Shown: positions 1 to 64,000 of the stretch, piece by piece
Position numbering within the stretch: position 1 is the stretch's first letter
Layout of the letters: the number at the start of each line of letters is the position of its first letter
From: Fusobacterium ulcerans
GTDB taxonomy: Bacteria > Fusobacteriota > Fusobacteriia > Fusobacteriales > Fusobacteriaceae
Assembly (NCBI RefSeq): GCF_003019675.1
Contig: NZ_CP028105.1
Location: 2,062,282 to 2,126,281 of the forward strand
Length of the DNA: 64,000 nucleotides
Direction: 5' to 3'
The notes under the pieces: model-generated
Databases searched by the model: none
What the model saw: the letters and a program-made list of their open reading frames with translations, nothing else
Told to the model about the DNA's origin: nothing
Position numbers and translations under genes: made by a program

Positions 1-1
1 T

Positions 2-3000
2 CAAATAGAAATTGGAAAATATTCATATGGTGGGATAGGTATCTTTGGAAAGCAAGGTACAATAGAAATATTAGCTCCATCTGGAACTTCTGGAGAGAAA
101 AGCAATATAACAATTTCAGATGGAGAAAAAAATACTGGAATTATTGCTAAAGGTGGAGATGTAAAGTTTAATGGAGACATCTTAATAAAAGGTGGAAAAG
201 ATAATAGAGCAGCAGTTGCAGAAAGCGGGAAAAAAATAACTATAACTGGAAATGTAACAGCTGGAAGTAATGATAAAAAAATTGAAGACAGTGTTATTTT
301 ATATGCAAAAGATAATGGAACAGTAATAACTGTAGAAAATGACAAATTAAATTTAAAATTGTCAGGGGATAGTACTGGAATTTTTGCAACAAGTCAGGGA
401 AAAGTAGCTGCAAATAGAACTTCTTTAACTCTTTCACAACCTGATGCCAGTGGAAATATTCCAGAACCTACTGCGGAAGTCAACATTTATGTAGAAGGGA
501 AAAAAGATACTGATGGAAAGATCAAAGGTCTAGGATTGTATACAAGTTCTGGAGGAAATATCAGTGCTAAAAATACTTATGTTAAAGTTAAAAATGGTGC
601 TGTTGGAATAGCTTCAGTAGGTAATGGATCAAAAGTTGACTTGACAGGAGGTATAATAGATTATGAAGGAAATGGATATGCTGTTTATACTTCTGACAAT
701 GGAGAAATTGATTTAACAAATGGAGAAATAATTTTAAGAGGTAAGGCTACTGCATTGGAATTAGATTTTGCAGGAGGAGTTAATCCAATAAAGCTTCAAG
801 GTGCAAGAATTACTGTTATGTCTAATGATGCAATAATAGCTAACTTAAAAAATGCTGGTGTCCTAAATATAGCAGACTTAGAAAGTAATATTTCTACAAA
901 CTTAGGTGGAGTAACTTTTAAGAATGGAACAAACGGCAGTGAAGTATTTGATAAATATAAAGTTGCAGCAATAGATGGAGGAACTCTTAATATTGATACA
1001 AATATAGATAAGGGAGATACTTCAACAAGCAGTCCAGGATTTTATTATTATAGAAGATTCTTAGGACAAAGACTTAAAATAAGTGTTCTAGATAATGTAA
1101 CAGTTAATGCTTCGATAAATAGTGCTTATGCTTCAGAATATTTTAAAGGACAAGTTGTAGGACTTGAAATAAACTCTAGCTCTTCTGCTACAGGAATAAG
1201 CGATACTCAAATAAATCTTGGACAGGGAGCTAAAATTGTGGCGTCGAGACTGGATAGTGGAAGTGGAGCAATTGGAGCATATATAAATTATGGTGAAATT
1301 ACTCTTGATACAGGAAGTTCTATAGAAGTGGAAAAAACTTTAAAAAATGAAAATGGAGTAGGAATATATGCTGTAAATGGAAGTAAAGTAACTAATAAAG
1401 GAAATATTACTGTTGATGGAAACTATGGAATAGGTATCTTTGGTACAGCATATAGAACAGATTCATCTAATATCCCTGTTGTTAATGAATTTGGTGGAAA
1501 AGCTGGCGAAGGTGAATTAGAAATAAATAATGCTCAGAACATCACTTTATTAGGTATGGGTACTGTTGGTATTTATGCAAAAAATAATAATGGTTCTGTT
1601 TCTAGTGAAAAAACTAAAGTAAACAATACAGGAAATATAACTGTAGGGGATTCAAATACATCTACTTCAGTAGGGATTTATGGTGAAAAAGCCGAAATTT
1701 CAAACACAGGAACAATTTCAGTGGGAGCTGGAGGGGTAGCTATATATGCAACAACTGGAAGTAAAGTTACAAATCTTGGAACTTTAAAACTTGGTTCTGA
1801 TGGTATAGGAATTATGGCTGATGGAACTTCTACTATTACAGCAACTAATGTAATTCTGGGAAGTAATGCTGGAACAGATGATAGTGGAAAAACTGGTGTT
1901 TTCTATAAAGGTTCAGCAAGTGGAATTGATAATAAAAGTATAGCCTTAAATGTAAATGCAGAAAACCTTGATAAAGGAACAGCTATATACGTTGAAAATA
2001 TGAATGTAACTTCTTCTGGAGCTTTAAATGTAGGTAAAGAAGGAATAGGTATTTTTGTAAAAGGAAATTCAACTCAGACAGGTACAAATACTGGAACTAT
2101 AGATCTTACAGCTGGGAAAAATGATGCAGTAGGTATGTATACAACAACTGCAAATATTCTTAATAATACAGGGGGAAGTATAAATGTAAATGATACTTCT
2201 CAAATAGGAATGTATGCAGAAGAGGCGAATCATAAAGCAACAAACAAGGGAACAATTAATCTGAATGCAGATAGTTCTACTGGTATATATGTGAAATTAG
2301 GTGCTGTAGCAGAGCTTGATACAGGAAACAGCATAGTATTTAACAAGAAATTCAGTGTAGGAGTTTTTGCTGAGAATGCTACAGTAAACTTTAAAGATGA
2401 TTTGACTTTTGCAAATAATAATGAAAATAAGAATATATATGTTTATGGTAAAGGTGCAACAGTTGGAATAGATCCTGGAAAAATTGTAACAGTAGATGGA
2501 ATGGAAACTCCAACAACAGCAGGAAATAAAACTGTAGGAATCTATCTTGAAAATGCTGGTACTGGAAGTACATTTACAAGTAATACAACAGGCCAACTTG
2601 TTGTTCAAAGAGAAGCTGTAGGTATCTATTCAAAAGGCAATAATACTTTAAATGTAAATGTAACAGCTACAGGAGAAAAAACTACAGGAGTATTTATTGA
2701 TGGAGGATCAACTATAACAGGAACTGTAACTGCTCAAGGAACATCAACAGCTGGAGCAGTAGGAGTATATGGAAGTGGCGGAGCTGTAACAATAGGCGCT
2801 GGAGGCCTTGCTCTTAAAACAGATACAGGTAAAGGAACAGGAATGTATCTTACTGATGGGGCTCATGCAGCAGGAGGAAAAATCACTGTAAACAATACAG
2901 CTACAGTTGATAATATAGGAGTATACTACAGCAAGGGAACAGCTTCAGGAACTGTGACAAATGGAGCTGAAGTTGAACTTACAGGAAATAAAAGTATAGG

Positions 3001-6000
3001 AATATATGCAGCAGATGGAATAAATCTTGTAAATACTAAAAATATAACATCTACAGGGTTAAATAATAATATAGCTTCATATGTAGGAGGAAACTCAACA
3101 CTGACTTCAAATGGAAATATAACTATGACAGGTACAGACGGCAACATAGGTATATATACAGGAAAGGGAAGTGGAATAAATAATGGAGCTATTGATTTAA
3201 CAGGATCTATAGGAAGATCATCAGCAGGGATGGTGGCTAAAACTGATACATCATCAGATACAGCTTCTGTAGAAAACAAGAATAGAATTACAGTAGGAAG
3301 CAATCTTGGAATGTATGTAGCAGGAAACGGAACAAGTTCAGGAAAAAATACAGGAACAATAACTGCAACAACAGGAACAGGAGTGTATGTAAATGGTTCT
3401 GGAAATAGTTTTAATGGAACTGGAGGAACTATCACATCAAATGCAGTAGGAATTTATCTGAAGGATACAGGTGCAAATAAAATCACTGCTGGAACTTTAA
3501 ATATAGCTTCAGGAGGAGTAGGAGTATTTGGAGAAAATGCCAAGATAGACTTTGCAGTAAATGTAACAGGAACAGGAGCGGTAGGAGTTGCAGCTAAAAG
3601 TGGAACAGTAATATCAGGAAATATAACAACAGGACAGGGTTCGGTTGGAGCATATCTTCTTGATGGTACAGTAACATTTAATGGAGCAAATATAACAACA
3701 GGAGCTAATAGTAGTTCAGGAACATCAGTAGGAGTCCTATTTGACAATACAATAGCAGGTCCATACACTATGAATAATGTAAGTGTAAATGCCAAAAATG
3801 GAGTGGGAATATATCTAGGCGGAGCTGGAATGACTCTTAACCATAATGGAACTGTAACTACTGAAGGTGGAATTGGTATATATGTAAAAAATGGAACTAC
3901 ATTGACAACAGGAGAATCAACATTAAATATAAGCAATGGTGGAACAGGAGTATATATAGATGGTGGTATAGCTAATCTTGGAACATCAGGAAATCTTAAA
4001 TTTAATTTTGGAACTGGTGGTGGAATAGGAGTATTCAATAATGGAGGAACTCTTAATCTTGGAAACAACATAACAGCAATTGGTTCAGGATCTCTTGCAG
4101 CAACTTCAAATGGAAGTTTGATTTCATCTGGAAATTTGAACATAGGTGAAGGTGGAACAGGACTTCTTGGAACATATGATAATGGAACTACAACACTAAA
4201 GAATATAACAAATAATGGTGGAACAATAACAGCCCATACTGGTGGAATAGGTCTTGCAGCTATAAAAGGAACAAGTACTCCAACAGCAAAAGTCACTATA
4301 AATAATAGTGGAATAATTAATGCAAATGGAATCTCAAATGGAGTTAACCCTTCTCCTTCTATCGGTATCTTTACAGATGTAGCTGATGTAATAAATACTG
4401 GAACTATTAATGTAGGAAGTAATGGAATAGGAATTTATTCTAATCATAATGGAGTTCTTACATCAGTAAAAAATGATAATATGAAAATGACAGGAACAGA
4501 TGGAATAGGAGTATATCTTAAAGGGACAACAGCTGGACTTACATCAAATAATATAAATTCAACAGGATCAAGAAATACAGGAGTAGTTCTTGAGGGAGTA
4601 ACATCAGCTATTGATGCAGGAACTATTACTTTAGGAAATGAAAGTATAGGAGTGTTAGCAACAAATGGAACAAATTCTCTAATAGATGGAACTATTTCAG
4701 TAGGTGCTTCAAGTGGAACTAAGAGTGCAATAGGAATAGTAGCAAATGGTGGTTCTAATGTCACTGTAGCAGGAACATCGACTATTACAGCTGGAAATGG
4801 TGGTATAGGAGTATACGCTGAAGGAGCTGGAACGATAGTTACAGTAGCTGATACAGGAAATATTACAGTAGGAACAGATGGAATATATATGTATTCAAAA
4901 GGTGCTGCCTTGACTTTCACAGGAAATATTACCGCAGACAACCAAATAGGAATAGTAGCAGATGGAGGAAGTGTAACTTCCAGCGGAAGCTCAAGTATAA
5001 CAGCTAAAAATGGTGGAATAGGTGCATATGTAAAAAATGCAGCTCCTGCATTTGGTACAACAGCAATTACGGTTCAAAGTGGAGTTGCTGAGACAACTTC
5101 TGCTCCAGCAAAATATTCAGTAGGAATTTACTATGATAGTGTAGCATCAGCAGGAATAATACCAACAGTTACACAGACAGGAAATTATACAATTGGTAGG
5201 GTTTTAAATAAATCAACAGGAACTGTATCTGGTGGAATTTCTATAGGAAGTTCTGGAAATAATCAGGTAGGAGTAATGGCAAAAGAAAACTCTAATCTTA
5301 CAGTAACAGGAGGAATATCTGTAATAGGAGGAAATAGTAATATTGGTGTATATGGAAAAAGCAGTGCAATAGCAGTTAATGGAAATATATCAGTTGCTTC
5401 TGCTGCTTCATTAACAAATTCATCAATAGGAGTATTTATAGATAAAGGGATATATAATGGAACTACAGGAGATATTTCAGTTGGTAATAATAGTATTGGA
5501 ATCTATGGAAAAGATTTGAATGGAGGATCAATTTCTCAAACTGGAACTGTTATGACTGTAAGTAATAGTGGAGTTGGTATATATGGAACTGGTACAGGTA
5601 ATGGAACAGAAAATATCAATTTAACAATGACTACAGGAATAACACTTGGAAATAATAATTCTATAGGAGTATATGCAAAAAATATAAATACATCTGTCAC
5701 AGGTGATATACATGTTGGAACAAATACAAGTATAGGAATAGTAAGTGAAGGAAATGGAAATGTAACATATACAGGTGACTTGGCAATAGCGAATAAAGGA
5801 ACTGGGGAAAAGGATACTGGATCAGTAGGTATCTATAAGTTGAATGGAACTGGAACTATAAATACATTAGCAGGTAACTGGAATGTAGGAAATAATGGAT
5901 ATGGAATTTTCTTGAAACAAGCAGCAGGACAATCAGCAACAATTAACAATAATGCTGATATGACTTTAGGAACAGCAGCTGTAGGAATATTCTCAAGTGG

Positions 6001-8053
6001 AAAAAATACAGTAAATAATACTGGAGATATAATTGTAGGGAAAACTGATGTAAAAGGTGATCACGATAATATAGAAAATCATCTTAATTCAATAGGAATC
6101 TATGCAACTGGCGGAACTAAAGTAAATAATGCAGGAAATATAACTGTAAATTATGATCATTCAGTAGGAATCTATGGAGATGGAGCAGAAACAAGGATTC
6201 AAAATACAGGAACTATTAATGTTGATGGTGGAGGAGTAGGAATCCTTGTAAGAGATGGAGCAGTAGCAGTAAATGCTGTTGGAGGAAATATCATCTTAGG
6301 AAGTACATCAGCACCAGATCCTTGTACAGCGATTACAGTAGGAATGGCAGCATATTCAGGAGCTAGAATAGAAAATGCAGGAACAATAACTGTTAATGAA
6401 GGTGTTGGAATGCTTATAGGACAAGGTGCAACATTTAATAACAGTGGAACTATTTATTTAAAAAATGGAATAGGGATAGAAGGACCAGGAGCTGTAAATA
6501 ACTATGGGGATATAGTTATTCTTCCAGGTGGAAATGGAACTCCAGGAGCAAATGTAGGAGTATCCAAAGCGGAAGTAGGAAGTGTAAAAATTGAATCAGA
6601 TGGAACAATAACAATCAATGATAAATATGTATCTATTGGAGGAACACTTTCAACAGCAGGAAATATAGTAGTAAATGGAGCCTATGTAGATGTAACAACA
6701 GGAACACCTCTATTTAATGCAAATAGTGTAAGTGGAGAAGTAAAACTACTTCCAAACTTTGCAGCAACAGGAAATGGAATTTCATATGAGATAGAAGGCT
6801 TTATAAATACAGCAATGGGAACAATAACAGGAAACAAACTTACTCCTGTGACATCACCTCTGTTTATTGCAAAAGTAACAGATAAAGGAAGCCTTGTTAT
6901 TGCTAAGAAGCCTTATGCTGATTTGACAATAGGTGATCAGTTTGATGCGCTTGATAAAGGATTGGATAATATTCTTAAAAATAGTGGCGGAAATGGAAAA
7001 GATGCTGAAATTCTGAAAGGCTTGAATGAATATCTGGAAGGACTTCCAGCAGACCAGTTTGAAAGAGAGACATCATTGAAGCTAGCTGAAACAAGAGGAG
7101 ATATCTATGCAACTATTCAAGGAAGAATGCAGGATATCAACAGAGCATTTGACAACTCTTTCTATGAACTTGAATCTTCATATAATCTGACAAAAGACAG
7201 CAGTAAATACAGCGTTATCTATACTGATGGAAACTATAAAGATTCTACATTGGGAATAGACGACTATGATTACAAAGTAATGGGAGTTCTTTATATGAAA
7301 GAGAAGGAAGGAACAGAGTATGGAAGCAAGTATGGATATACATTAGGATTTACAGGATCAAAGTTTGACTTTGATGATGGTGGATCAAAAGAGGATGTAT
7401 ACTCATTAAGAGTAGGAGCACATAGAGTTAAAAATCTAAGTGAGGAACATAAAGTATCATGGCTGTCAAGAATAGAGCTTGGATACAACAGACATATTGC
7501 GAAGAGAAAGCTTAATCTTCAAGAAACATTTGAAAATAAGGGAGAATACAATACTTACTCTGTAGCACTTGACAACAGACTTACAAAGGTTATCTATACA
7601 GATCTTTCTAGACAGTTAGATGTATATGCTGATTTAGATTTAGAGTATGGAAAAGTAGATGACTTTAAAGAAAGTGCTGGAAGCAAAGGCGGACTTGAAG
7701 TGCAGATTAAAGACAATGATTATCTAAGCGCACAGGCAGGAGCTGGAGTGAAGGCATCTCAAAGAATCTATGCAGGAAATGACGTCTCAGTAAAAGTAAC
7801 AGCAGATGTAAAATATGCATATGAGCTTGGAGACAACTATGATGGAAACAAAGCAAGACTTAAAAATGGAAGAGAAGGATATTACAGTCTAATCACTCCA
7901 GAAGAGAGCGAAGGAAAACTGACTGGTAAAATTGGACTTACAATAGAAAAAGCCAACCACATGGGAGTAACATTCGAAGTGGAAGCAGCAGATGAAGGAA
8001 ATAGAAAAGATTCATCAATTAAATATGGAATGAGATTCAATTACAAATTTTAA
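2..8053 (+). CDS. Giant type V autotransporter, 5'-truncated by window edge
   Basis: Surface or secreted passenger exported by its own C-terminal outer-membrane barrel. The frame is open from the first bases of the window, so the real start lies upstream; the TTG at 359 is internal. About 2683 residues are visible. Residues 1 to about 2300 are a low-complexity Gly/Thr/Asn/Ser/Val passenger built of short repeats such as VGIYAENG and NTGTITVG, typical of a long parallel beta-helix. A helical linker follows at about 2310-2390 (contains LEGLPADQFERE). The last roughly 290 residues are an autotransporter barrel with alternating aromatic strands ending in MRFNYKF. A terminator hairpin follows at once. 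Adhesion or biofilm is the usual role of such fusobacterial proteins, but the ligand cannot be read from sequence. I noticed only one cysteine in the visible passenger (PDPCTA). Family confidence is high, specific function unknown. Confidence 0.93.
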   Translation, partial: QIEIGKYSYGGIGIFGKQGTIEILAPSGTSGEKSNITISDGEKNTGIIAKGGDVKFNGDILIKGGKDNRAAVAESGKKITITGNVTAGSNDKKIEDSVILYAKDNGTVITVENDKLNLKLSGDSTGIFATSQGKVAANRTSLTLSQPDASGNIPEPTAEVNIYVEGKKDTDGKIKGLGLYTSSGGNISAKNTYVKVKNGAVGIASVGNGSKVDLTGGIIDYEGNGYAVYTSDNGEIDLTNGEIILRGKATALELDFAGGVNPIKLQGARITVMSNDAIIANLKNAGVLNIADLESNISTNLGGVTFKNGTNGSEVFDKYKVAAIDGGTLNIDTNIDKGDTSTSSPGFYYYRRFLGQRLKISVLDNVTVNASINSAYASEYFKGQVVGLEINSSSSATGISDTQINLGQGAKIVASRLDSGSGAIGAYINYGEITLDTGSSIEVEKTLKNENGVGIYAVNGSKVTNKGNITVDGNYGIGIFGTAYRTDSSNIPVVNEFGGKAGEGELEINNAQNITLLGMGTVGIYAKNNNGSVSSEKTKVNNTGNITVGDSNTSTSVGIYGEKAEISNTGTISVGAGGVAIYATTGSKVTNLGTLKLGSDGIGIMADGTSTITATNVILGSNAGTDDSGKTGVFYKGSASGIDNKSIALNVNAENLDKGTAIYVENMNVTSSGALNVGKEGIGIFVKGNSTQTGTNTGTIDLTAGKNDAVGMYTTTANILNNTGGSINVNDTSQIGMYAEEANHKATNKGTINLNADSSTGIYVKLGAVAELDTGNSIVFNKKFSVGVFAENATVNFKDDLTFANNNENKNIYVYGKGATVGIDPGKIVTVDGMETPTTAGNKTVGIYLENAGTGSTFTSNTTGQLVVQREAVGIYSKGNNTLNVNVTATGEKTTGVFIDGGSTITGTVTAQGTSTAGAVGVYGSGGAVTIGAGGLALKTDTGKGTGMYLTDGAHAAGGKITVNNTATVDNIGVYYSKGTASGTVTNGAEVELTGNKSIGIYAADGINLVNTKNITSTGLNNNIASYVGGNSTLTSNGNITMTGTDGNIGIYTGKGSGINNGAIDLTGSIGRSSAGMVAKTDTSSDTASVENKNRITVGSNLGMYVAGNGTSSGKNTGTITATTGTGVYVNGSGNSFNGTGGTITSNAVGIYLKDTGANKITAGTLNIASGGVGVFGENAKIDFAVNVTGTGAVGVAAKSGTVISGNITTGQGSVGAYLLDGTVTFNGANITTGANSSSGTSVGVLFDNTIAGPYTMNNVSVNAKNGVGIYLGGAGMTLNHNGTVTTEGGIGIYVKNGTTLTTGESTLNISNGGTGVYIDGGIANLGTSGNLKFNFGTGGGIGVFNNGGTLNLGNNITAIGSGSLAATSNGSLISSGNLNIGEGGTGLLGTYDNGTTTLKNITNNGGTITAHTGGIGLAAIKGTSTPTAKVTINNSGIINANGISNGVNPSPSIGIFTDVADVINTGTINVGSNGIGIYSNHNGVLTSVKNDNMKMTGTDGIGVYLKGTTAGLTSNNINSTGSRNTGVVLEGVTSAIDAGTITLGNESIGVLATNGTNSLIDGTISVGASSGTKSAIGIVANGGSNVTVAGTSTITAGNGGIGVYAEGAGTIVTVADTGNITVGTDGIYMYSKGAALTFTGNITADNQIGIVADGGSVTSSGSSSITAKNGGIGAYVKNAAPAFGTTAITVQSGVAETTSAPAKYSVGIYYDSVASAGIIPTVTQTGNYTIGRVLNKSTGTVSGGISIGSSGNNQVGVMAKENSNLTVTGGISVIGGNSNIGVYGKSSAIAVNGNISVASAASLTNSSIGVFIDKGIYNGTTGDISVGNNSIGIYGKDLNGGSISQTGTVMTVSNSGVGIYGTGTGNGTENINLTMTTGITLGNNNSIGVYAKNINTSVTGDIHVGTNTSIGIVSEGNGNVTYTGDLAIANKGTGEKDTGSVGIYKLNGTGTINTLAGNWNVGNNGYGIFLKQAAGQSATINNNADMTLGTAAVGIFSSGKNTVNNTGDIIVGKTDVKGDHDNIENHLNSIGIYATGGTKVNNAGNITVNYDHSVGIYGDGAETRIQNTGTINVDGGGVGILVRDGAVAVNAVGGNIILGSTSAPDPCTAITVGMAAYSGARIENAGTITVNEGVGMLIGQGATFNNSGTIYLKNGIGIEGPGAVNNYGDIVILPGGNGTPGANVGVSKAEVGSVKIESDGTITINDKYVSIGGTLSTAGNIVVNGAYVDVTTGTPLFNANSVSGEVKLLPNFAATGNGISYEIEGFINTAMGTITGNKLTPVTSPLFIAKVTDKGSLVIAKKPYADLTIGDQFDALDKGLDNILKNSGGNGKDAEILKGLNEYLEGLPADQFERETSLKLAETRGDIYATIQGRMQDINRAFDNSFYELESSYNLTKDSSKYSVIYTDGNYKDSTLGIDDYDYKVMGVLYMKEKEGTEYGSKYGYTLGFTGSKFDFDDGGSKEDVYSLRVGAHRVKNLSEEHKVSWLSRIELGYNRHIAKRKLNLQETFENKGEYNTYSVALDNRLTKVIYTDLSRQLDVYADLDLEYGKVDDFKESAGSKGGLEVQIKDNDYLSAQAGAGVKASQRIYAGNDVSVKVTADVKYAYELGDNYDGNKARLKNGREGYYSLITPEESEGKLTGKIGLTIEKANHMGVTFEVEAADEGNRKDSSIKYGMRFNYKF

Positions 8054-8060
8054 ATTAGTA

Positions 8061-8090
8061 AAACTGTCCCTGAAAAGGGACAGTTTATTA
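8061..8090 (+). terminator. Rho-independent terminator after the autotransporter
   Basis: A perfect 10-bp stem, AAACTGTCCC at 8061-8070 and GGGACAGTTT at 8077-8086, with a TGAAAA loop, lies 8 bp after the autotransporter stop. The T-tract is short, so some read-through into the next small genes is possible. Confidence 0.85.
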
Positions 8091-8109
8091 GACTAAAGGT
8101 GGAAAAAAT

Positions 8110-8436
8110 ATGGATGAAAAGACAGAAAAAAGAGGAAGGCCTTTAGGAAGTGGAAACAAAAAAGATGTCATTTTAGGCATAAGAGTCAGTAAGGAAGAAT
8201 ACAATATAATAAAAGAGGGCCTTGCTAAATTAAAAGGTAAATATAAAACAAATAAAAACATAATATTATATTTATTTAAAAAATATAATATTCTTGAAGA
8301 GAACAATAAAAAATCAGATAAAATGTTTCTTAAAATAATAATTGAAGAAATGAAAAAGAAAAAATATACAAAAGAAGAAAAAGAACAGTTAATAAAAGAA
8401 ATATATAAGACTATTGAAAATAAAGATGAAGAATAG
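8110..8436 (+). CDS. Small basic protein with AT-hook-like N terminus, possible DNA-binding protein
   Basis: A 108-residue protein I cannot assign to a named family. Residues 8-18 (KRGRPLGSGNK) carry the RGRP core of an AT-hook. Residues 21-61 (ILGIRVSKEEYNIIKEGL onward) look like a ribbon-helix-helix strand-helix-helix unit. The C-terminal half is Lys/Glu-rich helix. The start has a good Shine-Dalgarno (AAAGGTGGAAAAAAT before ATG). It is first in a five-gene rightward cassette that contains a FadA-like adhesin. Its C-terminal segment EMKKKKYTKEEKEQL is nearly repeated in the next gene (EMEKKKYTEEEKKYL). DNA binding is inference from composition. Confidence 0.7.
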   Translation: MDEKTEKRGRPLGSGNKKDVILGIRVSKEEYNIIKEGLAKLKGKYKTNKNIILYLFKKYNILEENNKKSDKMFLKIIIEEMKKKKYTKEEKEQLIKEIYKTIENKDEE

Positions 8437-8472
8437 TTTTTTAATTAAAGGAATTTAAGATGAGGAGAAAAC

Positions 8473-8886
8473 ATGCAAATAAAATTAACTAAAGAAGAGA
8501 CAGAAAAATTAGGTGAAAATAAAGATGGAATAGCTCAGCTTCTAGTAAGAAAAGCTATTCTTGCAGAGATGGAAAAGAAAAAATATACAGAAGAAGAAAA
8601 AAAATATCTTGAAGAAATGAAAATAAATATAGAAGTTGAGTTTTATCTTAATTCAATAGCACAAAAAGCAGTTCAAATATATGATTATGAACTTTTAGAA
8701 GTATATAAAAATAATAGTGAACTACTAAAAGATAAAAATACAGTAGAAATATATCCACAACTTCAACAGGCTTTATTTAATAAAAAACTTGGAGAAGAAA
8801 AAGTAAAGGTAATAAATGAAATAGTTGAAAAATATAAAATAAATGATGTATTAAAAGAGTATATAAAACCAGAAGAAGAGAAATAG
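8473..8886 (+). CDS. Unknown helical protein in FadA-like cassette
   Basis: A 137-residue, highly charged, mostly helical protein with no signal peptide or membrane segment; I do not recognise the family. The start follows a clear Shine-Dalgarno (GATGAGGAGAAAAC). Residues 31-45 match the C-terminal part of the preceding protein, suggesting a shared module or a recombination event. The stop is only 8 bp before the GTG start of the FadA-like gene, so the two are almost certainly co-transcribed and possibly translationally coupled. Confidence 0.7.
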   Translation: MQIKLTKEETEKLGENKDGIAQLLVRKAILAEMEKKKYTEEEKKYLEEMKINIEVEFYLNSIAQKAVQIYDYELLEVYKNNSELLKDKNTVEIYPQLQQALFNKKLGEEKVKVINEIVEKYKINDVLKEYIKPEEEK

Positions 8887-8894
8887 GAGGGAAT

Positions 8895-9257
8895 GTGAAA
8901 AAGATATTAGTAGGATGTATTTTAGCAGTATCAGTGGCGTCATATTCAGCAACAGATGTAATGTCAACATTGGAACAGCTTGAACTCAATCTCCAGCAAC
9001 TGGAGGCTGAGGAAAAAGCTATGTATAATCAAAGAAAAGCAGAGGCCGAGGAAGCAGAAAGAACTTTAGCAAATCAAAGAAAAATGTATGCAGAAATATC
9101 AGAGAAAGAGAAAAAAATATCAAGTGTAAAAGATAATAAATTTTATAAAGATCAATATCAGGAACTAGCAAAAAAATATGGAGAGGCTAAAAAAGAATTG
9201 GAAATAGATATGAAAAAGCAAGAAGAAATAATAAATATTTTTGAAGCTATAAAATAA
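8895..9257 (+). CDS. FadA-family adhesin
   Basis: A small secreted coiled-coil adhesin of the type fusobacteria use to bind host cadherins and other cells. The 120-residue precursor has a signal peptide at about 1-18 (MKKILVGCILAVSVASYS), and the mature part begins ATDV, as FadA does (ATDA). The mature chain is an alpha-helical hairpin with the FadA-like blocks LEQLELNLQQLEAEE, RTLANQRKMYAEISEKEK and FYKDQYQELAKKYGEAKK. Length is close to that of F. nucleatum FadA (about 129). The start is GTG at 8895 after AGGAGGGAAT; the ATG two bases earlier runs straight into a stop. Host-binding activity is inferred from the family. Confidence 0.88.
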   Translation: MKKILVGCILAVSVASYSATDVMSTLEQLELNLQQLEAEEKAMYNQRKAEAEEAERTLANQRKMYAEISEKEKKISSVKDNKFYKDQYQELAKKYGEAKKELEIDMKKQEEIINIFEAIK

Positions 9258-9287
9258 AAAATATCTGGAGATAAAAAGGGAAAGAAA

Positions 9288-9476
9288 ATGAATACAAAAG
9301 ATTATAGGTTATATGGATGTCATTTTACAAAAGAAGAATATGGTTTTATAAAAAGAAAATTAAAGAAATTATCTAACAGGAATAGTGAAACAAAAATAAC
9401 TGATACCCAAGTATTATTAGAACTTTTTAAACTTGCGTTAAAGGAAGAAAAAGAAGAGAAAGGGCAGGAAATATGA
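9288..9476 (+). CDS. Small RHH-like protein
   Basis: A 62-residue basic protein with a possible ribbon-helix-helix arrangement: a short strand (YRLYGCHFT) followed by helices KEEYGFIKRKLKKLS and TDTQVLLELFKLALKE. The stop overlaps the next start by 4 bp (ATGA), so it is translationally coupled to the HU-like gene. I infer a DNA-binding or antitoxin-like role only from size and pattern. No toxin partner is recognisable beside it. Confidence 0.65.
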   Translation: MNTKDYRLYGCHFTKEEYGFIKRKLKKLSNRNSETKITDTQVLLELFKLALKEEKEEKGQEI

Positions 9477-9757
9477 AAGAAACAGAAATTATAAGAGAAT
9501 ATAAAGAAAAAAGAAAATTAAAAAACTTAAAAACTGCAAAAGAAAAAATAGAAGCTTTTTGGGAAACTTTAATAGATAGTTTGCAGGAAGATGAAAGGCT
9601 AATTTTTAAAGGATGGGGAACTTTTGAAGTAAAAAAAATTAAAGAAAGAATATTTAATAATCCAAGAACAAAGAAAATAGAAAAAATATCACCAATAAAT
9701 AAAATAGTATTTAAACAAGGGAAGATATTAAAGAAAAAATTTAATGAGGAAATATAA
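9473..9757 (+). CDS. HU-like nucleoid DNA-binding protein, divergent
   Basis: A 94-residue protein resembling the HU/IHF fold. N-terminal helices include AKEKIEAFWETLIDSLQEDE. The hallmark turn GWGTFEVKKIKERIFNNPRT corresponds to the HU GFGTF-x-R-x-R-x-(G/R)-x-NP-x-T region. A closing KIVFKQGKILKKKFNE matches the F-K-x-G-K-x-L-K ending of HU. It is more basic and more divergent than a housekeeping HU. It is the last gene of the FadA-like cassette. Similar genes lie at 37425 and 42561, each also beside a surface-protein gene. Confidence 0.8.
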   Translation: MKETEIIREYKEKRKLKNLKTAKEKIEAFWETLIDSLQEDERLIFKGWGTFEVKKIKERIFNNPRTKKIEKISPINKIVFKQGKILKKKFNEEI

Positions 9758-9784
9758 AAAAGAATAGAAATTTTATAAATATAC

Positions 9785-9812
9785 AGGGTAGGGAATTTTC
9801 TCTACCCTTATT
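9785..9812 (+). terminator. Terminator-like hairpin closing the FadA cassette
   Basis: AGGGTAG at 9785-9791 pairs with CTACCCT at 9802-9808. The stem can extend inward by G-T and G-C pairs, and a moderately T-rich stretch follows. It lies 27 bp after the HU-like stop. The rest of 9758-10071 is AT-rich, with no gene and only the GntR operator candidate described separately. Confidence 0.65.
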
Positions 9813-10024
9813 AAGTTAAAAAATAAATTTGCTCTCATTTAATCTAGTAGAGGAATAGTTCAAATTTTTTGTTATATATAATATATTTTATTTGATAATT
9901 TTAGTATGGAGAATATATTCATAAAATTTAAACTGTGATACAATTCACTAAAATAGTTAATTTCGTTTTACTATAAGTACAGATGTACTGAATATAGATA
10001 TTTTTATATAAAATAATAATATTT

Positions 10025-10040
10025 AAAGTGTTATAACAGT
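10025..10040. promoter_or_regulatory. Candidate GntR operator, copy 1
   Basis: The 16-bp sequence AAAGTGTTATAACAGT contains the perfect 10-bp palindrome TGTTATAACA and lies 32 bp before the gntR start. An identical 16-mer occurs at 10762-10777 before the TRAP operon. FCD-type GntR regulators commonly bind short palindromes before their own gene and their targets. Assignment to this regulator is inference. Confidence 0.6.
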
Positions 10041-10071
10041 AATTTCAGGAATGATCGAGGGAGTGTTAACA

Positions 10072-10716
10072 ATGTTAGAAGAGAACTTTCAAACTGCATC
10101 AGATATAGCTTATAGAATAATTTCACAAAAAATCTTAGATGGAGAATTTTCTCCAGGGATGAAATTATCAAGAAGAAAAATGGCTGAGGTAACAGGAGTC
10201 AGTGTAATTCCTGTAATTGAAGCTTTAAAAAAATTAGAAGAAAATTATTTGGTTGAATCTAAACCTCAGTGGGGCTCTTATGTAATAGTTCCCACTAAAG
10301 AAAAAATTATAGAAAACTATCAGCTTAGAGAAGCAATAGAATGTCAGTCAGCAAGAATATTATCTAAAACTATGACTGGAGAACAGCGTGAAGAATTAAT
10401 GGCCATTGCTACAGAATTGGATACTATACCTTATACTGATGAAACAATTTTTGACAGCAGAAATTCACATATATTATTTCATGCAAAACTTACAGAATTT
10501 ACAGGAAATAGTTTATTAATAAATACTTTAAAAAAAATAAATATGTTCTGGATTTTATGCAAAGCCATAGGAACAAATGCACCTAAGGCTACTTATCCAA
10601 GATATTGGCACAGATATTTAGTTGATACTATTGCAAAAGGAAATCCTGATGAAACAGAAAAATTAATGAGAGAACATGTGAATGATTCTTTGGATTTGAT
10701 AATAGCAAATTTATAA
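10072..10716 (+). CDS. GntR-family (FCD/FadR subfamily) transcriptional regulator
   Basis: A DNA-binding regulator, probably controlling the adjacent TRAP transporter and dehydrogenase genes. Counting from ATG 10072 (214 residues), a winged HTH spans about residues 10-72 (PGMKLSRRKMAEVTGVS, PVIEALKKLEENYLVE, GSYVIVPT). A helical FCD effector domain spans about 80-205; its candidate metal ligands are the Asp/His pair in FDSRNSH and later histidines in YWHRYL and REHVND. I chose 10072 because CGAGGGAG sits 8 bp upstream; an in-frame ATG at 10051 lacks correct spacing. Effector unknown, likely a small organic acid. Confidence 0.88.
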   Translation: MLEENFQTASDIAYRIISQKILDGEFSPGMKLSRRKMAEVTGVSVIPVIEALKKLEENYLVESKPQWGSYVIVPTKEKIIENYQLREAIECQSARILSKTMTGEQREELMAIATELDTIPYTDETIFDSRNSHILFHAKLTEFTGNSLLINTLKKINMFWILCKAIGTNAPKATYPRYWHRYLVDTIAKGNPDETEKLMREHVNDSLDLIIANL

Positions 10717-10761
10717 AAAAGTATTTAAATAGTTGTAAAAGTTATCAAAATTTGTTTTATA

Positions 10762-10777
10762 AAAGTGTTATAACAGT
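10762..10777. promoter_or_regulatory. Candidate GntR operator, copy 2
   Basis: This is an exact second copy of AAAGTGTTATAACAGT (palindrome TGTTATAACA at 10766-10775), 31 bp before the TAXI binding-protein start. It sits at nearly the same distance from its gene as copy 1, supporting joint control of gntR and the transporter operon. Confidence 0.6.
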
Positions 10778-10808
10778 TATATTACAAAATAAAAAGTGGA
10801 GGTATTTT

Positions 10809-11789
10809 ATGAAAAACTTTAAAATTTCAAAGGTCATTGGCAGTTTTATATTATTGTTGGTATTAGGAATAACTACATATGCAGCTGGGGTAAGATATAT
10901 TTCTATTGCAACTTCAAGTGCAGGAGGAGCTTTTTCGATTATAGGGACAGCAATGTCTGATATCATAAATAAAAATGATCCAAATGTTTCTGCAAATATA
11001 GAAATAACAGGAGGTTCATCAGAAAATATTTTATTGGCTAAAAATAAAAACGTAGAATTAGCTATGACAGCATCAGATGTATTGGCTCTTGCATTGGAGG
11101 GTAAGGGAAGTTTTGAAGGTAAAAAAATAGATAAAGATGATTTAAGAGGAGTAATGGGTGGGCACATGACAACATTACAAGTATATACATTAAGAGATGG
11201 GAAAATAAAAAGCTTTAAAGATCTAAAAGGTAAAAAGATAGCTGTAGGTCCTGCTGGAAGTGTTGCTGGAGATGCAATGAAAACTATAATGGATGCTTAT
11301 GGATATGAAATAAATAAAGATTGGAAACCAGAATACTTATCTCATGGTGATGGAGCAGAAGCTTTAACTGATGGAAATGTAGATGCAGTATGTATAATGA
11401 GTACTTTACCTGCTTCTCCAGTAACAACAGCAGCAGCTTCAAAACCTATTCGTTTATTAGAGTTAGAAAAAGAATATTTTGATAAAATAATGACAGAATG
11501 CCCATATTATATTCCAGCTAAAATAGATGCTGATGTATATAATGGACAAGATGAAAAAGTGGAGTATACTTTTGGAAGTGCCAGTATTTTAATAACTTAT
11601 AAAGATATGCCAGAAGAAGATATCTATAATATGGCAAAAGCTTTATTTGAAAATAATGAACTGTTAGTAGCTGCTTATCCTCAATGTAATGAGTGGAATA
11701 TTGAAAATGCAACAAGAGGATTAGAAGGATTAGTAGAAATGCATCCAGGAGTTATAAAATATTTGAAAGAAAAAGGGGTTATGAATTAA
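10809..11789 (+). CDS. TRAP transporter TAXI-family solute-binding protein
   Basis: The extracytoplasmic substrate-binding component of a TRAP transporter. It is 326 residues from ATG 10809, which follows GTGGAGGTATTTT. An in-frame start further upstream at 10752 lacks a ribosome site and would put 19 residues before the signal peptide and run through the operator. A signal peptide spans about 1-25 (VIGSFILLLVLGITTYAAG). The mature chain begins with the TAXI-type motif YISIATSSAGGAFSIIGTAM and has AVGPAGSVAGDAM in the middle. The permease follows 17 bp later. The ligand is not readable; the operon's dehydrogenase suggests a hydroxy- or keto-acid. Confidence 0.9.
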   Translation: MKNFKISKVIGSFILLLVLGITTYAAGVRYISIATSSAGGAFSIIGTAMSDIINKNDPNVSANIEITGGSSENILLAKNKNVELAMTASDVLALALEGKGSFEGKKIDKDDLRGVMGGHMTTLQVYTLRDGKIKSFKDLKGKKIAVGPAGSVAGDAMKTIMDAYGYEINKDWKPEYLSHGDGAEALTDGNVDAVCIMSTLPASPVTTAAASKPIRLLELEKEYFDKIMTECPYYIPAKIDADVYNGQDEKVEYTFGSASILITYKDMPEEDIYNMAKALFENNELLVAAYPQCNEWNIENATRGLEGLVEMHPGVIKYLKEKGVMN

Positions 11790-11806
11790 TATAGAAGGGG
11801 GTAAAA

Positions 11807-13693
11807 ATGGAGGGTAAAAACAAAAATAGTCAATTAAGCAAAATTCTGCTTTTTATAATAGGGTTGGCACTGGCATTGTTTCATATATATACTTCATACT
11901 TTGGAGCGTTGCCGTCTTATCAACATAGAGTAGTCCATCTGGCACTTAGCATGATGCTGGTACCATTGTGTTATAATTTGTTCAATATAAAAAATGAGAA
12001 AATAAAAAATGTATTTTCAATAGGGATAATTGCTGTAGTATCAGTTATAGGTTTATATTCATATTCCATAGCAGATACAATGTGGAAATCCAGTGGAACT
12101 ATGTCTGGTCTGGAAATTATACTGGCAACAATTCTGTTGATTCTGCTTCTTTCTTTTACATGGAAGACAGTTGGAGCAGCAATGCCTATAATAGCTATTT
12201 TATGTATTCTCTATGCACTTTTTGGACCTAATCTTCCTAGAAGTATTGCACACAGAGGATATACATGGGTAAGGATTACAGAAGTTTTATTCAAAGGAAC
12301 AAATGGTATATTTAATACACCTTTGGGGGTTTCTTCCATATATGTATCTATCTTTGTAATATTTGCAGGAGTTTTGGAAGCGTCAGGAGCAGGAGATATA
12401 TTTATAAGATTGACACAAGCATTACTTGGGGGATTTAGAGGAGGACCAGCAAAAGTCGCTGTAGTTGCCAGCAGTTTATTTGGAACTATTTCTGGAAGTG
12501 CTGTAGCAAATGTTGTAGGAACAGGATCTTTTACTATTCCATTGATGAAAAAAAGTGGATTTGATTCAGAATTTTCAGGAGCAGTAGAAACAGCTGCTTC
12601 TAGTGGAGGACAGCTTATGCCGCCAGTTATGGGAGCTGCTGCTTTCATCATGGCTGACTATATTGGTTCATATCAAGAAGTATTAACAGCTGCGATAATT
12701 CCAGCAATTCTGTTCTATATAGCATTATTTATAATGATAGACTTAGAAGCATTAAAAAAAGATCTGAAGGGGCAAAGTAAAGATGAACTTCCTAATTTCA
12801 TGGAAGAATTGAAAAAAGGGTGGCTTCTTCTGATGCCTTTGGTACTATTGGTATTCTTATTAGTTGGAGTGAGATATTCTGCACAGAAGTCGGCTTTCTT
12901 TTCTATAATATTTTTAGTAGTGATAATGCTGGTATATCCAGGAAAGAAAAGATCTGTTTCTGAAATACTGCACCTTATTGCCAGCTCATCAAAAGGAATG
13001 GTAAGCGTTGCTCTTACAACAGGTACTGCTGGTATAATAGTTGGAATGCTTATGCTTACAGGAATAGGATATAAATTGTCTTCTCTTCTTATAAGCTTAT
13101 CTCAAGGAAATGTAATGCTGTTATTGATTCTTACTATGGTGACATCTGTAATATTGGGAATGGGAATGCCTACATCAGCAGCTTATGTTCTGTTGGCTAC
13201 ATTGATTGTTCCGGCATTGGAAAATCTTGGAATAGCAAAAATTGCTGCTCACTTCTTTGTATTTTATTTTGGAATCATGGCAAATGTTACTCCACCAGTG
13301 GCAGTAGCAGCCTATACAGCAGCTGGAATTGCAAAAGGAGATGCTATGAAAACCGGATTTGTAGCTTGGCGTCTCAGTCTTGCAGGATTCCTGATGCCGT
13401 TTATGTTCTGCATGAATCCAGCTTTACTTGGAAAAGGAACAAATGGAGAAATTATTCTCGCTATTATGAGTGCCTTGATAGGAGCTTATGGATTAGCAAC
13501 AGCAGTTCAAAGATATTTTAAAGGAAACTTATCTTGGCCAAAAACAATAGTTGTTCTTTTGGGAAGCGTTTCTACAATGATGCCAGGAATTAAATCAGAT
13601 ATATTTGGTCTTATCTGTTTAGGGTCAATATATGCTATTCAAATAATAAAATCTAAAAAAAGTTATGATGAGGGTGAAGTAAATGTCGCATAA
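11807..13693 (+). CDS. TRAP transporter permease, fused small and large subunits
   Basis: The membrane part of a TRAP transporter, importing solute with a cation gradient. The 628 residues have roughly four N-terminal membrane helices (DctQ-like) fused to a large DctM-like domain, the fusion type that pairs with TAXI binding proteins. Typical DctM segments are GTISGSAVANVVGTGSFTIP, GGQLMPPVMGAAAFIMADY, GMGMPTSAAYVLLA and ANVTPPVAVAAYTAAGIA. The Shine-Dalgarno is AGAAGGGGGT. Its end overlaps the start of the dehydrogenase gene by 11 bp, so the two are coupled. Confidence 0.93.
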   Translation: MEGKNKNSQLSKILLFIIGLALALFHIYTSYFGALPSYQHRVVHLALSMMLVPLCYNLFNIKNEKIKNVFSIGIIAVVSVIGLYSYSIADTMWKSSGTMSGLEIILATILLILLLSFTWKTVGAAMPIIAILCILYALFGPNLPRSIAHRGYTWVRITEVLFKGTNGIFNTPLGVSSIYVSIFVIFAGVLEASGAGDIFIRLTQALLGGFRGGPAKVAVVASSLFGTISGSAVANVVGTGSFTIPLMKKSGFDSEFSGAVETAASSGGQLMPPVMGAAAFIMADYIGSYQEVLTAAIIPAILFYIALFIMIDLEALKKDLKGQSKDELPNFMEELKKGWLLLMPLVLLVFLLVGVRYSAQKSAFFSIIFLVVIMLVYPGKKRSVSEILHLIASSSKGMVSVALTTGTAGIIVGMLMLTGIGYKLSSLLISLSQGNVMLLLILTMVTSVILGMGMPTSAAYVLLATLIVPALENLGIAKIAAHFFVFYFGIMANVTPPVAVAAYTAAGIAKGDAMKTGFVAWRLSLAGFLMPFMFCMNPALLGKGTNGEIILAIMSALIGAYGLATAVQRYFKGNLSWPKTIVVLLGSVSTMMPGIKSDIFGLICLGSIYAIQIIKSKKSYDEGEVNVA

Positions 13694-14642
13694 AGTATTG
13701 ATACCACAAGCAGTGGCAAAAGAGGGAGTAGAATTATTAAAAAGTTATGGTTTTGAAATAAAACATGGATCAGGAGCATCAGAGGAAGACTTAATAAAAG
13801 ATGTAGCAGATTGTGATGCTATCTTGTTAAGAACAGCCCCTTGTACAGAAGCTGTATTGAAAGCAGGAAAAAATTTGAAAATAGTAGCAAGGCATGGTGC
13901 TGGATACAATAATGTGGATTTAGAAGCAGCAGCTAAACTAGGAATATGGGCAACTAATGCTCCAGATTCTACTACTAATACAGTGGCAGAATTTGTGCTG
14001 GGAGCTATTCTGGCAGTTTCTAAAAGAATATTTTTAATGAATAAAAAGATAAAAGAAGGGGATTTTTTCTTCAAAAATAACCATAAAGGAATGGACTTAA
14101 CAGGAAAAAAATTAGGAGTTGTTGGATTCGGACGTATAGGAAGAAAAGTAGCCTACAAAGCTTTTTATGGATTGGGAATGGAGATACTGGCTTATGATCC
14201 ATTCTTAACAAAAGAAAATTGTCCTGATTATGTAACTATTTGTGATTGGGAAACTATATTTAAAGAATCAGATATTATATCATTACACATGCCTCTTATA
14301 AAAGAAAATATTGGATGCGTAGGGAAAAAAGAATTTACAAATATGAAAAAATCAGCCCACTTTATAAACTGTGCTCGTGGAGAAGTGGTGAATGAGAAAG
14401 AGCTTATTGAGGCACTGAAAACTGAAGAGATTGCAGGAGCATTTTTAGATGTGTTTGAACAGGAGCCACCTTTAGAGGATAACCCATTATTATCAATGGA
14501 TAATGTGATTGTTACTCCGCATATGGCTTCAAATACAGAGGAATGTATGATACTTATGGCAGTACAGGCAGCTTCTGAAATTGTTAAAGTTTTATCAAAT
14601 GAAAAACCTTGCTGGCCAGTTAATAATCCAGTAGGAAAATAG
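13683..14642 (+). CDS. D-isomer-specific 2-hydroxyacid dehydrogenase (PGDH-like)
   Basis: An NAD-dependent oxidoreductase interconverting a 2-hydroxyacid and a 2-ketoacid in the cytoplasm. It is 319 residues, a length normal for the family without a regulatory domain. The Rossmann motif GVVGFGRIGRKV is near residue 145. Catalytic Arg is in NCARGEVVN, Glu in FEQEPP and His in VTPHMA. The gene overlaps the TRAP permease, so it probably acts on the imported substrate. D-3-phosphoglycerate, glycerate or lactate-type substrates are possible and cannot be separated from sequence. A second family member lies at 62029. Confidence 0.88.
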   Translation: MSHKVLIPQAVAKEGVELLKSYGFEIKHGSGASEEDLIKDVADCDAILLRTAPCTEAVLKAGKNLKIVARHGAGYNNVDLEAAAKLGIWATNAPDSTTNTVAEFVLGAILAVSKRIFLMNKKIKEGDFFFKNNHKGMDLTGKKLGVVGFGRIGRKVAYKAFYGLGMEILAYDPFLTKENCPDYVTICDWETIFKESDIISLHMPLIKENIGCVGKKEFTNMKKSAHFINCARGEVVNEKELIEALKTEEIAGAFLDVFEQEPPLEDNPLLSMDNVIVTPHMASNTEECMILMAVQAASEIVKVLSNEKPCWPVNNPVGK

Positions 14643-14648
14643 ACATAC

Positions 14649-14683
14649 AAAAATGGGCAGAGTTTTCTTTCTGCCCATTTTTC
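14649..14683 (+). terminator. Terminator of the TRAP/dehydrogenase operon
   Basis: An 11-bp stem, AAATGGGCAGA at 14651-14661 and TCTGCCCATTT at 14670-14680, is followed by TTTCTATTGTT just after the stop at 14642. Confidence 0.9.
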
Positions 14684-14875
14684 TATTGTTATATTTTTAT
14701 GATTCTATATTTTTACGAATATTTTCAGAAAAAATATATGAATATAAATAAAATGAAATGTCCTATTAAAGAATTGAAAAATGAAAAATAAAACAAAAAA
14801 TAAAAACAGTATATTAAATTATATATTTATTATATTAGACTTTTGTTAAATTAATGTGTAATCTATTATTAGATA

Positions 14876-14960
14876 AAAATATTATTAAAACGTTTTTAAT
14901 AATTAAGAAAGGTTTTCTCTTAATTTATTTTTAAAATATTATTAAAATGTTTTTAATAAT
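14876..14960. repeat. Two 28-bp imperfect-palindrome repeats upstream of the hut operon
   Basis: Copy 1 at 14876-14903 and copy 2 at 14933-14960 share 27 of 28 bases. Each is a near-dyad around ATTATTAAAA-(C/T)-GTTTTTAATAAT, and the start-to-start spacing is 57 bp. Between them TTAAGA and TCTTAA can form a small hairpin. A 10-bp palindrome AACCTAGGTT follows at 14985-14994. Such paired dyads upstream of an operon look like regulator-binding sites; no regulator gene is adjacent. The rest of 14683-15102 is AT-rich and holds no ORF I would defend. Confidence 0.6.
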
Positions 14961-15102
14961 ATAAGGAAAAGAAATATTTATTAGAACCTAGGTTAAGTTT
15001 TATTTTATGTCGCGATATCATAGAACAACAAGGAAAAAATCTAAGCTTCACTAAAATTATTCAAACATATAAAATGAGATTTTATAACTTAGGAGGTTTT
15101 TT

Positions 15103-16401
15103 ATGCTGCTTAATCCGGTAATACTATCAGTTTTAACTATGATAATTCTTTGTTTATTAAAATTAAATGTGATTTTTTCTATGCTCGCAGCAGCCTTGGT
15201 AGCTGGGATAACTTCTGGAATTGGAATGCCAGAGACTATGAAGATATTAATAGGAGGTATGGGAGGAAATTCTGAAACAGCACTTAGTTATCTTTTGCTT
15301 GGAACCTTGGCAGTAGCTATAAACAGCACAGGAGTAGCCAGTATAATATCGAAAAAAATAGCTGGAATAGTAAGCGGAAGGAAAAGAGTACTTCTTCTTT
15401 TAATAGCAGCAGTAGCTTGTTTTTCTCAAAATCTTATACCTGTTCATATAGCTTTTATTCCTATATTGATTCCACCATTGTTGAAATTAATGAATAAATT
15501 AAAAGTGGACAGGAGAGCAATGGCGTGTTCACTTACATTTGGGTTAAAAACTCCATATGTGGTTTTACCAGTTGGATTTGGTTTGATATTTCATACAATA
15601 GTAAAAGATCAGATATCGGCTAATGGCTACAATATAGAACTTGGAGAAGTATGGAGAGCTACTTGGATATTAGGATTAGCTATGGTTATAGGATTATTTA
15701 TTGCAATATTTATAACTTATAAAAAAGATAGAGATTATGAAGATCTTCCTTTAAAAGGAATGGAAGAAGTAGAGAGTGAAAAAATGGAAAAAAAGCACTG
15801 GGTAACTCTGATTGCTGCACTAACAGCTTTTGGAATACAGCTTTATACAGGGTCGCTTCCATTAGGAGCTCTTGCAGCTCTTGGAATAATGCTGGTTTTT
15901 AAAGTGGTAAAATGGAATGAATTGGATAATGTATTAAATGATGGATTACTAATAATGGGATTAATAGCATTTATCATGCTAGTGGCAGCAGGATATGGCA
16001 GAGTGATAAGAGAAACAGGAGCTATAGAAACCCTTGTAACAGGAGTAGTAGGAATATGTGGTGGAAGTAAAGCAATAGCATCTCTGGCAATGTTGACAGT
16101 AGGTCTTTTTATTACAATGGGAATAGGAACGTCTTTTGGAACTGTACCTATATTAGCAACAATTTATGTTCCTCTCACAATAGAAATGGGATATTCATCA
16201 GCAGCAATGATAGTTCTTATTACAGCAGCTTCTATAATAGGAGATGCAGGTTCACCAGCATCAGACTCTACATTAGGGCCGACATCAGGGCTCAATGCTG
16301 ATGGACAGCATGAACACATAAGAAATACATGTATGGCAACGTTTATACATTTCTGTATACCATTATTTATAGCAGGATTTATAGGAAGTTTAATATTTTA
16401 A
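15103..16401 (+). CDS. Na+/H+-antiporter-family permease, probable histidine transporter
   Basis: A 432-residue polytopic membrane protein of the NhaC/YuiF-like antiporter superfamily, with around eleven hydrophobic segments. A conserved middle block reads SQNLIPVHIAFIPILIPPLL and a C-terminal block has GDAGSPASDSTLGPTSGLN. The start follows TTAGGAGGTTTTTT. It is the first gene of the hut operon and lies 35 bp before hutH, so histidine (or urocanate) uptake is the best guess. The family is firm; the substrate is inference from context. Confidence 0.82.
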   Translation: MLLNPVILSVLTMIILCLLKLNVIFSMLAAALVAGITSGIGMPETMKILIGGMGGNSETALSYLLLGTLAVAINSTGVASIISKKIAGIVSGRKRVLLLLIAAVACFSQNLIPVHIAFIPILIPPLLKLMNKLKVDRRAMACSLTFGLKTPYVVLPVGFGLIFHTIVKDQISANGYNIELGEVWRATWILGLAMVIGLFIAIFITYKKDRDYEDLPLKGMEEVESEKMEKKHWVTLIAALTAFGIQLYTGSLPLGALAALGIMLVFKVVKWNELDNVLNDGLLIMGLIAFIMLVAAGYGRVIRETGAIETLVTGVVGICGGSKAIASLAMLTVGLFITMGIGTSFGTVPILATIYVPLTIEMGYSSAAMIVLITAASIIGDAGSPASDSTLGPTSGLNADGQHEHIRNTCMATFIHFCIPLFIAGFIGSLIF

Positions 16402-16436
16402 AGATAAATACAAAATAACTCAGGAGGCGATTTTTA

Positions 16437-17972
16437 ATGAGATTGGTAATAGGAGACAGAAGACTTACACTTGAAGATCTGATCAATGTCACAAGGAAAG
16501 GTTATAAAGTAGAAATATCAGAAGGGGCATATAAAAAAGTAGCAGAAGCTAGAGAGCTTGTAGATAGATATGTAAAAGAAAAAAAGGTGTCTTATGGAAT
16601 AACAACAGGATTTGGAAAATTTTCTGATACAGTTATTTCAGAAGAACAGACAGGACTGCTGCAAAAAAATCTAATAATGAGTCATTCATGTGGAGTGGGA
16701 AATCCTATTCCAGTGGATATGGCAAAGGGAATAATGCTTTTGAGAATAGTAAATTTGTCAAAAGGACATTCAGGAGTAAGAAAAATAGTTTTAGATACAT
16801 TGGTAGATATGCTGAATAAAGATGTAACTCCATTCATACCAGAAAAAGGATCACTGGGAGCTTCAGGAGATTTGGCACCACTATCACATATGGTGCTGGT
16901 AATGCTTGGAATGGGAAAAGCATATGTAAATGGAGAACTTTTAGATGGAGCAGAGGCTATGAAAAAAGCTGGAGTTCCTGTATTGGAAGAACTTTCATCA
17001 AAAGAGGGACTGGCACTTATCAATGGAACACAGGTAATGACATCAATTGGAGCACATGTAACATATGATGCAATCAATCTTATGAAACATCTGGATATAG
17101 CTGGGGCACTTACTATGGAAGCCTTAAATGGAATAACTTGTGCATTTGATCATAGAGTTCATGAAGTAAGAGGACATCAGGGACAAATAAGAACAGCTGA
17201 AAATTTCAGAAATATTCTGAAAGAAAGTAAATGTACAACAAAACAAGGAGAAATGAGAACACAAGATCCATATACACTGAGATGTATACCACAAATACAT
17301 GGAGCTAGTAAAGATGCACTTGAATTTGTAAGAGAAAAAGTTGAAATAGAGATGGATGCAGTAACTGATAATCCAATAATTTTCTGTGATACAGATGATG
17401 TTATTTCAGGAGGAAATTTTCATGGACAGCCTATGGCACTTCCATTTGATTTCTTAGGAATAGCAGTATCAGAGATGGCGAATGTTTCTGAAAGAAGAAT
17501 AGAAAGACTTGTAAATCCTCATCTTAATTGTGGACTTCCAGCATTTTTAGTTGAGAATGGAGGAGTAAATTCAGGATTTATGATAGTGCAGTACAGTGCA
17601 GCTTCTCTTGTATCTGAGAATAAAGTTCTGGCTCATCCAGCTTCTGTAGATTCTATACCTTCATCAGCAAATCAGGAAGATCATGTATCTATGGGAACTA
17701 TTGCAGCTAGAAAAGCAGGAGAAATACTGAAAAATGCAAGAAAAGTAATAGCTATGGAAATACTGTCAGCTTGTCAGGGAATAGATCTGAAAAAAGTAAA
17801 TAAGGATCTTGGACTTGGAACTGAAAAAGCGTATACAGCAGTAAGAGAAACAGTATCATACTATGACAAAGACAGAGTAATGAATCTGGATATCAATGCA
17901 GTGGAAGAATTAATCGAAAGAAATAAGATAGTAGAAAATGTAGAAAAAGTTATAGGGGAATTGAAAATATAG
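16437..17972 (+). CDS. hutH: Histidine ammonia-lyase
   Basis: The first step of histidine catabolism, L-histidine to trans-urocanate plus ammonia, in the cytoplasm. At 511 residues it has normal family length. The signature GSLGASGDLAPLSH near residues 138-151 contains the Ala-Ser-Gly that cyclises into the MIO electrophile. The N-terminal YGITTGFGKF supplies the catalytic Tyr loop, and further family segments are SANQEDHVSMG and HGQPMALPFD. The start follows CAGGAGGCGATTTTTA. hutU begins 12 bp after its stop. Confidence 0.97.
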   Translation: MRLVIGDRRLTLEDLINVTRKGYKVEISEGAYKKVAEARELVDRYVKEKKVSYGITTGFGKFSDTVISEEQTGLLQKNLIMSHSCGVGNPIPVDMAKGIMLLRIVNLSKGHSGVRKIVLDTLVDMLNKDVTPFIPEKGSLGASGDLAPLSHMVLVMLGMGKAYVNGELLDGAEAMKKAGVPVLEELSSKEGLALINGTQVMTSIGAHVTYDAINLMKHLDIAGALTMEALNGITCAFDHRVHEVRGHQGQIRTAENFRNILKESKCTTKQGEMRTQDPYTLRCIPQIHGASKDALEFVREKVEIEMDAVTDNPIIFCDTDDVISGGNFHGQPMALPFDFLGIAVSEMANVSERRIERLVNPHLNCGLPAFLVENGGVNSGFMIVQYSAASLVSENKVLAHPASVDSIPSSANQEDHVSMGTIAARKAGEILKNARKVIAMEILSACQGIDLKKVNKDLGLGTEKAYTAVRETVSYYDKDRVMNLDINAVEELIERNKIVENVEKVIGELKI

Positions 17973-17984
17973 GGGGAATAAAAA

Positions 17985-20012
17985 ATGATAAATAAAGATA
18001 TATATAATGCAATGACAATAAAACTTACAGCTCAGGATATACCAATGAAAATGCCTGAGATGGATCCAAAGATAAGAAGAGCTCCAAAGAGAGTAGTACA
18101 TTTGGAAAAAGATGAAATTGAATTAGCATTGAAAAATGCTTTGAGATATATACCAGAAGAGTATCATGAAATGCTGGCACCAGAATTTTTAAATGAATTG
18201 ATGGAGCATGGAAGAATATATGGATATAGATTCAGACCAGAGGGAAGAATTTATGGAAAACCTATAGATGAATATACAGGAAGATGTACAGAAGCTAGAG
18301 CCATGCAGGTAATGATAGACAATAATTTAGACTTTGAAATAGCACTTTATCCTTATGAGTTGGTTACTTATGGAGAAACAGGGCAGGTATGTCAAAACTG
18401 GATGCAGTATAGACTTATAAAAAAATATCTTGAAAATCTAACTCAAGATCAAACTTTAGTAGTGGCATCAGGACATCCTACTGGATTATTCAGATCAAAT
18501 CCATATGCACCAAGAGCTATCATAACTAATGCACTTATGGTAGGAGAATTTGACGATTATGATAACTGGGCAAGAGCAGCAGCTATTGGAGTAGCTAATT
18601 ATGGACAGATGACAGCTGGAGGATGGATGTACATCGGGCCTCAGGGAATAGTTCATGGAACTTATTCAACTATACTTAATGCTGCAAGACTTTTCTGCGA
18701 AGTGCCTAAAGATGGAGACCTTACAGGAAAATTATTTGTTACTTCTGGGCTTGGAGGAATGAGCGGAGCTCAAGGAAAAGCTACTGTAATAGCTAAGGGA
18801 GTAGGAATAGTAGCAGAAGTAGATATTTCTAGAATCCATACAAGACTTGAACAGGGATGGGTAGATAAAATAGCCAGAACTCCAGAGGAAGCATTTAATA
18901 TGGCAAGAGAAAAGCAGGAAGCTAAAGTTCCATATGCAATAGCATTCCATGGGAATATAGTAGATCTTTTAGAATATGCAGATAAAAACAATATACATAT
19001 AGACCTGCTTTCAGATCAGACATCATGTCATGCTGTCTATGATGGTGGATATTGTCCAGCAGGAATAACTTTTGAAGAAAGAACGAGATTGTTGGCAGAG
19101 GACAGAGAAACTTTTAATAAACTTATAGATGAAACATTGAGAAGACATTATGAAGTTATTAAAAAACTTACAGCTAAAGGAGTATACTTCTTTGACTATG
19201 GAAACAGTTTCCTTAAAGCTATCTACGATATAGGAGTTAAGGAAATATCTAAAAATGGAAGAGATGATAAAGGTGGATTTATATTCCCTTCATATGTAGA
19301 GGATATATTAGGACCAGAATTATTTGACTATGGATATGGACCATTTAGATGGGTATGTCTGTCTGGTAAAAAAGATGATTTATTGAAAACTGACCATGCA
19401 GCTCTTGAACTTGTAGATCCAAATAGAAGATACCAAGATAGAGACAACTACATGTGGATAAAAGACGCTGACAAAAATGGACTTGTAGTGGGAACACAGG
19501 CAAGAATATTCTATCAAGATGCAATGAGCAGAACAAGAGTAGCATTGAAATTCAATGAAATGGTAAGAAATGGAGAGATAGGGCCAGTTATGCTGGGAAG
19601 AGATCACCATGATGTATCAGGAACTGACTCACCATTTAGAGAGACATCAAATATAAAAGATGGAAGTAATATAATGGCAGATATGGCAACTCAATGTTTT
19701 GCAGGAAATGCAGCAAGAGGAATGACTATGATAGCTCTTCATAATGGTGGAGGAGTAGGAATAGGAAAATCTATTAATGGAGGATTTGGAATGGTCCTTG
19801 ATGGAAGTCATAGAGTAGATGAGATACTGATGCAGGCAATGCCTTGGGATGTAATGGGAGGCGTAGCAAGAAGAGCATGGGCTAGAAATCCACATTCTAT
19901 AGAAACAGTAATTGAATATAATAATGATAACAAAGGAACAGACCATATTACACTTCCATATATAGCCAATGATGATTTGATTAAAAAACTTGTTGATGGA
20001 AAAATAAAATAG
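17985..20012 (+). CDS. hutU: Urocanate hydratase, long form
   Basis: Converts urocanate to 4-imidazolone-5-propionate with tightly bound NAD+. It is recognised by FVTSGLGGMSGAQGKA, NYGQMTAGGWMYIGPQGIVH and GRDHHDVSGTDSPFRETSN. At 675 residues it is longer than the roughly 555-residue enzymes of Pseudomonas and Bacillus. The extra length appears as an N-terminal extension and internal insertions, as I recall for urocanases of several anaerobes. It sits between hutH and hutI with short gaps (12 and 28 bp). Confidence 0.95.
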   Translation: MINKDIYNAMTIKLTAQDIPMKMPEMDPKIRRAPKRVVHLEKDEIELALKNALRYIPEEYHEMLAPEFLNELMEHGRIYGYRFRPEGRIYGKPIDEYTGRCTEARAMQVMIDNNLDFEIALYPYELVTYGETGQVCQNWMQYRLIKKYLENLTQDQTLVVASGHPTGLFRSNPYAPRAIITNALMVGEFDDYDNWARAAAIGVANYGQMTAGGWMYIGPQGIVHGTYSTILNAARLFCEVPKDGDLTGKLFVTSGLGGMSGAQGKATVIAKGVGIVAEVDISRIHTRLEQGWVDKIARTPEEAFNMAREKQEAKVPYAIAFHGNIVDLLEYADKNNIHIDLLSDQTSCHAVYDGGYCPAGITFEERTRLLAEDRETFNKLIDETLRRHYEVIKKLTAKGVYFFDYGNSFLKAIYDIGVKEISKNGRDDKGGFIFPSYVEDILGPELFDYGYGPFRWVCLSGKKDDLLKTDHAALELVDPNRRYQDRDNYMWIKDADKNGLVVGTQARIFYQDAMSRTRVALKFNEMVRNGEIGPVMLGRDHHDVSGTDSPFRETSNIKDGSNIMADMATQCFAGNAARGMTMIALHNGGGVGIGKSINGGFGMVLDGSHRVDEILMQAMPWDVMGGVARRAWARNPHSIETVIEYNNDNKGTDHITLPYIANDDLIKKLVDGKIK

Positions 20013-20040
20013 GCAAAAATCATACAAGATGGAGGTATAA

Positions 20041-21306
20041 ATGAAGGCAGACTTGATACTATATAATATTGGAACTCTGGTAACTTCCAGAGAATTAGAT
20101 AAAAAAGATTTTGATAATGGAATGGAAAATATAGAAATATTGAAAGATGCTTATTTAGTTGTAGAGGATGGAAAAATACTTCAAATAGGAACAGGAAAGG
20201 TGCCTGAAAGTTTAAAATCAGAATGGACAAAACTTATAGATGCAGAAGGAAAAGTAGTAACTCCTGGGATAATAGATTCACATACCCACCTTGTACATTA
20301 TGGTTCCAGAGAAAATGAGCTTCCTATGAAATTAAAAGGAGTCCCTTATCTTGAAATACTTAGAAATGGCGGTGGAATTCTCAGCACAGTAAGAGCAACA
20401 AGAAAAGCAACAAGGTATGAACTTTTTGATAAGGCCTATGAAGTATTGGACAGAATGCTTTGTTTTGGAGTAACTACAGTGGAAGCCAAAAGTGGATATG
20501 GGCTTGATTTGGAAAATGAGATAAAGCAGCTGGAAGTAAATAAGAAACTTGATGAAAAGCATCCAGTTGATATAATTTCTACATTTATGGGAGCTCATGC
20601 TATACCAGAAGAATATAAGGGCAATTCACAGGGGTATATGGAAGAACTTTTTAAAATGCTTCCTATAATAAAAGAAAGAAAGCTTGCAGAATTTTGTGAT
20701 ATCTTTTGTGAAGATGAAGTATTCTCAATAGAAGAGAGCAGAAAAATATTAAATGAAGCTAAAAAACAAGGATTTATGCTGAAAATACATGCTGATGAAA
20801 TAGTATCTCTAGGTGGAGGAGAATTGGCAGGAGAAGTGGGAGCAGTATCTTCAGAGCATCTCATGGCAGTAAGTAATGAGGGAATAAAAAGTCTAAAGGA
20901 AAATGGAGTAATTGCCGACATTCTTCCAGCTACATCTTTTAATCTTGGAAAAGCCTATGCACCAGTAAGAAAGATGATAAATGAAGGAGTAAATGTAGCT
21001 GTTTCTACTGACTATAATCCAGGATCATGTCCTTGTGAAAATATGCAGCTAGTAATGCAGATATGTTCTTCACAATTGAGAATGACACCAGCAGAAATAT
21101 TCAAAGCAGTAACTCTCAATGGAGCAAGGGCAGTAAAAAGAGAGGATAATATAGGAAGTCTGGAAAAAGGAAAAAAGGCAGACTTTGTAATATTTGATAC
21201 AGATAATCTTAATTATATATTCTATAATTTTGGAATAAATCATGTAAAAGATGTATTCAAGGAAGGAAAGCAAGTAGTAAAAAATAAACATGTTTGTTAC
21301 AAATAA
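20041..21306 (+). CDS. hutI: Imidazolonepropionase
   Basis: Hydrolyses imidazolone-propionate to N-formimino-L-glutamate. It is a 421-residue amidohydrolase with metal ligands in DSHTHLVHYGSRENE (HxH), a later His in FMGAHAIP and KIHADE, and an Asp in STDYNPGS. A typical C-terminal composite-domain ending follows (GSLEKGKKADFVIFD). The Shine-Dalgarno is ATGGAGGTATAA. It is the last gene of the operon. The final step (HutG, HutF/HutG or a formiminotransferase) is not in this window. Confidence 0.95.
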   Translation: MKADLILYNIGTLVTSRELDKKDFDNGMENIEILKDAYLVVEDGKILQIGTGKVPESLKSEWTKLIDAEGKVVTPGIIDSHTHLVHYGSRENELPMKLKGVPYLEILRNGGGILSTVRATRKATRYELFDKAYEVLDRMLCFGVTTVEAKSGYGLDLENEIKQLEVNKKLDEKHPVDIISTFMGAHAIPEEYKGNSQGYMEELFKMLPIIKERKLAEFCDIFCEDEVFSIEESRKILNEAKKQGFMLKIHADEIVSLGGGELAGEVGAVSSEHLMAVSNEGIKSLKENGVIADILPATSFNLGKAYAPVRKMINEGVNVAVSTDYNPGSCPCENMQLVMQICSSQLRMTPAEIFKAVTLNGARAVKREDNIGSLEKGKKADFVIFDTDNLNYIFYNFGINHVKDVFKEGKQVVKNKHVCYK

Positions 21307-21359
21307 AAAATATTTTTTTAATATTTAATATCTTTAAAACTAAAATTTATCAGTGAATA

Positions 21360-21396
21360 AAAAAGAAGAATCAAAAACTATTGGTTCTTCTTTTTG
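21360..21396 (+). terminator. Terminator of the hut operon
   Basis: AAAAAGAAGAATC at 21360-21372 pairs with GGTTCTTCTTTTT at 21383-21395 and is followed by GTTTT. It lies 54 bp after hutI and shows that the open frame reaching back to 21353 is not part of the next gene. Confidence 0.85.
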
Positions 21397-21451
21397 TTTT
21401 AGTGTAGAATATAGTAAAAGAATAAAAACATATTATCAAGGGGATGATTGT

Positions 21452-21763
21452 ATGCAGATATTTATTTTAATCATAAGCAACATAATTAATTTAATACTGG
21501 GTTTTATTCTGCAACCATGGTTGGAACTTTCATTTGGTTCTATTAATGGCAAGGCTATAGGGAGTTATGAAATATTAGAAGCAGAAGTTGAAGCACATCC
21601 AGCATTAGGATGGGCTACTGTAGTTATTTATGTTGTAATATTTCTTCTTTTAAATATTCTTTTTTTGAAATGGAGCAAATTAAAATTTTTTAAATATATT
21701 AAATATAACTGTCTGGCCTTTGTTATAGGCTTTATCCTTTCTATTGGCGGAAGAATATTTTAA
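21452..21763 (+). CDS. Small integral membrane protein, unknown
   Basis: A 103-residue protein with three hydrophobic segments: about 2-20 (IFILIISNIINLILGFIL), 48-65 (WATVVIYVVIFLLLNILFL) and 80-98 (CLAFVIGFILSIGG). I do not recognise the family. The start at ATG 21452 follows AAGGGGATGATTGT; a longer in-frame start at 21353 would lie inside the hut terminator. It stands alone between two terminators. Confidence 0.65.
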   Translation: MQIFILIISNIINLILGFILQPWLELSFGSINGKAIGSYEILEAEVEAHPALGWATVVIYVVIFLLLNILFLKWSKLKFFKYIKYNCLAFVIGFILSIGGRIF

Positions 21764-21770
21764 TAAAATT

Positions 21771-21815
21771 AAAGAGAAGAGGTAAACCAAATAATTGATT
21801 TAAATCTTCTCTTTT
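21771..21815. terminator. Bidirectional terminator between convergent genes
   Basis: AAAGAGAAGA at 21771-21780 and TCTTCTCTTT at 21805-21814 form a 10-bp stem with A- and T-runs on both sides, placed between the rightward membrane protein and the leftward flavoprotein gene. Confidence 0.8.
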
Positions 21816-21821
21816 TCAATT

Positions 21822-22238
21822 CTATAGAGCTATTTTGTATTCGTCATAATTTATTGTGATAGCAACTTCTTTAAAAGATATTTCATATAAAACAAGCTTA
21901 TCTTCAAAGTTATCTATTATCTCTTTGTAACCAGGTACTTTTTCACAAATAACCTGTTTGAAGTCAGACATAGGAAGATCACTCTTTTTAACTATTCCGC
22001 AATTTGTACGTGCAAACTCTTCACTTTCTTTTGGGATAGTTGTAAAAGATACTTTATTATTTTTTTCAAATTCTTTTGTTTTTACTTCATCTTTAAAGGT
22101 ACCAAAATATAGAATATTTTCATCTGGACAGAAATAAAAACTTACTATTCTAACATTTGGAATATCATTTACGCTTGTAGCCAATGCAATATCAGATTGC
22201 TCCTCCATTATTTTATGAAATTCTTTAAGTAAATCCAT
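21822..22238 (-). CDS. Pyridoxamine 5'-phosphate oxidase-like flavin-binding protein
   Basis: A 138-residue split-barrel protein of the PNPOx-like group, which binds FMN, F420 or heme. The N-terminal MEEQSDIALATSVNDIPNVRIVSFYFCPDENILYF is the usual family beginning, followed by FGTFKDEVKTKEFEKNNKVSF. True PNP oxidase activity is unlikely at this size; a flavin reductase or general stress role is more usual. It is divergent from a WYL regulator with two palindromes between them, suggesting regulation by that neighbour. Confidence 0.8.
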   Translation of the reverse strand: MDLLKEFHKIMEEQSDIALATSVNDIPNVRIVSFYFCPDENILYFGTFKDEVKTKEFEKNNKVSFTTIPKESEEFARTNCGIVKKSDLPMSDFKQVICEKVPGYKEIIDNFEDKLVLYEISFKEVAITINYDEYKIAL

Positions 22239-22263
22239 TTTTTACCTCCATAAATTATTTTCT

Positions 22264-22318
22264 CAATAGATCTATTGTTACTTAAGTATAACATTTAAAA
22301 TCTGACATCAGTATGTCA
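22264..22318. promoter_or_regulatory. Two palindromes in divergent promoter region
   Basis: A perfect 14-bp palindrome CAATAGATCTATTG lies at 22264-22277, and an inverted repeat TGACAT-CAGT-ATGTCA at 22303-22318. Both lie between the divergent PNPOx-like and WYL-regulator genes. They are operator candidates for that regulator; the pairing is inference. Confidence 0.5.
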
Positions 22319-22353
22319 TAGTTTAAAAATAAAAATTCAGGATGTGATAAAAT

Positions 22354-23280
22354 TTGAAAATTGACAGGCTTCTCTCTATTGTTATAGTACTTCTTGAGCA
22401 AAATAAAATAAGTGCAACTAAATTAGCTGAAATGTTTGAGGTAACTACCAGAACTATTTACAGAGACATAGAAACAATACAAGCAGCAGGAATCCCCATT
22501 GTTACTTATACTGGTATCAATGGAGGTATTGGCATTTTAGAAAAATATAAAATAGATAAAAAATTTTTTACAAAAGAAGATATAACTACTCTTATGACAG
22601 GTTTAGGGAGTATATCTTCATCAGTTTCCAATGTTGAATTAACCAAAGTACTTACGAAATTACAAAGCCTTATTCCAGAAGAACATATTCAGGAGATAAA
22701 GCTTAAATCAGGGCAGATAATAATCGATCTGACTACATGGAGTGGAAATAAGAAGCTTCAAAGTAATCTCAATAAAATAAAAGAAGGATTAAATGAAAGA
22801 AAATATCTTGAATTTCATTACTTAGATGGAAGTGGAAGAAGCTCAAAAAGAAAAGTAGAGCCATACCAGCTTTTATGGAAAGAAGAAAAATGGTATATGA
22901 ACAGCTACTGTACTTTAAGAAATGATTTTCGTCTTTTTAAATTAGCAAGAATTTCATATTTAAAAGTACTTGATGAAACTTTTACTTTAAGAAAATTTGA
23001 TATAAAAGATCTGGAAATGAACTGGATAGAAAAAAGAATAATAAATATAAAGCTTCTTGCAGATATCTCTCTTAAAGAAAGAATACTGGAAAGGTGTGAA
23101 GAAGACAGAATAACTTATTGTGATGAAAATAAAATGATAGTTGATTTTCCTTTTGTAGATGATGATTTTGACTATGAGGAACTTCTTAGTTTTGGAAATA
23201 GATGTGAATGTTTGGAACCAGCAGAAGTAAGGGAAAAACTTATAAAAATGATAAGGGATACAATGAAGATATATGAATAA
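22354..23280 (+). CDS. YafY-type HTH/WYL-domain transcriptional regulator
   Basis: A 308-residue regulator with an N-terminal HTH_11 domain at about 1-60 (ISATKLAEMFEVTTRTIYRDIETI) and a WYL ligand-sensing domain at about 140-220 (KYLEFHYLDGSGR, KVEPYQLLWKEEKWYMNSYC, FRLFKLARI). A C-terminal WCX-like extension follows. The start is TTG at 22354 after CAGGATGTGATAAAA. It is transcribed away from the PNPOx-like gene, its likeliest target. The effector is unknown. Confidence 0.88.
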   Translation: MKIDRLLSIVIVLLEQNKISATKLAEMFEVTTRTIYRDIETIQAAGIPIVTYTGINGGIGILEKYKIDKKFFTKEDITTLMTGLGSISSSVSNVELTKVLTKLQSLIPEEHIQEIKLKSGQIIIDLTTWSGNKKLQSNLNKIKEGLNERKYLEFHYLDGSGRSSKRKVEPYQLLWKEEKWYMNSYCTLRNDFRLFKLARISYLKVLDETFTLRKFDIKDLEMNWIEKRIINIKLLADISLKERILERCEEDRITYCDENKMIVDFPFVDDDFDYEELLSFGNRCECLEPAEVREKLIKMIRDTMKIYE

Positions 23281-23281
23281 A

Positions 23282-23322
23282 AAAATGGAGGAAATCCAAC
23301 TGTTGAATTTCTCCCCATTTTA
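23282..23322. terminator. Bidirectional terminator between WYL regulator and ridA
   Basis: AAAATGG at 23282-23288 and CCATTTT at 23315-23321 pair, with an inner GAAAT/ATTTC stem. The hairpin sits between convergent genes with A/T runs outside. Confidence 0.75.
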
Positions 23323-23333
23323 ATTATGTATCA

Positions 23334-23711
23334 CTATTTTACAGCAATAACTTCTATTTCAACTTTTACATCTTTTGGAAGTCTAGCAACTTCTACACAT
23401 GCTCTTGCAGGTTTTACATCTCCAAGATATTCAGCATAAACTTCGTTTACAGCTGCGAAATCGTTCATATCTTTAATGAACACTCCAGCTCTTACTACAT
23501 CTTTGAAAGTATATCCAGCAGCTTCAAGTATAGCTTTGATATTTTCTAGAGATTGTTTAGTTTGAGCTTTTACGCAGTCAGAAACTAAAGTCATTGTTTC
23601 AGGAACAAATGGAATTTGTCCAGATACATAAAGAGTTCCGTTAGCTTCAACAGCTTGTGAGTATGGTCCTAAAGCAGCAGGTGCTTTTTCAGTGTGAATT
23701 ATTTTTTTCAT
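23334..23711 (-). CDS. ridA: RidA-family enamine/imine deaminase
   Basis: A 125-residue cytoplasmic trimer-type protein that hydrolyses reactive enamine/imine intermediates made by PLP enzymes. Signature segments are [26 protein letters not shown] at the N terminus and [21 protein letters not shown] with the conserved Arg and Glu at the C terminus. It is the last gene of the leftward arm, 19 bp after hyuA and downstream of the PLP lyase ygeX. That lyase makes exactly this kind of 2-aminoacrylate intermediate, so the context fits well. Confidence 0.93.
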
Positions 23712-23730
23712 TAATTTTTCCTCCTAGATT

Positions 23731-25068
23731 TTATATTCTTTTTATAAACTTACCTGATGATTTCATGATAAGTTCATTGTTTCTTATTATTATATTTCCT
23801 CTAAGTATAACTGTATCTATTACTGCTGAAAGAGGAAAATTTTCATAACAGCTGTATTTAGCAGCAGTATGCATATTTTCTATCTTTGAATTTTTTTTCT
23901 CAAATATTACTATATCAGCATCACTGCCTTTTGTCAATATACCTTTTTTAGGGAACAATCCAAATATTTTAGCTGGATTTTCACAGGCTGTTTTTAAAAA
24001 TGTCTCTACAGAAAGCCTTCCATTGATTACTTCATTAAATAATAAAGGGATTCTCTCTTCTACTCCGGGAATTCCATTGGGACACAATTTAAAATCATTT
24101 TTTCCTTTTGATTTATCCTCTAAAGTAAAAGAACAATGATCAGTTGCTATGACATCTATTCTGTTGCTGGCTAAAGCTTTTTTTATATATTCTGTATCCT
24201 CTTTTTTTCTCAAAGGCGGGCTTAAAATATAGTCAAGTCCATTTTCTTCCATATATTTTTCTTCTGTAAGGAAAAGATATTGAGGACAAGACTCTACAAA
24301 AAATCTGACTCCTCTTCTTCTGAAATCTTCAATTATTTCCATTGATTCTTTAGATGAAATATGAACCAGATAAAGCTTTTCAAAACCAGTTATTTCAGCA
24401 TAAGAGAGAAGCTTATACACTGAACATCCCTCAATAAAATCAGGTCTTGATTCAGCATGATATATAGGAGTGAGCTTATTTTCTTCAGTAAATTTACCTC
24501 TTAAAAATTCTATTCCCTTATCATCTTCAGAATGAACACAAACAACCATATCTAATTTTTTTGCATATTCAAACATTCTTAAAACATCATCATCAGTCAT
24601 CTTATAGGCATATGTCATGTATATTTTCACACTGTTGATGCCTCTTTTTTTCAAATCCTCCATCTGTGAAAATATATCACTGTAGACTTCTTGTACTACT
24701 CCATGAAAAGAATAATCTATATTGGAATTTTCAGCATCTTTCATATATTTATTTATCTGATAATCCAGTCCACATCCCTTTGGTCCAAATCCTGGGTGAT
24801 CTACAATAGTTGTAGTTCCACCAAAAGCTGCTGCTGCACTTCCAGAATAAAAGTCATCAGCTGATATTATTCCTACATCAATATTAAAATGAGTGTGGAC
24901 ATCAACTCCACCAGGAATAATATATTTTCCCTCAGCATCAAATATATTGCTGCAAATATCTTCAGAAATATCTTTATCTATTTTCTTTATTTTTTCATTC
25001 TCTATTAAAATATCCAGCTTTTCAATTTTGTTTCCTATTAATATATTTCCATTTTTTATCAACAGCAT
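23731..25068 (-). CDS. hyuA: D-hydantoinase/dihydropyrimidinase-type cyclic amidohydrolase (HyuA/YgeZ-like)
   Basis: Opens cyclic ureides or hydantoin-like rings. It is 445 residues. Metal ligands are HxH in GGVDVHTHFN, the carboxylated Lys in SVKIYMTY, His in VCVHSEDD and YLVHISS, and Asp in IATDHCSF. In E. coli the homologue (hyuA, ygeZ) is a phenylhydantoinase in the same neighbourhood; the natural substrate is more likely a purine-ring breakdown intermediate. It lies between ygeY and ridA, 30 bp after ygeY. The Shine-Dalgarno is AAGGAGTATTTTT before ATG. Confidence 0.9.
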   Translation of the reverse strand: MLLIKNGNILIGNKIEKLDILIENEKIKKIDKDISEDICSNIFDAEGKYIIPGGVDVHTHFNIDVGIISADDFYSGSAAAAFGGTTTIVDHPGFGPKGCGLDYQINKYMKDAENSNIDYSFHGVVQEVYSDIFSQMEDLKKRGINSVKIYMTYAYKMTDDDVLRMFEYAKKLDMVVCVHSEDDKGIEFLRGKFTEENKLTPIYHAESRPDFIEGCSVYKLLSYAEITGFEKLYLVHISSKESMEIIEDFRRRGVRFFVESCPQYLFLTEEKYMEENGLDYILSPPLRKKEDTEYIKKALASNRIDVIATDHCSFTLEDKSKGKNDFKLCPNGIPGVEERIPLLFNEVINGRLSVETFLKTACENPAKIFGLFPKKGILTKGSDADIVIFEKKNSKIENMHTAAKYSCYENFPLSAVIDTVILRGNIIIRNNELIMKSSGKFIKRI

Positions 25069-25098
25069 AAAAATACTCCTTCTTAAAGAAAATAGAAT

Positions 25099-26283
25099 CT
25101 ATTTTGTTAAATAAGCTTTTAAAATTGCATAATATCCTTCAGTTACATTATATAGACTATCTAATTCTATGTATTCATCTATTGTATGTGCTAAGTTTTC
25201 TCTTGATGGTCCATATCCTATTGTTTTTATTCCTGCTTCTCCTGCATAGTGAGATCCATTTGTACAGAAATTATAGTGAGTGATTGTAGGAGTCTGTCCT
25301 ATTCCCTCTAAAGCTTTTAATGCTTTTTGTACATACTCATCTTTCTCTTCAAATAACCATCCTGGGAAGAATCTCTCTCCTTCTATTGTTGCACCAGTCC
25401 AGCATTTTTCTACTCCTCTTGCATATGATACTTTTGCTTTAAGAGTTTCATCTTCTTTTGCCATTTCATCTAGTAATTTTTGAATAGGTGCCAATACACT
25501 TTCAGGAGTTTCTCCTACTAGAAGTCTTCTGTCATAAGTTGCTCTGCAATAGTCAGGGACTACTGATGCTCCTGGGTATGGAGATGATTTTACATCTGTT
25601 AATTCAAGTATTCCATATCCCAATGTGTCATGGTGAGTCATTGGTAGTTTTTGAATATTTTCAATTATTTTCATCATTTTATATACTGCATTTATTCCTT
25701 TTTCTGGGTTAGCTGAGTGAGCAGGTTTTCCAAAAGTTTCTACTACTATTTCCCCTCTTCCTCTTTGTCCTATTTTAAGATTAAGCTGAGAAGCTTCTCC
25801 TATTATTACATAATCAGGTTTTACATATTTACTGATCTCTCTTGCTGCTACTCCTTCGAAACACTCTTCATGAACTACACCAGCTATGAATATTTCTCCA
25901 GCAAATTCTTTTTTAAGGTCTTGAGCTAAATATGCCCCAGCTAAAAGCATTGCGCACACAGCACCTTTCATGTCAGTAGTTCCTCTACCATATAGTTTAC
26001 CATCTTCTATATTTCCAGCAAAAGGTTTCTTAGTCCATTTTTCTTCATCTACTGGAACAGTGTCTATATGACCGTCCATAAGTACTTTTGGCCCTTCATA
26101 TTTTCCTTTTACAGAACCAATAACATTTCCGTACTTGTCTACATGTACAGTATCATACCCTACTTCAAGGCATAATTTTTTAATATATTCTGCTACTTCT
26201 TTTTCTTCTCCTGAATAACTTCTTCTTTGAATAAGGTTTTGAAGTACTTCTACTATCTGTTCTTTTCTTTCATTAGTCAACAT
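25099..26283 (-). CDS. ygeY: YgeY-family M20 metallohydrolase
   Basis: A 394-residue zinc-dependent hydrolase of the ArgE/DapE/ACY1 family, subgroup YgeY, which co-occurs with selenium-dependent molybdenum hydroxylases. Metal-site motifs are LMDGHIDTVPVD near residue 70, GRGTTDMKGAV, VHEECFEG and a C-terminal FCTNGSHYAG. It probably removes an acyl, carbamoyl or related group during purine-ring breakdown; the exact reaction is not readable. ATG follows AGGAGGAATTTAA. ygeX ends 36 bp upstream. Confidence 0.92.
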   Translation of the reverse strand: MLTNERKEQIVEVLQNLIQRRSYSGEEKEVAEYIKKLCLEVGYDTVHVDKYGNVIGSVKGKYEGPKVLMDGHIDTVPVDEEKWTKKPFAGNIEDGKLYGRGTTDMKGAVCAMLLAGAYLAQDLKKEFAGEIFIAGVVHEECFEGVAAREISKYVKPDYVIIGEASQLNLKIGQRGRGEIVVETFGKPAHSANPEKGINAVYKMMKIIENIQKLPMTHHDTLGYGILELTDVKSSPYPGASVVPDYCRATYDRRLLVGETPESVLAPIQKLLDEMAKEDETLKAKVSYARGVEKCWTGATIEGERFFPGWLFEEKDEYVQKALKALEGIGQTPTITHYNFCTNGSHYAGEAGIKTIGYGPSRENLAHTIDEYIELDSLYNVTEGYYAILKAYLTK

Positions 26284-26319
26284 TTAAATTCCTCCTGAAT
26301 TTTTTATTTAAAATATGAT

Positions 26320-27540
26320 TTATTTATTTGGATAAGCTCCGTTCCATACTACATTTTTGAACCCTTCTACATCTGTATCTCCTTCAGTGCTGATACATAG
26401 TATTCTTGAGTTTTCATCTAATTTAAGTTCTTTCATAAGTTCTTTGTATTCTTCTTTCTTTTCTGAAAGAATAGTGAATAGTCCCAGCCCTACAGCTCCT
26501 GATTCCCCAGAAATAACTCTTGTATCTGTTCCAAGAGGACTAGAAAGTACTCTCATTCCTCTAGCTGCAACCTGATCATCACATGATACAGAGAAGTCTG
26601 CATTGTCTCTTAATATTTTCCAGCTGATAGTATTTGGTTCTCCACAAGCAAGTCCAGCCATTATAGTAGTAAGATCTCCAGTTACATTATGTGGATTTCC
26701 ATCATTAGCTTCCATAGATTTATATATACAGTTAGCTCCATGAGGTTCACAGATAACTGTTATTGGTCTGTCATCTCCATAAAGGTGAGCTAAATATCCT
26801 TGTACTGCCCCTGCGAATGATCCTACCCCAGCTTGAAGAAATACATGAGTAGGTTTTTCTTCTTTAGCTGCTTCCAGCTGCTCTACTACTTCATTTATTA
26901 TTGTTGAATATCCCTGCATGATCCATAGAGGAATTTCTTCATATCCGTCCCATGCAGTATCCTGTACCATTATCCATCCATGATCTTGTGCACCTTTATT
27001 AGCAAGTCTTACAGCATCATCATAGTTAAGATCAGTTATACTTACATCTGCTCCTTCTTTAGCTATTGCATCAAATCTCATTTGAGCAGAACCTTTAGGC
27101 ATATATACAACAGATTTTTGTCTAAGTCTTGCAGCCATCCATGCTACACCTCTACCGTGGTTACCATCAGTAGCAGTAACAAAAGTAACATCTCCAAGCT
27201 GTTTTTTTACTTCATCAGAGATAAGCACATTGAAAGGAAGATCTTTCATGTCTCTATTAAGTTTTTGACTAAGATATTTCCCTATTGCATATGATCCCCC
27301 AAGTACTTTGAAAGCATTCAGTCCGAATCTTTTAGATTCATCCTTCATCCATACTTTTTTAACACCATAGTATGAAGCAAGAGTTTTCAGATCAACTAAA
27401 GGAGTTGCCTGATAATCAGGGAGACTTTTATGAAAGTCATAAACCTCTTTCATTTCCTCAGAGCTAAATCCTGAAAGTTCAGATTTTTTATATCCAGCAT
27501 CTCTGCTTTTTTTATTGTGTACCCATTTTAATAATTCCAC
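26320..27540 (-). CDS. ygeX: Diaminopropionate ammonia-lyase (YgeX)
   Basis: A PLP-dependent lyase converting 2,3-diaminopropionate to pyruvate and two ammonia. It is 406 residues, close to the E. coli enzyme. The PLP lysine lies in NAFKVLGGSYAIG near residue 77, the phosphate-binding loop in TATDGNHGRGVAWMA and a further family segment in GVGSFAGAVQGYL. The start is GTG at 27540 with GAGGAGGATTTTAAA in front. It is the first gene of the leftward arm, and a sigma-54-type promoter lies 48 bp upstream. Diaminopropionate is a proposed late intermediate of the anaerobic purine route, which fits this neighbourhood. Confidence 0.93.
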   Translation of the reverse strand: MELLKWVHNKKSRDAGYKKSELSGFSSEEMKEVYDFHKSLPDYQATPLVDLKTLASYYGVKKVWMKDESKRFGLNAFKVLGGSYAIGKYLSQKLNRDMKDLPFNVLISDEVKKQLGDVTFVTATDGNHGRGVAWMAARLRQKSVVYMPKGSAQMRFDAIAKEGADVSITDLNYDDAVRLANKGAQDHGWIMVQDTAWDGYEEIPLWIMQGYSTIINEVVEQLEAAKEEKPTHVFLQAGVGSFAGAVQGYLAHLYGDDRPITVICEPHGANCIYKSMEANDGNPHNVTGDLTTIMAGLACGEPNTISWKILRDNADFSVSCDDQVAARGMRVLSSPLGTDTRVISGESGAVGLGLFTILSEKKEEYKELMKELKLDENSRILCISTEGDTDVEGFKNVVWNGAYPNK

Positions 27541-27587
27541 TTTAAAATCCTCCTCAATATATTATTTTATTTTTAATTATATAACAA

Positions 27588-27602
27588 GCAATTTTTATGC
27601 CA
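27588..27602 (-). promoter_or_regulatory. Sigma-54 (-24/-12) promoter of the ygeX arm
   Basis: The minus strand reads TGGCATAAAAATTGC, matching TGGCAY-N7-TTGC with 12 bp from the -24 G to the -12 G. It points into ygeX, 48 bp from its start, and the activator gene is adjacent. Confidence 0.85.
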
Positions 27603-27683
27603 GAGCAAATATTTTTTTTATAGTATTTATTTTTAAAGAAAAAGTGGTTTTTTATATGAAAATTTAATTATTTAAAAAAATCC

Positions 27684-27716
27684 TATCATTATGATAATTT
27701 CAATATCATAATGATA
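27684..27716. promoter_or_regulatory. Paired enhancer-like dyads, also the terminator of the activator gene
   Basis: TATCATTATGATA at 27684-27696 and TATCATAATGATA at 27704-27716 have centres 20 bp apart. Together they also form a 15-bp perfect stem whose minus-strand side is followed by a run of seven T, right after the activator stop at 27727. The same dyad recurs twice at 29573-29607. The distance to the ygeX -24/-12 box is about 80-130 bp, typical for activator binding sites. Confidence 0.75.
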
Positions 27717-27726
27717 GGGAATATAG

Positions 27727-29487
27727 TTACACTTCATTTAATTTATATTTGTCTATTTTTCTATAGAGAGTTGCAATTCCTATACCAAGTCTATCAGCAG
27801 CTTTGTTTTTACAGTTTGAATCATCCTTATACAGGTCTAAAGCTTTTTTTATCATAACTTTTTCCATTTCTTCAATGGTACATATATCATCACTGTCATT
27901 GAGAGAAATAACTTTACTACTTTTTACATTTTCTTTATTCTTTAAGATATTGTCATAAAGCATAGTTTTAGTTATTCTTCCAGAATCATCAGCCATATTT
28001 ACCATAAATTCTATAATGTTTTCAAGTTCTCTGACATTTCCAGGCCATGAATAATTTTTTAATATCTCTTTTACATCATCATCTATTGTATGAACATATT
28101 TATTGAAAATGTTGTTGTATTTTTCTATAAGCTTATCAATGATAAGGAAAAGGTCGTGGTCTCTTTCGCAAAGAGGGGGAATTTCAATAGGAATTACATT
28201 TAATCTATAATATAGATCCTCTCTGAATTTATTTTCCTCTACCATTTTTTTTAAATCCATATTAGTAGCAGCTATTACTCTGAGATCTAGATTAATAAGC
28301 TTGTTTGATCCTATTCTTACCAAAGTTCTTTCCTGTAATACTCTTAGAAGTTTTACCTGTAAAGAGTATGGCATTTCCCCTATCTCATCCAGAAATATAT
28401 CTCCAGTATTGGCAAGTTCAAATTTTCCTACTCTACCTTCTGAACTGGCACCACTAAATGCACCTTTTACATAACCAAAGAGCTCACTTTCTAAAAGAGA
28501 GTCAGGAATAGCACCGCAGTTGATTGCTATAAAAGGTCTGTTTCTTCTTTCACCGCTGTCATGAATGGCTCTGGCTACTAATTCTTTTCCAGTTCCGCTT
28601 TTTCCAGTGATAAGGACAGTAGATTTAGTATCTGCCACTTTTCTTATTTTATTTTTCAAACTTTGCATTACTTCAGATTCCCCAATTATAGCATCTAAAG
28701 CTGATGATTCATTATTTCCCTTTGTACTTTTGGGAATATCAGTATTTACATTATCAAAGATAAATATAGTATAGGCTTTTTCATTTATTGAAGATATCGG
28801 AATTGAAACTCCAACCATATTAAAATATTTATCATCAATTGTCATTTCAAATATATCTTTTCCAAGAATAGTAAGTTTTTTAGAAACAATATTTACCTGC
28901 TTTGAAGTATAGTCTGCTCCTAGCTTCATAGTTTTCATTGCAGGTTTATTTGCATTGACGATGTAATTATTAGCATCTAAAGAAAGGACACATTTATCCA
29001 TATTATTTAATATTTGTTTGAAAACATCATTCACTTCTTGAGTTTTTATTTCATTTTGATATTCATATACTTTTCCAGATATAAAGTCACCTATTTGTTC
29101 AAGAAACTTAAGATAAGAGTCAAGGTTGCTAAGAACTTTATTTTTTTGTAAATCCGTAGTACATATAAGTCCAATTACTCCGATTACTTCATCTTTATAT
29201 AATATAGGAGAAGAGAGCTCCAGCTTTTCTTTACATTCTTTTTTATAATTACATTTTTTACAAAGTTCATGTTTTCTAGGCTCTGTAATTAAAAGACTTT
29301 TTTTAGTATTAATTACTTCTTTATATACAACACCACTTACTATTTCATTATTTTTATCTTGAAATAAACCAGTTCCAGCTATTCTTACAAGATCAGCATC
29401 AACTATTTCTACTTCTGCTTCAATTACATTAGATATTATATTAGCATACTTTTTTACATGATTTTCTATATTTTTTAGTTTAGACAT
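27727..29487 (-). CDS. ygeV: Sigma-54-dependent transcriptional activator (YgeV-like)
   Basis: An enhancer-binding protein driving RNA polymerase with sigma-54. It is 586 residues from ATG 29487, preceded by TGGAGGTCACAG; a longer frame to 29514 lacks such a site. The N-terminal half has GAF-like and PAS-like sensory regions, with a cysteine cluster LCKKCNYKKEC near residue 85. The AAA+ core follows at about 285-520: Walker A GKSGTGKE, loop GAFSGA (a Ser variant of GAFTGA), Walker B GDIFLDEIGE and arginine-finger region LYYRLNVIPIE. A Fis-type HTH closes the protein (AADRLGIGIATLYRKIDKY). It sits between two sigma-54 promoters. E. coli YgeV has the same place in the homologous cluster. Confidence 0.92.
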   Translation of the reverse strand: MSKLKNIENHVKKYANIISNVIEAEVEIVDADLVRIAGTGLFQDKNNEIVSGVVYKEVINTKKSLLITEPRKHELCKKCNYKKECKEKLELSSPILYKDEVIGVIGLICTTDLQKNKVLSNLDSYLKFLEQIGDFISGKVYEYQNEIKTQEVNDVFKQILNNMDKCVLSLDANNYIVNANKPAMKTMKLGADYTSKQVNIVSKKLTILGKDIFEMTIDDKYFNMVGVSIPISSINEKAYTIFIFDNVNTDIPKSTKGNNESSALDAIIGESEVMQSLKNKIRKVADTKSTVLITGKSGTGKELVARAIHDSGERRNRPFIAINCGAIPDSLLESELFGYVKGAFSGASSEGRVGKFELANTGDIFLDEIGEMPYSLQVKLLRVLQERTLVRIGSNKLINLDLRVIAATNMDLKKMVEENKFREDLYYRLNVIPIEIPPLCERDHDLFLIIDKLIEKYNNIFNKYVHTIDDDVKEILKNYSWPGNVRELENIIEFMVNMADDSGRITKTMLYDNILKNKENVKSSKVISLNDSDDICTIEEMEKVMIKKALDLYKDDSNCKNKAADRLGIGIATLYRKIDKYKLNEV

Positions 29488-29505
29488 CTGTGACCTCCAT
29501 AAAAG

Positions 29506-29527
29506 AGCAGTCAAAAATTATGACCGC
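29506..29527. promoter_or_regulatory. Inverted repeat in the leader of the activator gene
   Basis: AGCAGTCA at 29506-29513 and TGACCGCT at 29520-29527 are an inverted repeat with one mismatch, 18 bp before the activator start. On the minus strand a TATAAT box lies just upstream (around 29537-29545), so the repeat would be at the 5' end of the mRNA. It may be an operator or a small RNA hairpin. Confidence 0.4.
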
Positions 29528-29572
29528 TTTTAACCATTATATCATATATTTTATAAAAAGAAAGGAAGAGTT

Positions 29573-29607
29573 TATCAAAATGATATTTATTTTTTATCAT
29601 TATGATA
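29573..29607. promoter_or_regulatory. Paired enhancer-like dyads upstream of ssnA
   Basis: TATCAAAATGATA at 29573-29585 and TATCATTATGATA at 29595-29607 have centres 22 bp apart and lie about 105-140 bp upstream of the ssnA -24/-12 box. The second copy is identical to the one at 27684. This is the expected placement for binding sites of the adjacent sigma-54 activator. Confidence 0.75.
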
Positions 29608-29711
29608 ATGAGAAGAGATTTAGTGAATGATTTTTTTAAAATTTAAATGGTTTTTATATTAATAATGAAAAATTAGGTGACTGTGGAAGAATTTGTATAT
29701 TTTTATTGTAT

Positions 29712-29726
29712 TGGCATACATATTGC
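29712..29726 (+). promoter_or_regulatory. Sigma-54 (-24/-12) promoter of the ssnA arm
   Basis: TGGCATACATATTGC has the -24 GG and -12 GC 12 bp apart, followed by TTTT. It lies 39 bp before the ssnA start. Its first six bases equal those of the ygeX promoter. Confidence 0.85.
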
Positions 29727-29765
29727 TTTTAAATTTAACAAGCAAATAAGATAGGAGGGAATATT

Positions 29766-31091
29766 TTGATATTAATCAATGGAAGAATAATAACTCAAGA
29801 TATTGAAAGACCATACATAGAAAATGGAAGTATAGTCATAAAGGGAGAAAAAATAGTAGATTTAGGTAATACTGAAGATATGATAAAAAAATATCCCCAT
29901 GAAGAAATTGAAGATGTCAAAGGAAAAGTAATAATGCCTGGGCTGATAAATACTCATCATCATATTTATAGCGCCTTTGCCAGAGGGATGAAATCTAATG
30001 GAAAACCTTCAAAAGATTTTATTGAAATACTTGAAAATCTTTGGTGGAAGCTGGACAAAAAATTAAACTTGGAAGATGTGGAATACAGTGCTTTGACAAC
30101 ATATACAGATTGTATAAAAAATGGAGTAACAACAGTATTTGACCACCATGCAAGTCCTTATGCCATAACAGGAAGTCTGGAAACTATAGCAGAAGCAGCA
30201 AATAAATTAGGAATAAGAACATGCCTTTGTTATGAAGTTTCTGATAGAGACGGAATGGAAATAATGGAAGAAGGAATAAAAGAAAATATAAACTTTATAA
30301 AAAAATATAACACTGATTCTCAAAATATGATAAAGGGAATGTTTGGACTTCATGCTTCTTTTACTCTGTCAGATGCAAGTCTGAGAAGATGTGATGAAGA
30401 GATGAAAGGACTTAATGCTGGATATCATGTACATACAGCTGAAGGAAAAGCTGATCTAGAAGATTCATTGAAAAAATATAATAAAAGAGTAGTTGAAAGA
30501 TTGAGAGATTTTAATATTCTTGGAGATAAAACTATAGCAGTTCACTGTATCCATATAAATGAAGAGGAAATGAACATCCTTAGAGATACAAAAACAAATG
30601 TAGTACATAATGCTGAATCTAATATGGGAAATGCAGTTGGATGTTCTCCATTTTTGGAAATGTTTGCTAAAGGAATAAATATAGGAATAGGAACAGATGG
30701 GTATACAAGTGATATGTTTGAGTCTATGAAAGTAGCTAATATTTTGCACAAACATGAAAAGAAAGATCCTTCAGCAGCATGGGGAGAAGTACCAACAGCT
30801 CTATTTGAAAATAATAGAAAAATAGCTGAAAAATATTTTAAGGGAGATATAGGAGTAATCAAAGCAGGAGCATTAGCTGATGTAATAGTAGTAGATTATG
30901 ATCCTCTTACTCCAATGGATGGAAATAACACTAATGGTCACATACTTTTTGGAATGATGGGAAGAAGTGTAGTGACAACTATAATAAATGGAAAAATAGT
31001 AATGAAAGACAGAAAACTCCTTACAGGAGATGAAAAAGGAATATTTGGACACTCAAGGGAAACAGCACAAAAATTGTGGAATAGAATGTAA
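29766..31091 (+). CDS. ssnA: SsnA-family aminohydrolase
   Basis: A 441-residue metal-dependent amidohydrolase related to chlorohydrolase and guanine deaminase, in the SsnA subgroup linked to selenium-dependent molybdenum hydroxylases. Metal ligands are HxH in INTHHHIYSAFARGM, a His in YHVHTAEG and AVHCIHI, and an Asp in IGTDGYTSD. It probably deaminates or ring-opens a purine-derived intermediate. The start is TTG at 29766 after ATAGGAGGGAATATT. It is the first gene of the rightward arm, and the permease follows after 27 bp. Confidence 0.9.
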   Translation: MILINGRIITQDIERPYIENGSIVIKGEKIVDLGNTEDMIKKYPHEEIEDVKGKVIMPGLINTHHHIYSAFARGMKSNGKPSKDFIEILENLWWKLDKKLNLEDVEYSALTTYTDCIKNGVTTVFDHHASPYAITGSLETIAEAANKLGIRTCLCYEVSDRDGMEIMEEGIKENINFIKKYNTDSQNMIKGMFGLHASFTLSDASLRRCDEEMKGLNAGYHVHTAEGKADLEDSLKKYNKRVVERLRDFNILGDKTIAVHCIHINEEEMNILRDTKTNVVHNAESNMGNAVGCSPFLEMFAKGINIGIGTDGYTSDMFESMKVANILHKHEKKDPSAAWGEVPTALFENNRKIAEKYFKGDIGVIKAGALADVIVVDYDPLTPMDGNNTNGHILFGMMGRSVVTTIINGKIVMKDRKLLTGDEKGIFGHSRETAQKLWNRM

Positions 31092-31118
31092 TACAAATTA
31101 TGGGTTGGGGGTATTTTA

Positions 31119-32471
31119 ATGATGGATATCAAAGCAGCAAATGTAGGACAAATCAGCTCAATAGATACAATGCTGAGCCCAAAAGAACTTTTTCTTTTTG
31201 GAATGCAGCATATAGCAGCAATGTGTGCAGGAGCTATGGCAGTTCCTATCATTCTTGGAAATTCTTTGGGAATGACATATGATCAAATAAGTATATTAGT
31301 AGCTGCCTCTTTTATGATGGCAGGATTGGGAACTATTATACAAACTTTAGGTATTGGAAAAAAAATAGGGTCAAGACTTCCAATGGTGGAAGGAGTAAGT
31401 TTTGCAGGAGTAGCAGCTCTATCTGCTGTAGGAGTGGCATATAGAGATGCAGATCCAGTAATGGGAATACAAGTGATGATGGGAGCAACTATTATTTCAG
31501 GAGTATTTTGTATAGTGGTAGCACCAGTGTTTGGAAAATTACTGAAATTTTTTCCACCTCTTGTATCAGGAGTAGTAGTTACATGTATGGGATTATCCCT
31601 TATACCAGTAGCTATTAGATGGATAGGAGGAGGAAATCCTTCAGCAGAAAATTTTGGTAATTTTAAAAGTATACTTTTAGCTGGAATAACTTTGATAATA
31701 ATAGTGGGAATTCAGAAAATATCAAAGGGATTTCTTGGAAATATAGCTATTTTATTAGGAATAATAGCAGGAACATTAATAGCTATACCTATGGGAATGG
31801 TAGAATTTTCAAATGTTTCTGAAGCAGGAATTTTTAACCTTAATACACCATTGTATTTTGGAATGCCAAAGTTTGATATAACAGCAGTACTGTCTCTGTT
31901 TTTGGTACAGTTAGTAATTATGACAGATGCAACTGGGAATCAACTGAATCTCAGTAATATCTGTAAGGCTGATGAAAAAGATGAAGGAAGGCTGGTAGCA
32001 GGATTGAGAGCCCATGGACTTTCTTCAGTATTAGGTGGGCTATTTAATACATTTCCACACTCACTTTTTGGGCAGAATGTAGGAATAGCTGCAATAACAG
32101 GAGTATCAAGCCGTTTTGTAGGAACCGCAGCAGGAGTAATGCTTCTGGCAGTGAGTTTTTTTCCTAAGCTCATAAATATACTTACATCTATTCCAGAACC
32201 AGTATTAGGCGGAGCAGGAATAATAATGTTTGGTATAGTTGCAGCCAATGGAATAAAAAGACTTGGAGAAGTAAACTACAATGGAAATAAAAATCTTATG
32301 ATAGTTGCTACAAGTATAGGAATAGCCCTTATACCAATAGCAGTACCAGAGTTTTTTAAACATTTTCCAAGCTGGGGAAAAATACTTTTTCAAAGTCCAG
32401 TAACTTTAGGATGCCTTTCAGTGCTTATACTGAATATAATCTTCAATGAATTAGGAAAGAGCAAGAAGTAA
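31119..32471 (+). CDS. NCS2-family xanthine/uric acid (or uracil) permease
   Basis: A 450-residue inner-membrane purine/pyrimidine symporter with about 12-14 membrane segments. The NCS2 signature is in FGQNVGIAAITGVSSRFVG, and the substrate-region motif ATGNQ lies near residue 270. The E. coli cluster carries the urate transporter UgpU (YgfU), so xanthine or urate is likely here. The start is ATG 31119 with GGGGGTATTTTA in front; ATG 31122 is a possible alternative. Confidence 0.88.
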   Translation: MMDIKAANVGQISSIDTMLSPKELFLFGMQHIAAMCAGAMAVPIILGNSLGMTYDQISILVAASFMMAGLGTIIQTLGIGKKIGSRLPMVEGVSFAGVAALSAVGVAYRDADPVMGIQVMMGATIISGVFCIVVAPVFGKLLKFFPPLVSGVVVTCMGLSLIPVAIRWIGGGNPSAENFGNFKSILLAGITLIIIVGIQKISKGFLGNIAILLGIIAGTLIAIPMGMVEFSNVSEAGIFNLNTPLYFGMPKFDITAVLSLFLVQLVIMTDATGNQLNLSNICKADEKDEGRLVAGLRAHGLSSVLGGLFNTFPHSLFGQNVGIAAITGVSSRFVGTAAGVMLLAVSFFPKLINILTSIPEPVLGGAGIIMFGIVAANGIKRLGEVNYNGNKNLMIVATSIGIALIPIAVPEFFKHFPSWGKILFQSPVTLGCLSVLILNIIFNELGKSKK

Positions 32472-32600
32472 GCAGCAATCAAGAAAAGTAAGAAATGAGA
32501 AGTAGGAGAAAATAAAAAATAAAGTAAAAATAGAGAAGTAAAAATTGAAGAAAATAAAAAATAGAAATTAAAATATAAAAATTAAAATGTAATTTTAGGA
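32472..32600 (+). repeat. Purine-rich low-complexity spacer
   Basis: This spacer has almost no C or T outside short runs. It contains a degenerate repeat unit of the form AGAAGTA-n-GAAAATAAAAAATA about twice (near 32500 and 32533). It holds no ORF and no hairpin and leads into the Shine-Dalgarno of the next gene. It probably gives an unstructured mRNA segment. Confidence 0.4.
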
Positions 32601-32606
32601 GGAAAA

Positions 32607-33704
32607 ATGGCAGATATAAGAGTTAAAATAGCAGGTTTAGAATATGAGAATCCAGTGATAGTGGCAGCAGGACCACCTTCAAAGGATGCAGAAGCATGCA
32701 GAGCATGTGTAGAAAATGGAGCAGCAGGAGTAGTTGCAAAAACTGTATCAGCAGTTCCAGCAAATGTACCAAAACCATGTATGCACGACTTTAAAGGAAA
32801 ACTATTTCTTAATACAGAATTATGGTCTGAACTTTCAGTGGAACACTGGATGGCAGAGGAATATGAAAAATGTAAAGTAAATAATGAACCATTAATAATA
32901 GGAATGGGATATGTAGAATCTGATATTAGAACCCTTATACCTATGCTGGATAAATATGCAGATGCTTATGAGATTTCAAGCCACTATGTAGGAAGAGATC
33001 TTACTCCTATGCTGAATACATTGAGAGCAGCAAAGGAACTTACTAAAAAGCCGGTATTTATGAAAGTGTCTCCAGGAGTTGAGAATTTAGGAGAAGTAGG
33101 AAGAATTTTAGAAGAAAATGGAGCTGATGGGTTAGTAGCTATCAACTCAGTAGGTCCTTGTCTTTCAATAGATATAGAAACTGGAAAACCATTTATGGGA
33201 AGTGCAACAGGATATGGTTGGATGTCAGGAGCAGCTATAAAACCAATAGCATTGAGAGTTGTATATGAACTTGCAAAAGCAGTAAAAATCCCAGTATTTG
33301 GTGTAGGTGGAGTTACTTGCGGAGCAGATGTTATAGAAATGGTAATGGCAGGAGCAGCAGCAGTTCAAGTATGTACTCAGGGAATAATCGAAGGGCCTAA
33401 AGCTTTTGGAAGAATAGCAAAAGAGACTAATGAGTGGCTGGATAAACATGGGTATAATTCGTTAGATGAAATAAGAGGAATAACAATAAAATATTTAGCT
33501 GAAAGAGAAAAAGCTAACTATATTACAAATCCTCCAGTTGTATCAGAAGATAAATGTATAGGATGTGGAATCTGTAAAACTGTATGTGGATATAAAGCAA
33601 TAGAAATAGTTGAGAAAAAAGCTGTTATTAATAAGGATAAATGTTTTGGATGCGGAGTATGCGTTTCTAAATGTCCTACAAAAGCTATGGATATAGCTAG
33701 ATAA
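32607..33704 (+). CDS. PreA-like dihydroorotate-dehydrogenase-fold Fe-S oxidoreductase
   Basis: 365 residues. A flavin (FMN) TIM-barrel related to dihydropyrimidine dehydrogenase subunit PreA and dihydroorotate dehydrogenase spans about 1-290 (VKIAGLEYENPVIVAAGPP, FMKVSPGVENLGE, VPVFGVGG-type strand PVFGVGGVTCGADV). Two C-terminal 4Fe-4S motifs follow near 314-360: CIGCGICKTVC and CFGCGVCVSKCP. Electrons probably pass between the clusters and FMN. The usual partner PreT is absent here. Between the permease and xanthine dehydrogenase it may do the reductive step that YgfK is proposed to do in E. coli; that is inference. The start follows TAGGAGGAAAA. Confidence 0.85.
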   Translation: MADIRVKIAGLEYENPVIVAAGPPSKDAEACRACVENGAAGVVAKTVSAVPANVPKPCMHDFKGKLFLNTELWSELSVEHWMAEEYEKCKVNNEPLIIGMGYVESDIRTLIPMLDKYADAYEISSHYVGRDLTPMLNTLRAAKELTKKPVFMKVSPGVENLGEVGRILEENGADGLVAINSVGPCLSIDIETGKPFMGSATGYGWMSGAAIKPIALRVVYELAKAVKIPVFGVGGVTCGADVIEMVMAGAAAVQVCTQGIIEGPKAFGRIAKETNEWLDKHGYNSLDEIRGITIKYLAEREKANYITNPPVVSEDKCIGCGICKTVCGYKAIEIVEKKAVINKDKCFGCGVCVSKCPTKAMDIAR

Positions 33705-33721
33705 AAATAATGGAGGGAAAT

Positions 33722-36292
33722 ATGGGAGAGGTATACACTTTTATAGTAAATGGGCAAAAAATAGAAACTTCCCAAGATAAAAATTTATTAGATTTCCTTA
33801 GGGACGATTTGGGACTTATTTCAGTAAAAAATGGTTGTAAAGAAGGTGCCTGTGGTACTTGTACAGTACTCATAGATGGGAAGGCAATGAAATCTTGTAT
33901 ATTTACTACTAAGAAAATAGCTGGTAAAGTGATAGGAACTATAGAAGGATTTTCAGAAAGAGACAAAGAAGTCTTTGCCTATGCATTCACTGAGTGTGGA
34001 GCAGTACAGTGTGGATTCTGTATTCCAGGAATGGTTATAGCAGCAAAAAGTCTTTTTATGAAGACTCTTGCTCCTACTAGAGAGGAAGTAAAAAAGGCTC
34101 TGGTTGGAAATATTTGCAGATGTACTGGATATGTAAAGATAGAGGAAGCAATACTTCTGGCAGCAGAATTATTCAGAGAAAATAAAGAAGTTCCAAAAAC
34201 TCAATGTGCAGGATTGGTGGGAACACATGTACCAAGAGTAGATGGAGCTGTAAAAACATTAGGAACAGCAAAATATGCTGAAGACTATAAAGAAGATGGA
34301 ATGTACTATGGAAGTGCAGTGAGAACAAAATATCCTAGAGCAAAAGTACTGTCTATTGATTACAGTGAGGCTTTGAAACTGGATGGAGTTCTAGGTGTAC
34401 TTACAGCAGCAGATGTTCCAGGAAAAAATAATATAGGACATTTGGAATTTATCTCTGACTGGGATGCCCTCATACCAGTTGGAGGTATAACAAGATATAT
34501 TGGTGATGCAGTAGCATTAGTAGCTGCTAAAGATAAGAAAACACTTGAAGAAGCTAAAAAGCTTGTAAAAGTAGAATATGAAGAACTTGAGGGATTATTC
34601 ACAATAGAAGATGCCATGGCTGACGGAGCTCCTCTTATCCATTCTAAACCTAATAATGTTTTGGTAAGAGAGGTATTGAAAAGAGGGGATTATGAAGGGG
34701 CTCTGTTAAATTCAAAATATAGTGTGACAAATGTATATGAAACACCTGCAACAGAACATGCTTATCTGGAGCCTGAATCAGCTCTTGCTATGCCTGATGG
34801 AAATGGAGGTATAGAAATACATACTTCCAGTCAGTCTGTATATGATGAACAAAGAGAAATAGCAAGACTTCTTGGATTGGAAAAAGATCAGGTAAGAGTA
34901 AAATCAGCATATGTAGGTGGAGGATTTGGTGGAAAAGAGGATATGTCTGTGCAGCACCATGCAGCTCTTCTGGCATATGTTCTGAAAAAACCTGTTCAAG
35001 TAACTTTGAGCAGACAGGAAAGTATAAATATAAGCACTAAAAGACATCCTATGAAAATAGAAATGACTACATGTTGTGATGAAAATGGAATACTTACAGG
35101 AATGAAATGTAAAATATACGCTGATACAGGAGCTTATGCTTCATTGGGAGGACCCGTACTGCAAAGAGCATGTACTCATGCAGCTGGACCATATAATTAT
35201 CAGAATATTGATATTGAAGGAATAGCTGTTTACACAAATAATCCTGTGGGAGGAGCATTCAGAGGATTTGGAGTTACACAATCAGCTTTTGCCATAGAGG
35301 CAAATATAAATCAGCTGGCAGAACTTACAGGACTTTCTCCATGGGAAATAAGATATAGAAATGCTATCAGACCAGGGCAGGTACTTCCTAATGGACAGAT
35401 AGCTGATGAAGGAACGGCTCTAGTAGAAACACTTGAAGCTGTAAAGGATGAATATTTTAATAATAAGATAGTAGGAATTGCATGTGCAATGAAAAATGCA
35501 GGAGTGGGAGTAGGACTTCCAGATATAGGGAAATGCCGACTTACTGTAGAAGATGGAAAAGTAAGGATAAGAACATCAGCAGCTTGTATAGGACAGGGAA
35601 TGGCAACAGTTTGTTTACAGATGCTGTGTGAAACTACTGGACTAACAGCAGATAAAGTAATAGTTGATTCTCCAGATACAGGGATAACTCCTAATAGTGG
35701 AACTACGACTGCTTCAAGGCAGACAGTATTCACAGGAGAGGCAACAAGGGTAGCTTCTCTGGAACTAAAGAAACAACTTAAAACAAAAACACTGGAAGAG
35801 CTGGAAGGTTGGGATTATGAAGGACAGTATTCAGGAATTACAGACAAATTGGGATCGGATAAGCCTAATCCTGTAAGTCATGTGGCTTATGGATATGCTA
35901 CTCAGATAGTAATATTGGATGAAAATGGAAAAGTTAAGAAAGTAACTGCTGCTCATGATGTAGGTCGTGCTATCAATCCAAAAGCTTTAGAAGGACAGAT
36001 AGAAGGTGGAGTAGTTATGGGACTTGGATATGGACTTACTGAAATTATGCCTGTGGAAAAAGGAGTACCTAAAGTAAAATTTGGAACTCTGGGACTATTC
36101 AGAGCTACAAATACTCCAGAAATTGAAGCTGTAATAGTAGAAAAAAACAAAGAAGAACTAGCTTATGGAGCAAAGGGAGTAGGAGAAATAGTTGTTATTC
36201 CTACAGCACCAGCTATTCAAAATGCTTATTTTAAATATGATGGGGAGTTTAGAACTTCTCTTCCACTTCAAAAAACAGCATATAGAAAATAA
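33722..36292 (+). CDS. xdhD: Xanthine dehydrogenase/purine hydroxylase, fused Fe-S and molybdenum subunits
   Basis: A molybdenum hydroxylase of the selenium-associated type. It is 856 residues from ATG 33722, chosen for TGGAGGGAAAT just upstream. The N-terminal 160 residues carry two [2Fe-2S] motifs: CKEGACGTC with a later Cys, then CGFC with CRC. The molybdopterin domain follows (YVGGGFGGKED, GGAFRGFGVTQ, and catalytic Glu in GAKGVGE near the C terminus). There is no FAD domain and no separate FAD subunit in the window, so electrons must leave by another partner, possibly the PreA-like protein 17 bp upstream. Labile selenium is a family expectation and is not visible in sequence. Confidence 0.92.
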   Translation: MGEVYTFIVNGQKIETSQDKNLLDFLRDDLGLISVKNGCKEGACGTCTVLIDGKAMKSCIFTTKKIAGKVIGTIEGFSERDKEVFAYAFTECGAVQCGFCIPGMVIAAKSLFMKTLAPTREEVKKALVGNICRCTGYVKIEEAILLAAELFRENKEVPKTQCAGLVGTHVPRVDGAVKTLGTAKYAEDYKEDGMYYGSAVRTKYPRAKVLSIDYSEALKLDGVLGVLTAADVPGKNNIGHLEFISDWDALIPVGGITRYIGDAVALVAAKDKKTLEEAKKLVKVEYEELEGLFTIEDAMADGAPLIHSKPNNVLVREVLKRGDYEGALLNSKYSVTNVYETPATEHAYLEPESALAMPDGNGGIEIHTSSQSVYDEQREIARLLGLEKDQVRVKSAYVGGGFGGKEDMSVQHHAALLAYVLKKPVQVTLSRQESINISTKRHPMKIEMTTCCDENGILTGMKCKIYADTGAYASLGGPVLQRACTHAAGPYNYQNIDIEGIAVYTNNPVGGAFRGFGVTQSAFAIEANINQLAELTGLSPWEIRYRNAIRPGQVLPNGQIADEGTALVETLEAVKDEYFNNKIVGIACAMKNAGVGVGLPDIGKCRLTVEDGKVRIRTSAACIGQGMATVCLQMLCETTGLTADKVIVDSPDTGITPNSGTTTASRQTVFTGEATRVASLELKKQLKTKTLEELEGWDYEGQYSGITDKLGSDKPNPVSHVAYGYATQIVILDENGKVKKVTAAHDVGRAINPKALEGQIEGGVVMGLGYGLTEIMPVEKGVPKVKFGTLGLFRATNTPEIEAVIVEKNKEELAYGAKGVGEIVVIPTAPAIQNAYFKYDGEFRTSLPLQKTAYRK

Positions 36293-36300
36293 AAATTTAA

Positions 36301-36356
36301 AAAGAACTGCACCTGAAATCTTAATTGATAAGAAAAAAGGTGCAGTTTATTTTTAT
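36301..36356 (+). terminator. Terminator of the rightward purine arm
   Basis: AACTGCACC at 36305-36313 pairs with GGTGCAGTT at 36339-36347, followed by TATTTTTAT. It lies just after the xanthine dehydrogenase stop. Confidence 0.85.
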
Positions 36357-36604
36357 AATCAAAAATGAAGAAAATTTTATTAGCCAATTTTCATTATCTG
36401 TTTTTTTATTGGATAATTTATACTATATATCAGAATTGATATATGAAATGAATTTTTACTTTTATCTTTACTTTAAATTTTAAATTAAATTTATAGATAA
36501 GGAGAGAATATTTTGTTCATATAATATCATTATATTTAAAATAATTTTTAAACTTTTATATAATTAAAAAAAGTATGAGATAGAAAAAATGTTAAAAATT
36601 ATTA

Positions 36605-36823
36605 TGAACTTGTAGGAAAGAGACAAAGGAAAGTTTAAAGGAAAAAAATTAATATTCACTCCTAAAAATATTGAAGAAATGAAAAAATTTCCCAATGCAT
36701 AAAAAACCAATGTTGAGAATAACATTACTGATAAAACCATTACTGAATTTTTGGAGCCATCAGAAGATAGTTTTTATTTAGAAGATAATAAAAGAGTAAA
36801 AGATATAAATAATACACACAGGG
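36605..36823 (+). pseudogene. Possible decayed coding remnant in gene-poor stretch
   Basis: The 36357-37424 stretch has no normal gene. Around 36615-36823 one frame reads a protein-like string (FKGKKLIFTPKNIEEMKKF, one in-frame stop, then ITDKTITEFLEPSEDSFYL). The neighbouring frame just upstream reads ELVGKRQRKV. This looks like a gene broken by a frameshift and a stop, but I do not recognise it and composition alone could mislead. Confidence 0.25.
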
Positions 36824-36824
36824 A

Positions 36825-36926
36825 ATGAAGATGATGAAATGTAAATATTGTGGGAAAGAGTATGTGAAGAATGAGAGTGATTATTTTAAAAATCTTTCTG
36901 GATTTTTTTACTGGAATAAAATTTAA
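36825..36926 (+). CDS. Tiny CxxC (zinc-ribbon-like) ORF, uncertain
   Basis: A 33-codon frame starting ATG 36825 begins MKMMKCKYCGKEYVKNE. The CKYCGKEY motif is a typical zinc-ribbon knuckle. The Shine-Dalgarno is weak (CAGGGA directly before ATG). It may be the start of a broken zinc-ribbon protein, as it stops after FFYWNKI. It could equally be a remnant continuing the decayed stretch upstream. Confidence 0.3.
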   Translation: MKMMKCKYCGKEYVKNESDYFKNLSGFFYWNKI

Positions 36927-37160
36927 TAGGAAATATACAAAAAATCTCAGATAAATGTGTCTGAGTTTTTTTATTTTCAGAAAAAATAAAAATGGCGGTA
37001 AAAAATAAGAGATGATTCTTAAAAATTATTTTATAATTTAAATTTATATTTTTGCTTTTACTTAGAAAGAAATATAGAGAATTAAAAAAAATGAGAAAAA
37101 GAAAAAAAGAGCAGAAAAAGATAAAAAAATTATAGAGAAATAAAAAAATAAAAAACAAGA

Positions 37161-37384
37161 GTTCTCGTTTGTATATAAATGCGAACTTTTTTAAATTTTA
37201 ATTTTTTGTTAAAAATTACCTTAAATTCAATTTTTAAAATATATTTTTTTTAGAATTAGAGATTTTTAAAAAAATAAAAATTGATTATTTTATTTTTTTA
37301 TGGTATATATAGTTAGTAGGAATAAAGATTGTTTTAGACAATTATAATCTTTACAAGTGTTCGCATTTATATACAAAGGCGAAC
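37161..37384. repeat. Inverted pair of 26-bp hairpin sequences flanking an AT-rich core
   Basis: The left unit (37161-37186) starts GTTCTC and ends GCGAAC. The right unit (37359-37384) starts GTTCGC and ends GCGAAC. The reverse complement of the left unit matches the right unit at 24 of 26 bases, including the central CATTTATATACAAA. Each can fold by itself and is followed by a T-run. An extra hairpin with a TATAAT-like box lies at 37323-37352. It may be a MITE-like remnant or tandem regulatory hairpins before the HU-like gene. No target duplication is clear. Confidence 0.5.
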
Positions 37385-37424
37385 AGTTTTTTGAGGTGGC
37401 TATTTCAAAGGAAAAGAGAATGTT

Positions 37425-37745
37425 ATGACAGAGATTGAATTTCTTAAATTGTATAAAAACAAGAGAAAATTGAAAAGTATAAAAGAAGCAAAAGAGAAGT
37501 TGAAAATATTTTGGGACATTATTTTCGCAGGAATTGCTCTTGAAAAAAAAGTAACAGTAAAAGATTTTGGGACATTTGAAGTGAAGAAACTCAAGTCAAG
37601 AAAGATATACAACATTCATAAAAATAGTTTGTATATGACAAAAGAGAGAACAGCATTAAAGTTCAGAGTAAAAAATGAGTTTATGAAAATTGTAAATAAA
37701 AAAGTAAGTAGCTGCAACTTAACAGATGAAACTGGGATAAAGTAA
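37425..37745 (+). CDS. HU-like DNA-binding protein upstream of autotransporter
   Basis: A 106-residue basic protein related to the HU/IHF fold. Helices include AKEKLKIFWDIIFAGIALEKK. The turn VKDFGTFEVKKLKSRKIYNIHK matches the GFGTF-type start of the HU arm, with the usual NPxT replaced by NIHK. It shares the N-terminal pattern FLKLYKNKRKLKSIKEAKEKL with the 9473 protein (REYKEKRKLKNLKTAKEKI), so the two are paralogues. The autotransporter start is 51 bp downstream and co-transcription is likely. Confidence 0.75.
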   Translation: MTEIEFLKLYKNKRKLKSIKEAKEKLKIFWDIIFAGIALEKKVTVKDFGTFEVKKLKSRKIYNIHKNSLYMTKERTALKFRVKNEFMKIVNKKVSSCNLTDETGIK

Positions 37746-37796
37746 AGTAGTCTGGAAAAAGGGCAGTTAAAATAAAACAATGGGAGGAATATAGTT

Positions 37797-40700
37797 ATGA
37801 TTAGCAATTTTAGTGAAGTAGAGAAATCTCTAAAGAGATGTCTAAAAGAAAAAGTATCAATAACCGCAGCCACTGTGGTAGGGTTCCTAATAGCTGGAAC
37901 GGTAGCATTTGGGGTAGAAAAAACTGTAACTTTTACAACAACAACTGATGGACAAGTGACAGTTCAAGTAGAAGGAGTAGAAGGAGCAGCTCCAATAACT
38001 GGTGCTAATAAGTCTATTTCTGTAGAGAAATATCTTGAATTAGTAAAAGCTGAAACTGAATCAGAACAAGCAGGAGCTCTTGCAGGTTTATTAACTGTAA
38101 AAACTGATGATAAGGGAGTAACTACTTTTGCTGGAGCTGTTGGAGGAGAGGATACTTTAGGAACAGTTTCAGCAACTGCAACAGATAAAGGAGCACTTAC
38201 TCTTATAACAACAGATGAGACTAATACATCAATAACAAGTAGTTTAAAAATTGAGGCTGCTGGAGAAGAGGGAAAACTAGCTACAGCAATGTCAGCTGAT
38301 GGAGAAGGACATACAGTAACAAATGATGGAGCAATCGCAGTTGGAAAGTATGCAGTTGGTATGTCAGCTAAAAATGGTGGAACTGCTGTAAATAATGCAG
38401 AAAAAACAATTACTGTAAATGGAACAGGTGCAGTTGGTATGTCAGCTGAAAATGGGGCATCTATTGAAAACCAAAAAGATGCAACAATTGCAATAAGTAG
38501 TGCTGCTGGTAAGGGAATGGTAGTAACTGGAAATGGAACAGCAACAAATGCAGGAACTATTGAAGTAAATAATGAAGAATCAGTAGGTATGTTGGCTACT
38601 ACAGAAGCAGGACAAACAGCTACTTTAATAAATAATGGAACAATTGATGTACAAGCTGGTACAGGTATAAAAGTTGCTGGAGAAGGAACTACAACAATAA
38701 CTGGTGGAACAATAACAGGAACAACAACAGCTGTAGGAATAGATGTAGCTAGTAGTACTGGAACTCTAACAATAAAAAATACAAAAATTACTGTTGGAGC
38801 TGGAGGAACAGGAATTAAGGCTACAGGAAATACAAATATAACACTTAAAGATGGAGTTATTCTTGGTCTAAATGCTGCTGGAACAGGTATTGCTTATACT
38901 GGAGATAATGGTACTACAGTAACAACAGCTAATATATCTACAGGAGATATTGATGTACAAGCTGGTAATGGAATAATTGCAACTATGTCAAAAGCAACTG
39001 GAAGTACTCTTGATATTACAACTGGAACTATTAAAACAGAAAACTCTAAAATTGGTATTAAAATAACTGGAGCAGATGGTGCAACAACAAGTAAAGATAA
39101 AGAAAATACTACTGCCACTGTAACTACTACATTGGGAGAAACAGCTGGAACTGGAGTAAGTGTAGCAGGAGAAGCATATAATGATATTACTGTAAATCTT
39201 GGAGCTGCTGATGTAGCAGCAATAGCAGAAGAAACATCTAAAGCAGAAGTATCAGGAACTGGAGTAGAAATAACTGCTAATAAAGCAAATGGAAAAGTAG
39301 TTGTAAATGTTAACCAAGATAACCTTCAAGTAACAGATGGAAAAAAATTAGTTGGAGTAACTGCTAATGCTGGAGATTTGACTATAAATACAGAAAAAGC
39401 TGTAGAATTATTAACTGGAGCTAATCTAGTTGATGTAACTGCCAACACTGGAAACTTAACTGTAAACCTAAATGCTGATAAACAATCAGTAGTAAAAGGA
39501 AGCTTAGTAAATATAGCAAGTGCTACTGGAACTACAAATGTAAATATTAATGAAAATGTTGAACTTAAAGACAACGATGGAAGCATAGTTAAAGCTGCTA
39601 TGACTGCTGGAAAATTAAATATAAACCTTAATGTTGAAGGAGATGGATTGACTGTAGGAGCAGATAAAGTAGCTCTTGATTTGTCTGGTGTTGCTTCTTC
39701 TGGTACAGCTTCAGTTAAAAATACTGGAAGTGTAACAATAAAAGGAACTGGAACATTAGTTGAAGGACATGGAAGCAATGCTACTACAACTCTTACTAAC
39801 CAAGGATTAATTACTGTAAGTGCTGTAAATGCATCAAATCCTAATGACAGCTCTCATATCTCAGTAAATAAAGTAGCTGTAGAAAACTACGGAACTATTA
39901 AATTAGATATAAGTTCAGAAGACTTTATAGCTAAAGCTGGAGATACAGCTGCAGGAAAATCTTTAGATCAATTAACTATAGCGGAAGTTCAAACTGCTTT
40001 AAGTACTTTAGGAGTAATAGGTAGTTCAGATGAAGCTTTCTCATCTATCGGATATATTGATTTTAAAGATGAGGATAAATCATTCACTACAGCTAAAGAA
40101 CTTTCTGGAGAAGAAACAGTAGATGATCTTGCTGCAAATCTAGATCACCAGCCAGAGGATGAAAGAGGATTTGAAGTAAAAGCAAATAATACACTTACTC
40201 TATCTTCAGAATCTAAAAATGATAAATTAGAAAATGTACAATTTAACTTAAAAGGTACAATGGAAATAGGCGGAACAGAAGAAGTAAAAATTGATAATGC
40301 TGGTGCTGGTGTTAAAAATCAAATACAGATTAAAGAAGATGGTCAATTAAAAGTAGCTGCTGGAGCAGAATTAAATTATTCAGGAAATATATCAGCTACT
40401 AACACTGAAAATACAGCTTCTGGTAAGGCCGCTATTATAAATGAGGGAACTCTTACTCTTTCAAACGGAACTCTTAATATGGTAGAACCAGACCCAAATC
40501 CACAAGTACCAGTAATGGCTTCAGTATTTTCAGCACCAACAGATAGAGTGGCAATATTTGTAGATGGAGATAAAATTACTAACTTAGATGGCTTCACTAT
40601 AAATGGTAATATTTTAGGAAAACTTAATGTTAGTTCTTTACAAGGAACAATCAACTTTAAAGGAATTTCAGCTGTAAACGGTACAGTTACTGATATAAAA

Positions 40701-42086
40701 ACTATTGAAGTTAAAGATGGAATGCTTACTTTTGGAGCAGACTCTGCAATAGTATCTAATGCTACAACAGAAACAACTGACATAAAGCTTACTGGTGGTA
40801 AAATGGGAGTAAAAATAGGAGAAAATGGTGGAAATGTACTTGAAAATTCTGAAGGGGAAATAAAATTTACAGGACTAAACCAAACTGGAAAAGTAGTCCT
40901 ATTAACTGGTGATCTTACAGAGAATACTACATTTAGATTAGGAACTCATACAGGATTAAATGATGGAGATGTAACAGCTGATGGAGATATTTACTACAAA
41001 ATAACACAAGGTGAAGGTGGTAAATGGAATGCAACATTTAATGAAGATGCTCTATTAGAAGCAACTGGAACTAAATATTTGGAATTAGGTAATATATTTG
41101 TTGGTACTCAAGCAATTCATGACCTATTATCAAAAGATCCTAATGTAAGAGTAGCTCAATTAGATGATCTTTACTCTAACAATATCTATTCTGAAACTGT
41201 AAAAATGTCTTTAGATACATTGAAAATGAATGAAGATGCAGTTTTATCTCTAAATGTAAGACCTAAACAAGGTGAATTCACTGCTCAAGGTAAATTCCTA
41301 TTCAATAATACTGATTATGATAGAGAAGGAGTAACAAGAGATTACAAAGTTGAAACTAAAAACAATGGATTGTTAGGTGTTTTAGAATATGGATTAACTG
41401 ATACTTCATCAGTAGGATTCGCATTCTCTGGAACTAAACAAGATCTTGATATGAAAAATGGAGCAAGCGCTGATGGAGATGCTTTCTACTTCGGACTATA
41501 TAGAAATGATACATTCAACAATATAGATTTAACTACTGGATTAGGATATATGATAGACAGAGTAGATGCTGAAAACTTTATCGGAAAAGATAAATTTGAT
41601 TCTACAGCTTTAAGTGGATATATCCAAGGTAAATACAATTATGCAATAGGAGAAAACTTAACATTATCTCCAAAAGCTAGATTGACAGTAACTAGATTCC
41701 AACAGGATTCTATCAATAATGGAAGAATGAAACAGGAAGAAATCAAAGATACTATAGCTGATGTAGAATTAGGAGTAGAACTTAAAAAAGGAATAGCACT
41801 TGAAACAGGTAAAATGAATTTGTTGGCAGGAGCAAGTTTCACTACTAATGTAGCTGGAAAAGATGACGACTACTACAAAGTAAACTTCATAAGTAAAGCA
41901 GGAAATAATGGAGCTTCTACAAAAGTTAAAGGAGCAAACTTAGAGAAAAACAGTTTGAAACTTAATGTAGGAGCAGATGTAGAATTAACAAATGGTGTAT
42001 TCTACAATGGAGGATTGTCTTATGAATTTGATGACGAAGACAGAGATTCTATTGGAGTTACATTAGGAGCAGGATACAAATTCTAA
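37797..42086 (+). CDS. Type V autotransporter adhesin, complete
   Basis: An outer-membrane autotransporter of 1429 residues. The N-terminal 1-40 form an extended signal peptide (VEKSLKRCLKEKVSITAATVV and more hydrophobic residues to GTVAFG), with the long charged leader usual in these proteins. The passenger at about 41-1130 is Gly/Thr/Asn/Val-rich, with repeats such as AVGMSAKNGGTAVNNAEKTI and GTGIKATGNTNITL, indicating a beta-helix. The barrel covers about 1140-1429 (KFLFNNTDYDREG, GFAFSGTKQDLDM, LGAGYKF at the end). ATG 37797 follows GGGAGGAATATAGTT. It is flanked by HU-like genes on both sides. Ligand unknown. Confidence 0.93.
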   Translation: MISNFSEVEKSLKRCLKEKVSITAATVVGFLIAGTVAFGVEKTVTFTTTTDGQVTVQVEGVEGAAPITGANKSISVEKYLELVKAETESEQAGALAGLLTVKTDDKGVTTFAGAVGGEDTLGTVSATATDKGALTLITTDETNTSITSSLKIEAAGEEGKLATAMSADGEGHTVTNDGAIAVGKYAVGMSAKNGGTAVNNAEKTITVNGTGAVGMSAENGASIENQKDATIAISSAAGKGMVVTGNGTATNAGTIEVNNEESVGMLATTEAGQTATLINNGTIDVQAGTGIKVAGEGTTTITGGTITGTTTAVGIDVASSTGTLTIKNTKITVGAGGTGIKATGNTNITLKDGVILGLNAAGTGIAYTGDNGTTVTTANISTGDIDVQAGNGIIATMSKATGSTLDITTGTIKTENSKIGIKITGADGATTSKDKENTTATVTTTLGETAGTGVSVAGEAYNDITVNLGAADVAAIAEETSKAEVSGTGVEITANKANGKVVVNVNQDNLQVTDGKKLVGVTANAGDLTINTEKAVELLTGANLVDVTANTGNLTVNLNADKQSVVKGSLVNIASATGTTNVNINENVELKDNDGSIVKAAMTAGKLNINLNVEGDGLTVGADKVALDLSGVASSGTASVKNTGSVTIKGTGTLVEGHGSNATTTLTNQGLITVSAVNASNPNDSSHISVNKVAVENYGTIKLDISSEDFIAKAGDTAAGKSLDQLTIAEVQTALSTLGVIGSSDEAFSSIGYIDFKDEDKSFTTAKELSGEETVDDLAANLDHQPEDERGFEVKANNTLTLSSESKNDKLENVQFNLKGTMEIGGTEEVKIDNAGAGVKNQIQIKEDGQLKVAAGAELNYSGNISATNTENTASGKAAIINEGTLTLSNGTLNMVEPDPNPQVPVMASVFSAPTDRVAIFVDGDKITNLDGFTINGNILGKLNVSSLQGTINFKGISAVNGTVTDIKTIEVKDGMLTFGADSAIVSNATTETTDIKLTGGKMGVKIGENGGNVLENSEGEIKFTGLNQTGKVVLLTGDLTENTTFRLGTHTGLNDGDVTADGDIYYKITQGEGGKWNATFNEDALLEATGTKYLELGNIFVGTQAIHDLLSKDPNVRVAQLDDLYSNNIYSETVKMSLDTLKMNEDAVLSLNVRPKQGEFTAQGKFLFNNTDYDREGVTRDYKVETKNNGLLGVLEYGLTDTSSVGFAFSGTKQDLDMKNGASADGDAFYFGLYRNDTFNNIDLTTGLGYMIDRVDAENFIGKDKFDSTALSGYIQGKYNYAIGENLTLSPKARLTVTRFQQDSINNGRMKQEEIKDTIADVELGVELKKGIALETGKMNLLAGASFTTNVAGKDDDYYKVNFISKAGNNGASTKVKGANLEKNSLKLNVGADVELTNGVFYNGGLSYEFDDEDRDSIGVTLGAGYKF

Positions 42087-42125
42087 TTATAGATATAGTA
42101 AAGATTTGTCATAACTAAATCCCAG

Positions 42126-42158
42126 CAACGAGGATGACCAGATGAGTCATCCTTGTTG
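42126..42158 (+). terminator. Strong hairpin after the autotransporter
   Basis: CAACGAGGATGAC at 42126-42138 pairs with GTCATCCTTGTTG at 42146-42158, 13 pairs with one G-T and a 7-base loop. No T-tract follows, so it may be a processing or stability hairpin rather than a full terminator before the downstream lipoprotein gene. Confidence 0.6.
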
Positions 42159-42185
42159 TACTTTGCAGAATAAAAGGAGAACTGA

Positions 42186-42545
42186 ATGAAAAAAACATTA
42201 ATACTAATAGCAGCTCTATTGATGATAAGCTGTGGAAATAATTCAAAAGAAATAGAACTTTCATTATTAGAGAATAAAAGCGGAGTTTTCTATGAAAAGG
42301 GAATAGAAAAACCATTTACAGGGAAAGTAACAGCTAAATATCCAGATGGACAGAAAATGCTGGAAAGTCATTGGAAAGATGGAAAACAAGAAGGGAAACA
42401 AACTCAATACTATGAATCTGGAAAGCCTAAAATAGAAGGGATATTCAAAGATGGAAAGGCAAATGGCCTTATAAAAGTATATGATGAAACAGGAAAAATA
42501 ATAGTACAGGAAGAATGGAGAGACGGAATAAAAGTAAAAAAATAA
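42186..42545 (+). CDS. MORN/YwqK-type repeat lipoprotein
   Basis: A 119-residue lipoprotein. The signal peptide ends with the lipobox LMISC (Cys 16), so the mature protein is lipid-anchored. The chain has MORN-like repeats: PFTGKVTAKYPDGQKMLESH, KDGKQEGKQTQYYESGKPKI and KDGKANGLIKVYDETGKI. Such proteins are sometimes annotated as YwqK-type antitoxins, but the lipobox makes a surface or periplasmic role more likely. It lies between the autotransporter and an HU-like gene. Confidence 0.8.
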   Translation: MKKTLILIAALLMISCGNNSKEIELSLLENKSGVFYEKGIEKPFTGKVTAKYPDGQKMLESHWKDGKQEGKQTQYYESGKPKIEGIFKDGKANGLIKVYDETGKIIVQEEWRDGIKVKK

Positions 42546-42560
42546 GTGTAGAGGAAAATA

Positions 42561-42851
42561 ATGAATAGTAAGGAATTTTTACACTATTACAGAAAAATGA
42601 GTATCTTAAAAAATCAAGAAGTAAGCTTGAAAGAAGCTGAAGAAGATATAGAAATGATGGTAGAAAGCATAGCAGAAGCTATTGCAATGGAAAATGAATT
42701 GAAATTCAAGAATAAAGGTAAATTTATTCTTGAAGACAGAAAAAGAAAAACAGTGCAAAATATTCACACAGGAAAGAAGACTAAACTTCCTCCTAAGAAG
42801 ATATTCAAATATATTCAACCTAAAAGTTTGAATATACCAGAAGAAAAATAA
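42561..42851 (+). CDS. HU-like protein, third copy, strongly diverged
   Basis: 96 residues, with the N-terminal pattern FLHYYRKMSILKNQEVSLKEAEEDI and the arm region LKFKNKGKFILEDRKRKTVQNIHTGKKT, in which N-x-HTGK parallels the NPxTG of HU. It ends KKIFKYIQPKSL. The GF/GTF turn is changed to KGKF, so DNA bending may be altered. It lies 15 bp after the lipoprotein gene and is closed by a terminator. Confidence 0.65.
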   Translation: MNSKEFLHYYRKMSILKNQEVSLKEAEEDIEMMVESIAEAIAMENELKFKNKGKFILEDRKRKTVQNIHTGKKTKLPPKKIFKYIQPKSLNIPEEK

Positions 42852-42889
42852 TATATATTATTGTAAAGCTGATATAAATATCTAATATA

Positions 42890-42930
42890 AAAAATGGGGA
42901 CAAAAAGATAAACTAATATGTCCCCATTTT
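42890..42930. terminator. Bidirectional terminator
   Basis: AAAATGGGGACA at 42890-42901 and TGTCCCCATTTT at 42918-42929 are a perfect 12-bp inverted repeat between the HU-like gene and the convergent gamma-glutamyltransferase gene. Confidence 0.9.
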
Positions 42931-42947
42931 CTTATTAAAATTTTATT

Positions 42948-44555
42948 TTAGTATAAAGCTATATGTCCATCTGTTCTTGGTTCAGTTCCTCCTACAAGAA
43001 CTCCATTTTCCATTCTCCAGATGATCTCTCCTCTTCCCATCATAAGAGGGTCATAGAGCACTTTTATATCATGTCCCATAGCTGCAAGCTCGTAAGCTAT
43101 GTGCTCAGGAACTCCATATTCCAGTTCAATATTTTTCTTACCTACCCACTGCCATCTTGGAGCATCTAATGCTGCCTGTGGATTCATCAGGAAGTCCACT
43201 GTATTAGTTACTACCTGTACATGACCTTGCGGCTGCATAAATCCTCCCATTACTCCAAATGGTCCGATAGCTTTTCCATCTTTTCCAAGGAATCCCGGAA
43301 TAATTGTATGGTAAGGTCTTTTTGCTGGTCCAACACAGTTTGCACTTTCAAGATCAAGGTTAAAATTGTTTCCTCTATTATGAAGAGCTATTCCTGTTCC
43401 TGGAACTACCATTCCAGAACCAAATCCCATATAGTTACTTTGAATATATGATATCATATTTCCTTCATTGTCTGCTGCTGCAAGATATACAGTTCCTCCA
43501 CAGAATGGATCTCCTGCTTCTGGCATTATAGCTGTATTTCCTATTAGTTTAGCTCTATCTTCTGCATATGCTTTAGATAGCAGCTGTTCAACTGTTACTT
43601 TCATAAATCTAGGGTCAGCTACATATTTTTGTACATCTACAAAGGCAAGCTTCATAGCTTCTATCATTGTATGATATGATCTTACTGTCTCTCTTGCTTC
43701 AAACTGGAATCTATCAAGAATATTAAGAGCCATAAGAGCACTTATTCCATGTCCGTTAGGAGGAAGTTCATATACATCATATCCATGATATTTTACAGTA
43801 ATAGGCTCTACCCATTCTGCTTCAAATTCTTCCAAGTCATCTTTTCTAAGATATCCATTATATTTTTTAGAGAATGCATCTATTTTATCAGCAAGCTCTC
43901 CCTTGTAGAAAGCATCTGCATAAGTATCTCCTATCATTTCAAGAGTATCTGCATGATCAGGAAGTCTTACTACATCTCCTATCTCAGGACATTTTCCATC
44001 TTGAGTGAAAGTATCAAACCAATATTTAAATTCTTCTCCTTCTTCTTTTCCAAAATTCACAGCAGCTTTTTTCCAAAGTTTAGCAACATTTACAGGTACA
44101 GCATACCCTTCCCTTGCTAATTTTACAGCTGGAGCTACAACTTCGCTCAAAGGAAGTTTACCAAATTTTTTACTTAGCTCTGCCCATGCTTTAGGTATTC
44201 CTGGTACATTTACAGGGATAAATCCATATTTAGGCATCTCTTTTAATCCTTTATTTAAAAGGTCTTGGGCTTTGATAAGTTTTGGTGAAGGACCACTTGC
44301 ATTAAGTCCATACATTTTATTATTTACACTGAGGATAGCAAATCCATCTCCTCCTATACCATTACCTGTAGGCTCTACAACAGTAAGAGCAGCAGCAGTG
44401 GCAATAGCAGCGTCGATTGCATTTCCACCTTTTTTCAATATTTCAAGTCCAGCTTGTGCAGCAAGTGGAGAGCCAGTTGCCACCATACCATTTTTAGCAT
44501 ACATCACATTTCTTCTTGATGGATATGGATATATAGTAGAATCAAATTTTAACAT
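42948..44555 (-). CDS. Gamma-glutamyltransferase-family protein
   Basis: A 535-residue Ntn-hydrolase that cleaves or transfers gamma-glutamyl groups. The self-processing Thr nucleophile lies in CGGTVYLAAADNEGN near residue 355. Family segments are KGGNAIDAAIATAAALTVVEPTGNGIGGDGF and the Gly-rich GVMGGFMQPQGH. There is no signal peptide, unlike periplasmic E. coli Ggt, which suggests a cytoplasmic enzyme of the YwrD/acylase type. The start follows AGGAGGCATAAG. It is the last gene after the oligopeptide-binding protein and the permease. Glutathione, gamma-glutamyl peptides or poly-glutamate fragments are possible substrates. Confidence 0.88.
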   Translation of the reverse strand: MLKFDSTIYPYPSRRNVMYAKNGMVATGSPLAAQAGLEILKKGGNAIDAAIATAAALTVVEPTGNGIGGDGFAILSVNNKMYGLNASGPSPKLIKAQDLLNKGLKEMPKYGFIPVNVPGIPKAWAELSKKFGKLPLSEVVAPAVKLAREGYAVPVNVAKLWKKAAVNFGKEEGEEFKYWFDTFTQDGKCPEIGDVVRLPDHADTLEMIGDTYADAFYKGELADKIDAFSKKYNGYLRKDDLEEFEAEWVEPITVKYHGYDVYELPPNGHGISALMALNILDRFQFEARETVRSYHTMIEAMKLAFVDVQKYVADPRFMKVTVEQLLSKAYAEDRAKLIGNTAIMPEAGDPFCGGTVYLAAADNEGNMISYIQSNYMGFGSGMVVPGTGIALHNRGNNFNLDLESANCVGPAKRPYHTIIPGFLGKDGKAIGPFGVMGGFMQPQGHVQVVTNTVDFLMNPQAALDAPRWQWVGKKNIELEYGVPEHIAYELAAMGHDIKVLYDPLMMGRGEIIWRMENGVLVGGTEPRTDGHIALY

Positions 44556-44607
44556 CTTATGCCTCCTAAAAGATTAGTTTCAAAATTTATATTAAGATAT
44601 GTTTCTA

Positions 44608-45792
44608 TTAAAGAAATTCAACAAATATTCCTGCAATAATGATAGAAATAGTAGTTACTGAAGCAAGTCCTGCAACAACATATGCTGGAATTATTCTTTT
44701 AAGTATAGCATTTTTTTCCTCTTCATCATCTGTAAGAGCAGTAGCTATTTCATTAGCAATAAGGTAAGTTGCTGGGAATCCAAGAAGCTGTGCCATTGCG
44801 ATACCCATTGCAAGATCTCTTGATCCAACTATTTTCCATGTAGGAAGTAAGTAAATTAAGATATATGTTCCCACTACAAATGCAGCAAAGATTATTAATA
44901 ATTGGAATCCTAAAGTAGTAAGGTCTCCAAAAGATATTTTAGCAAGAGATGGAATCAAACTTGCAAAAACTGCAAATGAAAGGAATCCAGAAACTTTTGC
45001 TTTATCAAGGATAGCATTAGGAACAGCTCCACTGTATGAAAGTACAGTTCCTAATAAAAGTGCAGTGATACTTGCATTAAGTCCAGTTTTTTCCTGAACC
45101 ATTCTTGAAATGAAAGCAGCACCAGCAGCAATAGCCATACAAGTAAAAGAAGTAAAATATTTTTCATTTTTCTTAGCAAAAGTTATTCTAGCTTCTTTAA
45201 CAGGAGCTTTTTTATTATCCTCAGCAGCAGCTTGAATCTTTCCAGCTCTGAACTGCTCAAGAACTTTTCTTCCTTCTCTCATACCAAAGTATGAAGCTGG
45301 AGGAGTTCCAACGAATTTTTGAATAGCATATACAAGAGTACCCAGTGCAGCAACAGTTTGGAATCCTTTTTCCATAGCAGCACCAGTCATTATTTGAGTG
45401 GCGATTATTCCACCATTAATAATAGGGATAGAAACAACAGCTGCTTCTTTTCCTACTAGAGGAATAACAGCAAAGACAGCTATAATTCCTACTATCATAG
45501 AAATAATAGCCATAACCACAGTTCTCCACTCATCAATAAGTTCCTTTATATTAATCATAGTTCCCATATGGAAAATAAGCAAAGGTGCACTCCAAGCAGC
45601 TGATTGAGATAATCCTGCTTTTTGAATCATATCAGCTGGAATTACTTTAGTCATGAATCCAACAAGGAATAAAAACATTGCAACAAAAACTGATGAAAGT
45701 TTAGCTTTTGTAAAAACTCCTAAAAAGTCACCAATTGCAAAGAATAGTACCGTTAAAAATAAAAATAAAAACATGTAACCTGCGTTCGTCAT
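44608..45792 (-). CDS. Polytopic permease, possibly GltS-like; substrate unknown
   Basis: A 394-residue inner-membrane protein with roughly ten hydrophobic segments in two halves. A hydrophilic loop lies near 195-225 (REGRKVLEQFRAGKIQAAAEDNKKA). The repeated Gly-rich helix breaks (SIPIINGGIIATQIMTGAAM and AMGIAMAQLLGFPATYL) resemble the inverted repeats of glutamate symporters. I am not certain of the family. It lies between the peptide-binding protein and the gamma-glutamyltransferase, suggesting uptake of a gamma-glutamyl compound or export of its product. Confidence 0.65.
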   Translation of the reverse strand: MTNAGYMFLFLFLTVLFFAIGDFLGVFTKAKLSSVFVAMFLFLVGFMTKVIPADMIQKAGLSQSAAWSAPLLIFHMGTMINIKELIDEWRTVVMAIISMIVGIIAVFAVIPLVGKEAAVVSIPIINGGIIATQIMTGAAMEKGFQTVAALGTLVYAIQKFVGTPPASYFGMREGRKVLEQFRAGKIQAAAEDNKKAPVKEARITFAKKNEKYFTSFTCMAIAAGAAFISRMVQEKTGLNASITALLLGTVLSYSGAVPNAILDKAKVSGFLSFAVFASLIPSLAKISFGDLTTLGFQLLIIFAAFVVGTYILIYLLPTWKIVGSRDLAMGIAMAQLLGFPATYLIANEIATALTDDEEEKNAILKRIIPAYVVAGLASVTTISIIIAGIFVEFL

Positions 45793-45820
45793 AAATTTTC
45801 CCCCTTAATTATGTAGTAGA

Positions 45821-47338
45821 TTAAAATTCAATGTCTTTTATGACATGGAAGTATGTAGATCTGAATTTAAAGTTTTTAATATTTTTTCTCATAACCATAT
45901 TATCCATTGAATAATAAAGTGGTACACAAGCGATATCATCTTGAATCATTTGCTGAGCTATTTCATAATTACGTTTTCTTTCTGCTGGATCAGAAGTTGC
46001 TCTTCCAGCTTCTATATATTTATCAAGTTCAGGATTTTTATATCTTCCATGGTTTCCAGCTGCTCCAGCTGAACTGCTGTGATATAGTGGGAAAAGGATA
46101 TTATCAGAATCTCCAGTTCCTCCGCTCCATCCTCCAAGCTTCATTTCAAAGTTTGCATTAGCAAGATCTTGAAGATAAGTAGCCCATGCTACAACTTCTA
46201 TTTCAAGTTCTAAACCTATTTCTTTAAGATTAGATTGAATAATTTGTGCTACCTGCACTCTTGATGGATTATCATTAGTTATTACTTTTAATTTAGTTCC
46301 AGTTAAACCATTTTCTTCAACTATTTTCTTAGCTTTTTCCATATCTCTAGGAAGTCCAGTTACTTTATCTGAATATCCAAAAGCCACATTGCTGACTGGT
46401 GAGTTTGCTTCAATAGCAAGTCCATTGTAGATAGCATCTATGATACCTTTTTTATCTATAGCCATAGCGATAGCTTCTCTAAGAGCTTTGTTATGGAATT
46501 TTTCTTTATCAAAGTTAAATGTAATTGCTTCAGTAAGAACTACTGGTTTGCTTATAATTACAAGATCTGGATTATTTTTAAGATTTTCTAAGTCAATAGG
46601 TGCAACTGTATAGGCAATGTCCACATCTTTTGCTTCTAGTGCCATAGCTCTTGAAGTGTTTTCAGTTATAGTTTTAACTACAAGTTTATCAAATTTAGGT
46701 GCTCCTTGGAAATGATCTTTGAAAGATTCTAAAGTGATCTGTTCACCAGTTCCCCATTCAATAAGCTTGAAAGGTCCAGTTCCTACACCAGCTATAGAAA
46801 GATCATCATTTTGTTCTTTTACACTTCTTTCATTCAATATAGAAGTTCTTGGATGAGCAAGATTATACAATATTGATGAGAAAGGTTTTGACAGAGTAAT
46901 TTTTACAGTGTAGTCATCAAGTGCTTCCACTCCAGAAATTGGATCAACCATAACCATACTTGCTGGTTTGTTTTTCATTCTGTTGACACTGAATACCACA
47001 TCTGAAGCTTTCAGTTCATCACCATTATGGAATTTAACTCCTTTTTGCAAGTTAAATACAAGTGTAGTAGGATCTTTAAATTCCCAGCTTTCTGCCAATT
47101 CAGGAATTATGTTTCCATTTTCATCTATCTCTACCAGACTGTTAAAAATCTGTTGAGACATTATTCCCCCAATTACCTCTGAATACATATGAGGGTCAAC
47201 CCCTTTTGGTTTTCCATTCAGACCAACTCTTAAGACTTGCTCCTTTTTTGTTTTTTCAGTTCCTACTGTTTTTTCTTCTTTGTCAGAACATCCTACGAGT
47301 CCCAACATAACAAGAAAGATAAAAAATACTTTTTTCAT
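45821..47338 (-). CDS. Oligopeptide/glutathione-type ABC substrate-binding lipoprotein
   Basis: A 505-residue family-5 extracytoplasmic binding protein. The lipobox is LGLVGCSDK (Cys 17). The family segment LAESWEFKDPTTLVFNLQKGVKFHNGDELKASDV lies near residues 80-113, and YNLAHPRTSILNER and a tyrosine-rich C terminus follow. No ABC permease or ATPase gene lies nearby, so it may share a transporter encoded elsewhere or work with the permease next to it. Transcription comes from the long leader upstream. Dipeptides or glutathione are likely ligands given the gamma-glutamyltransferase. Confidence 0.9.
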   Translation of the reverse strand: MKKVFFIFLVMLGLVGCSDKEEKTVGTEKTKKEQVLRVGLNGKPKGVDPHMYSEVIGGIMSQQIFNSLVEIDENGNIIPELAESWEFKDPTTLVFNLQKGVKFHNGDELKASDVVFSVNRMKNKPASMVMVDPISGVEALDDYTVKITLSKPFSSILYNLAHPRTSILNERSVKEQNDDLSIAGVGTGPFKLIEWGTGEQITLESFKDHFQGAPKFDKLVVKTITENTSRAMALEAKDVDIAYTVAPIDLENLKNNPDLVIISKPVVLTEAITFNFDKEKFHNKALREAIAMAIDKKGIIDAIYNGLAIEANSPVSNVAFGYSDKVTGLPRDMEKAKKIVEENGLTGTKLKVITNDNPSRVQVAQIIQSNLKEIGLELEIEVVAWATYLQDLANANFEMKLGGWSGGTGDSDNILFPLYHSSSAGAAGNHGRYKNPELDKYIEAGRATSDPAERKRNYEIAQQMIQDDIACVPLYYSMDNMVMRKNIKNFKFRSTYFHVIKDIEF

Positions 47339-47361
47339 GTTCTCCCCCTTAAAAATTTTAA

Positions 47362-47406
47362 TAAAAAAAGCTTAGGTCTATAAATATAGAATAGGCCTAA
47401 GCTTTT
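47362..47406 (-). terminator. Leader terminator in front of the peptide-binding gene
   Basis: On the minus strand AAAAGCTTAGG and CCTAAGCTTTT (plus coordinates 47396-47406 and 47367-47377) pair perfectly over 11 bp and are followed by TTTTTTTATT. It sits inside the 5' leader, 24 bp before the binding-protein start, so it can act as an attenuator. Confidence 0.75.
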
Positions 47407-47422
47407 AACCCCTTTTTAATCC

Positions 47423-47457
47423 CAAGCCTTGTATTTTGTATACTTAAAACAGGCTTG
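47423..47457 (-). promoter_or_regulatory. Upstream leader hairpin, possible antiterminator element
   Basis: On the minus strand CAAGCCT and AGGCTTG pair over 7 bp with a 21-base loop. The AGGCTT arm can instead pair with AAGCTT of the terminator 17 bases later, giving mutually exclusive folds. This is the layout of an attenuator; the signal is unknown. Confidence 0.45.
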
Positions 47458-47497
47458 ACTAACATAAGAAATTTATGTATAAGATCAACCCTTTAAA

Positions 47498-47554
47498 TTA
47501 TGATATGAGTAATATATGAATGTATATGACTGTTTTCAAAGTGTTGCTTACCAT
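47498..47554 (-). CDS. Putative 18-residue leader peptide
   Basis: ATG 47554 follows AAGGAGAGTTTT, one of the better ribosome sites in the window, and encodes MVSNTLKTVIYIHILLIS before a TAA. It lies about 35 nt after the predicted transcription start and 41 nt before the first leader hairpin. The composition is Ile/Leu-rich, but no run of one control codon stands out. Translation is inferred from the ribosome site and position only. Confidence 0.55.
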   Translation of the reverse strand: MVSNTLKTVIYIHILLIS

Positions 47555-47594
47555 AAAACTCTCCTTTTTAATCGAATTTTTATTTATTTTACTA

Positions 47595-47623
47595 ATATTA
47601 CTACTTTTTTTTTCATGTGTCAA
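47595..47623 (-). promoter_or_regulatory. Sigma-70 promoter for the leader/oppA-like operon
   Basis: The minus strand has TTGACA (47618-47623), a 17-bp spacer and TAATAT (47595-47600). This gives a leader of about 250 nt before the binding-protein start at 47338. Confidence 0.75.
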
Positions 47624-47641
47624 TATTTTTTTATTGTAGTA

Positions 47642-48328
47642 CTAAAAAAATGATACAATAACTTTATATATAATAGGAATGAATAATGCTGGCATAAGAT
47701 TTCCTATTTTTATATTTTTGTTGAATAAAAGATTTATCCCTAATCCTATCATCATAAGACCACCAACAACAGATATCTGATTGATAACAATATCATCTAA
47801 TCCACTTTTAATGAAGAAGGCAAAAAGGAATATAGATCCTTGATATATAAATACTGTAGCTGCTGAAAATAAAACTCCTATTCCATATTTTGATGAAAAA
47901 ATGAGAGAAGCAACTCCATCCAGAAGTGCTTTTATAAAGAGGATTTCATTGTTGCCAGAAAGTCCGCTTTTAATAGAACCAACAATAGCCATTGCTCCTA
48001 CATTAAACATGATACTTGTAGTAACAAAACCTTTGACTATATCATTTCCATCATTTTTAGAAAATCTTTTTTCTAGATAAACTCCCAGCATAGTAAGCCT
48101 TTCATCTATTCTCAAAAGTTCTCCAATAATTCCACCTATGACCATAAAAAGTATTATGAGCATACCATTGTCAAAATTTATTCCATCTTTAACTCCTAAA
48201 GCTAAAATAGAAAGTCCCATAGAAGTCATTATTATATCTTTTATTCTGTCAGGAATCCCTTTTTTCAGCCACATACCAAGCAGGCTTCCAAGAATTACAG
48301 CAGCTGTGTTTACAATATTTCCCAGCAT
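47642..48328 (-). CDS. DUF554 (YqgA/YdfK) membrane protein
   Basis: A 228-residue inner-membrane protein with about six hydrophobic segments. The DUF554 start MLGNIVNTAAVILGSLLG and the conserved GGIIGELLRIDERL and GAMAIVGSIKSGLSG segments are present. The function of the family is not known to me; a transport role is often supposed. It lies 23 bp after the HAD gene, so the two probably form one leftward unit. No clear terminator separates it from the next promoter. Confidence 0.88.
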   Translation of the reverse strand: MLGNIVNTAAVILGSLLGMWLKKGIPDRIKDIIMTSMGLSILALGVKDGINFDNGMLIILFMVIGGIIGELLRIDERLTMLGVYLEKRFSKNDGNDIVKGFVTTSIMFNVGAMAIVGSIKSGLSGNNEILFIKALLDGVASLIFSSKYGIGVLFSAATVFIYQGSIFLFAFFIKSGLDDIVINQISVVGGLMMIGLGINLLFNKNIKIGNLMPALFIPIIYKVIVSFF

Positions 48329-48351
48329 TTTACTCTCCCTGATGTTTTAAT

Positions 48352-49128
48352 TTAAAGTTTAAAATATTTTTCTAAATATAAGGCTACACCATTTTCAATA
48401 TTTTTAGGTGCAGTATTATTTATTTCTTTTTTCACTATTTCCTGAGCATTCTCCATAACTACTGGATGTCCTACTTTTCTAAGCATGTCGAGGTCATTTT
48501 CTCCATCACCAAAAGCCATAATTTTATTCATTTCTATTCCAAGCTGTTGGGCTATAACTTTAAGTGCATTTCCTTTACTGCATTCCTTAGGAACTATATC
48601 AATACATTCAGGATCGGAAATAGTTATTTCTACTACATCAGAAAATTTTTCTCTCAGCTCTTTATTTATTTTGAGAATAATATCAGCATCTTCTACTATT
48701 ATTATTTTATGAAGAGCAGGGCATTCTTCAATATCTCCAAGAACGTGCTCTACAAAATCAAGTCTTCTGCTGTAATCATTTTTATCATATTCATCTCTAT
48801 AAAAATCATCATCAATAAATCCATTATATGCTACTTTTCTTTCTCTTAAAAGTCTTATAATTTCATGGGATGTTTTTTTATCAATAATTTTTTCAAATAT
48901 ACTTTTTTCTTCCTTGTCATATATATTAGCTCCATTATTACAAATAAGGTATATGTCCAGCCCTATATCTTTTTTCAATTTTACAGCAGAGGCTCTTCCT
49001 CTTCCAGTAGCTATAGCAAACTCAACACCATTACTAACAAGTTTTTTTACAGCTGCTTTTGTATAATCTGTGATCTGACTTTGCATATTCAAGAGAGTTC
49101 CGTCTAGATCTGATACAACTAATTTCAT
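48352..49128 (-). CDS. Cof-type HAD-superfamily phosphatase
   Basis: A cytoplasmic phosphatase for sugar phosphates or similar metabolites, 258 residues. Motif I is VVSDLDGTLLN at the N terminus, motif II IATGRGR, motif III Lys in CSKGNALKVIAQ, and motif IV FGDGENDLDML. The C2-type cap is between. I start it at ATG 49128, since GGGGGAAACAAAAA precedes it and motif I then begins at residue 3; the open frame reaches 49170 but without such a site. The substrate is unknown. Confidence 0.9.
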   Translation of the reverse strand: MKLVVSDLDGTLLNMQSQITDYTKAAVKKLVSNGVEFAIATGRGRASAVKLKKDIGLDIYLICNNGANIYDKEEKSIFEKIIDKKTSHEIIRLLRERKVAYNGFIDDDFYRDEYDKNDYSRRLDFVEHVLGDIEECPALHKIIIVEDADIILKINKELREKFSDVVEITISDPECIDIVPKECSKGNALKVIAQQLGIEMNKIMAFGDGENDLDMLRKVGHPVVMENAQEIVKKEINNTAPKNIENGVALYLEKYFKL

Positions 49129-49239
49129 TTTTTGTTTCCCCCTGTCCCATATCTGATTTAATTTTTTCAAGTATTATGCCTATATTTTAACCTATTATGA
49201 CAGTGAAAGTAAAGAGAACATTTAATTAAAAAAATGAAA

Positions 49240-49270
49240 AAGAGGCGACCCGAAAGTCAGCCTCTTGATA
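49240..49270 (-). terminator. Terminator of the two-component/secreted-protein operon
   Basis: GCCTCTT/AAGAGGC (49260-49266 and 49240-49246) with an inner GAC/GTC stem is followed on the minus strand by TTTTTCATTTTTTT. It ends the leftward run that includes the small secreted protein. Confidence 0.85.
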
Positions 49271-49301
49271 TTTTTAATGGTTGGAAGTTATTATTTTTAT
49301 T

Positions 49302-49664
49302 TTATTGTTGTGGTTTGTTTACAAGATTTTGATTATATTCAACTCTTGTTTTCATAGCAGTTGTTCTCATTCTTCCTTGTTCATTAGCAATTTCAGTATT
49401 TAGCTTTTCAACTTTATTCCAATCTGGTTTATCTTTGATAAGCTCTTTTTTGATTTCTAATCTTTTTTCATCCATAACAAGTCTTGATCTTTCCATTTCA
49501 GGACTTCTTTTAAATCCATTCTGATTTGCTCCTGAACCACAGTATGAAGATCCTGAATGATGGTATCCTCTACCCATATCCCCATTCCAATTTTGATGTC
49601 CTCTAGCAAATGCTGTAGCTCCTAAAGCAAATATCATAATTCCTATTATTGTGAATTTTTTCAT
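49302..49664 (-). CDS. Small His-rich secreted protein, Spy/CpxP-like candidate
   Basis: 120 residues from ATG 49664 after GGAGGGTGATAATT. The signal peptide is about 1-20 (MKKFTIIGIMIFALGATAFA). The mature N terminus is His/Gly/Trp-rich (GHQNWNGDMGRGYHHSGSS), a possible metal-binding region. The C-terminal helices (RSRLVMDEKRLEIKKEL, DWNKVEKLNTEIANEQGRMR) resemble the Spy/CpxP/ZraP helical hairpin, which acts as a periplasmic chaperone or metal buffer. It follows the sensor kinase by 57 bp, as such partners commonly do. Family assignment is tentative. Confidence 0.7.
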   Translation of the reverse strand: MKKFTIIGIMIFALGATAFARGHQNWNGDMGRGYHHSGSSYCGSGANQNGFKRSPEMERSRLVMDEKRLEIKKELIKDKPDWNKVEKLNTEIANEQGRMRTTAMKTRVEYNQNLVNKPQQ

Positions 49665-49721
49665 AATTATCACCCTCCATATATTTTGTTCTTTCTTATG
49701 TAACAAAATAATATCATGTGA

Positions 49722-51050
49722 TTATGACCTCAGTATGTCAAACCAAAAAGTAAATTTTTTATCCTTTAAATCGATGCCGCAATTAATTTTATTTAATTCC
49801 ATAATTTTTTTTACTATTGAAAGTCCCAGTCCATTTCCGTCAATGCTTAACTCATTTGCATTATCTCCACGAGAAAAAGGTTCCCATAATTTAGATATTT
49901 CTCCAGTTCCTTCTCCATCAACACTATTTTCAATGCAGATTTTTCCATCAGTTTCATAGATTGAGATAATATCATTTTCTTTAGAATATTTTAAAGCATT
50001 TTGAACAATATTATCCAAAGCTATTTTAAATATCTTTATATCACAGAAGATTTTCTGTTCTTTGAGTTTTATATCCCATTCAATATCTTTTTCAAGTTCC
50101 AGCATTTCGTATTTTTCTATACTTTGTTTTAAAATATTTAAAATATTAGTTTCGTTCATTTCTAGTTTTATTCCAGGGGAAGAAAGTCTTGAAATAGTAA
50201 GAAGATTTCCAACTAGTTCATTCATATCCATACTTTCTTTTGCTATTGCTTTATAATATTGAGATTTCTCCTGATCAGTTTTAACTATTCCGTTAATAAG
50301 AGCCTGAGCATAAGTACTTATAACTGTAATAGGGGTTCTCAACTCATGAGAAGCATTTGAAGCAAAAGCTTTTAGATTCTCAATAGAAAGAGAGAGATTA
50401 GCAGACATTTTATCAATACTCTGACTTAGCTCTTCTATTTCATCTCCACTATCAACATCAGCTTTTTCAGAGAAATCCAGTATAGATATTTTACCTGCTA
50501 CTCTATTTAGTTTTTTTATATTTTTAGTTATCTGTTTAGAGAAAACTCTTCCTATTAGCATACTTAAAAGTACCGATGTTACAGTTGTAATAAAATTAAA
50601 TACATACATTTCATGTTTATGTGCACTCATAACAGATAGAGAGGTTCTTAAAGCAAGAATACGTCCATCAGGGAGTACTTCATTATATATGAGAAGTTTT
50701 ATATTTGTTTTTGAAATACTTGTAACGCTGAAACCTGTAGGAGGAGCATCATTGTTGTGCATATCCTCTCTTCTTCCTCTCATTTTATGCATGCCATTTT
50801 TTTTAAATACGCTTATATCTATTCCTTCTTTGTCCCTTAGGTCTTCTACATATTCTTTAAAAACTTCCTCATTATTTAGAAGCGATTTGGAAATCTCAAC
50901 AGCTTCCATCATTTTTTCTTTTTTTCTATATACATAGAAATCATCAAGAAAAAATATATTGAGGATATATCCAGTTAAAACAGTAAAGATAACTATAAAG
51001 ACTGAAAAGATAAAAATTTTCTGGAAAAAATTAATTTTTATTTTCATCAA
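49722..51050 (-). CDS. Two-component sensor histidine kinase
   Basis: A 442-residue membrane kinase. TM1 is at about 10-35 and TM2 at about 147-168, with a periplasmic sensor loop of about 110 residues between them (contains MHKMRGRREDMHNND). A HAMP segment follows (KKLNRVAGKISILDFSE). The phospho-His lies in ASHELRTPI, the N box in DNIVQNALKYS and the G box in GNGLGLSIVKKI. It overlaps the response-regulator gene by 20 bp. The signal may be envelope stress or metals, given the His-rich partner. Confidence 0.93.
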   Translation of the reverse strand: MMKIKINFFQKIFIFSVFIVIFTVLTGYILNIFFLDDFYVYRKKEKMMEAVEISKSLLNNEEVFKEYVEDLRDKEGIDISVFKKNGMHKMRGRREDMHNNDAPPTGFSVTSISKTNIKLLIYNEVLPDGRILALRTSLSVMSAHKHEMYVFNFITTVTSVLLSMLIGRVFSKQITKNIKKLNRVAGKISILDFSEKADVDSGDEIEELSQSIDKMSANLSLSIENLKAFASNASHELRTPITVISTYAQALINGIVKTDQEKSQYYKAIAKESMDMNELVGNLLTISRLSSPGIKLEMNETNILNILKQSIEKYEMLELEKDIEWDIKLKEQKIFCDIKIFKIALDNIVQNALKYSKENDIISIYETDGKICIENSVDGEGTGEISKLWEPFSRGDNANELSIDGNGLGLSIVKKIMELNKINCGIDLKDKKFTFWFDILRS

Positions 51051-51696
51051 ATATGTACCCCATTCCTCTTACAGTTTTTATCATATCACTATAGTCACCA
51101 AGCTTCTTTCTAAGCCTTTTTACCAAAGTGTCTACAACTCTGTCGTCGCCTTCAAAGTCAAAACCCCATACTTCATTTAAAAGTACATCCCTTGAGAAGA
51201 TTATCCCCTTATTTTTTATAAGGTATTCTAAAAATTGAATCTCTCTTCTTGTGAGTTCAATACTTTCGCTGTTCACTATAAGTTCTCCACTTCTGAAATC
51301 AAAAGAGAGATTATTAAATTTATAAGAACTATTTTCATCTATTTTAAGCATTTTTTTGATTTTTATATTTAAAACCTTCAAACTGAAAGGCTTTGTTATA
51401 TAATCATCAGCTCCAATACTTAATCCTTTTAATTCATCAATTTCTGAATCTCTGGCAGTCATCATTATTATAGGAATATTAGATTCTTTCCTTATATTTT
51501 GACATACTTCCCATCCATTCATTTTTGGAAGGTTTATATCAAGAAGTATAAGATCAGGATTATGTTCATAAAACATTTCCAGAGCAGTTTCTCCATCCAA
51601 TGCCTTATAAGTAAGAAAAGACTCTTCTAATAGAGTATCTTCTATTACTTTTATTAAATTTTTTTCATCTTCTACTATTAATATTTTTTTTGTCAT
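51031..51696 (-). CDS. OmpR/PhoB-family response regulator
   Basis: 221 residues. The receiver domain at 1-115 has acidic pair VEDE near residue 8, phospho-Asp in LILLDINLPKMNGW and Lys in ADDYITKPFSL. The winged-helix output domain at about 125-218 has ELTRREIQFLEYL and DDRVVDTLVKRLRKKLG. It is partner of the overlapping kinase and lies 19 bp after the giant DUF4132-like gene, suggesting co-transcription with it. Confidence 0.95.
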   Translation of the reverse strand: MTKKILIVEDEKNLIKVIEDTLLEESFLTYKALDGETALEMFYEHNPDLILLDINLPKMNGWEVCQNIRKESNIPIIMMTARDSEIDELKGLSIGADDYITKPFSLKVLNIKIKKMLKIDENSSYKFNNLSFDFRSGELIVNSESIELTRREIQFLEYLIKNKGIIFSRDVLLNEVWGFDFEGDDRVVDTLVKRLRKKLGDYSDMIKTVRGMGYIFDENKN

Positions 51697-51715
51697 ATCT
51701 TATCTCCATGTTATT

Positions 51716-54700
51716 TTAATTTTGATTATCAGCGTGACTGAAAATATGATTTAAATCATATAAAATGTCTGATAAAATTCTAATAGGTATTTTTGAAAAT
51801 GATTCAATGATGTTGTTTTGGATATCAAAAAAAGTTACTGAATCAATAGAAACTGTTTTTTTACTATTAGGAGCAGCAGTATTTTCATATTGAATTTCTA
51901 ATTTAACAGCCAGATTATCTTGAAGATATGCTTTAAGAAAAACATTTTCATCAATTTTTTCCCATCTGTGATCAATAAGAAGTTCATATAAAATATTATA
52001 GCAAAGATATTTGTCAAGAAAATGAATTATTTCCTTTTTATAAGATTCTTTATTTTTTAGTAGATAAGTTTCCATTTCAAGCTGTTTAAATTCCTGAATA
52101 ATATTATTCTTTTTAAAATAATTTCTGAATTTTTTTATAGTATCAGCAGGCATTTCCAATGGATGAGCTATTTTTATTTTATTTGATTTTCCAACTGAAA
52201 TTGATTTACCTTCCAATGTAATAAAAAAATCTCCTTTAGGAAATCCAAAATGTTCCCCATCAATATCGAATATAATATTTTTTATAATTAAAGAAGTTAA
52301 AGGATTTTTACTGGCAAGAGATATCTCAGTATGTAGCATTTCACTTCTTGTATTCATACAAAATTTAAGATGTTCTATTAAATCTTTTATTAGAATATTA
52401 TAATTTCTTACAGCCTCATAAGCTTTCATTATATATTTTTCTCTTTGATAACTGTTTGGTTTTTCTGTATCATATTTTTTTAAGACAAACTTATCTGGTG
52501 GAATAAAATCAATATATGCAGCTGTTATATGATCATTTTTTAGAAAATTTCTTAATAAAGGCTGATGCTCTTTATCCAGACTCAACTCTAAGAATACTCT
52601 TGAAGAAAATCCAATATTATCCAAAAAATTATTTAATGCAACATTAGTTATTTCTAACTGGCTTTTTGTTATTGAGTCATCTGTTCTAGCTCGATATCTA
52701 ATAGTATCATAAATGTCTTCAATTGATTTATCCAAAAGTTTTCCATAAGGGAGAAGAGAATAACAAAGCATGGCTTTCTTATTCTTGTTCTCTATCTCTT
52801 TTTCTAAAGAATCAATATCTTTAAAATTAAAAATACCAGATAAAGATGCTGTGAATTTTTCAGAAATTTCAGATTTTATAAGATTGGTTTTAAAAGAACC
52901 ATAAATTTGTTCAAATTCTAATTCTCCAACTGAATCATGGAGTTTTCTAAACCATTTAATATCAAACCTTCCTTTTTCAAATTCTTCAGGTTTTATTGAA
53001 GTATATTTAAGGAGGGTCATTCTGTTTTTAAAGTTTTTTTCATAGTTTAAATGAGCTTTAAAGAACCAGTATACTTCATCTAAATATTTATAATTTAGGT
53101 AGAGAGATAATATTTTCCTCCACTTTAAAATATGAACTGCTGTAAATAACAAAGCTTTTTTCAATGAATAAGGATTATCCAGTAAAAAAGTTAATTCTTT
53201 TATGTCTGCTACTGTGTCATTTCTAGCAGGTTGAGAAATTGAAAGAAGATAATTTAAAGTTTCTTTTTTTGTCAGAAATTTTAATGAAAAATCAGCTACT
53301 ATTTCGATTTTATTATATTCCATAGTTTCTAATATAGAAAAAAGAAGAGATACTCCTTCTACTTTCTTTAAAGCAGGAACTAAATGAGTCAGCTCACTTT
53401 TTTTGAAATGACTTTTTCTGTTTCTTTCAAGTCTTACTATGGCTGAAACTATTTTTGATTCTGCTTTAGAATCAAAAGGATATTTTTTCTTTTCATCATA
53501 AGATAAATTTAAAAAGTCTGAAAGATGCTTAAAGCAATTTTCTCTTTCAAGAAGCTCTTTATAGACTTCATCTGATGAAATAAGACCCATATTAAAAGCT
53601 TTGATATAATGTAGTATATTTAATTTATTAAATTCATAAAAATTACTTTTATAGTAGAAAACATAATAAGTAGAGAAAAAAGTTCTAAACATATTAGTAC
53701 TTCCTAGTTCTTTATCAGATATAAGGGAGAACAAAGCTTTCATAAAATTAATTATTTTAATGTTTAAACATTCTCTATCAGACAGTGTTTTAAAAAAACA
53801 GTTTATGAGATCCATTTTTACATTAAATACTTCTTTTGCGTTAAATTTAACATAATATTTCTTTTGTATTTTTTCTAATATTTTTTGAGGAGTATTATTT
53901 TCTTTTCTAGCAAGAATAGAAATTTTTTTCATTTTTTCTATGTTGAAACTGTTTGATATAGAAAGTGAAAAAGTAGAATGAGTTCTGTTATTTACTTTAT
54001 TTTCTAAATCAAAAAACTTTTCAAAAGTCAGAGCAAAATTTATTTCAAGTAAATTACTTAATGAAAAATCTTTAAGAAAATGATAAGATGTAAATCTATT
54101 TAGCTCAAATTCAAAATCTTTTATATTTAAATTAAAAAAGTCTTTAATAGAAGAAATTTCAGAAGTAACAGTATTTTCTGGATCAAATAAAAAGGGAGGA
54201 TTTTCAGAATTATATATTCCAAATCCACTTCTTTTAACTGTTTTTCGCAAATATATTTTTTCTTTTTCACTGGCTTCTTCAGTTTCTTCTTCTAATGAAA
54301 TTGCTTCCTTTTTTTTCTTTCTCATAGAGGCATTTTCTTTTTTTTGCTTATATTCCTGAAAAAAGAAAGGGAAGCTAGCATCATTCCGAAGACGTTTTAA
54401 AAATATTTCTGTTGCTTCTTTTTTTAAAGGATTATTTTTTGAAAGGATAATTTCACTTACAATTTCCAACATTGAATCCTTTTCAAAGCCTAAAATATGT
54501 GTAATTATTAATAGTCTGTGGGAAGTTTTTATAGAAGAATTAAAAAGATTTATAACAGCTGTTTTTTCTTCAGGAGCAAGAATCTTTTTAGATCTTTTTA
54601 TGGCAAGGACTGCTCTTTCTTTTAAAAGAGAAGATCCCTCCTTTAAAAGAAAAAGAACGAATTTTTTTTGCCTTTCTGTTCTTCCTCCTTTTACAAAATT

Positions 54701-56071
54701 AATAAGAAAGAAAAGAATTACTTCATCAACTGAATATAATACAATATCACAAAGTTTATCAATTTTTTCTTCTGAAAAATTGTCATAAACAACAATATCG
54801 AAAAGTTTAAAAAATATTTCTTTAGGGTCTTTTATATATTCAGACCAACAAAAAGGTTTTTCATAAGAATATAAATACTGACTCATTTCTATTGCTAAAT
54901 TATAAAATACTTCAAAATGTTTCTCCAAAGTATTAGCATCTTTTAAAAATGAGTTTGCAGAAATAGTTGTCATCTTTTTTTGCTCTTCTATTGAATATTT
55001 AAATCCTTTTGCTGAATTAGGATAAGTAACAGAGGTTACATAATTTTGAATAACATAATAAGCATATAGAGGATTTATTTTTTTTTTCATTCTAAATAGA
55101 GTAGCTTCTATTTTTTCTTCTTCAGTACCAATTAAATGGAGGTAATGGAGAGCATTCAGAATTTCTATATTATTTTTTCCAGTATTTAAAAGCAAAAGTT
55201 TCTCTTTCATTGCAGAAAGATTTCTTAATCCGTCAGCCCAAAGAGAGAAAAAAATATATTCAGATTCATTCCCCTGAGAATATATTACATTTTTTTTATT
55301 TTTATCAATAAGCACATCATTTATTATAGTAAAAAATAATTTTATTTCATCAGTGTATAAAAATATTAATTTAATTCCAGTCCAGCCATAGATTGAATCT
55401 ACAACTTCATTAGAATAGTAGAGCTCCTTATCTAAAATAAAGCTGATGAGAGTTTTAAATGCTTCAATATGCCCACAATCAGCATTAGAAAGAATAGATT
55501 TCTTTAACTCAACATCAGTATTTTCGTTAAGGAGAAGCTCAAATAATTTTAAATGAAGAGAATTAAGGGAACTTTTTATTATTCCTCTAATTATATCAGG
55601 ATTAATATAGGAATTGTTTTTTTCTATATGTGCTGATAAAAAAGGTAAAAGTTTTTCAGTTCTATTATTGATTCCATAAGCAAGTATATCTTCAATAATG
55701 CAATTATCTGGAATATTTTTTGATTTGGCAAGATTGAGAATATTAAAATCGTCATTCCATAGTCTTAATAAATTCCATAATTTATTTATTGCAATGGGAA
55801 AATAAAGTTCAAAATTATTTTTATCTCTAAAAGAAGTTTTTAGAGGATCAGTTTCATAGGTGAAATTTAGGGTATCAGCCCATATTTGATTTAATATTTT
55901 AATAAATTCTTTACCATAAAGAGTTTCAAGCTGTTTAAAAAATTTACATTGAATTGCATCTAATAGAGAAGTGTGATTATCCTCAAGTATCAAATTTTTA
56001 GCAAAATCAAAAAAATCATTTTTACTTTCTAATTTTTTGTTTAATTCAAGATGTAATTTATTAATGTCCAC
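51716..56071 (-). CDS. Giant DUF4132 (MolR-like) domain protein
   Basis: 1451 residues with no signal peptide or membrane segment, so cytoplasmic. The first roughly 600 residues are helical and HEAT-repeat-like. A charged linker lies near 585-615 (KQKKENASMRKKKKEAISLE). The C-terminal third has the DUF4132 hallmark KIKIAHPLEMPADTIKKF with a following QEFKQLE segment, and the preceding YRARTDDSITKSQLEITN. E. coli MolR/YehI-type proteins share this domain; function is not established. The start is GTG 56071 after GGGGGAATT. It is upstream of, and only 19 bp from, the response-regulator gene, an unusual partnership. Domain call is by eye. Confidence 0.75.
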   Translation of the reverse strand: MDINKLHLELNKKLESKNDFFDFAKNLILEDNHTSLLDAIQCKFFKQLETLYGKEFIKILNQIWADTLNFTYETDPLKTSFRDKNNFELYFPIAINKLWNLLRLWNDDFNILNLAKSKNIPDNCIIEDILAYGINNRTEKLLPFLSAHIEKNNSYINPDIIRGIIKSSLNSLHLKLFELLLNENTDVELKKSILSNADCGHIEAFKTLISFILDKELYYSNEVVDSIYGWTGIKLIFLYTDEIKLFFTIINDVLIDKNKKNVIYSQGNESEYIFFSLWADGLRNLSAMKEKLLLLNTGKNNIEILNALHYLHLIGTEEEKIEATLFRMKKKINPLYAYYVIQNYVTSVTYPNSAKGFKYSIEEQKKMTTISANSFLKDANTLEKHFEVFYNLAIEMSQYLYSYEKPFCWSEYIKDPKEIFFKLFDIVVYDNFSEEKIDKLCDIVLYSVDEVILFFLINFVKGGRTERQKKFVLFLLKEGSSLLKERAVLAIKRSKKILAPEEKTAVINLFNSSIKTSHRLLIITHILGFEKDSMLEIVSEIILSKNNPLKKEATEIFLKRLRNDASFPFFFQEYKQKKENASMRKKKKEAISLEEETEEASEKEKIYLRKTVKRSGFGIYNSENPPFLFDPENTVTSEISSIKDFFNLNIKDFEFELNRFTSYHFLKDFSLSNLLEINFALTFEKFFDLENKVNNRTHSTFSLSISNSFNIEKMKKISILARKENNTPQKILEKIQKKYYVKFNAKEVFNVKMDLINCFFKTLSDRECLNIKIINFMKALFSLISDKELGSTNMFRTFFSTYYVFYYKSNFYEFNKLNILHYIKAFNMGLISSDEVYKELLERENCFKHLSDFLNLSYDEKKKYPFDSKAESKIVSAIVRLERNRKSHFKKSELTHLVPALKKVEGVSLLFSILETMEYNKIEIVADFSLKFLTKKETLNYLLSISQPARNDTVADIKELTFLLDNPYSLKKALLFTAVHILKWRKILSLYLNYKYLDEVYWFFKAHLNYEKNFKNRMTLLKYTSIKPEEFEKGRFDIKWFRKLHDSVGELEFEQIYGSFKTNLIKSEISEKFTASLSGIFNFKDIDSLEKEIENKNKKAMLCYSLLPYGKLLDKSIEDIYDTIRYRARTDDSITKSQLEITNVALNNFLDNIGFSSRVFLELSLDKEHQPLLRNFLKNDHITAAYIDFIPPDKFVLKKYDTEKPNSYQREKYIMKAYEAVRNYNILIKDLIEHLKFCMNTRSEMLHTEISLASKNPLTSLIIKNIIFDIDGEHFGFPKGDFFITLEGKSISVGKSNKIKIAHPLEMPADTIKKFRNYFKKNNIIQEFKQLEMETYLLKNKESYKKEIIHFLDKYLCYNILYELLIDHRWEKIDENVFLKAYLQDNLAVKLEIQYENTAAPNSKKTVSIDSVTFFDIQNNIIESFSKIPIRILSDILYDLNHIFSHADNQN

Positions 56072-56150
56072 AATTCCCCCTAAAATTATAATGCAAGTAT
56101 TATATTTATATGAAATATTATAGCATATAATAAATTATCCATAAATAAAA

Positions 56151-56180
56151 AATGTAGATGGCTTTTTAACCATCTACATC
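56151..56180 (-). terminator. Terminator after the regulator gene
   Basis: AATGTAGATGG at 56151-56161 and CCATCTACAT at 56170-56179 form the stem. On the minus strand it is followed by TTTTTATTTAT after the regulator stop at 56190. Confidence 0.85.
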
Positions 56181-56189
56181 TTAACTTAA

Positions 56190-57395
56190 TTAGAAGTTTA
56201 GTTTATATTTTTTAGCAGGTCTTCCAATGACTCCCTCTTCTAAAGTCATATCAGCAAGACAATTTTCTTCCAGCTTTATTAATATTCTGCTGGCAGTTCT
56301 CCTACTGAGACCTATATATCCAGATAACTCTTCAGCTGTTATCCAGATGTTTTTTTCATAGATTTTCAGCAGAGTTTCAAAAAGAGTTTTTGAGATATTG
56401 AGTTTTCTTAGTTTTTCATAGATACCAAAGTCTCTCACATCTTTTTTTCTGAGTCCTTTTAAAGCTGTAAATTTTCCTTTTTCGAGAAAATAACTGACTT
56501 CTTCCCCATATGCTTCACTTTTTTCATAAGCTTTTTCTGCATTGAGTCTAGCTTCTGAGATGTTGTCCCCACAACCCCAGCCTACTGTTATCGTGCCTAT
56601 TGCAGAAAAAACTTTTCCAGATAAGTTTTCTGTAAAATCAGTGAAATCTCCTTTAATCATTATTATCTCGATTTCATTTCCAAGTTCATAAATTATTGAA
56701 TTTTTAATATGTTTTTCTAATATAGATTTATAGTTTTTGTCAGTATCAAAATGTTTAATTTTTCCTACTACTATTTTTTTATCATCCAACCCTGCTATTT
56801 TTATTTCTGAAATCATATATTCGATAGTATCTTTTATATTATCCTCAGAAGGAAACAGGAATATAAATGGAATATCTTTCTTTTCAAGTTTTTCTGTAAG
56901 GTTGCTGAACCTTGTAATAGAGAGCTGTATTCTATTTTTTTCATGAAGAACAAAATGATTATGAAGTATTTTTTCATAAATTTTTGGATCTTCAATAATA
57001 AAGTCAGCAATAAGAGGTTCCTCTCCATCAAAGATATTTTTAAAATAAAAATCTTTGTTCTCTTTATTTATGAAGTCAATATATACTTTTGAAAAATCTA
57101 GATTGGGATTATTTTTCAGAACCTTAAAAAATGTTTCATAAAGCTCTTCTCTTTTTATCTCTAAATAATAAATAGGTTTAATAATTTTTTTTAATTTTCC
57201 TTCGAGAAATTTTTTTCCTAATTCTCCACTTGTAAGAAAAACATCAAACTTATGAAAATTTTTTTTATAGATATCCAGAGTCTCTTCCAATTTTTCATAG
57301 ATAAAATATTCTACACAATATTTATCTGTCTCTCTTATTCCTTTTTTTATAAAAGGAAGAGAGTTTTCAGGAGAGATTACTGCTATTTTGATCAT
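56190..57395 (-). CDS. Transcriptional regulator with C-terminal HTH, probable regulator of M20/GltS operon
   Basis: 401 residues. The C terminus has a winged-helix DNA-binding domain (TAEELSGYIGLSRRTASRIL and GVIGRPAKKYKLNF). Residues near 270-300 (AIGTITVGWGCGDNISEARL) resemble the degenerate GGDEF-like domain of CdaR/PucR-type regulators. The N-terminal part is a sensor region I do not recognise. The start overlaps the permease stop by 4 bp (ATGA), so it is co-transcribed with transporter and hydrolase and probably senses their substrate. Confidence 0.75.
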   Translation of the reverse strand: MIKIAVISPENSLPFIKKGIRETDKYCVEYFIYEKLEETLDIYKKNFHKFDVFLTSGELGKKFLEGKLKKIIKPIYYLEIKREELYETFFKVLKNNPNLDFSKVYIDFINKENKDFYFKNIFDGEEPLIADFIIEDPKIYEKILHNHFVLHEKNRIQLSITRFSNLTEKLEKKDIPFIFLFPSEDNIKDTIEYMISEIKIAGLDDKKIVVGKIKHFDTDKNYKSILEKHIKNSIIYELGNEIEIIMIKGDFTDFTENLSGKVFSAIGTITVGWGCGDNISEARLNAEKAYEKSEAYGEEVSYFLEKGKFTALKGLRKKDVRDFGIYEKLRKLNISKTLFETLLKIYEKNIWITAEELSGYIGLSRRTASRILIKLEENCLADMTLEEGVIGRPAKKYKLNF

Positions 57396-58762
57396 GCAGT
57401 TCTTCCTTTTTTATCCAGCAAGATTATGATTCCAAGGAATATTACTATAAGTCCAAGATTTAAAAATACTGGAACAAGAGGACCATAAGCTATACTCAAA
57501 GAAATACATGATACCATAAGGATAGGTCCCATAAGTGCTGTAAGAGAGAATCCTAGTGAATAATCTCCCAATACAGGTGTAGAAAATTCAGGATCACATA
57601 TCCTTAATAACAGAAGACCAGTAAGAAATACTCCAAGACAAGTTCCAAGCATTGCAACTGCCCTTTCAAATGCATAGTTTCCTTTGTAATATCTATATGA
57701 GAAGTATTTGATACACCACCAAGTAGCTATGAATCCAAGTATCATCATTGCCATTATTGGAACAAAGTATGAGAATACTGCCTTCAAAGGAAGAGTAGCT
57801 ACAGCACTTACTACTGCAAATTCAGTGAGCATACTTGTTATTTTACTTTTAACTTTAGTGTCAACACACCATTCTAACCCTAATTTTTTAATTGCTTTCC
57901 ATACAAGTATCATTATTACCATTGCAAAGGCCCATACAGAGAATGATGAAAGTACAGGGACCTTATATTTTTTTATGAGAGCAAGGATGATATATGAAAC
58001 ACCACACACTGAAAATATTATTGCCACATGAAAAGCAAGAACATCAATAGATGATGAAAGCATAGTTTCTCTTCCGATACTTGCTTGTTTAGTTATATCT
58101 GTATAGTAACCTCTTTTTAGTTCCATAGGTATGTCAGAAGGTTTTTTCAAAAGAGAAGTTTCACCCTTACGACATGCTCTATTGATTAAGAATATTCCTA
58201 AAAGAATTCCACCAATAAGACCAAAAGTTGCAGTAGTAGTGGCGATTCCCTGAGCTAATGCCCAGTAATCCATATTCATTTCATGCAGAGTTCTTCCTAT
58301 CATACCAGCTGTTCCATGTCCACCAGAAAATCCAGCATTTAACTCAACACCAAAAGATTTATAAAGATCAATATTGAAAAATTTTGTACATACAAAATTT
58401 ACAAAATATCCAATTATTTCTTGTAAGAATGTTACAACAAAAAGTATTCCTCCCATTATTCCAACATCTCTTACAACACCCTTCCCGTTGCTCCCTTTAA
58501 ATTCCAACCCTAAAGGAACAGCAGCAACAACTGGAACTATTAATATTCCAGGGAGAAGAACCATCTCTTTCAACCATGTAACAGGAAGAGAAAATGAAAA
58601 TATTCTTCCTAAAACTTCAGGCCCTAATATCAACCCTATAAATCCTCCTATGACAGAAGCTGGAATAAAAAGTTCCTGAAATACTTTGACCTTTGACTTA
58701 ATAAAAACTCCTAGGATAAGAAGAAAACTTAAATAACATAATACATAAAATATCTGCTGCAT
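57392..58762 (-). CDS. GltS-type sodium/glutamate symporter
   Basis: 456 residues, a polytopic inner-membrane carrier. It has the ESS-family features FIPASVIGGFIGLILGPEVLG at the N terminus and the pore motif GFSGGHGTAGMIGRT in the first half. Hydrophobic inverted halves and a hydrophilic loop near 195-225 are as expected. It lies 22 bp after the M20 amidohydrolase gene. Glutamate or an acyl-glutamate (for example aminobenzoyl-glutamate) is the likely cargo. Confidence 0.9.
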   Translation of the reverse strand: MQQIFYVLCYLSFLLILGVFIKSKVKVFQELFIPASVIGGFIGLILGPEVLGRIFSFSLPVTWLKEMVLLPGILIVPVVAAVPLGLEFKGSNGKGVVRDVGIMGGILFVVTFLQEIIGYFVNFVCTKFFNIDLYKSFGVELNAGFSGGHGTAGMIGRTLHEMNMDYWALAQGIATTTATFGLIGGILLGIFLINRACRKGETSLLKKPSDIPMELKRGYYTDITKQASIGRETMLSSSIDVLAFHVAIIFSVCGVSYIILALIKKYKVPVLSSFSVWAFAMVIMILVWKAIKKLGLEWCVDTKVKSKITSMLTEFAVVSAVATLPLKAVFSYFVPIMAMMILGFIATWWCIKYFSYRYYKGNYAFERAVAMLGTCLGVFLTGLLLLRICDPEFSTPVLGDYSLGFSLTALMGPILMVSCISLSIAYGPLVPVFLNLGLIVIFLGIIILLDKKGRTA

Positions 58763-58784
58763 TATAACCCCCCTTTTTTTAATT

Positions 58785-60185
58785 TTATAGTTCTATTGGC
58801 ACTTTATCATACTTTAAAGGTGAAACATATTCCTCATAATTTTCATCAAACTCTTTTTTTATTTTCTCATAAAGAGCAGGATCTTCAAGGATATCAATAG
58901 CAGTCTGTCCCAATACCTGACCAGCATATTTCATACCTTTCATTGCAATGCCATTTTTCCCTTGAGCTACCATCTGCCATGAGTGAGAAGGAGTCCCAAG
59001 AGCATAACAAGCTGTAAAGATTTGTCCAGTAGGCATTTTTTTACTTACATCTCCTACATCTGTAGAACCAGACAGAAGATAATTAAAGTTTTCATCATAT
59101 GGAATATTTCCTCTAAAAACATAGTCATTAAGCATCATATCTTTGATTTGTTTCCATTCTTTTCCACTGGCTTTTTCTATCCAGCCAAATTCAGAAGTTA
59201 TTTCTTTTTCAGTAAGAGTATCTTTGAATTTTTTAGCATAAGCAAGTTCCTCTTCTGTATATTCTATATTTTCAAATTTTTTCAAATTCTTAAACATTAC
59301 TTTTTCTATTTCTTTATTTCCTTTGTATTCATTAGTTCCTCTGTCAAAAACCATTTTAACTTTAGTTTCTGTCATAAGAGCAGCCCCTCTTGCTATATTG
59401 CATATTCTTTGGAATATTTCTTCTACCTGATTTAATTTTGGAGCTCTTACCAGATATAGAACTTCAGCATCAGGTTGTACAACATTTGGAGATATTCCTC
59501 CAGTATTAGTTACAGCATAGTGAAATCTAGCTTCCTGTATCACATGTTCTCTAAGATAATTGGCTCCTACATTCATCAGTTCCACAGCATCAAGAGCACT
59601 TCTTCCAAGTTGTGGACTGGCAGCAGCATGAGAACCTCTTCCTTCAAATCTGAAATATGCTTGATAATTTGCTAGTGTAGCCAGTGAGAAAACTCCGTTA
59701 TATGGGAAAGGATGCCATGTAAGAGCTAAGTCTACACCTTCAAAAGCACCGTTTTTCATCATCCATGTTTTTCCTGATCCACCCTCTTCAGCAGGACATC
59801 CATAGAAAACAACAGTTCCTTTTAACTTGTTTTCTTCCAGATAATTTTTTACTATTTCTGCTCCATAGAGAGCTCCAGCTCCAAGCAAATGGTGTCCACA
59901 TCCGTGACCATTTATTTCCTGTTTTCCTTTTTCTTTGTGAGTGACATCTTCTGCCTGTGAAAGTCCTTGAAGAGCATCATATTCTCCCAGTATAGCTATT
60001 ACAGGATGACCTTCACCATAAGTAGCTTTGAAAGCAGTTTCTAATCCACCTATTCCCATTTCTACCTGAAATCCTGCTTCACGAGCATATTCGGCTAACT
60101 CTTCTGCTGATTTGAATTCTTTGAATCTTATTTCAGCATATTCCCAAATATTTTTTGCAACTTCTTCAATAGTTTTTTTACTCAT
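58785..60185 (-). CDS. M20-family amidohydrolase, AbgB-like
   Basis: 466 residues, a metal-dependent amide hydrolase close to aminobenzoyl-glutamate utilisation protein B. Segments are AILGEYDALQGL, HGCGHHLLGAGALYGA, YGCPAEEGGSGK, a dimerisation region with GRGSHAAASPQLGRSALDA, and GSTDVGDVSKKMP. It starts at ATG 60185 after TGGAGGGGTACAA; the open frame extends to 60224 without a ribosome site. It is the first gene of the unit with GltS and the regulator. The natural substrate is probably an N-acyl amino acid or folate fragment. Confidence 0.88.
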   Translation of the reverse strand: MSKKTIEEVAKNIWEYAEIRFKEFKSAEELAEYAREAGFQVEMGIGGLETAFKATYGEGHPVIAILGEYDALQGLSQAEDVTHKEKGKQEINGHGCGHHLLGAGALYGAEIVKNYLEENKLKGTVVFYGCPAEEGGSGKTWMMKNGAFEGVDLALTWHPFPYNGVFSLATLANYQAYFRFEGRGSHAAASPQLGRSALDAVELMNVGANYLREHVIQEARFHYAVTNTGGISPNVVQPDAEVLYLVRAPKLNQVEEIFQRICNIARGAALMTETKVKMVFDRGTNEYKGNKEIEKVMFKNLKKFENIEYTEEELAYAKKFKDTLTEKEITSEFGWIEKASGKEWKQIKDMMLNDYVFRGNIPYDENFNYLLSGSTDVGDVSKKMPTGQIFTACYALGTPSHSWQMVAQGKNGIAMKGMKYAGQVLGQTAIDILEDPALYEKIKKEFDENYEEYVSPLKYDKVPIEL

Positions 60186-60250
60186 TTGTACCCCTCCATT
60201 TATTTTGGACATTGTTTTGGTCAAAATTATACTTGTTTTATTTCAAAAGA

Positions 60251-60306
60251 AGTATACTATATATTTTTTTATTGTCAATTATATTATTTTAATTGAAATA
60301 ATATAA
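60251..60306 (-). promoter_or_regulatory. Sigma-70 promoter of the M20 operon with an upstream palindrome
   Basis: The minus strand has TTGACA (60273-60278), a 16-bp spacer and TATACT (60251-60256). Directly upstream of the -35 box, at 60279-60306, TTATATTATTT and AAATAATATAA form a perfect 11-bp inverted repeat with 6 bp between. It is a candidate activator or repressor site for this divergent region. Confidence 0.65.
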
Positions 60307-60373
60307 CTGGTATATTTTTATCACGCCAATTATATCTTTTTGATATATGTTTTCTTATTCTAAATATCTTTTT

Positions 60374-60401
60374 TTGAATTGATTAAAAAATATGATATAA
60401 T
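60374..60401 (+). promoter_or_regulatory. Sigma-70 promoter for the small gene and Crp/Fnr gene
   Basis: TTGAAT at 60374-60379, a 16-bp spacer and TATAAT at 60396-60401 lie 35 bp before the start at 60437. Confidence 0.6.
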
Positions 60402-60436
60402 ATAAAATAAATCAAAATTCAGGGGGCATAAAATAA

Positions 60437-60808
60437 ATGAGCAGCAGAAGAGCATACTATGAACAAGAAAAAAATAATCTTAAAGAACTTATGATAGCAC
60501 TTCATTCCATTATAATTCAATCCCCTTATATAGCTTCAGTAAAAGGGGCAGAAGTAAATGTGAGTATAGCTTATGGAGTATGTCTAAAATTTATAAAGAA
60601 TATATTAAAAGAAAATGATGAAGTAGATTATGTAAAAGTAGAAGATATAATAGACTTTACAAAAAGAACAGCACTTTATCCAATGATGGATAAAAGTAGT
60701 ATAGATGGGAAAAAATTTGATATGGTAATAAAGGATATTGAAACTATTTTGAGAAATTGCAAATACATATCTGAAGCTGGCAGAAAACAAGCTAGGAGGG
60801 AAAAATGA
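60437..60808 (+). CDS. Unknown conserved-looking cytoplasmic protein
   Basis: A 123-residue soluble, helical protein with no motif I recognise. Segments are MSSRRAYYEQEKNNLKEL, YIASVKGAEVNVSIAYGVC and a basic C terminus SEAGRKQARREK. The ribosome site is CAGGGGGCATAAA. Its stop overlaps the Crp/Fnr start by 4 bp, so the two are translationally coupled, suggesting a joint role. No paralogue is in the window. Confidence 0.7.
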   Translation: MSSRRAYYEQEKNNLKELMIALHSIIIQSPYIASVKGAEVNVSIAYGVCLKFIKNILKENDEVDYVKVEDIIDFTKRTALYPMMDKSSIDGKKFDMVIKDIETILRNCKYISEAGRKQARREK

Positions 60809-61476
60809 TAAATTCAGAAAATGAAAATTTTTTTTCTGAGTCATTTCCATTTTGGAAGGCACTCTCTTCTGATGAAAAAAAACTGATAAATAATAATACG
60901 GAACTGAAATTATATAAGGCAGGAAGTACTATACATGATTCTACTGAATGTACAGGAGTTCTTTTGATAAAGTCAGGAGAATTGAGAGTATATATTCTTT
61001 CTCCAGAGGGAAGGGAAGTCACTTTGTACAGATTGGGAAGTGGGTCGACATGTCTTCTTACAGCATCATGTATTTTAAAAAATATTACATTTAGTGTAAT
61101 GGTAGATGCTGAGGTAGACAGTGAAGTATTTCTTATAAGTTCCTCTGCATTTAAAGAGCTGAAAAATAAAAATATACAAGTAGAAAGCTTCAGCAATGAT
61201 ATAATAAATTGTCATTTTTCTGAAACTATGTGGGCAATGGAGCAGATACTTTTTACAAGTTTTGATAAAAGATTGGCTTTTTTTCTGTTGGAGCAGAGTG
61301 AAGAGAAAAAGACTGAAACACTTAATTTTACTCATGAATATATTGCTAAAAATCTTGGAAGTGCAAGAGAAGTGGTATCTCGTATGCTGAAATATTTTCA
61401 GAATGAAGGAATTGTTTCTTTAGCTAGAGGGAGTATCATTATAAAAGATAGGAAGAAATTGGAAGAATTAAAATAA
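60805..61476 (+). CDS. Crp/Fnr-family transcriptional regulator
   Basis: 223 residues. A cyclic-nucleotide-binding-like jelly roll spans about 20-125 (LLIKSGELRVYILSPEGREVTLYRLGSG) and a C-terminal HTH about 150-215 (THEYIAKNLGSAREVVSRMLKYFQNEGIVSLARG). It lacks the N-terminal cysteine cluster of oxygen-sensing Fnr, although single cysteines occur (TECTG, STCLLTASC). The ATG overlaps the upstream stop. It may act on the divergent trxA/dehydrogenase promoters, where a TGTGA-N5-TCACA site lies. Confidence 0.9.
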   Translation: MINSENENFFSESFPFWKALSSDEKKLINNNTELKLYKAGSTIHDSTECTGVLLIKSGELRVYILSPEGREVTLYRLGSGSTCLLTASCILKNITFSVMVDAEVDSEVFLISSSAFKELKNKNIQVESFSNDIINCHFSETMWAMEQILFTSFDKRLAFFLLEQSEEKKTETLNFTHEYIAKNLGSAREVVSRMLKYFQNEGIVSLARGSIIIKDRKKLEELK

Positions 61477-61530
61477 AGAGGTCAATCAAATTTCTAAAAT
61501 TTACTTTAGATTTTTGATCAACCTCTTTTT
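61475..61530. terminator. Bidirectional terminator between crp/fnr-like gene and trxA
   Basis: AAAGAGGT at 61475-61482 pairs with ACCTCTTT at 61521-61528, with an inner partly paired ATCAAA/TTTGAT. T- and A-runs lie outside, and it separates convergent genes. Confidence 0.8.
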
Positions 61531-61540
61531 TATATTTATA

Positions 61541-61855
61541 CTATTTTTTTCCTAATTCAAGAACTTTATCTTTAGATACAAGTCCTACTGACTTTTCAAC
61601 AGGTTGTCCATTTTTGAAAAGTATTAATGTAGGGATGCTCATTACTCTAAATTGACCAGCTAAGTCCTCTTGTTCGTCTATATTTATTTTAGCTATTTTT
61701 ACTCCAGGAGCTAATTCACTTTCTGCTTCTTCAAGGATAGGTCCTAAAGCTTTACAAGGTCCACACCAAGCTGCCCAGAAATCAACTAATACAGGTACAT
61801 CTGATTTTAAAACCTCTTGTTCAAAATTTTCTTTTGTTATATGTAAAATTGCCAT
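61541..61855 (-). CDS. trxA: Thioredoxin
   Basis: A 104-residue cytoplasmic disulfide reductase. The active site WCGPC is at residues 30-34 (FWAAWCGPCKALGP), the cis-Pro in MSIPTLILF near 76, and the C-terminal VGLVSKDKVLELGKK is as in TrxA. ATG 61855 follows AAGGAGGAAATGGC. It stands alone, divergent from the dehydrogenase gene. Confidence 0.97.
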   Translation of the reverse strand: MAILHITKENFEQEVLKSDVPVLVDFWAAWCGPCKALGPILEEAESELAPGVKIAKINIDEQEDLAGQFRVMSIPTLILFKNGQPVEKSVGLVSKDKVLELGKK

Positions 61856-61927
61856 GCCATTTCCTCCTTATTAATATATTTTATTCCTATTTATGTTTTT
61901 ATTATACAACATATTTTAAAATTTGTC

Positions 61928-61942
61928 TGTGACTAAATCACA
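61928..61942. promoter_or_regulatory. Crp/Fnr-like palindrome between trxA and the dehydrogenase gene
   Basis: TGTGACTAAATCACA has perfect TGTGA/TCACA half-sites, spaced by 5 rather than the classic 6 bp. It lies 73 bp before trxA and 87 bp before the dehydrogenase start, close to the Crp/Fnr-family gene at 60805. Binding is inference. Confidence 0.5.
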
Positions 61943-62028
61943 TTAAGCTGAAATAAAAAAATAAATATTTGAAATTTTTGCAGGAATGGGATATAAATTA
62001 ATAATCAGAACTTTTTAAGGAGGAAATT

Positions 62029-62973
62029 ATGAAAATCGTTATTTTAGATGGATATACAGAAAATCCTGGTGATCTCTCTTGGGATATGTTCAAAAAATTG
62101 GGGGATATAACAATATATGACAGGACTCCAGAAGAAGAAGTACTGGAAAGAATAGGAGATGCAGAAATTGTAATTACTAATAAAGTTCCTTTTGATAGAG
62201 AAAGAATGGAGCAGCTTCCTAATTTAAAGCATATAGCTGTAACAGCAGCAGGATATAATATTATAGACTTAGGAGCAGCAAAGGAATTAGGAATAACAGT
62301 AACGAATACTCCTAATTATGGATCGAGCGGTGTAGCACAAATGACTTTTGCTCATATACTTGAAATAACTAATAATGTAGCTCTTCATAGTGATTCAGTA
62401 AAAAGAGGAGAATGGGCTAATAATATAGAGTGGTGTTACTGGTACAAACCAATTATCGGATTAAACGGAAAAAGAATAGGGATAATAGGTTATGGAAATA
62501 TTGGTAAAGAGGTAGGAAACATAGCAAAGGCTTTTGGAATGGAAGTAGCAGTATATGACAGAAATACTCATTCAGATGTAATTAATTTATCTCTTGATGA
62601 AATTTTTAAAACATCAGATATAATTACTCTTCATTGTCCTCTTCTTCCAGAAACTAAAAATCTTATATGCAGAGAAAATATAGAAAAGATGAAAGATGGG
62701 GTAATAATAATTAATACATCAAGAGGACCGTTGGTAAATGGAGAAGATCTTGCAGAGGCTGTTAAAAGAGGAAAAGTATATGCAGCTGGAGTAGATGTCT
62801 TGAGTGTCGAGCCTCCTGCTTTAAATGACCCAATGACAAGCTGTGAAGGAATAAATGTAACACCTCATATAGCATGGGCAGCTATAGAATCAAGACAAAA
62901 TATAATGGATATCTGTTTTGATAATTTAAAATCATATTTAGAAGGAAATCCAAAGAATGTTGTAAATAAGTAA
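62029..62973 (+). CDS. D-2-hydroxyacid dehydrogenase (glycerate/hydroxypyruvate type)
   Basis: A 314-residue NAD(P)-dependent oxidoreductase. The Rossmann motif GIIGYGNIGKEV is near residue 151, catalytic Arg in INTSRGPLVN, Glu in VLSVEPP and His in VTPHIAWA. The EPP and HIAW forms resemble glycerate/hydroxypyruvate reductases. It is only a distant relative of the dehydrogenase at 13683. Shine-Dalgarno TTAAGGAGGAAATT before ATG. A monocistronic gene, divergent from trxA. Confidence 0.9.
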   Translation: MKIVILDGYTENPGDLSWDMFKKLGDITIYDRTPEEEVLERIGDAEIVITNKVPFDRERMEQLPNLKHIAVTAAGYNIIDLGAAKELGITVTNTPNYGSSGVAQMTFAHILEITNNVALHSDSVKRGEWANNIEWCYWYKPIIGLNGKRIGIIGYGNIGKEVGNIAKAFGMEVAVYDRNTHSDVINLSLDEIFKTSDIITLHCPLLPETKNLICRENIEKMKDGVIIINTSRGPLVNGEDLAEAVKRGKVYAAGVDVLSVEPPALNDPMTSCEGINVTPHIAWAAIESRQNIMDICFDNLKSYLEGNPKNVVNK

Positions 62974-63061
62974 TATAAAAAGAGGATGTGAAGATTAGAT
63001 TAATTTTTGGAAGTTTGGAAATTAGAAAGATTTGTGTAATTAATGAAGTGAGTAAAATGTG

Positions 63062-63100
63062 AAAAACAGTATGTCTGAACATAGTGAGTTTACTGTTTTT
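63062..63100 (+). terminator. Terminator after the dehydrogenase gene
   Basis: AAAAACAGTA at 63062-63071 pairs with TACTGTTTTT at 63091-63100. Two outer copies of TATAAAA(A)GAGGAT in inverse orientation (62975-62986 and 63168-63180) flank the whole 200-bp spacer. Confidence 0.7.
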
Positions 63101-63185
63101 AGTTTTATGAACAAAATTAATAACAAACCTTTCTACTGGAAAACTTCTAAAATTATATCCTATTTCTATCCTCTTTTATATTAAA

Positions 63186-63758
63186 TTAATTTTTTTTATT
63201 GTAATCTCTTAATCTTTTATACAGCATAGTTGCTGCTCCCTCTACCAGTCTTTCTTTTATAAAGTCATCTGATACATCTTTGAAATAATTAGTAGCTATC
63301 AATGTAGAAAAACCATGAGCATACATCCAGCAGTCTAGGAAAAGTTTTGTTTTAAACTCTTCATCTAATTTATCAAATCTGCTGTCTTTAGACATCTCAA
63401 CTTTTATTAAGTCTCTAAATTCCCTTACAAGTCCGCTGTATGAACTGTCTTTCAAGAAAATAGTATGGAAAAGCTGTTTTTCCTCTCTTGCAAACATACA
63501 CACACCTATTCCTATATTGAGAAATATATATTCTGTATTAGGTTTTTTTACATATTCCATGAATACATCTTTAGCTTTATTTATCAGATCCTTCTTTAAA
63601 ATATCCAATGAAGTATAAAAACTGTATATTGGAGCTGGAGAGGAATTCAGAGATTTTGCCAGATTTCTAGCAGTGATAGCTTCCAATCCATTCTGCTTGA
63701 ACACCTCAAAGGCTTTTTTAAATATTTGTTCTTTTGTAAATATGGCTTTTTTAGGCAC
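63186..63758 (-). CDS. TetR/AcrR-family transcriptional regulator
   Basis: 190 residues. The N-terminal TetR HTH is at about 5-50 (KEQIFKKAFEVFKQNGLEAITARNLAKSL and APIYSFYTSLDIL). A helical C-terminal ligand domain follows, with no family I can name. It lies 22 bp after the FadL-like gene on the same strand, so it is probably co-transcribed and regulates that gene, perhaps in response to fatty acids or other hydrophobic compounds. That is inference. Confidence 0.9.
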   Translation of the reverse strand: MPKKAIFTKEQIFKKAFEVFKQNGLEAITARNLAKSLNSSPAPIYSFYTSLDILKKDLINKAKDVFMEYVKKPNTEYIFLNIGIGVCMFAREEKQLFHTIFLKDSSYSGLVREFRDLIKVEMSKDSRFDKLDEEFKTKLFLDCWMYAHGFSTLIATNYFKDVSDDFIKERLVEGAATMLYKRLRDYNKKN

Positions 63759-63780
63759 TGTATTCCTCCTCCATTCTTAA

Positions 63781-64000
63781 TTAAAATTTCTTAGTAAATC
63801 CTAATCCAACTGCACTTATGCTCTTATCATATTTTTGTTCAACAACTTGTGCTTTACCAGGGTATTTTTCTACATAGTTCCCAGTTTTACCATCATAGAA
63901 GAAATGTGTAACTGTAGCTACCCATTCCATAGTATCATTTGGTTTATATTTCAATCCTGTACCTACCATAATAGAGTTTAAAGCATATTCTATATCATCA
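63781..64000 (-). CDS. FadL/OmpP1-like outer-membrane protein, 3' end only
   Basis: The frame is open to the window edge, so the start lies beyond 64000; the ATG at 63969 is internal. The visible 72 residues (starting DDIEYALNSIMVGTGLKY) have alternating beta-strand residues and end with the aromatic VGLGFTKKF typical of outer-membrane barrels. The segment GTGLKYKPNDTMEWVATVTHFFYDG resembles the last strands of OMPP1/FadL/TodX transporters, which move hydrophobic molecules across the outer membrane. Family confidence is moderate because only the end is seen. Confidence 0.65.
   Translation of the reverse strand, partial: DDIEYALNSIMVGTGLKYKPNDTMEWVATVTHFFYDGKTGNYVEKYPGKAQVVEQKYDKSISAVGLGFTKKF

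Follow-up and report, generated by a model that had tools for sequence, protein, structure and literature searches.

The region at 27.3-29.8 kb of the window (the whole 64-kb stretch of DNA analysed here) is very probably a sigma-54 control hub for the anaerobic reductive breakdown of uric acid and xanthine, from which both operons of a divergent gene cluster would be started by way of one activator and its palindromic sites. The boxes, the paired palindromes, rpoN, the protein domains, conservation in relatives and the joint loss of activator loop and box are the sequence-based part of this model, with binding, ATP-dependent activation, the inducer and the operon extents as its inferred part. 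Dimers of a YgeV/DioR-type activator would assemble into a higher oligomer on paired TATCA-N3-TGATA palindromes lying 88-133 bp upstream of the -24 elements. The N-terminal domain would sense a signal, a compound of the purine pathway being the likeliest, and the AAA+ ATPase would remodel the sigma-54 RNA polymerase held at both -24/-12 promoters, starting a left operon (ygeX-ygeY-hyuA-ridA) and a right operon (ssnA-permease-uacX-xdh). The features are collected in Table 1.

Table 1. Features of the divergent purine cluster, in window positions (UAS, upstream activator site)
Feature	Positions	Strand	Sequence	Match or remark
ridA/tdcF-like (Ribonuc_L-PSP), last gene of left arm	23334..23711	-		PF01042
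hyuA-like dihydropyrimidinase/hydantoinase	23731..25068	-		TIGR02033, above cut-off
ygeY, M20-family hydrolase	25099..26283	-		NF009555, 500 bits (cut-off 321)
ygeXY segment repeated at locus B	25100..27554	-		99.7% identical over 2455 bp
ygeX, diaminopropionate ammonia-lyase	26320..27540	-		TIGR03528, 631 bits (cut-off 532)
Sigma-54 -24/-12 element, left arm (ygeX)	27588..27602	-	TGGCATAAAAATTGC	read 27602-27588
Hairpin formed by the two left UAS sites	27682..27718	-		15-bp stem then T7; fold z -6.8
Candidate UAS, proximal, ygeX arm	27684..27696		TATCATTATGATA	kept in G025 (one change) and G027
Candidate UAS, distal, ygeX arm	27704..27716		TATCATAATGATA	kept in G025 and G027
YgeV/DioR-like sigma-54 activator	27727..29487	-		sensor region, AAA+ domain with GAFSGA loop, Fis-type HTH
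Candidate UAS, distal, ssnA arm	29573..29585		TATCAAAATGATA	identical in three congeners
Candidate UAS, proximal, ssnA arm	29595..29607		TATCATTATGATA	identical in three congeners
Sigma-54 -24/-12 element, right arm (ssnA)	29712..29726	+	TGGCATACATATTGC	
ssnA, aminohydrolase	29766..31091	+		NF005540, 690.8 bits
Xanthine/uric-acid type permease (pbuX family)	31119..32471	+		TIGR03173, above cut-off
UacX-type dihydroorotate-dehydrogenase-like reductase with 4Fe-4S domain, replacing YgfK	32607..33704	+		PF01180 and Fer4; UacX per PMC12507026
Selenium-dependent xanthine dehydrogenase homologue	33710..36292	+		TIGR03311, 1388 bits
Terminator-like hairpin with T7, after right arm	36946..36965	+		

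Both 15-mers on which the original prediction was built were found at exactly the positions that it gave. They fit the sigma-54 promoter pattern TGGCAY-N5-TTGC with its invariant GG-N10-GC, and the predicted geometry and direction are borne out: the 12-nt step between the first G of GG and the G of GC is the canonical -24/-12 spacing, the boxes begin 62 nt before the GTG start codon of ygeX and 54 nt before the TTG start codon of ssnA, and a T directly follows each at its 3' end (TTGCT). These two are the only exact matches to the pattern in the window, where dinucleotide shuffles gave a mean of 0.11 and reached two in 1 of 100; one-mismatch matches, the two exact ones counted in, number 10 against 4.6 expected. 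The 3.54-Mb chromosome carries 17 exact boxes in all, the majority with a same-direction open reading frame beginning 36-82 nt downstream, and the pattern read backwards does not occur. An intact rpoN, which the original prediction had asked to be looked for, is present as a 445-codon open frame with the RpoN box ARRTIAKYRE in its C-terminal part (match at 492724-493164, 151 bits). A weak second match at 1746078 (21.9 bits, under the cut-off) was not counted. Since exact boxes, rpoN and 17 strong sigma-54 activator domains occur together in this genome, its sigma-54 system is in all likelihood in use.

Between the boxes lies a sigma-54 activator whose AAA+ core is as complete as had been claimed (PF00158, 240.8 bits), together with the lid (PF25601), a Fis-type HTH (PF02954) and a sensor region weakly matching SpoVT_C. 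Translation probably starts at ATG 29487, with GGAGG 6 nt upstream, and TTG 29514 can also be read as a start. The features that define bacterial enhancer-binding proteins (AAA+ domain with Walker motifs, GAFTGA-type loop and Fis-type HTH) are all there, the sigma-54 contact loop reading GAFSGA, not GAFTGA. GAFSGA is common to all examined members of the clade of the window activator, from Fusobacteriaceae and Clostridium, and the paralogues of the window activator and E. coli YgeV carry GAFTGA or GSFTGA. A survey of this loop grouped Ser at the Thr position with Thr and reported that most single changes in the loop reduce activity (PMC3162934). The gene adjoins genes of the ygeX/ygeY/ssnA/pbuX/xdh set, the neighbourhood by which YgeV/DioR regulators are recognized; no sigma-54 box was found before the activator gene itself.

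The description of this activator as YgeV-like holds for its resemblance to E. coli YgeV (39% identity over 600 columns, the same domain order and an identical GIGIATLYRK recognition helix) but not for closest kinship. In a tree that was built without C. difficile DioR, the protein groups with those of its congeners, Clostridium purine-gene activators are near, and E. coli YgeV stands elsewhere on a long branch. The best NCBIfam match is PrdR (NF041552), at 380 bits far under the 795-bit cut-off. PrdR shares the sensor-AAA+-HTH build, but its sites, TGT-N10-12-ACA (PMC6615313), are unlike the window palindromes.

Going by their protein families and genomic context, the genes of the two arms are the putative reductive uric-acid pathway set in its UacX form (PMC12507026). 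From the gene list of a UacX/UacY-type cluster (XdhD-like, UacX, SsnA, HyuA, UacY, YgeY and YgeX) all but UacY were found in the window, and a UacY-type gene was found at a distant locus, here called locus B. Intergenic gaps in the left arm are about 20-37 bp, and no terminator-like structures were found between genes within either arm; the left arm runs up to a convergent gene. A sigma-70-like promoter (23937-23909, 11 of 12 matches) lies inside hyuA upstream of ridA, and may serve ridA as well.

Each box is preceded by a pair of 13-bp TATCA-N3-TGATA palindromes, a feature not noticed in the original prediction. The two members are 20 bp apart in the ygeX arm and 22 bp apart in the ssnA arm, with their centres 88 and 108 bp, and 111 and 133 bp, from the respective box; an enhancer-binding protein calls for paired sites 80-250 bp upstream of its promoter, and both candidate pairs fall in that range. 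All four TATCANNNTGATA sites in the 64-kb window belong to these two pairs (0.33 expected; four reached in none of 100 shuffles). The chromosome holds 10 distinct TATCAWWATGATA places, of which six are beside activator-ygeX modules (four in the window, and one each at locus B and at a further locus, C), three apparently fall within coding regions and one is upstream of a cold-shock gene. A palindrome within 300 bp accompanies three of the 17 exact boxes, solely those before ygeX or ssnA genes. With the other 14 lacking it, the palindrome was ruled out as a general feature of sigma-54 promoters. The hairpin formed by the left pair may double as a terminator for the activator gene.

Conservation of the boxes in close relatives, another check that had been asked for, bears the prediction out. 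Three congeners (G025, G026 and G027) have activators 95, 92 and 90% identical to that of the window, and all three have kept the ssnA box and its two palindromes unaltered, the DNA between them having changed. The ygeX box and its palindrome pair are kept in G025 and G027, so that both boxes are found in two of three; G025 has an identical ygeX box and a single base difference in one ygeX-arm palindrome, and in G027 the ygeX box reads TGGCACAGAAATTGC, with two changes, in the spacer and the -24 part. In G026 ygeXY are gone from the locus, and a box (TGGCATAGAAATTGC), without palindromes, stands before the remaining hyuA. Frameshifts in hyuA and ssnA of G026 were not accepted as gene decay, as one of them falls within a homopolymer run and could stem from a sequencing error. 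In more distant Fusobacteriaceae a box is kept upstream of ygeX or ssnA, mostly together with one to three palindromes; SsnA is present in 24 of 61 members of the family. The window genome shares its family with the Cetobacterium and Propionigenium genomes, which places it in Fusobacteriaceae; gene content and genome size suggest a Fusobacterium of the ulcerans/varium group.

Relatives that have the loop also have a box, and those that lost the loop lack the box, as the original model requires. The count covers ygeX- or ssnA-linked Fusobacteriaceae activators with a readable loop, an exact box being TGGYAY or TGGCAY with TTGC. With an intact loop (GAF(T/S)GA or GSFTGA; 25 activators) the box is exact in 21 and has one or two mismatches in 4; with a loop lost by deletion or divergence (seven activators) there is no box, even by the relaxed pattern. 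The association is complete (Fisher p 1e-4, uncorrected for ancestry); the two loop-less proteins that the tree includes fall in a single clade, so the loss may be a single event. At the family cut-off, rpoN is missing from three of the seven loop-less genomes (G001, G046 and G047) and present in the other four, and ygeX of G046 has TTGTTT-N17-TATAAT upstream. A parallel is found in TyrR, DhaR and HupR, former sigma-54 activators without GAFTGA (PMC3162934), compared with which the window activator keeps its loop and the seven loop-less relatives still have their recognition helix, with its ATLYRK, and in most cases palindromes before ygeX.

The motif was sought in other phyla by fetching, with SsnA as marker, 80 clusters from named genomes. 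Every 4-mer dyad with a gap of 0 to 15 was counted, against dinucleotide shuffles, in 25 non-fusobacterial promoters where a box stands upstream of a purine gene, and the top dyads were TATC-N5-GATA (12 of 25, 0.21 expected) and ATCA-N3-TGAT (12 of 25, 0.31 expected), that is, TATCANNNTGATA. The 12 strict palindromes come from Desulfosporosinus (seven) and from five separate Clostridium or Bacillota lineages; with seven from one genus, the effective sample is smaller than 25. Several Desulfosporosinus ygeX promoters have a box without a palindrome, as do the ygeX boxes of G020 and G021. In E. coli, a -24/-12-like element of ygfK has TATCATAATGATA 182 bp upstream, and xdhA and ygeW are preceded by degenerate palindrome pairs. 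The E. coli boxes before ygeW and ygfK are off consensus (TGGCACACTTATTGT and TGGTGCGATTGTTGC), which makes E. coli better support for the palindrome than for the box.

A sister clade of activators, adjoining cysteine desulfidase genes and called CdsR-like from the target gene alone, is about 50% identical to the window activator and has the same box geometry and dyad build, but its sites are TTTCA-N3-TGAAA (TTTCANNNTGAAA) and its recognition helix is GIGLTTLYRK, against GIGIATLYRK in the window clade. This genome also has such a site, at 1.2695 Mb. Clusters of the Lachnospiraceae/Blautia type have ssnA with no such activator in the stretch examined and mostly no box, so sigma-54 control is not universal for the pathway.

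No UacY-type amidohydrolase (PF07969) was found in the 64-kb window. In the cluster of 11 relatives a UacY-type PF07969 gene adjoins ygeY, mostly between ygeY and ssnA; here the homologue, 61-67% identical to the relatives' enzymes, is at locus B, 1.03 Mb away. Locus B has, in order, a second ygeX-ygeY copy, a transporter and the UacY homologue; a second activator (43% identical) is transcribed away from them, and the box there reads TGGTATGGTTTTTGC. Judged by gene content, the pathway would be split in this genome between two sigma-54 modules, the one at locus B completing it. Identity between the two ygeXY copies ends 14 bp upstream of the ygeX start codon, so the two promoters differ. Copies within a genome are 99.8, 99.4 and 98.0% identical in three species, against about 94% between species; presumably gene conversion has homogenized the copies and not the promoters. 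At locus C, an activator is accompanied by a ygeX paralogue (50% identical), a box and one or more palindrome sites.

Three other readings were weighed. In the first, the palindromes have no part in activator binding: those on the left serve solely to end transcription of the activator gene, and those on the right are an AT-rich repeat that arose by chance. This is very improbable: the left pair does fold as a stem with a T-run (Table 1), but the motif also precedes ssnA, where there is neither a gene end nor a T-run, and sigma-54 promoters of purine genes have it upstream in Clostridium, Desulfosporosinus, Propionigenium, Cetobacterium and E. coli as well. In G027, moreover, a gene inserted between the palindromes and the activator gene parts the hairpin from that gene, and the palindromes stay with the box. 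We would be equally surprised if sigma-70 promoters drove both arms, alongside or in the main, with the sigma-54 boxes of little weight. Sigma-70-like matches do occur throughout this AT-rich region, including the good one inside hyuA before ridA, but their count (83 against 71.9 expected) is near that of shuffled DNA; the conserved part of both intergenic regions consists of the boxes and candidate sites, and boxes are missing exactly where the activator has lost its sigma-54 loop.

Interchangeable activators, with the paralogues of loci B and C activating the cluster as much as its own, seem to us unlikely, but a good deal less so than either of the above. The promoters of both loci also have TATCAAAATGATA sites and the recognition helices are alike; yet the sites of locus B, of the TCTCA, TATCA and TCTCA type, are mostly the TCTCANNNTGAGA variant, each activator adjoins its own target, and the paralogues are just 40-43% identical to the window activator. 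Sigma-54 control through the cluster's own activator is the reading that we prefer. The claim that the whole cluster is one sigma-54 regulon stands for both arms, on the paired palindromes and the shared loss of loop and box, and needs qualifying for the activator gene, which has no box, for ridA with its possible sigma-70 promoter and for the second module elsewhere in the genome.

Two described systems resemble this one. In C. difficile the SigL-dependent pbuX, dpaL1, dpaL2 and tdcF promoters were assigned to DioR1/DioR2, the pbuX start was mapped and dpaL2 expression was lower in a sigL mutant (Soutourina 2020, PMC7438776); the DioR regulon was reconstructed in Clostridiales, with its function listed as 'unknown' (Nie 2019, PMC6615313). 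DioR1/DioR2-SigL is a sigma-54 activator system over the same genes (dpaL corresponding to ygeX, pyrC to the hyuA-like gene, argE to ygeY and tdcF to ridA, with pbuX and ssnA) and with the same box consensus, the likeness being drawn on genes and boxes. The DioR system is described in Clostridiales, whereas the window layout, with the activator between two divergent arms, is fusobacterial. In E. coli the YgeV iModulon covers xdhABC, ygeWXY-hyuA, ygfK-ssnA-ygfM-xdhD and uacT (PMC12132413), YgeV has been renamed IsrR for an indole-related role (PMC9426417), and genomic SELEX showed that RpoN binds at ygeV/ygeW (PMC8743547). That system shares a purine cluster and the palindrome before ygfK with the window; it differs in its GAFTGA loop, against GAFSGA, and in using YgfK/YgeW enzymes where the fusobacterial pathway has UacX/UacY.

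The window switch is the fusobacterial version of the C. difficile DioR/SigL and E. coli YgeV switch, very probably over both halves of the cluster. Our literature search found no paper on sigma-54 control of the uric-acid pathway in Fusobacteriota, a phylum that PMC12316311 does not treat. The operator across phyla and the co-loss of loop and box go beyond the published descriptions as we read them. A wider reading, which we find neither probable nor improbable, is that a single enhancer code (TATCA-N3-TGATA with the GIGIATLYRK helix) would serve anaerobic uric-acid genes in Fusobacteriota, Bacillota and Pseudomonadota; that a Cetobacterium-like lineage lost the loop and the -24/-12 element and kept helix and palindromes, leaving the operator under sigma-70-type control; and that in the sister clade a helix change from A to T goes with TATCA to TTTCA, one base per half-site.

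The predicted operator for YgeV/DioR activators would be common to E. coli, Clostridium and Fusobacterium, and the joint loss of loop and box is a natural experiment that favours the sigma-54 link. How gut anaerobes break down uric acid is relevant to the urate levels of the host.

The ygeXY segment stands twice in the chromosome, in the window and at locus B, 1.03 Mb away. Within each of three species the two copies are 98.0–99.8% identical, compared with about 94% across species; judged from these sequences the copies are evolving in concert, with two differing sigma-54 promoters predicted to drive them.

Positions of the features discussed (G000:C1, chromosome contig; L029 and L035, compared stretches of it)
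Feature	Position	Strand	Detail
ygeXY, window copy	25100-27554		99.7% identical to locus B copy
ygeXY, locus B copy	L035 3239-5693 (G000:C1 about 1.0582-1.0607 Mb)		
Antiporter, aromatic amino acid (histidine-type) ammonia-lyase, urocanase	window 15103-20012		consecutive genes
TTGACA-N17-TATAGT	window 23909-23937	minus	TG precedes second hexamer
Hairpin AGCGGTCATAATTTTTGACTGCT	window 29506-29528	minus	ahead of activator start codon
1451-aa protein	window 51716-56071		DUF5724 and DUF4132
Lone TATCAAAATGATA palindrome	G000:C1:2805418-2805430 (L029)		immediately upstream of cold-shock-protein-like gene

The hairpin falls within the activator gene's 5′ leader and could be a control element there. 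The hexamer pair lies inside hyuA, about 200 bp upstream of ridA, which may have its own sigma-70 promoter. In the close congener G026 (L039 and L153), hyuA and ssnA are each split into frames, one break falling at a homopolymer; the breaks reflect sequencing error or decay. The antiporter-to-urocanase row, probably for histidine degradation, contains no exact sigma-54 box, and none is in view at the lone palindrome.

Activators adjoining ygeX (stretches L071, L082, L177-L181, L183, L186) have lost the GAFTGA loop and have no sigma-54 box beside them; the recognition helix is retained, as mostly are the palindromes. Control there has probably changed from sigma-54 to sigma-70 type. In the sister activators, beside cysteine desulfidase genes (L007, L049, L051, L054, L062), GIGLTTLYRK replaces the helix GIGIATLYRK and the sites read TTTCANNNTGAAA. 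Comparison of the two groups suggests a possible recognition rule in which one residue corresponds to one base.

What the first reader, a model, noticed from the sequence alone, without database searches (positions are those of the whole stretch)
49240..56071. Giant DUF4132 protein apparently in one operon with a two-component system and a secreted protein
The 1451-residue gene ends 19 bp before the response regulator, which overlaps the kinase, which is followed by a small His-rich secreted protein and the first clear terminator. DUF4132 proteins have no settled role. The arrangement suggests the giant protein is part of, or controlled with, an envelope- or metal-stress response.
Basis: partly seen in the sequence, partly recalled or inferred. 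Interest (0 to 1): 0.65.

Follow-up and report, generated by a model that had tools for sequence, protein, structure and literature searches.

The report
Giant solenoid gene heading envelope-stress operon
In a small group of related bacteria, a fast-evolving giant protein gene of unknown role sits directly in front of an older envelope-stress sensor pair and is probably read out together with it, but it lacks the control site by which that sensor appears to switch on its own target genes.

Summary
The anatomy is real. On the minus strand lie a 1451-aa DUF5724+DUF4132 gene, a 19-bp gap, an OmpR-type regulator, an overlapping kinase, a small secreted Spy/ZraP-like protein and a terminator. The order is kept in all four carriers among 61 related genomes. 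The gap holds only a ribosome site, and the giant gene has its own conserved promoter behind a conserved terminator. Co-transcription is therefore likely, although a candidate internal promoter exists.

The regulator-kinase-Spy set is older and widespread without DUF4132. Its likely binding box (TGACATA-N4-GGTCATA) precedes spy, a second spy, a TolC-MacAB efflux operon and a miaB-like gene: an envelope-stress regulon. The window holds one strong box, before spy, and none before DUF4132. The giant gene is thus probably an operon-mate placed upstream, not a target.

Canonical relatives elsewhere are DUF5724-DUF4132-DUF7737 proteins. In 69 of 79 loci they directly follow a roughly 139-aa protein with a predicted ubiquitin-like fold. 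Regulator and kinase genes adjoin in one locus. The window protein lacks DUF7737, the partner and most invariant residues, and evolves 3-10 times faster than its neighbours: a repurposed or decaying branch.

The parts
51716..56071 (-). Giant gene, 1451 aa, GTG start: DUF5724 (alpha-solenoid) + DUF4132; no DUF7737; no signal peptide by eye (cytoplasmic, inferred)
   Evidence: ORF; Pfam; C-terminal half modelled as helical solenoid plus alpha/beta domain, pLDDT 77; dN/dS 0.29-0.34
56104..56127 (-). Promoter of the giant gene: extended -10 TATGCTATAAT, conserved in 4 species; no RR box
56147..56182 (-). Intrinsic terminator after the upstream HTH regulator gene; insulates the giant gene from it; stem kept with different sequence in 4 species
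   Evidence: z -7.0 to -8.5
51697..51715 (-). 19-bp gap holding the RR ribosome site (GGAG); no terminator fold and no room for a promoter
51985..52018 (-). Candidate internal promoter inside the giant gene, about 300 bp before RR (TTTGCTATAAT; TGnTATAAT kept in 3 of 4 species); untested
51744..51761 (-). 18-bp perfect palindrome ATATGATTTAAATCATAT in the last codons of the giant gene; region has raised codon conservation (rank p about 0.02); role unknown
51031..51696 (-). OmpR/PhoB-type response regulator, 221 aa
49722..51050 (-). Membrane sensor histidine kinase (HAMP, HisKA, HATPase_c), 442 aa
49708..49743 (-). Putative RR box overlapping -35 of spy, in the 3' end of the kinase gene: GTTTGACATACTGAGGTCATAA...TATTAT
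   Evidence: score 40.4; next best in the 64 kb 7.7
49302..49664 (-). Small secreted Spy/ZraP-like protein, 120 aa
   Evidence: Metal_resist E 0.0077, below cut-off; signal peptide by eye
49237..49266 (-). Operon terminator hairpin, with counterparts in 4 species
56190..60808 (.). Rest of the block that separates the Crp gene (60805-61476 +) from RR: HTH regulator, Glt_symporter-like, M20 amidohydrolase (all -), small ORF 60437-60808 (+). Crp and RR are direct neighbours in two sister genomes

Best explanation
The giant protein is a cytoplasmic alpha-solenoid protein, a derived branch of the DUF5724-DUF4132-DUF7737 family. In the ancestor of this four-species group a block ending in this gene came to lie between a Crp-type gene and the pre-existing regulator-kinase-Spy operon. 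This removed the regulator's own promoter and left it behind the giant gene. SHOWN from sequence: the block; the dedicated promoter; the insulating upstream terminator; the RBS-only gap; the single RR box before spy; the absence of a box before the giant gene. INFERRED: the giant gene's promoter sets a constitutive level of regulator and kinase by read-through; the kinase senses envelope damage; the phosphorylated regulator binds the direct repeat before spy, spy2, tolC-macAB and the miaB upstream region and activates them. The giant protein is an operon-mate and not a regulon member. Having lost the DUF7737 domain, the small ubiquitin-like partner and most invariant residues, it most likely keeps only a protein-binding scaffold role.
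For: Linkage in 4/4 carriers. Own conserved promoter and terminator. Arrangement Crp|RR with an RR promoter in two sister genomes, which a tree places in the sister group. RR-kinase-Spy without DUF4132 across the family. Box found 41 times against 8 in reversed-pattern controls in 12 non-carrier genomes, before spy, tolC and macA-like genes. Giant gene's promoter scores -22.7. Canonical family has DUF7737 and a partner that this clade lacks. Near-invariant columns retained in all four orthologues: 28/74 DUF5724, 10/31 DUF4132, 3/30 linker, 0/33 DUF7737. Fast evolution. Solenoid model.
Against: No transcript data. A TGnTATAAT element lies about 300 bp before RR inside the giant gene, so regulator and kinase may have their own promoter. 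Deletion in the sister genomes instead of insertion cannot be excluded. The RR box is assigned to this regulator by position and co-occurrence, not by binding. Scaffold function is inferred from fold class only; Foldseek hits are weak (E >= 0.03).
Confidence: 0.6

Rival explanations
1. Functional partnership: the giant protein is a cytoplasmic part of the two-component pathway, for example a scaffold or modulator of kinase or regulator, selected to be made in fixed ratio with them.
For: Tight linkage kept through 30-35% protein divergence; purifying selection persists (dN/dS 0.29-0.34).
Against: The system stands without it in most related genomes; RR and HK evolve 3-10 times slower with no matching change; canonical relatives are not linked to such systems; linkage could persist simply because the regulator's own promoter was lost.
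Confidence: 0.2
2. The genes are neighbours only: regulator and kinase are expressed from an internal promoter in the 3' end of the giant gene, and the giant gene is an independent unit.
For: Extended -10 TTTGCTATAAT at 52003-51995, TGnTATAAT kept in 3 of 4 species; raised codon conservation in the last 25 informative codons (rank p 0.017).
Against: No terminator between the genes, so read-through is expected anyway; -35 spacing is poor; the conserved codons may reflect protein constraint.
Confidence: 0.15
3. The giant gene is decaying cargo on its way to loss.
For: Lost DUF7737, partner and most invariant residues; fastest-evolving gene of the region.
Against: Intact frame of about 1450 codons in all four species and dN/dS well below 1.
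Confidence: 0.05

Closest known systems
CpxAR-CpxP / BaeSR-Spy envelope-stress systems (E. coli)
   Same: OmpR-type regulator, HAMP membrane kinase, small secreted chaperone-like protein, tandem-repeat box at -35, efflux and periplasmic targets
   Different: No curated CpxR/BaeR/CpxA/BaeS cut-off reached; box sequence differs (own knowledge of the Cpx box); giant gene in front in four species only
ModRS and CarRS of Fusobacterium nucleatum (PMC9239216, PMC12186487)
   Same: Same bacterial group (inferred); two-component systems with stress or surface-gene regulons
   Different: ModRS is linked to msrAB-trx-ccdA and CarR has a 17-bp AT-rich box; this locus has neither. Orthology not tested by sequence
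D. radiodurans DRA0165-DRA0166 (PMC8533742, PMC9650054)
   Same: DRA0166 is a DUF5724/DUF4132 homologue; the pair is strongly induced on DdrO depletion
   Different: Has the DUF7737-type end and the small partner DRA0165; no two-component genes adjoin it in the region shown
E. coli MolR/YehI-type DUF4132 proteins
   Same: Share the DUF4132 domain; the window's genome has its own MolR-like 1090-aa DUF4132 protein
   Different: The 1090-aa protein has no DUF5724 match; different subfamily

Membership tests
DUF5724-DUF4132-DUF7737 family (canonical) | DUF5724 domain above cut-off | tested here: met
   304.9 bits, cut-off 25
DUF5724-DUF4132-DUF7737 family (canonical) | DUF4132 domain above cut-off | tested here: met
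   59.7 bits, cut-off 27
DUF5724-DUF4132-DUF7737 family (canonical) | C-terminal DUF7737 domain | tested here: not met
   Absent in the window protein and its 3 orthologues; present in the two canonical proteins scanned
DUF5724-DUF4132-DUF7737 family (canonical) | Small partner protein directly upstream | tested here: not met
   69/79 canonical loci have it; no match in the window genome or its family
DUF5724-DUF4132-DUF7737 family (canonical) | Near-invariant residues of the DUF4132 region | tested here: not met
   10/31 in DUF4132 and 3/30 in the following linker retained in all four orthologues
OmpR-family two-component system | Receiver + winged-helix output; HAMP-HisKA-HATPase kinase | tested here: met
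Cpx or Bae system (orthologue) | Curated NCBIfam score for CpxR/CpxA/BaeR/BaeS | tested here: not met
   CpxR 132 of 341 bits; BaeR 157 of 380; CpxA 109 of 486; BaeS 105 of 500
Cpx or Bae system (works like) | A common box before a secreted chaperone-like gene and an efflux operon | tested here: met
   Box before spy, spy2 and tolC-macA-macB
Cpx or Bae system (works like) | Regulator binds the box and responds to envelope damage | not testable with these tools
   Needs binding and reporter assays
Spy/CpxP/ZraP (Metal_resist, PF13801) | Pfam cut-off reached | tested here: not met
   16.8 of 29.2 bits; resemblance only
Known anti-phage defence protein | PADLOC match | tested here: not met
   No match for the giant protein

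The most novel reading that the evidence does not exclude
DUF5724-DUF4132-DUF7737 giants and their small beta-grasp partner with a conserved FxRLTMLxGR[ML]W tail form an undescribed bacterial ubiquitin-like two-gene system, possibly a protein-tagging or tail-binding machine. The window's gene is a branch that lost the modifier and the DUF7737 end and was rewired into an envelope-stress operon as a solenoid scaffold.
Probability: 0.25. Interest if true: 0.8.

Novelty: new variant of a known kind. Interest (0 to 1): 0.5.

Why it matters
DUF4132 giants are common and unexplained. This work separates two questions that the operon seemed to join. The sensor system has a predicted, testable envelope-stress regulon of its own. 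The giant protein belongs to a family whose constant companion is a small, probably ubiquitin-like protein, not a sensor. That gives a concrete handle on the family's function and warns against reading function from this one neighbourhood.

Tried and rejected
Frameshifts in RR and HK of one carrier (G026) looked like loss of the sensor with the giant gene kept; all fall in A/T homopolymer runs and are probably sequencing errors, so they were not used. A viral-contig scan and a first genome-contig scan with clade-specific patterns found no relatives. PDB sequence search: none. PADLOC: none. Rfam around the operon: none. Papers: 3 mention DUF4132, none explain it; none mention DUF5724 or DUF7737 (subscription papers and preprints are not held). 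Foldseek hits of the solenoid are HEAT/ARM-like but too weak to name a fold. The palindrome at the end of the giant gene was considered as a regulator site and left open: it does not resemble the box.

Full report
CHECK OF THE OBSERVATION. All features exist at the stated place: DUF4132 gene 56071-51716, regulator 51696-51031, kinase 51050-49722, small secreted protein 49664-49302, terminator 49266-49237. Pfam shows DUF5724 (2e-90) as the main part of the giant protein and DUF4132 (4.5e-16) at its end. The small protein resembles Metal_resist (Spy/ZraP/CpxP type) below the cut-off, and has only 3 histidines.

THE ORGANISM. The window lies in a complete 3.54-Mb genome. That is an inference from gene content and base composition, not a tested identification. 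Names I give to relatives in the same order (Leptotrichia-like) are likewise inferred.

LINKAGE. Among 61 genomes of the family the giant gene is found in four, all of one genus. In all four it stands in the same order with the same neighbours on both sides. The gap before the regulator is 14-19 bp in three of them and holds a conserved GGAG; in the fourth (G026) the frames overlap by 8 bp, possibly through a homopolymer error. The gap does not fold. In front of the giant gene all four have a terminator hairpin whose stem is kept although its sequence differs, then a conserved extended -10 promoter. So the giant gene starts a transcription unit, and nothing visible stops it before the end of the small gene.

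THE TWO-COMPONENT SYSTEM IS OLDER. Kinase and small-protein relatives occur in 45 and 50 of 61 genomes. The loci examined carry regulator-kinase or regulator-kinase-Spy without DUF4132. In two sister genomes the regulator lies directly beside the divergent Crp-type gene and has a promoter of its own. In the window the same Crp gene (60805-61476) and the regulator are separated by the block small ORF, M20, symporter, HTH regulator, giant gene. Close relatives of the HTH regulator (over 80% identity) are also confined to the four species. A tree of regulator plus kinase puts the carriers next to the two sister genomes and one more non-carrier. One insertion in the carriers' ancestor is the simplest history; a deletion in the sisters is not excluded.

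PREDICTED REGULON. Upstream of spy in the closer species is TTTTGACATATTnAGGnCATAA followed by a -10, a direct repeat with 11-bp period, as OmpR-type regulators use. It also stands before the free-standing second spy gene, which shows that it is not just the coding end of the kinase. In the four carriers the pattern recurs before a TolC-MacA-MacB-type operon in all four and about 170 bp before a miaB-like gene in all four. In 12 non-carrier genomes there are 41 hits against 8 for the reversed pattern, and the best ones precede spy, tolC and macA-like genes. In the window the only good site is at 49708-49743, score 40.4 against 7.7 for the next best. The giant gene's promoter region scores -22.7 and the 400 bp before the regulator -13.7. 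Hence the response as predicted controls spy but not the giant gene. That the box belongs to this regulator is inferred.

INTERNAL PROMOTER. A TGnTATAAT element (52003-51995) inside the giant gene is kept in three of four species, and codon conservation is raised at its 3' end. It could give the regulator a second promoter. This is the main uncertainty of the operon claim.

THE GIANT PROTEIN. Canonical relatives were found in Firmicutes, Bacteroidetes, Deinococcus and others (363 loci matched, 80 kept). The two canonical proteins scanned have DUF5724, DUF4132 and DUF7737. In 69 of 79 loci a protein of about 139 aa precedes the gene directly and usually ends in GRMW or GRLW; most exceptions are contig ends. 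Apart from this no neighbour recurs widely, and regulator plus kinase on the same strand stand just downstream of it once. The partner's model (pLDDT 71) has a beta-beta-alpha...beta-beta-beta order, and most of its best PDB matches are ubiquitin, SAMP1, MoaD and similar proteins, the top one with probability 0.92 but E = 0.16. I regard a ubiquitin-like fold as likely, not proven. In D. radiodurans the pair is DRA0165-DRA0166, strongly induced on DdrO depletion (PMC8533742); removal of DRA0165 raised antioxidant capacity (PMC9650054).

THE WINDOW'S BRANCH. The window protein and its three orthologues stop where the DUF7737-bearing end would begin. There is no partner gene in the genome, and only 10 of 31 near-invariant DUF4132 positions and 3 of 30 in the following linker are kept. 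Identity to the window protein is 65-70%, against 95-96% for the regulator and 80-98% for the other neighbours; dN/dS is 0.29-0.34 against 0.03-0.13. It is under purifying selection, but loosely. The C-terminal half is modelled as a helical solenoid with an alpha/beta end (pLDDT 77).

VERDICT. Ordinary in part (a Cpx/Bae-like system with a plausible regulon), unusual in part (a giant gene placed as its operon head in one clade). The function of the giant protein is not shown. The most interesting lead, the probably ubiquitin-like partner of the canonical family, lies outside the window.

Noticed in passing
L114-L193 (e.g. L115:7573-7992 before L115:7986-13079); L104, L105, L108, L109: Canonical DUF5724-DUF4132-DUF7737 genes directly follow a ~139-aa protein with predicted ubiquitin-like fold and conserved C-terminal F[VI]RLTML[AS]GR[ML]W (69/79 loci).
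   Followed up: partly
G000 C1:801013 (L210, L241) and the same site in G025, G026, G027, G028: Conserved RR box about 170 bp before a miaB-like gene, with a long conserved untranslated stretch after it: possible regulated small RNA or leader.
   Followed up: no
G000 C1:2250451 (L240:721-4971): TolC-MacA-MacB-type efflux operon with a conserved RR box, predicted target of the window's two-component system.
   Followed up: partly
G000 C1:1308785 (L082:6777-7145): Second, free-standing spy-like gene with the same box, 61% identical to the window's.
   Followed up: partly
L009:9763-13035 (G000 C1:1377762-1381034): Second DUF4132 protein in the same genome (1090 aa, MolR-like, no DUF5724); best PHROG match phrog_20839 (E 1.8e-54).
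   Followed up: no
window 51744-51761: Perfect 18-bp palindrome ATATGATTTAAATCATAT in the last codons of the giant gene, nearly unchanged in four species.
   Followed up: partly
L155: The only canonical locus with a same-strand regulator and kinase just downstream (+363 and +1120 bp).
   Followed up: no
window 37797-42086: 1429-aa autotransporter (beta-domain at the C-terminus).
   Followed up: no
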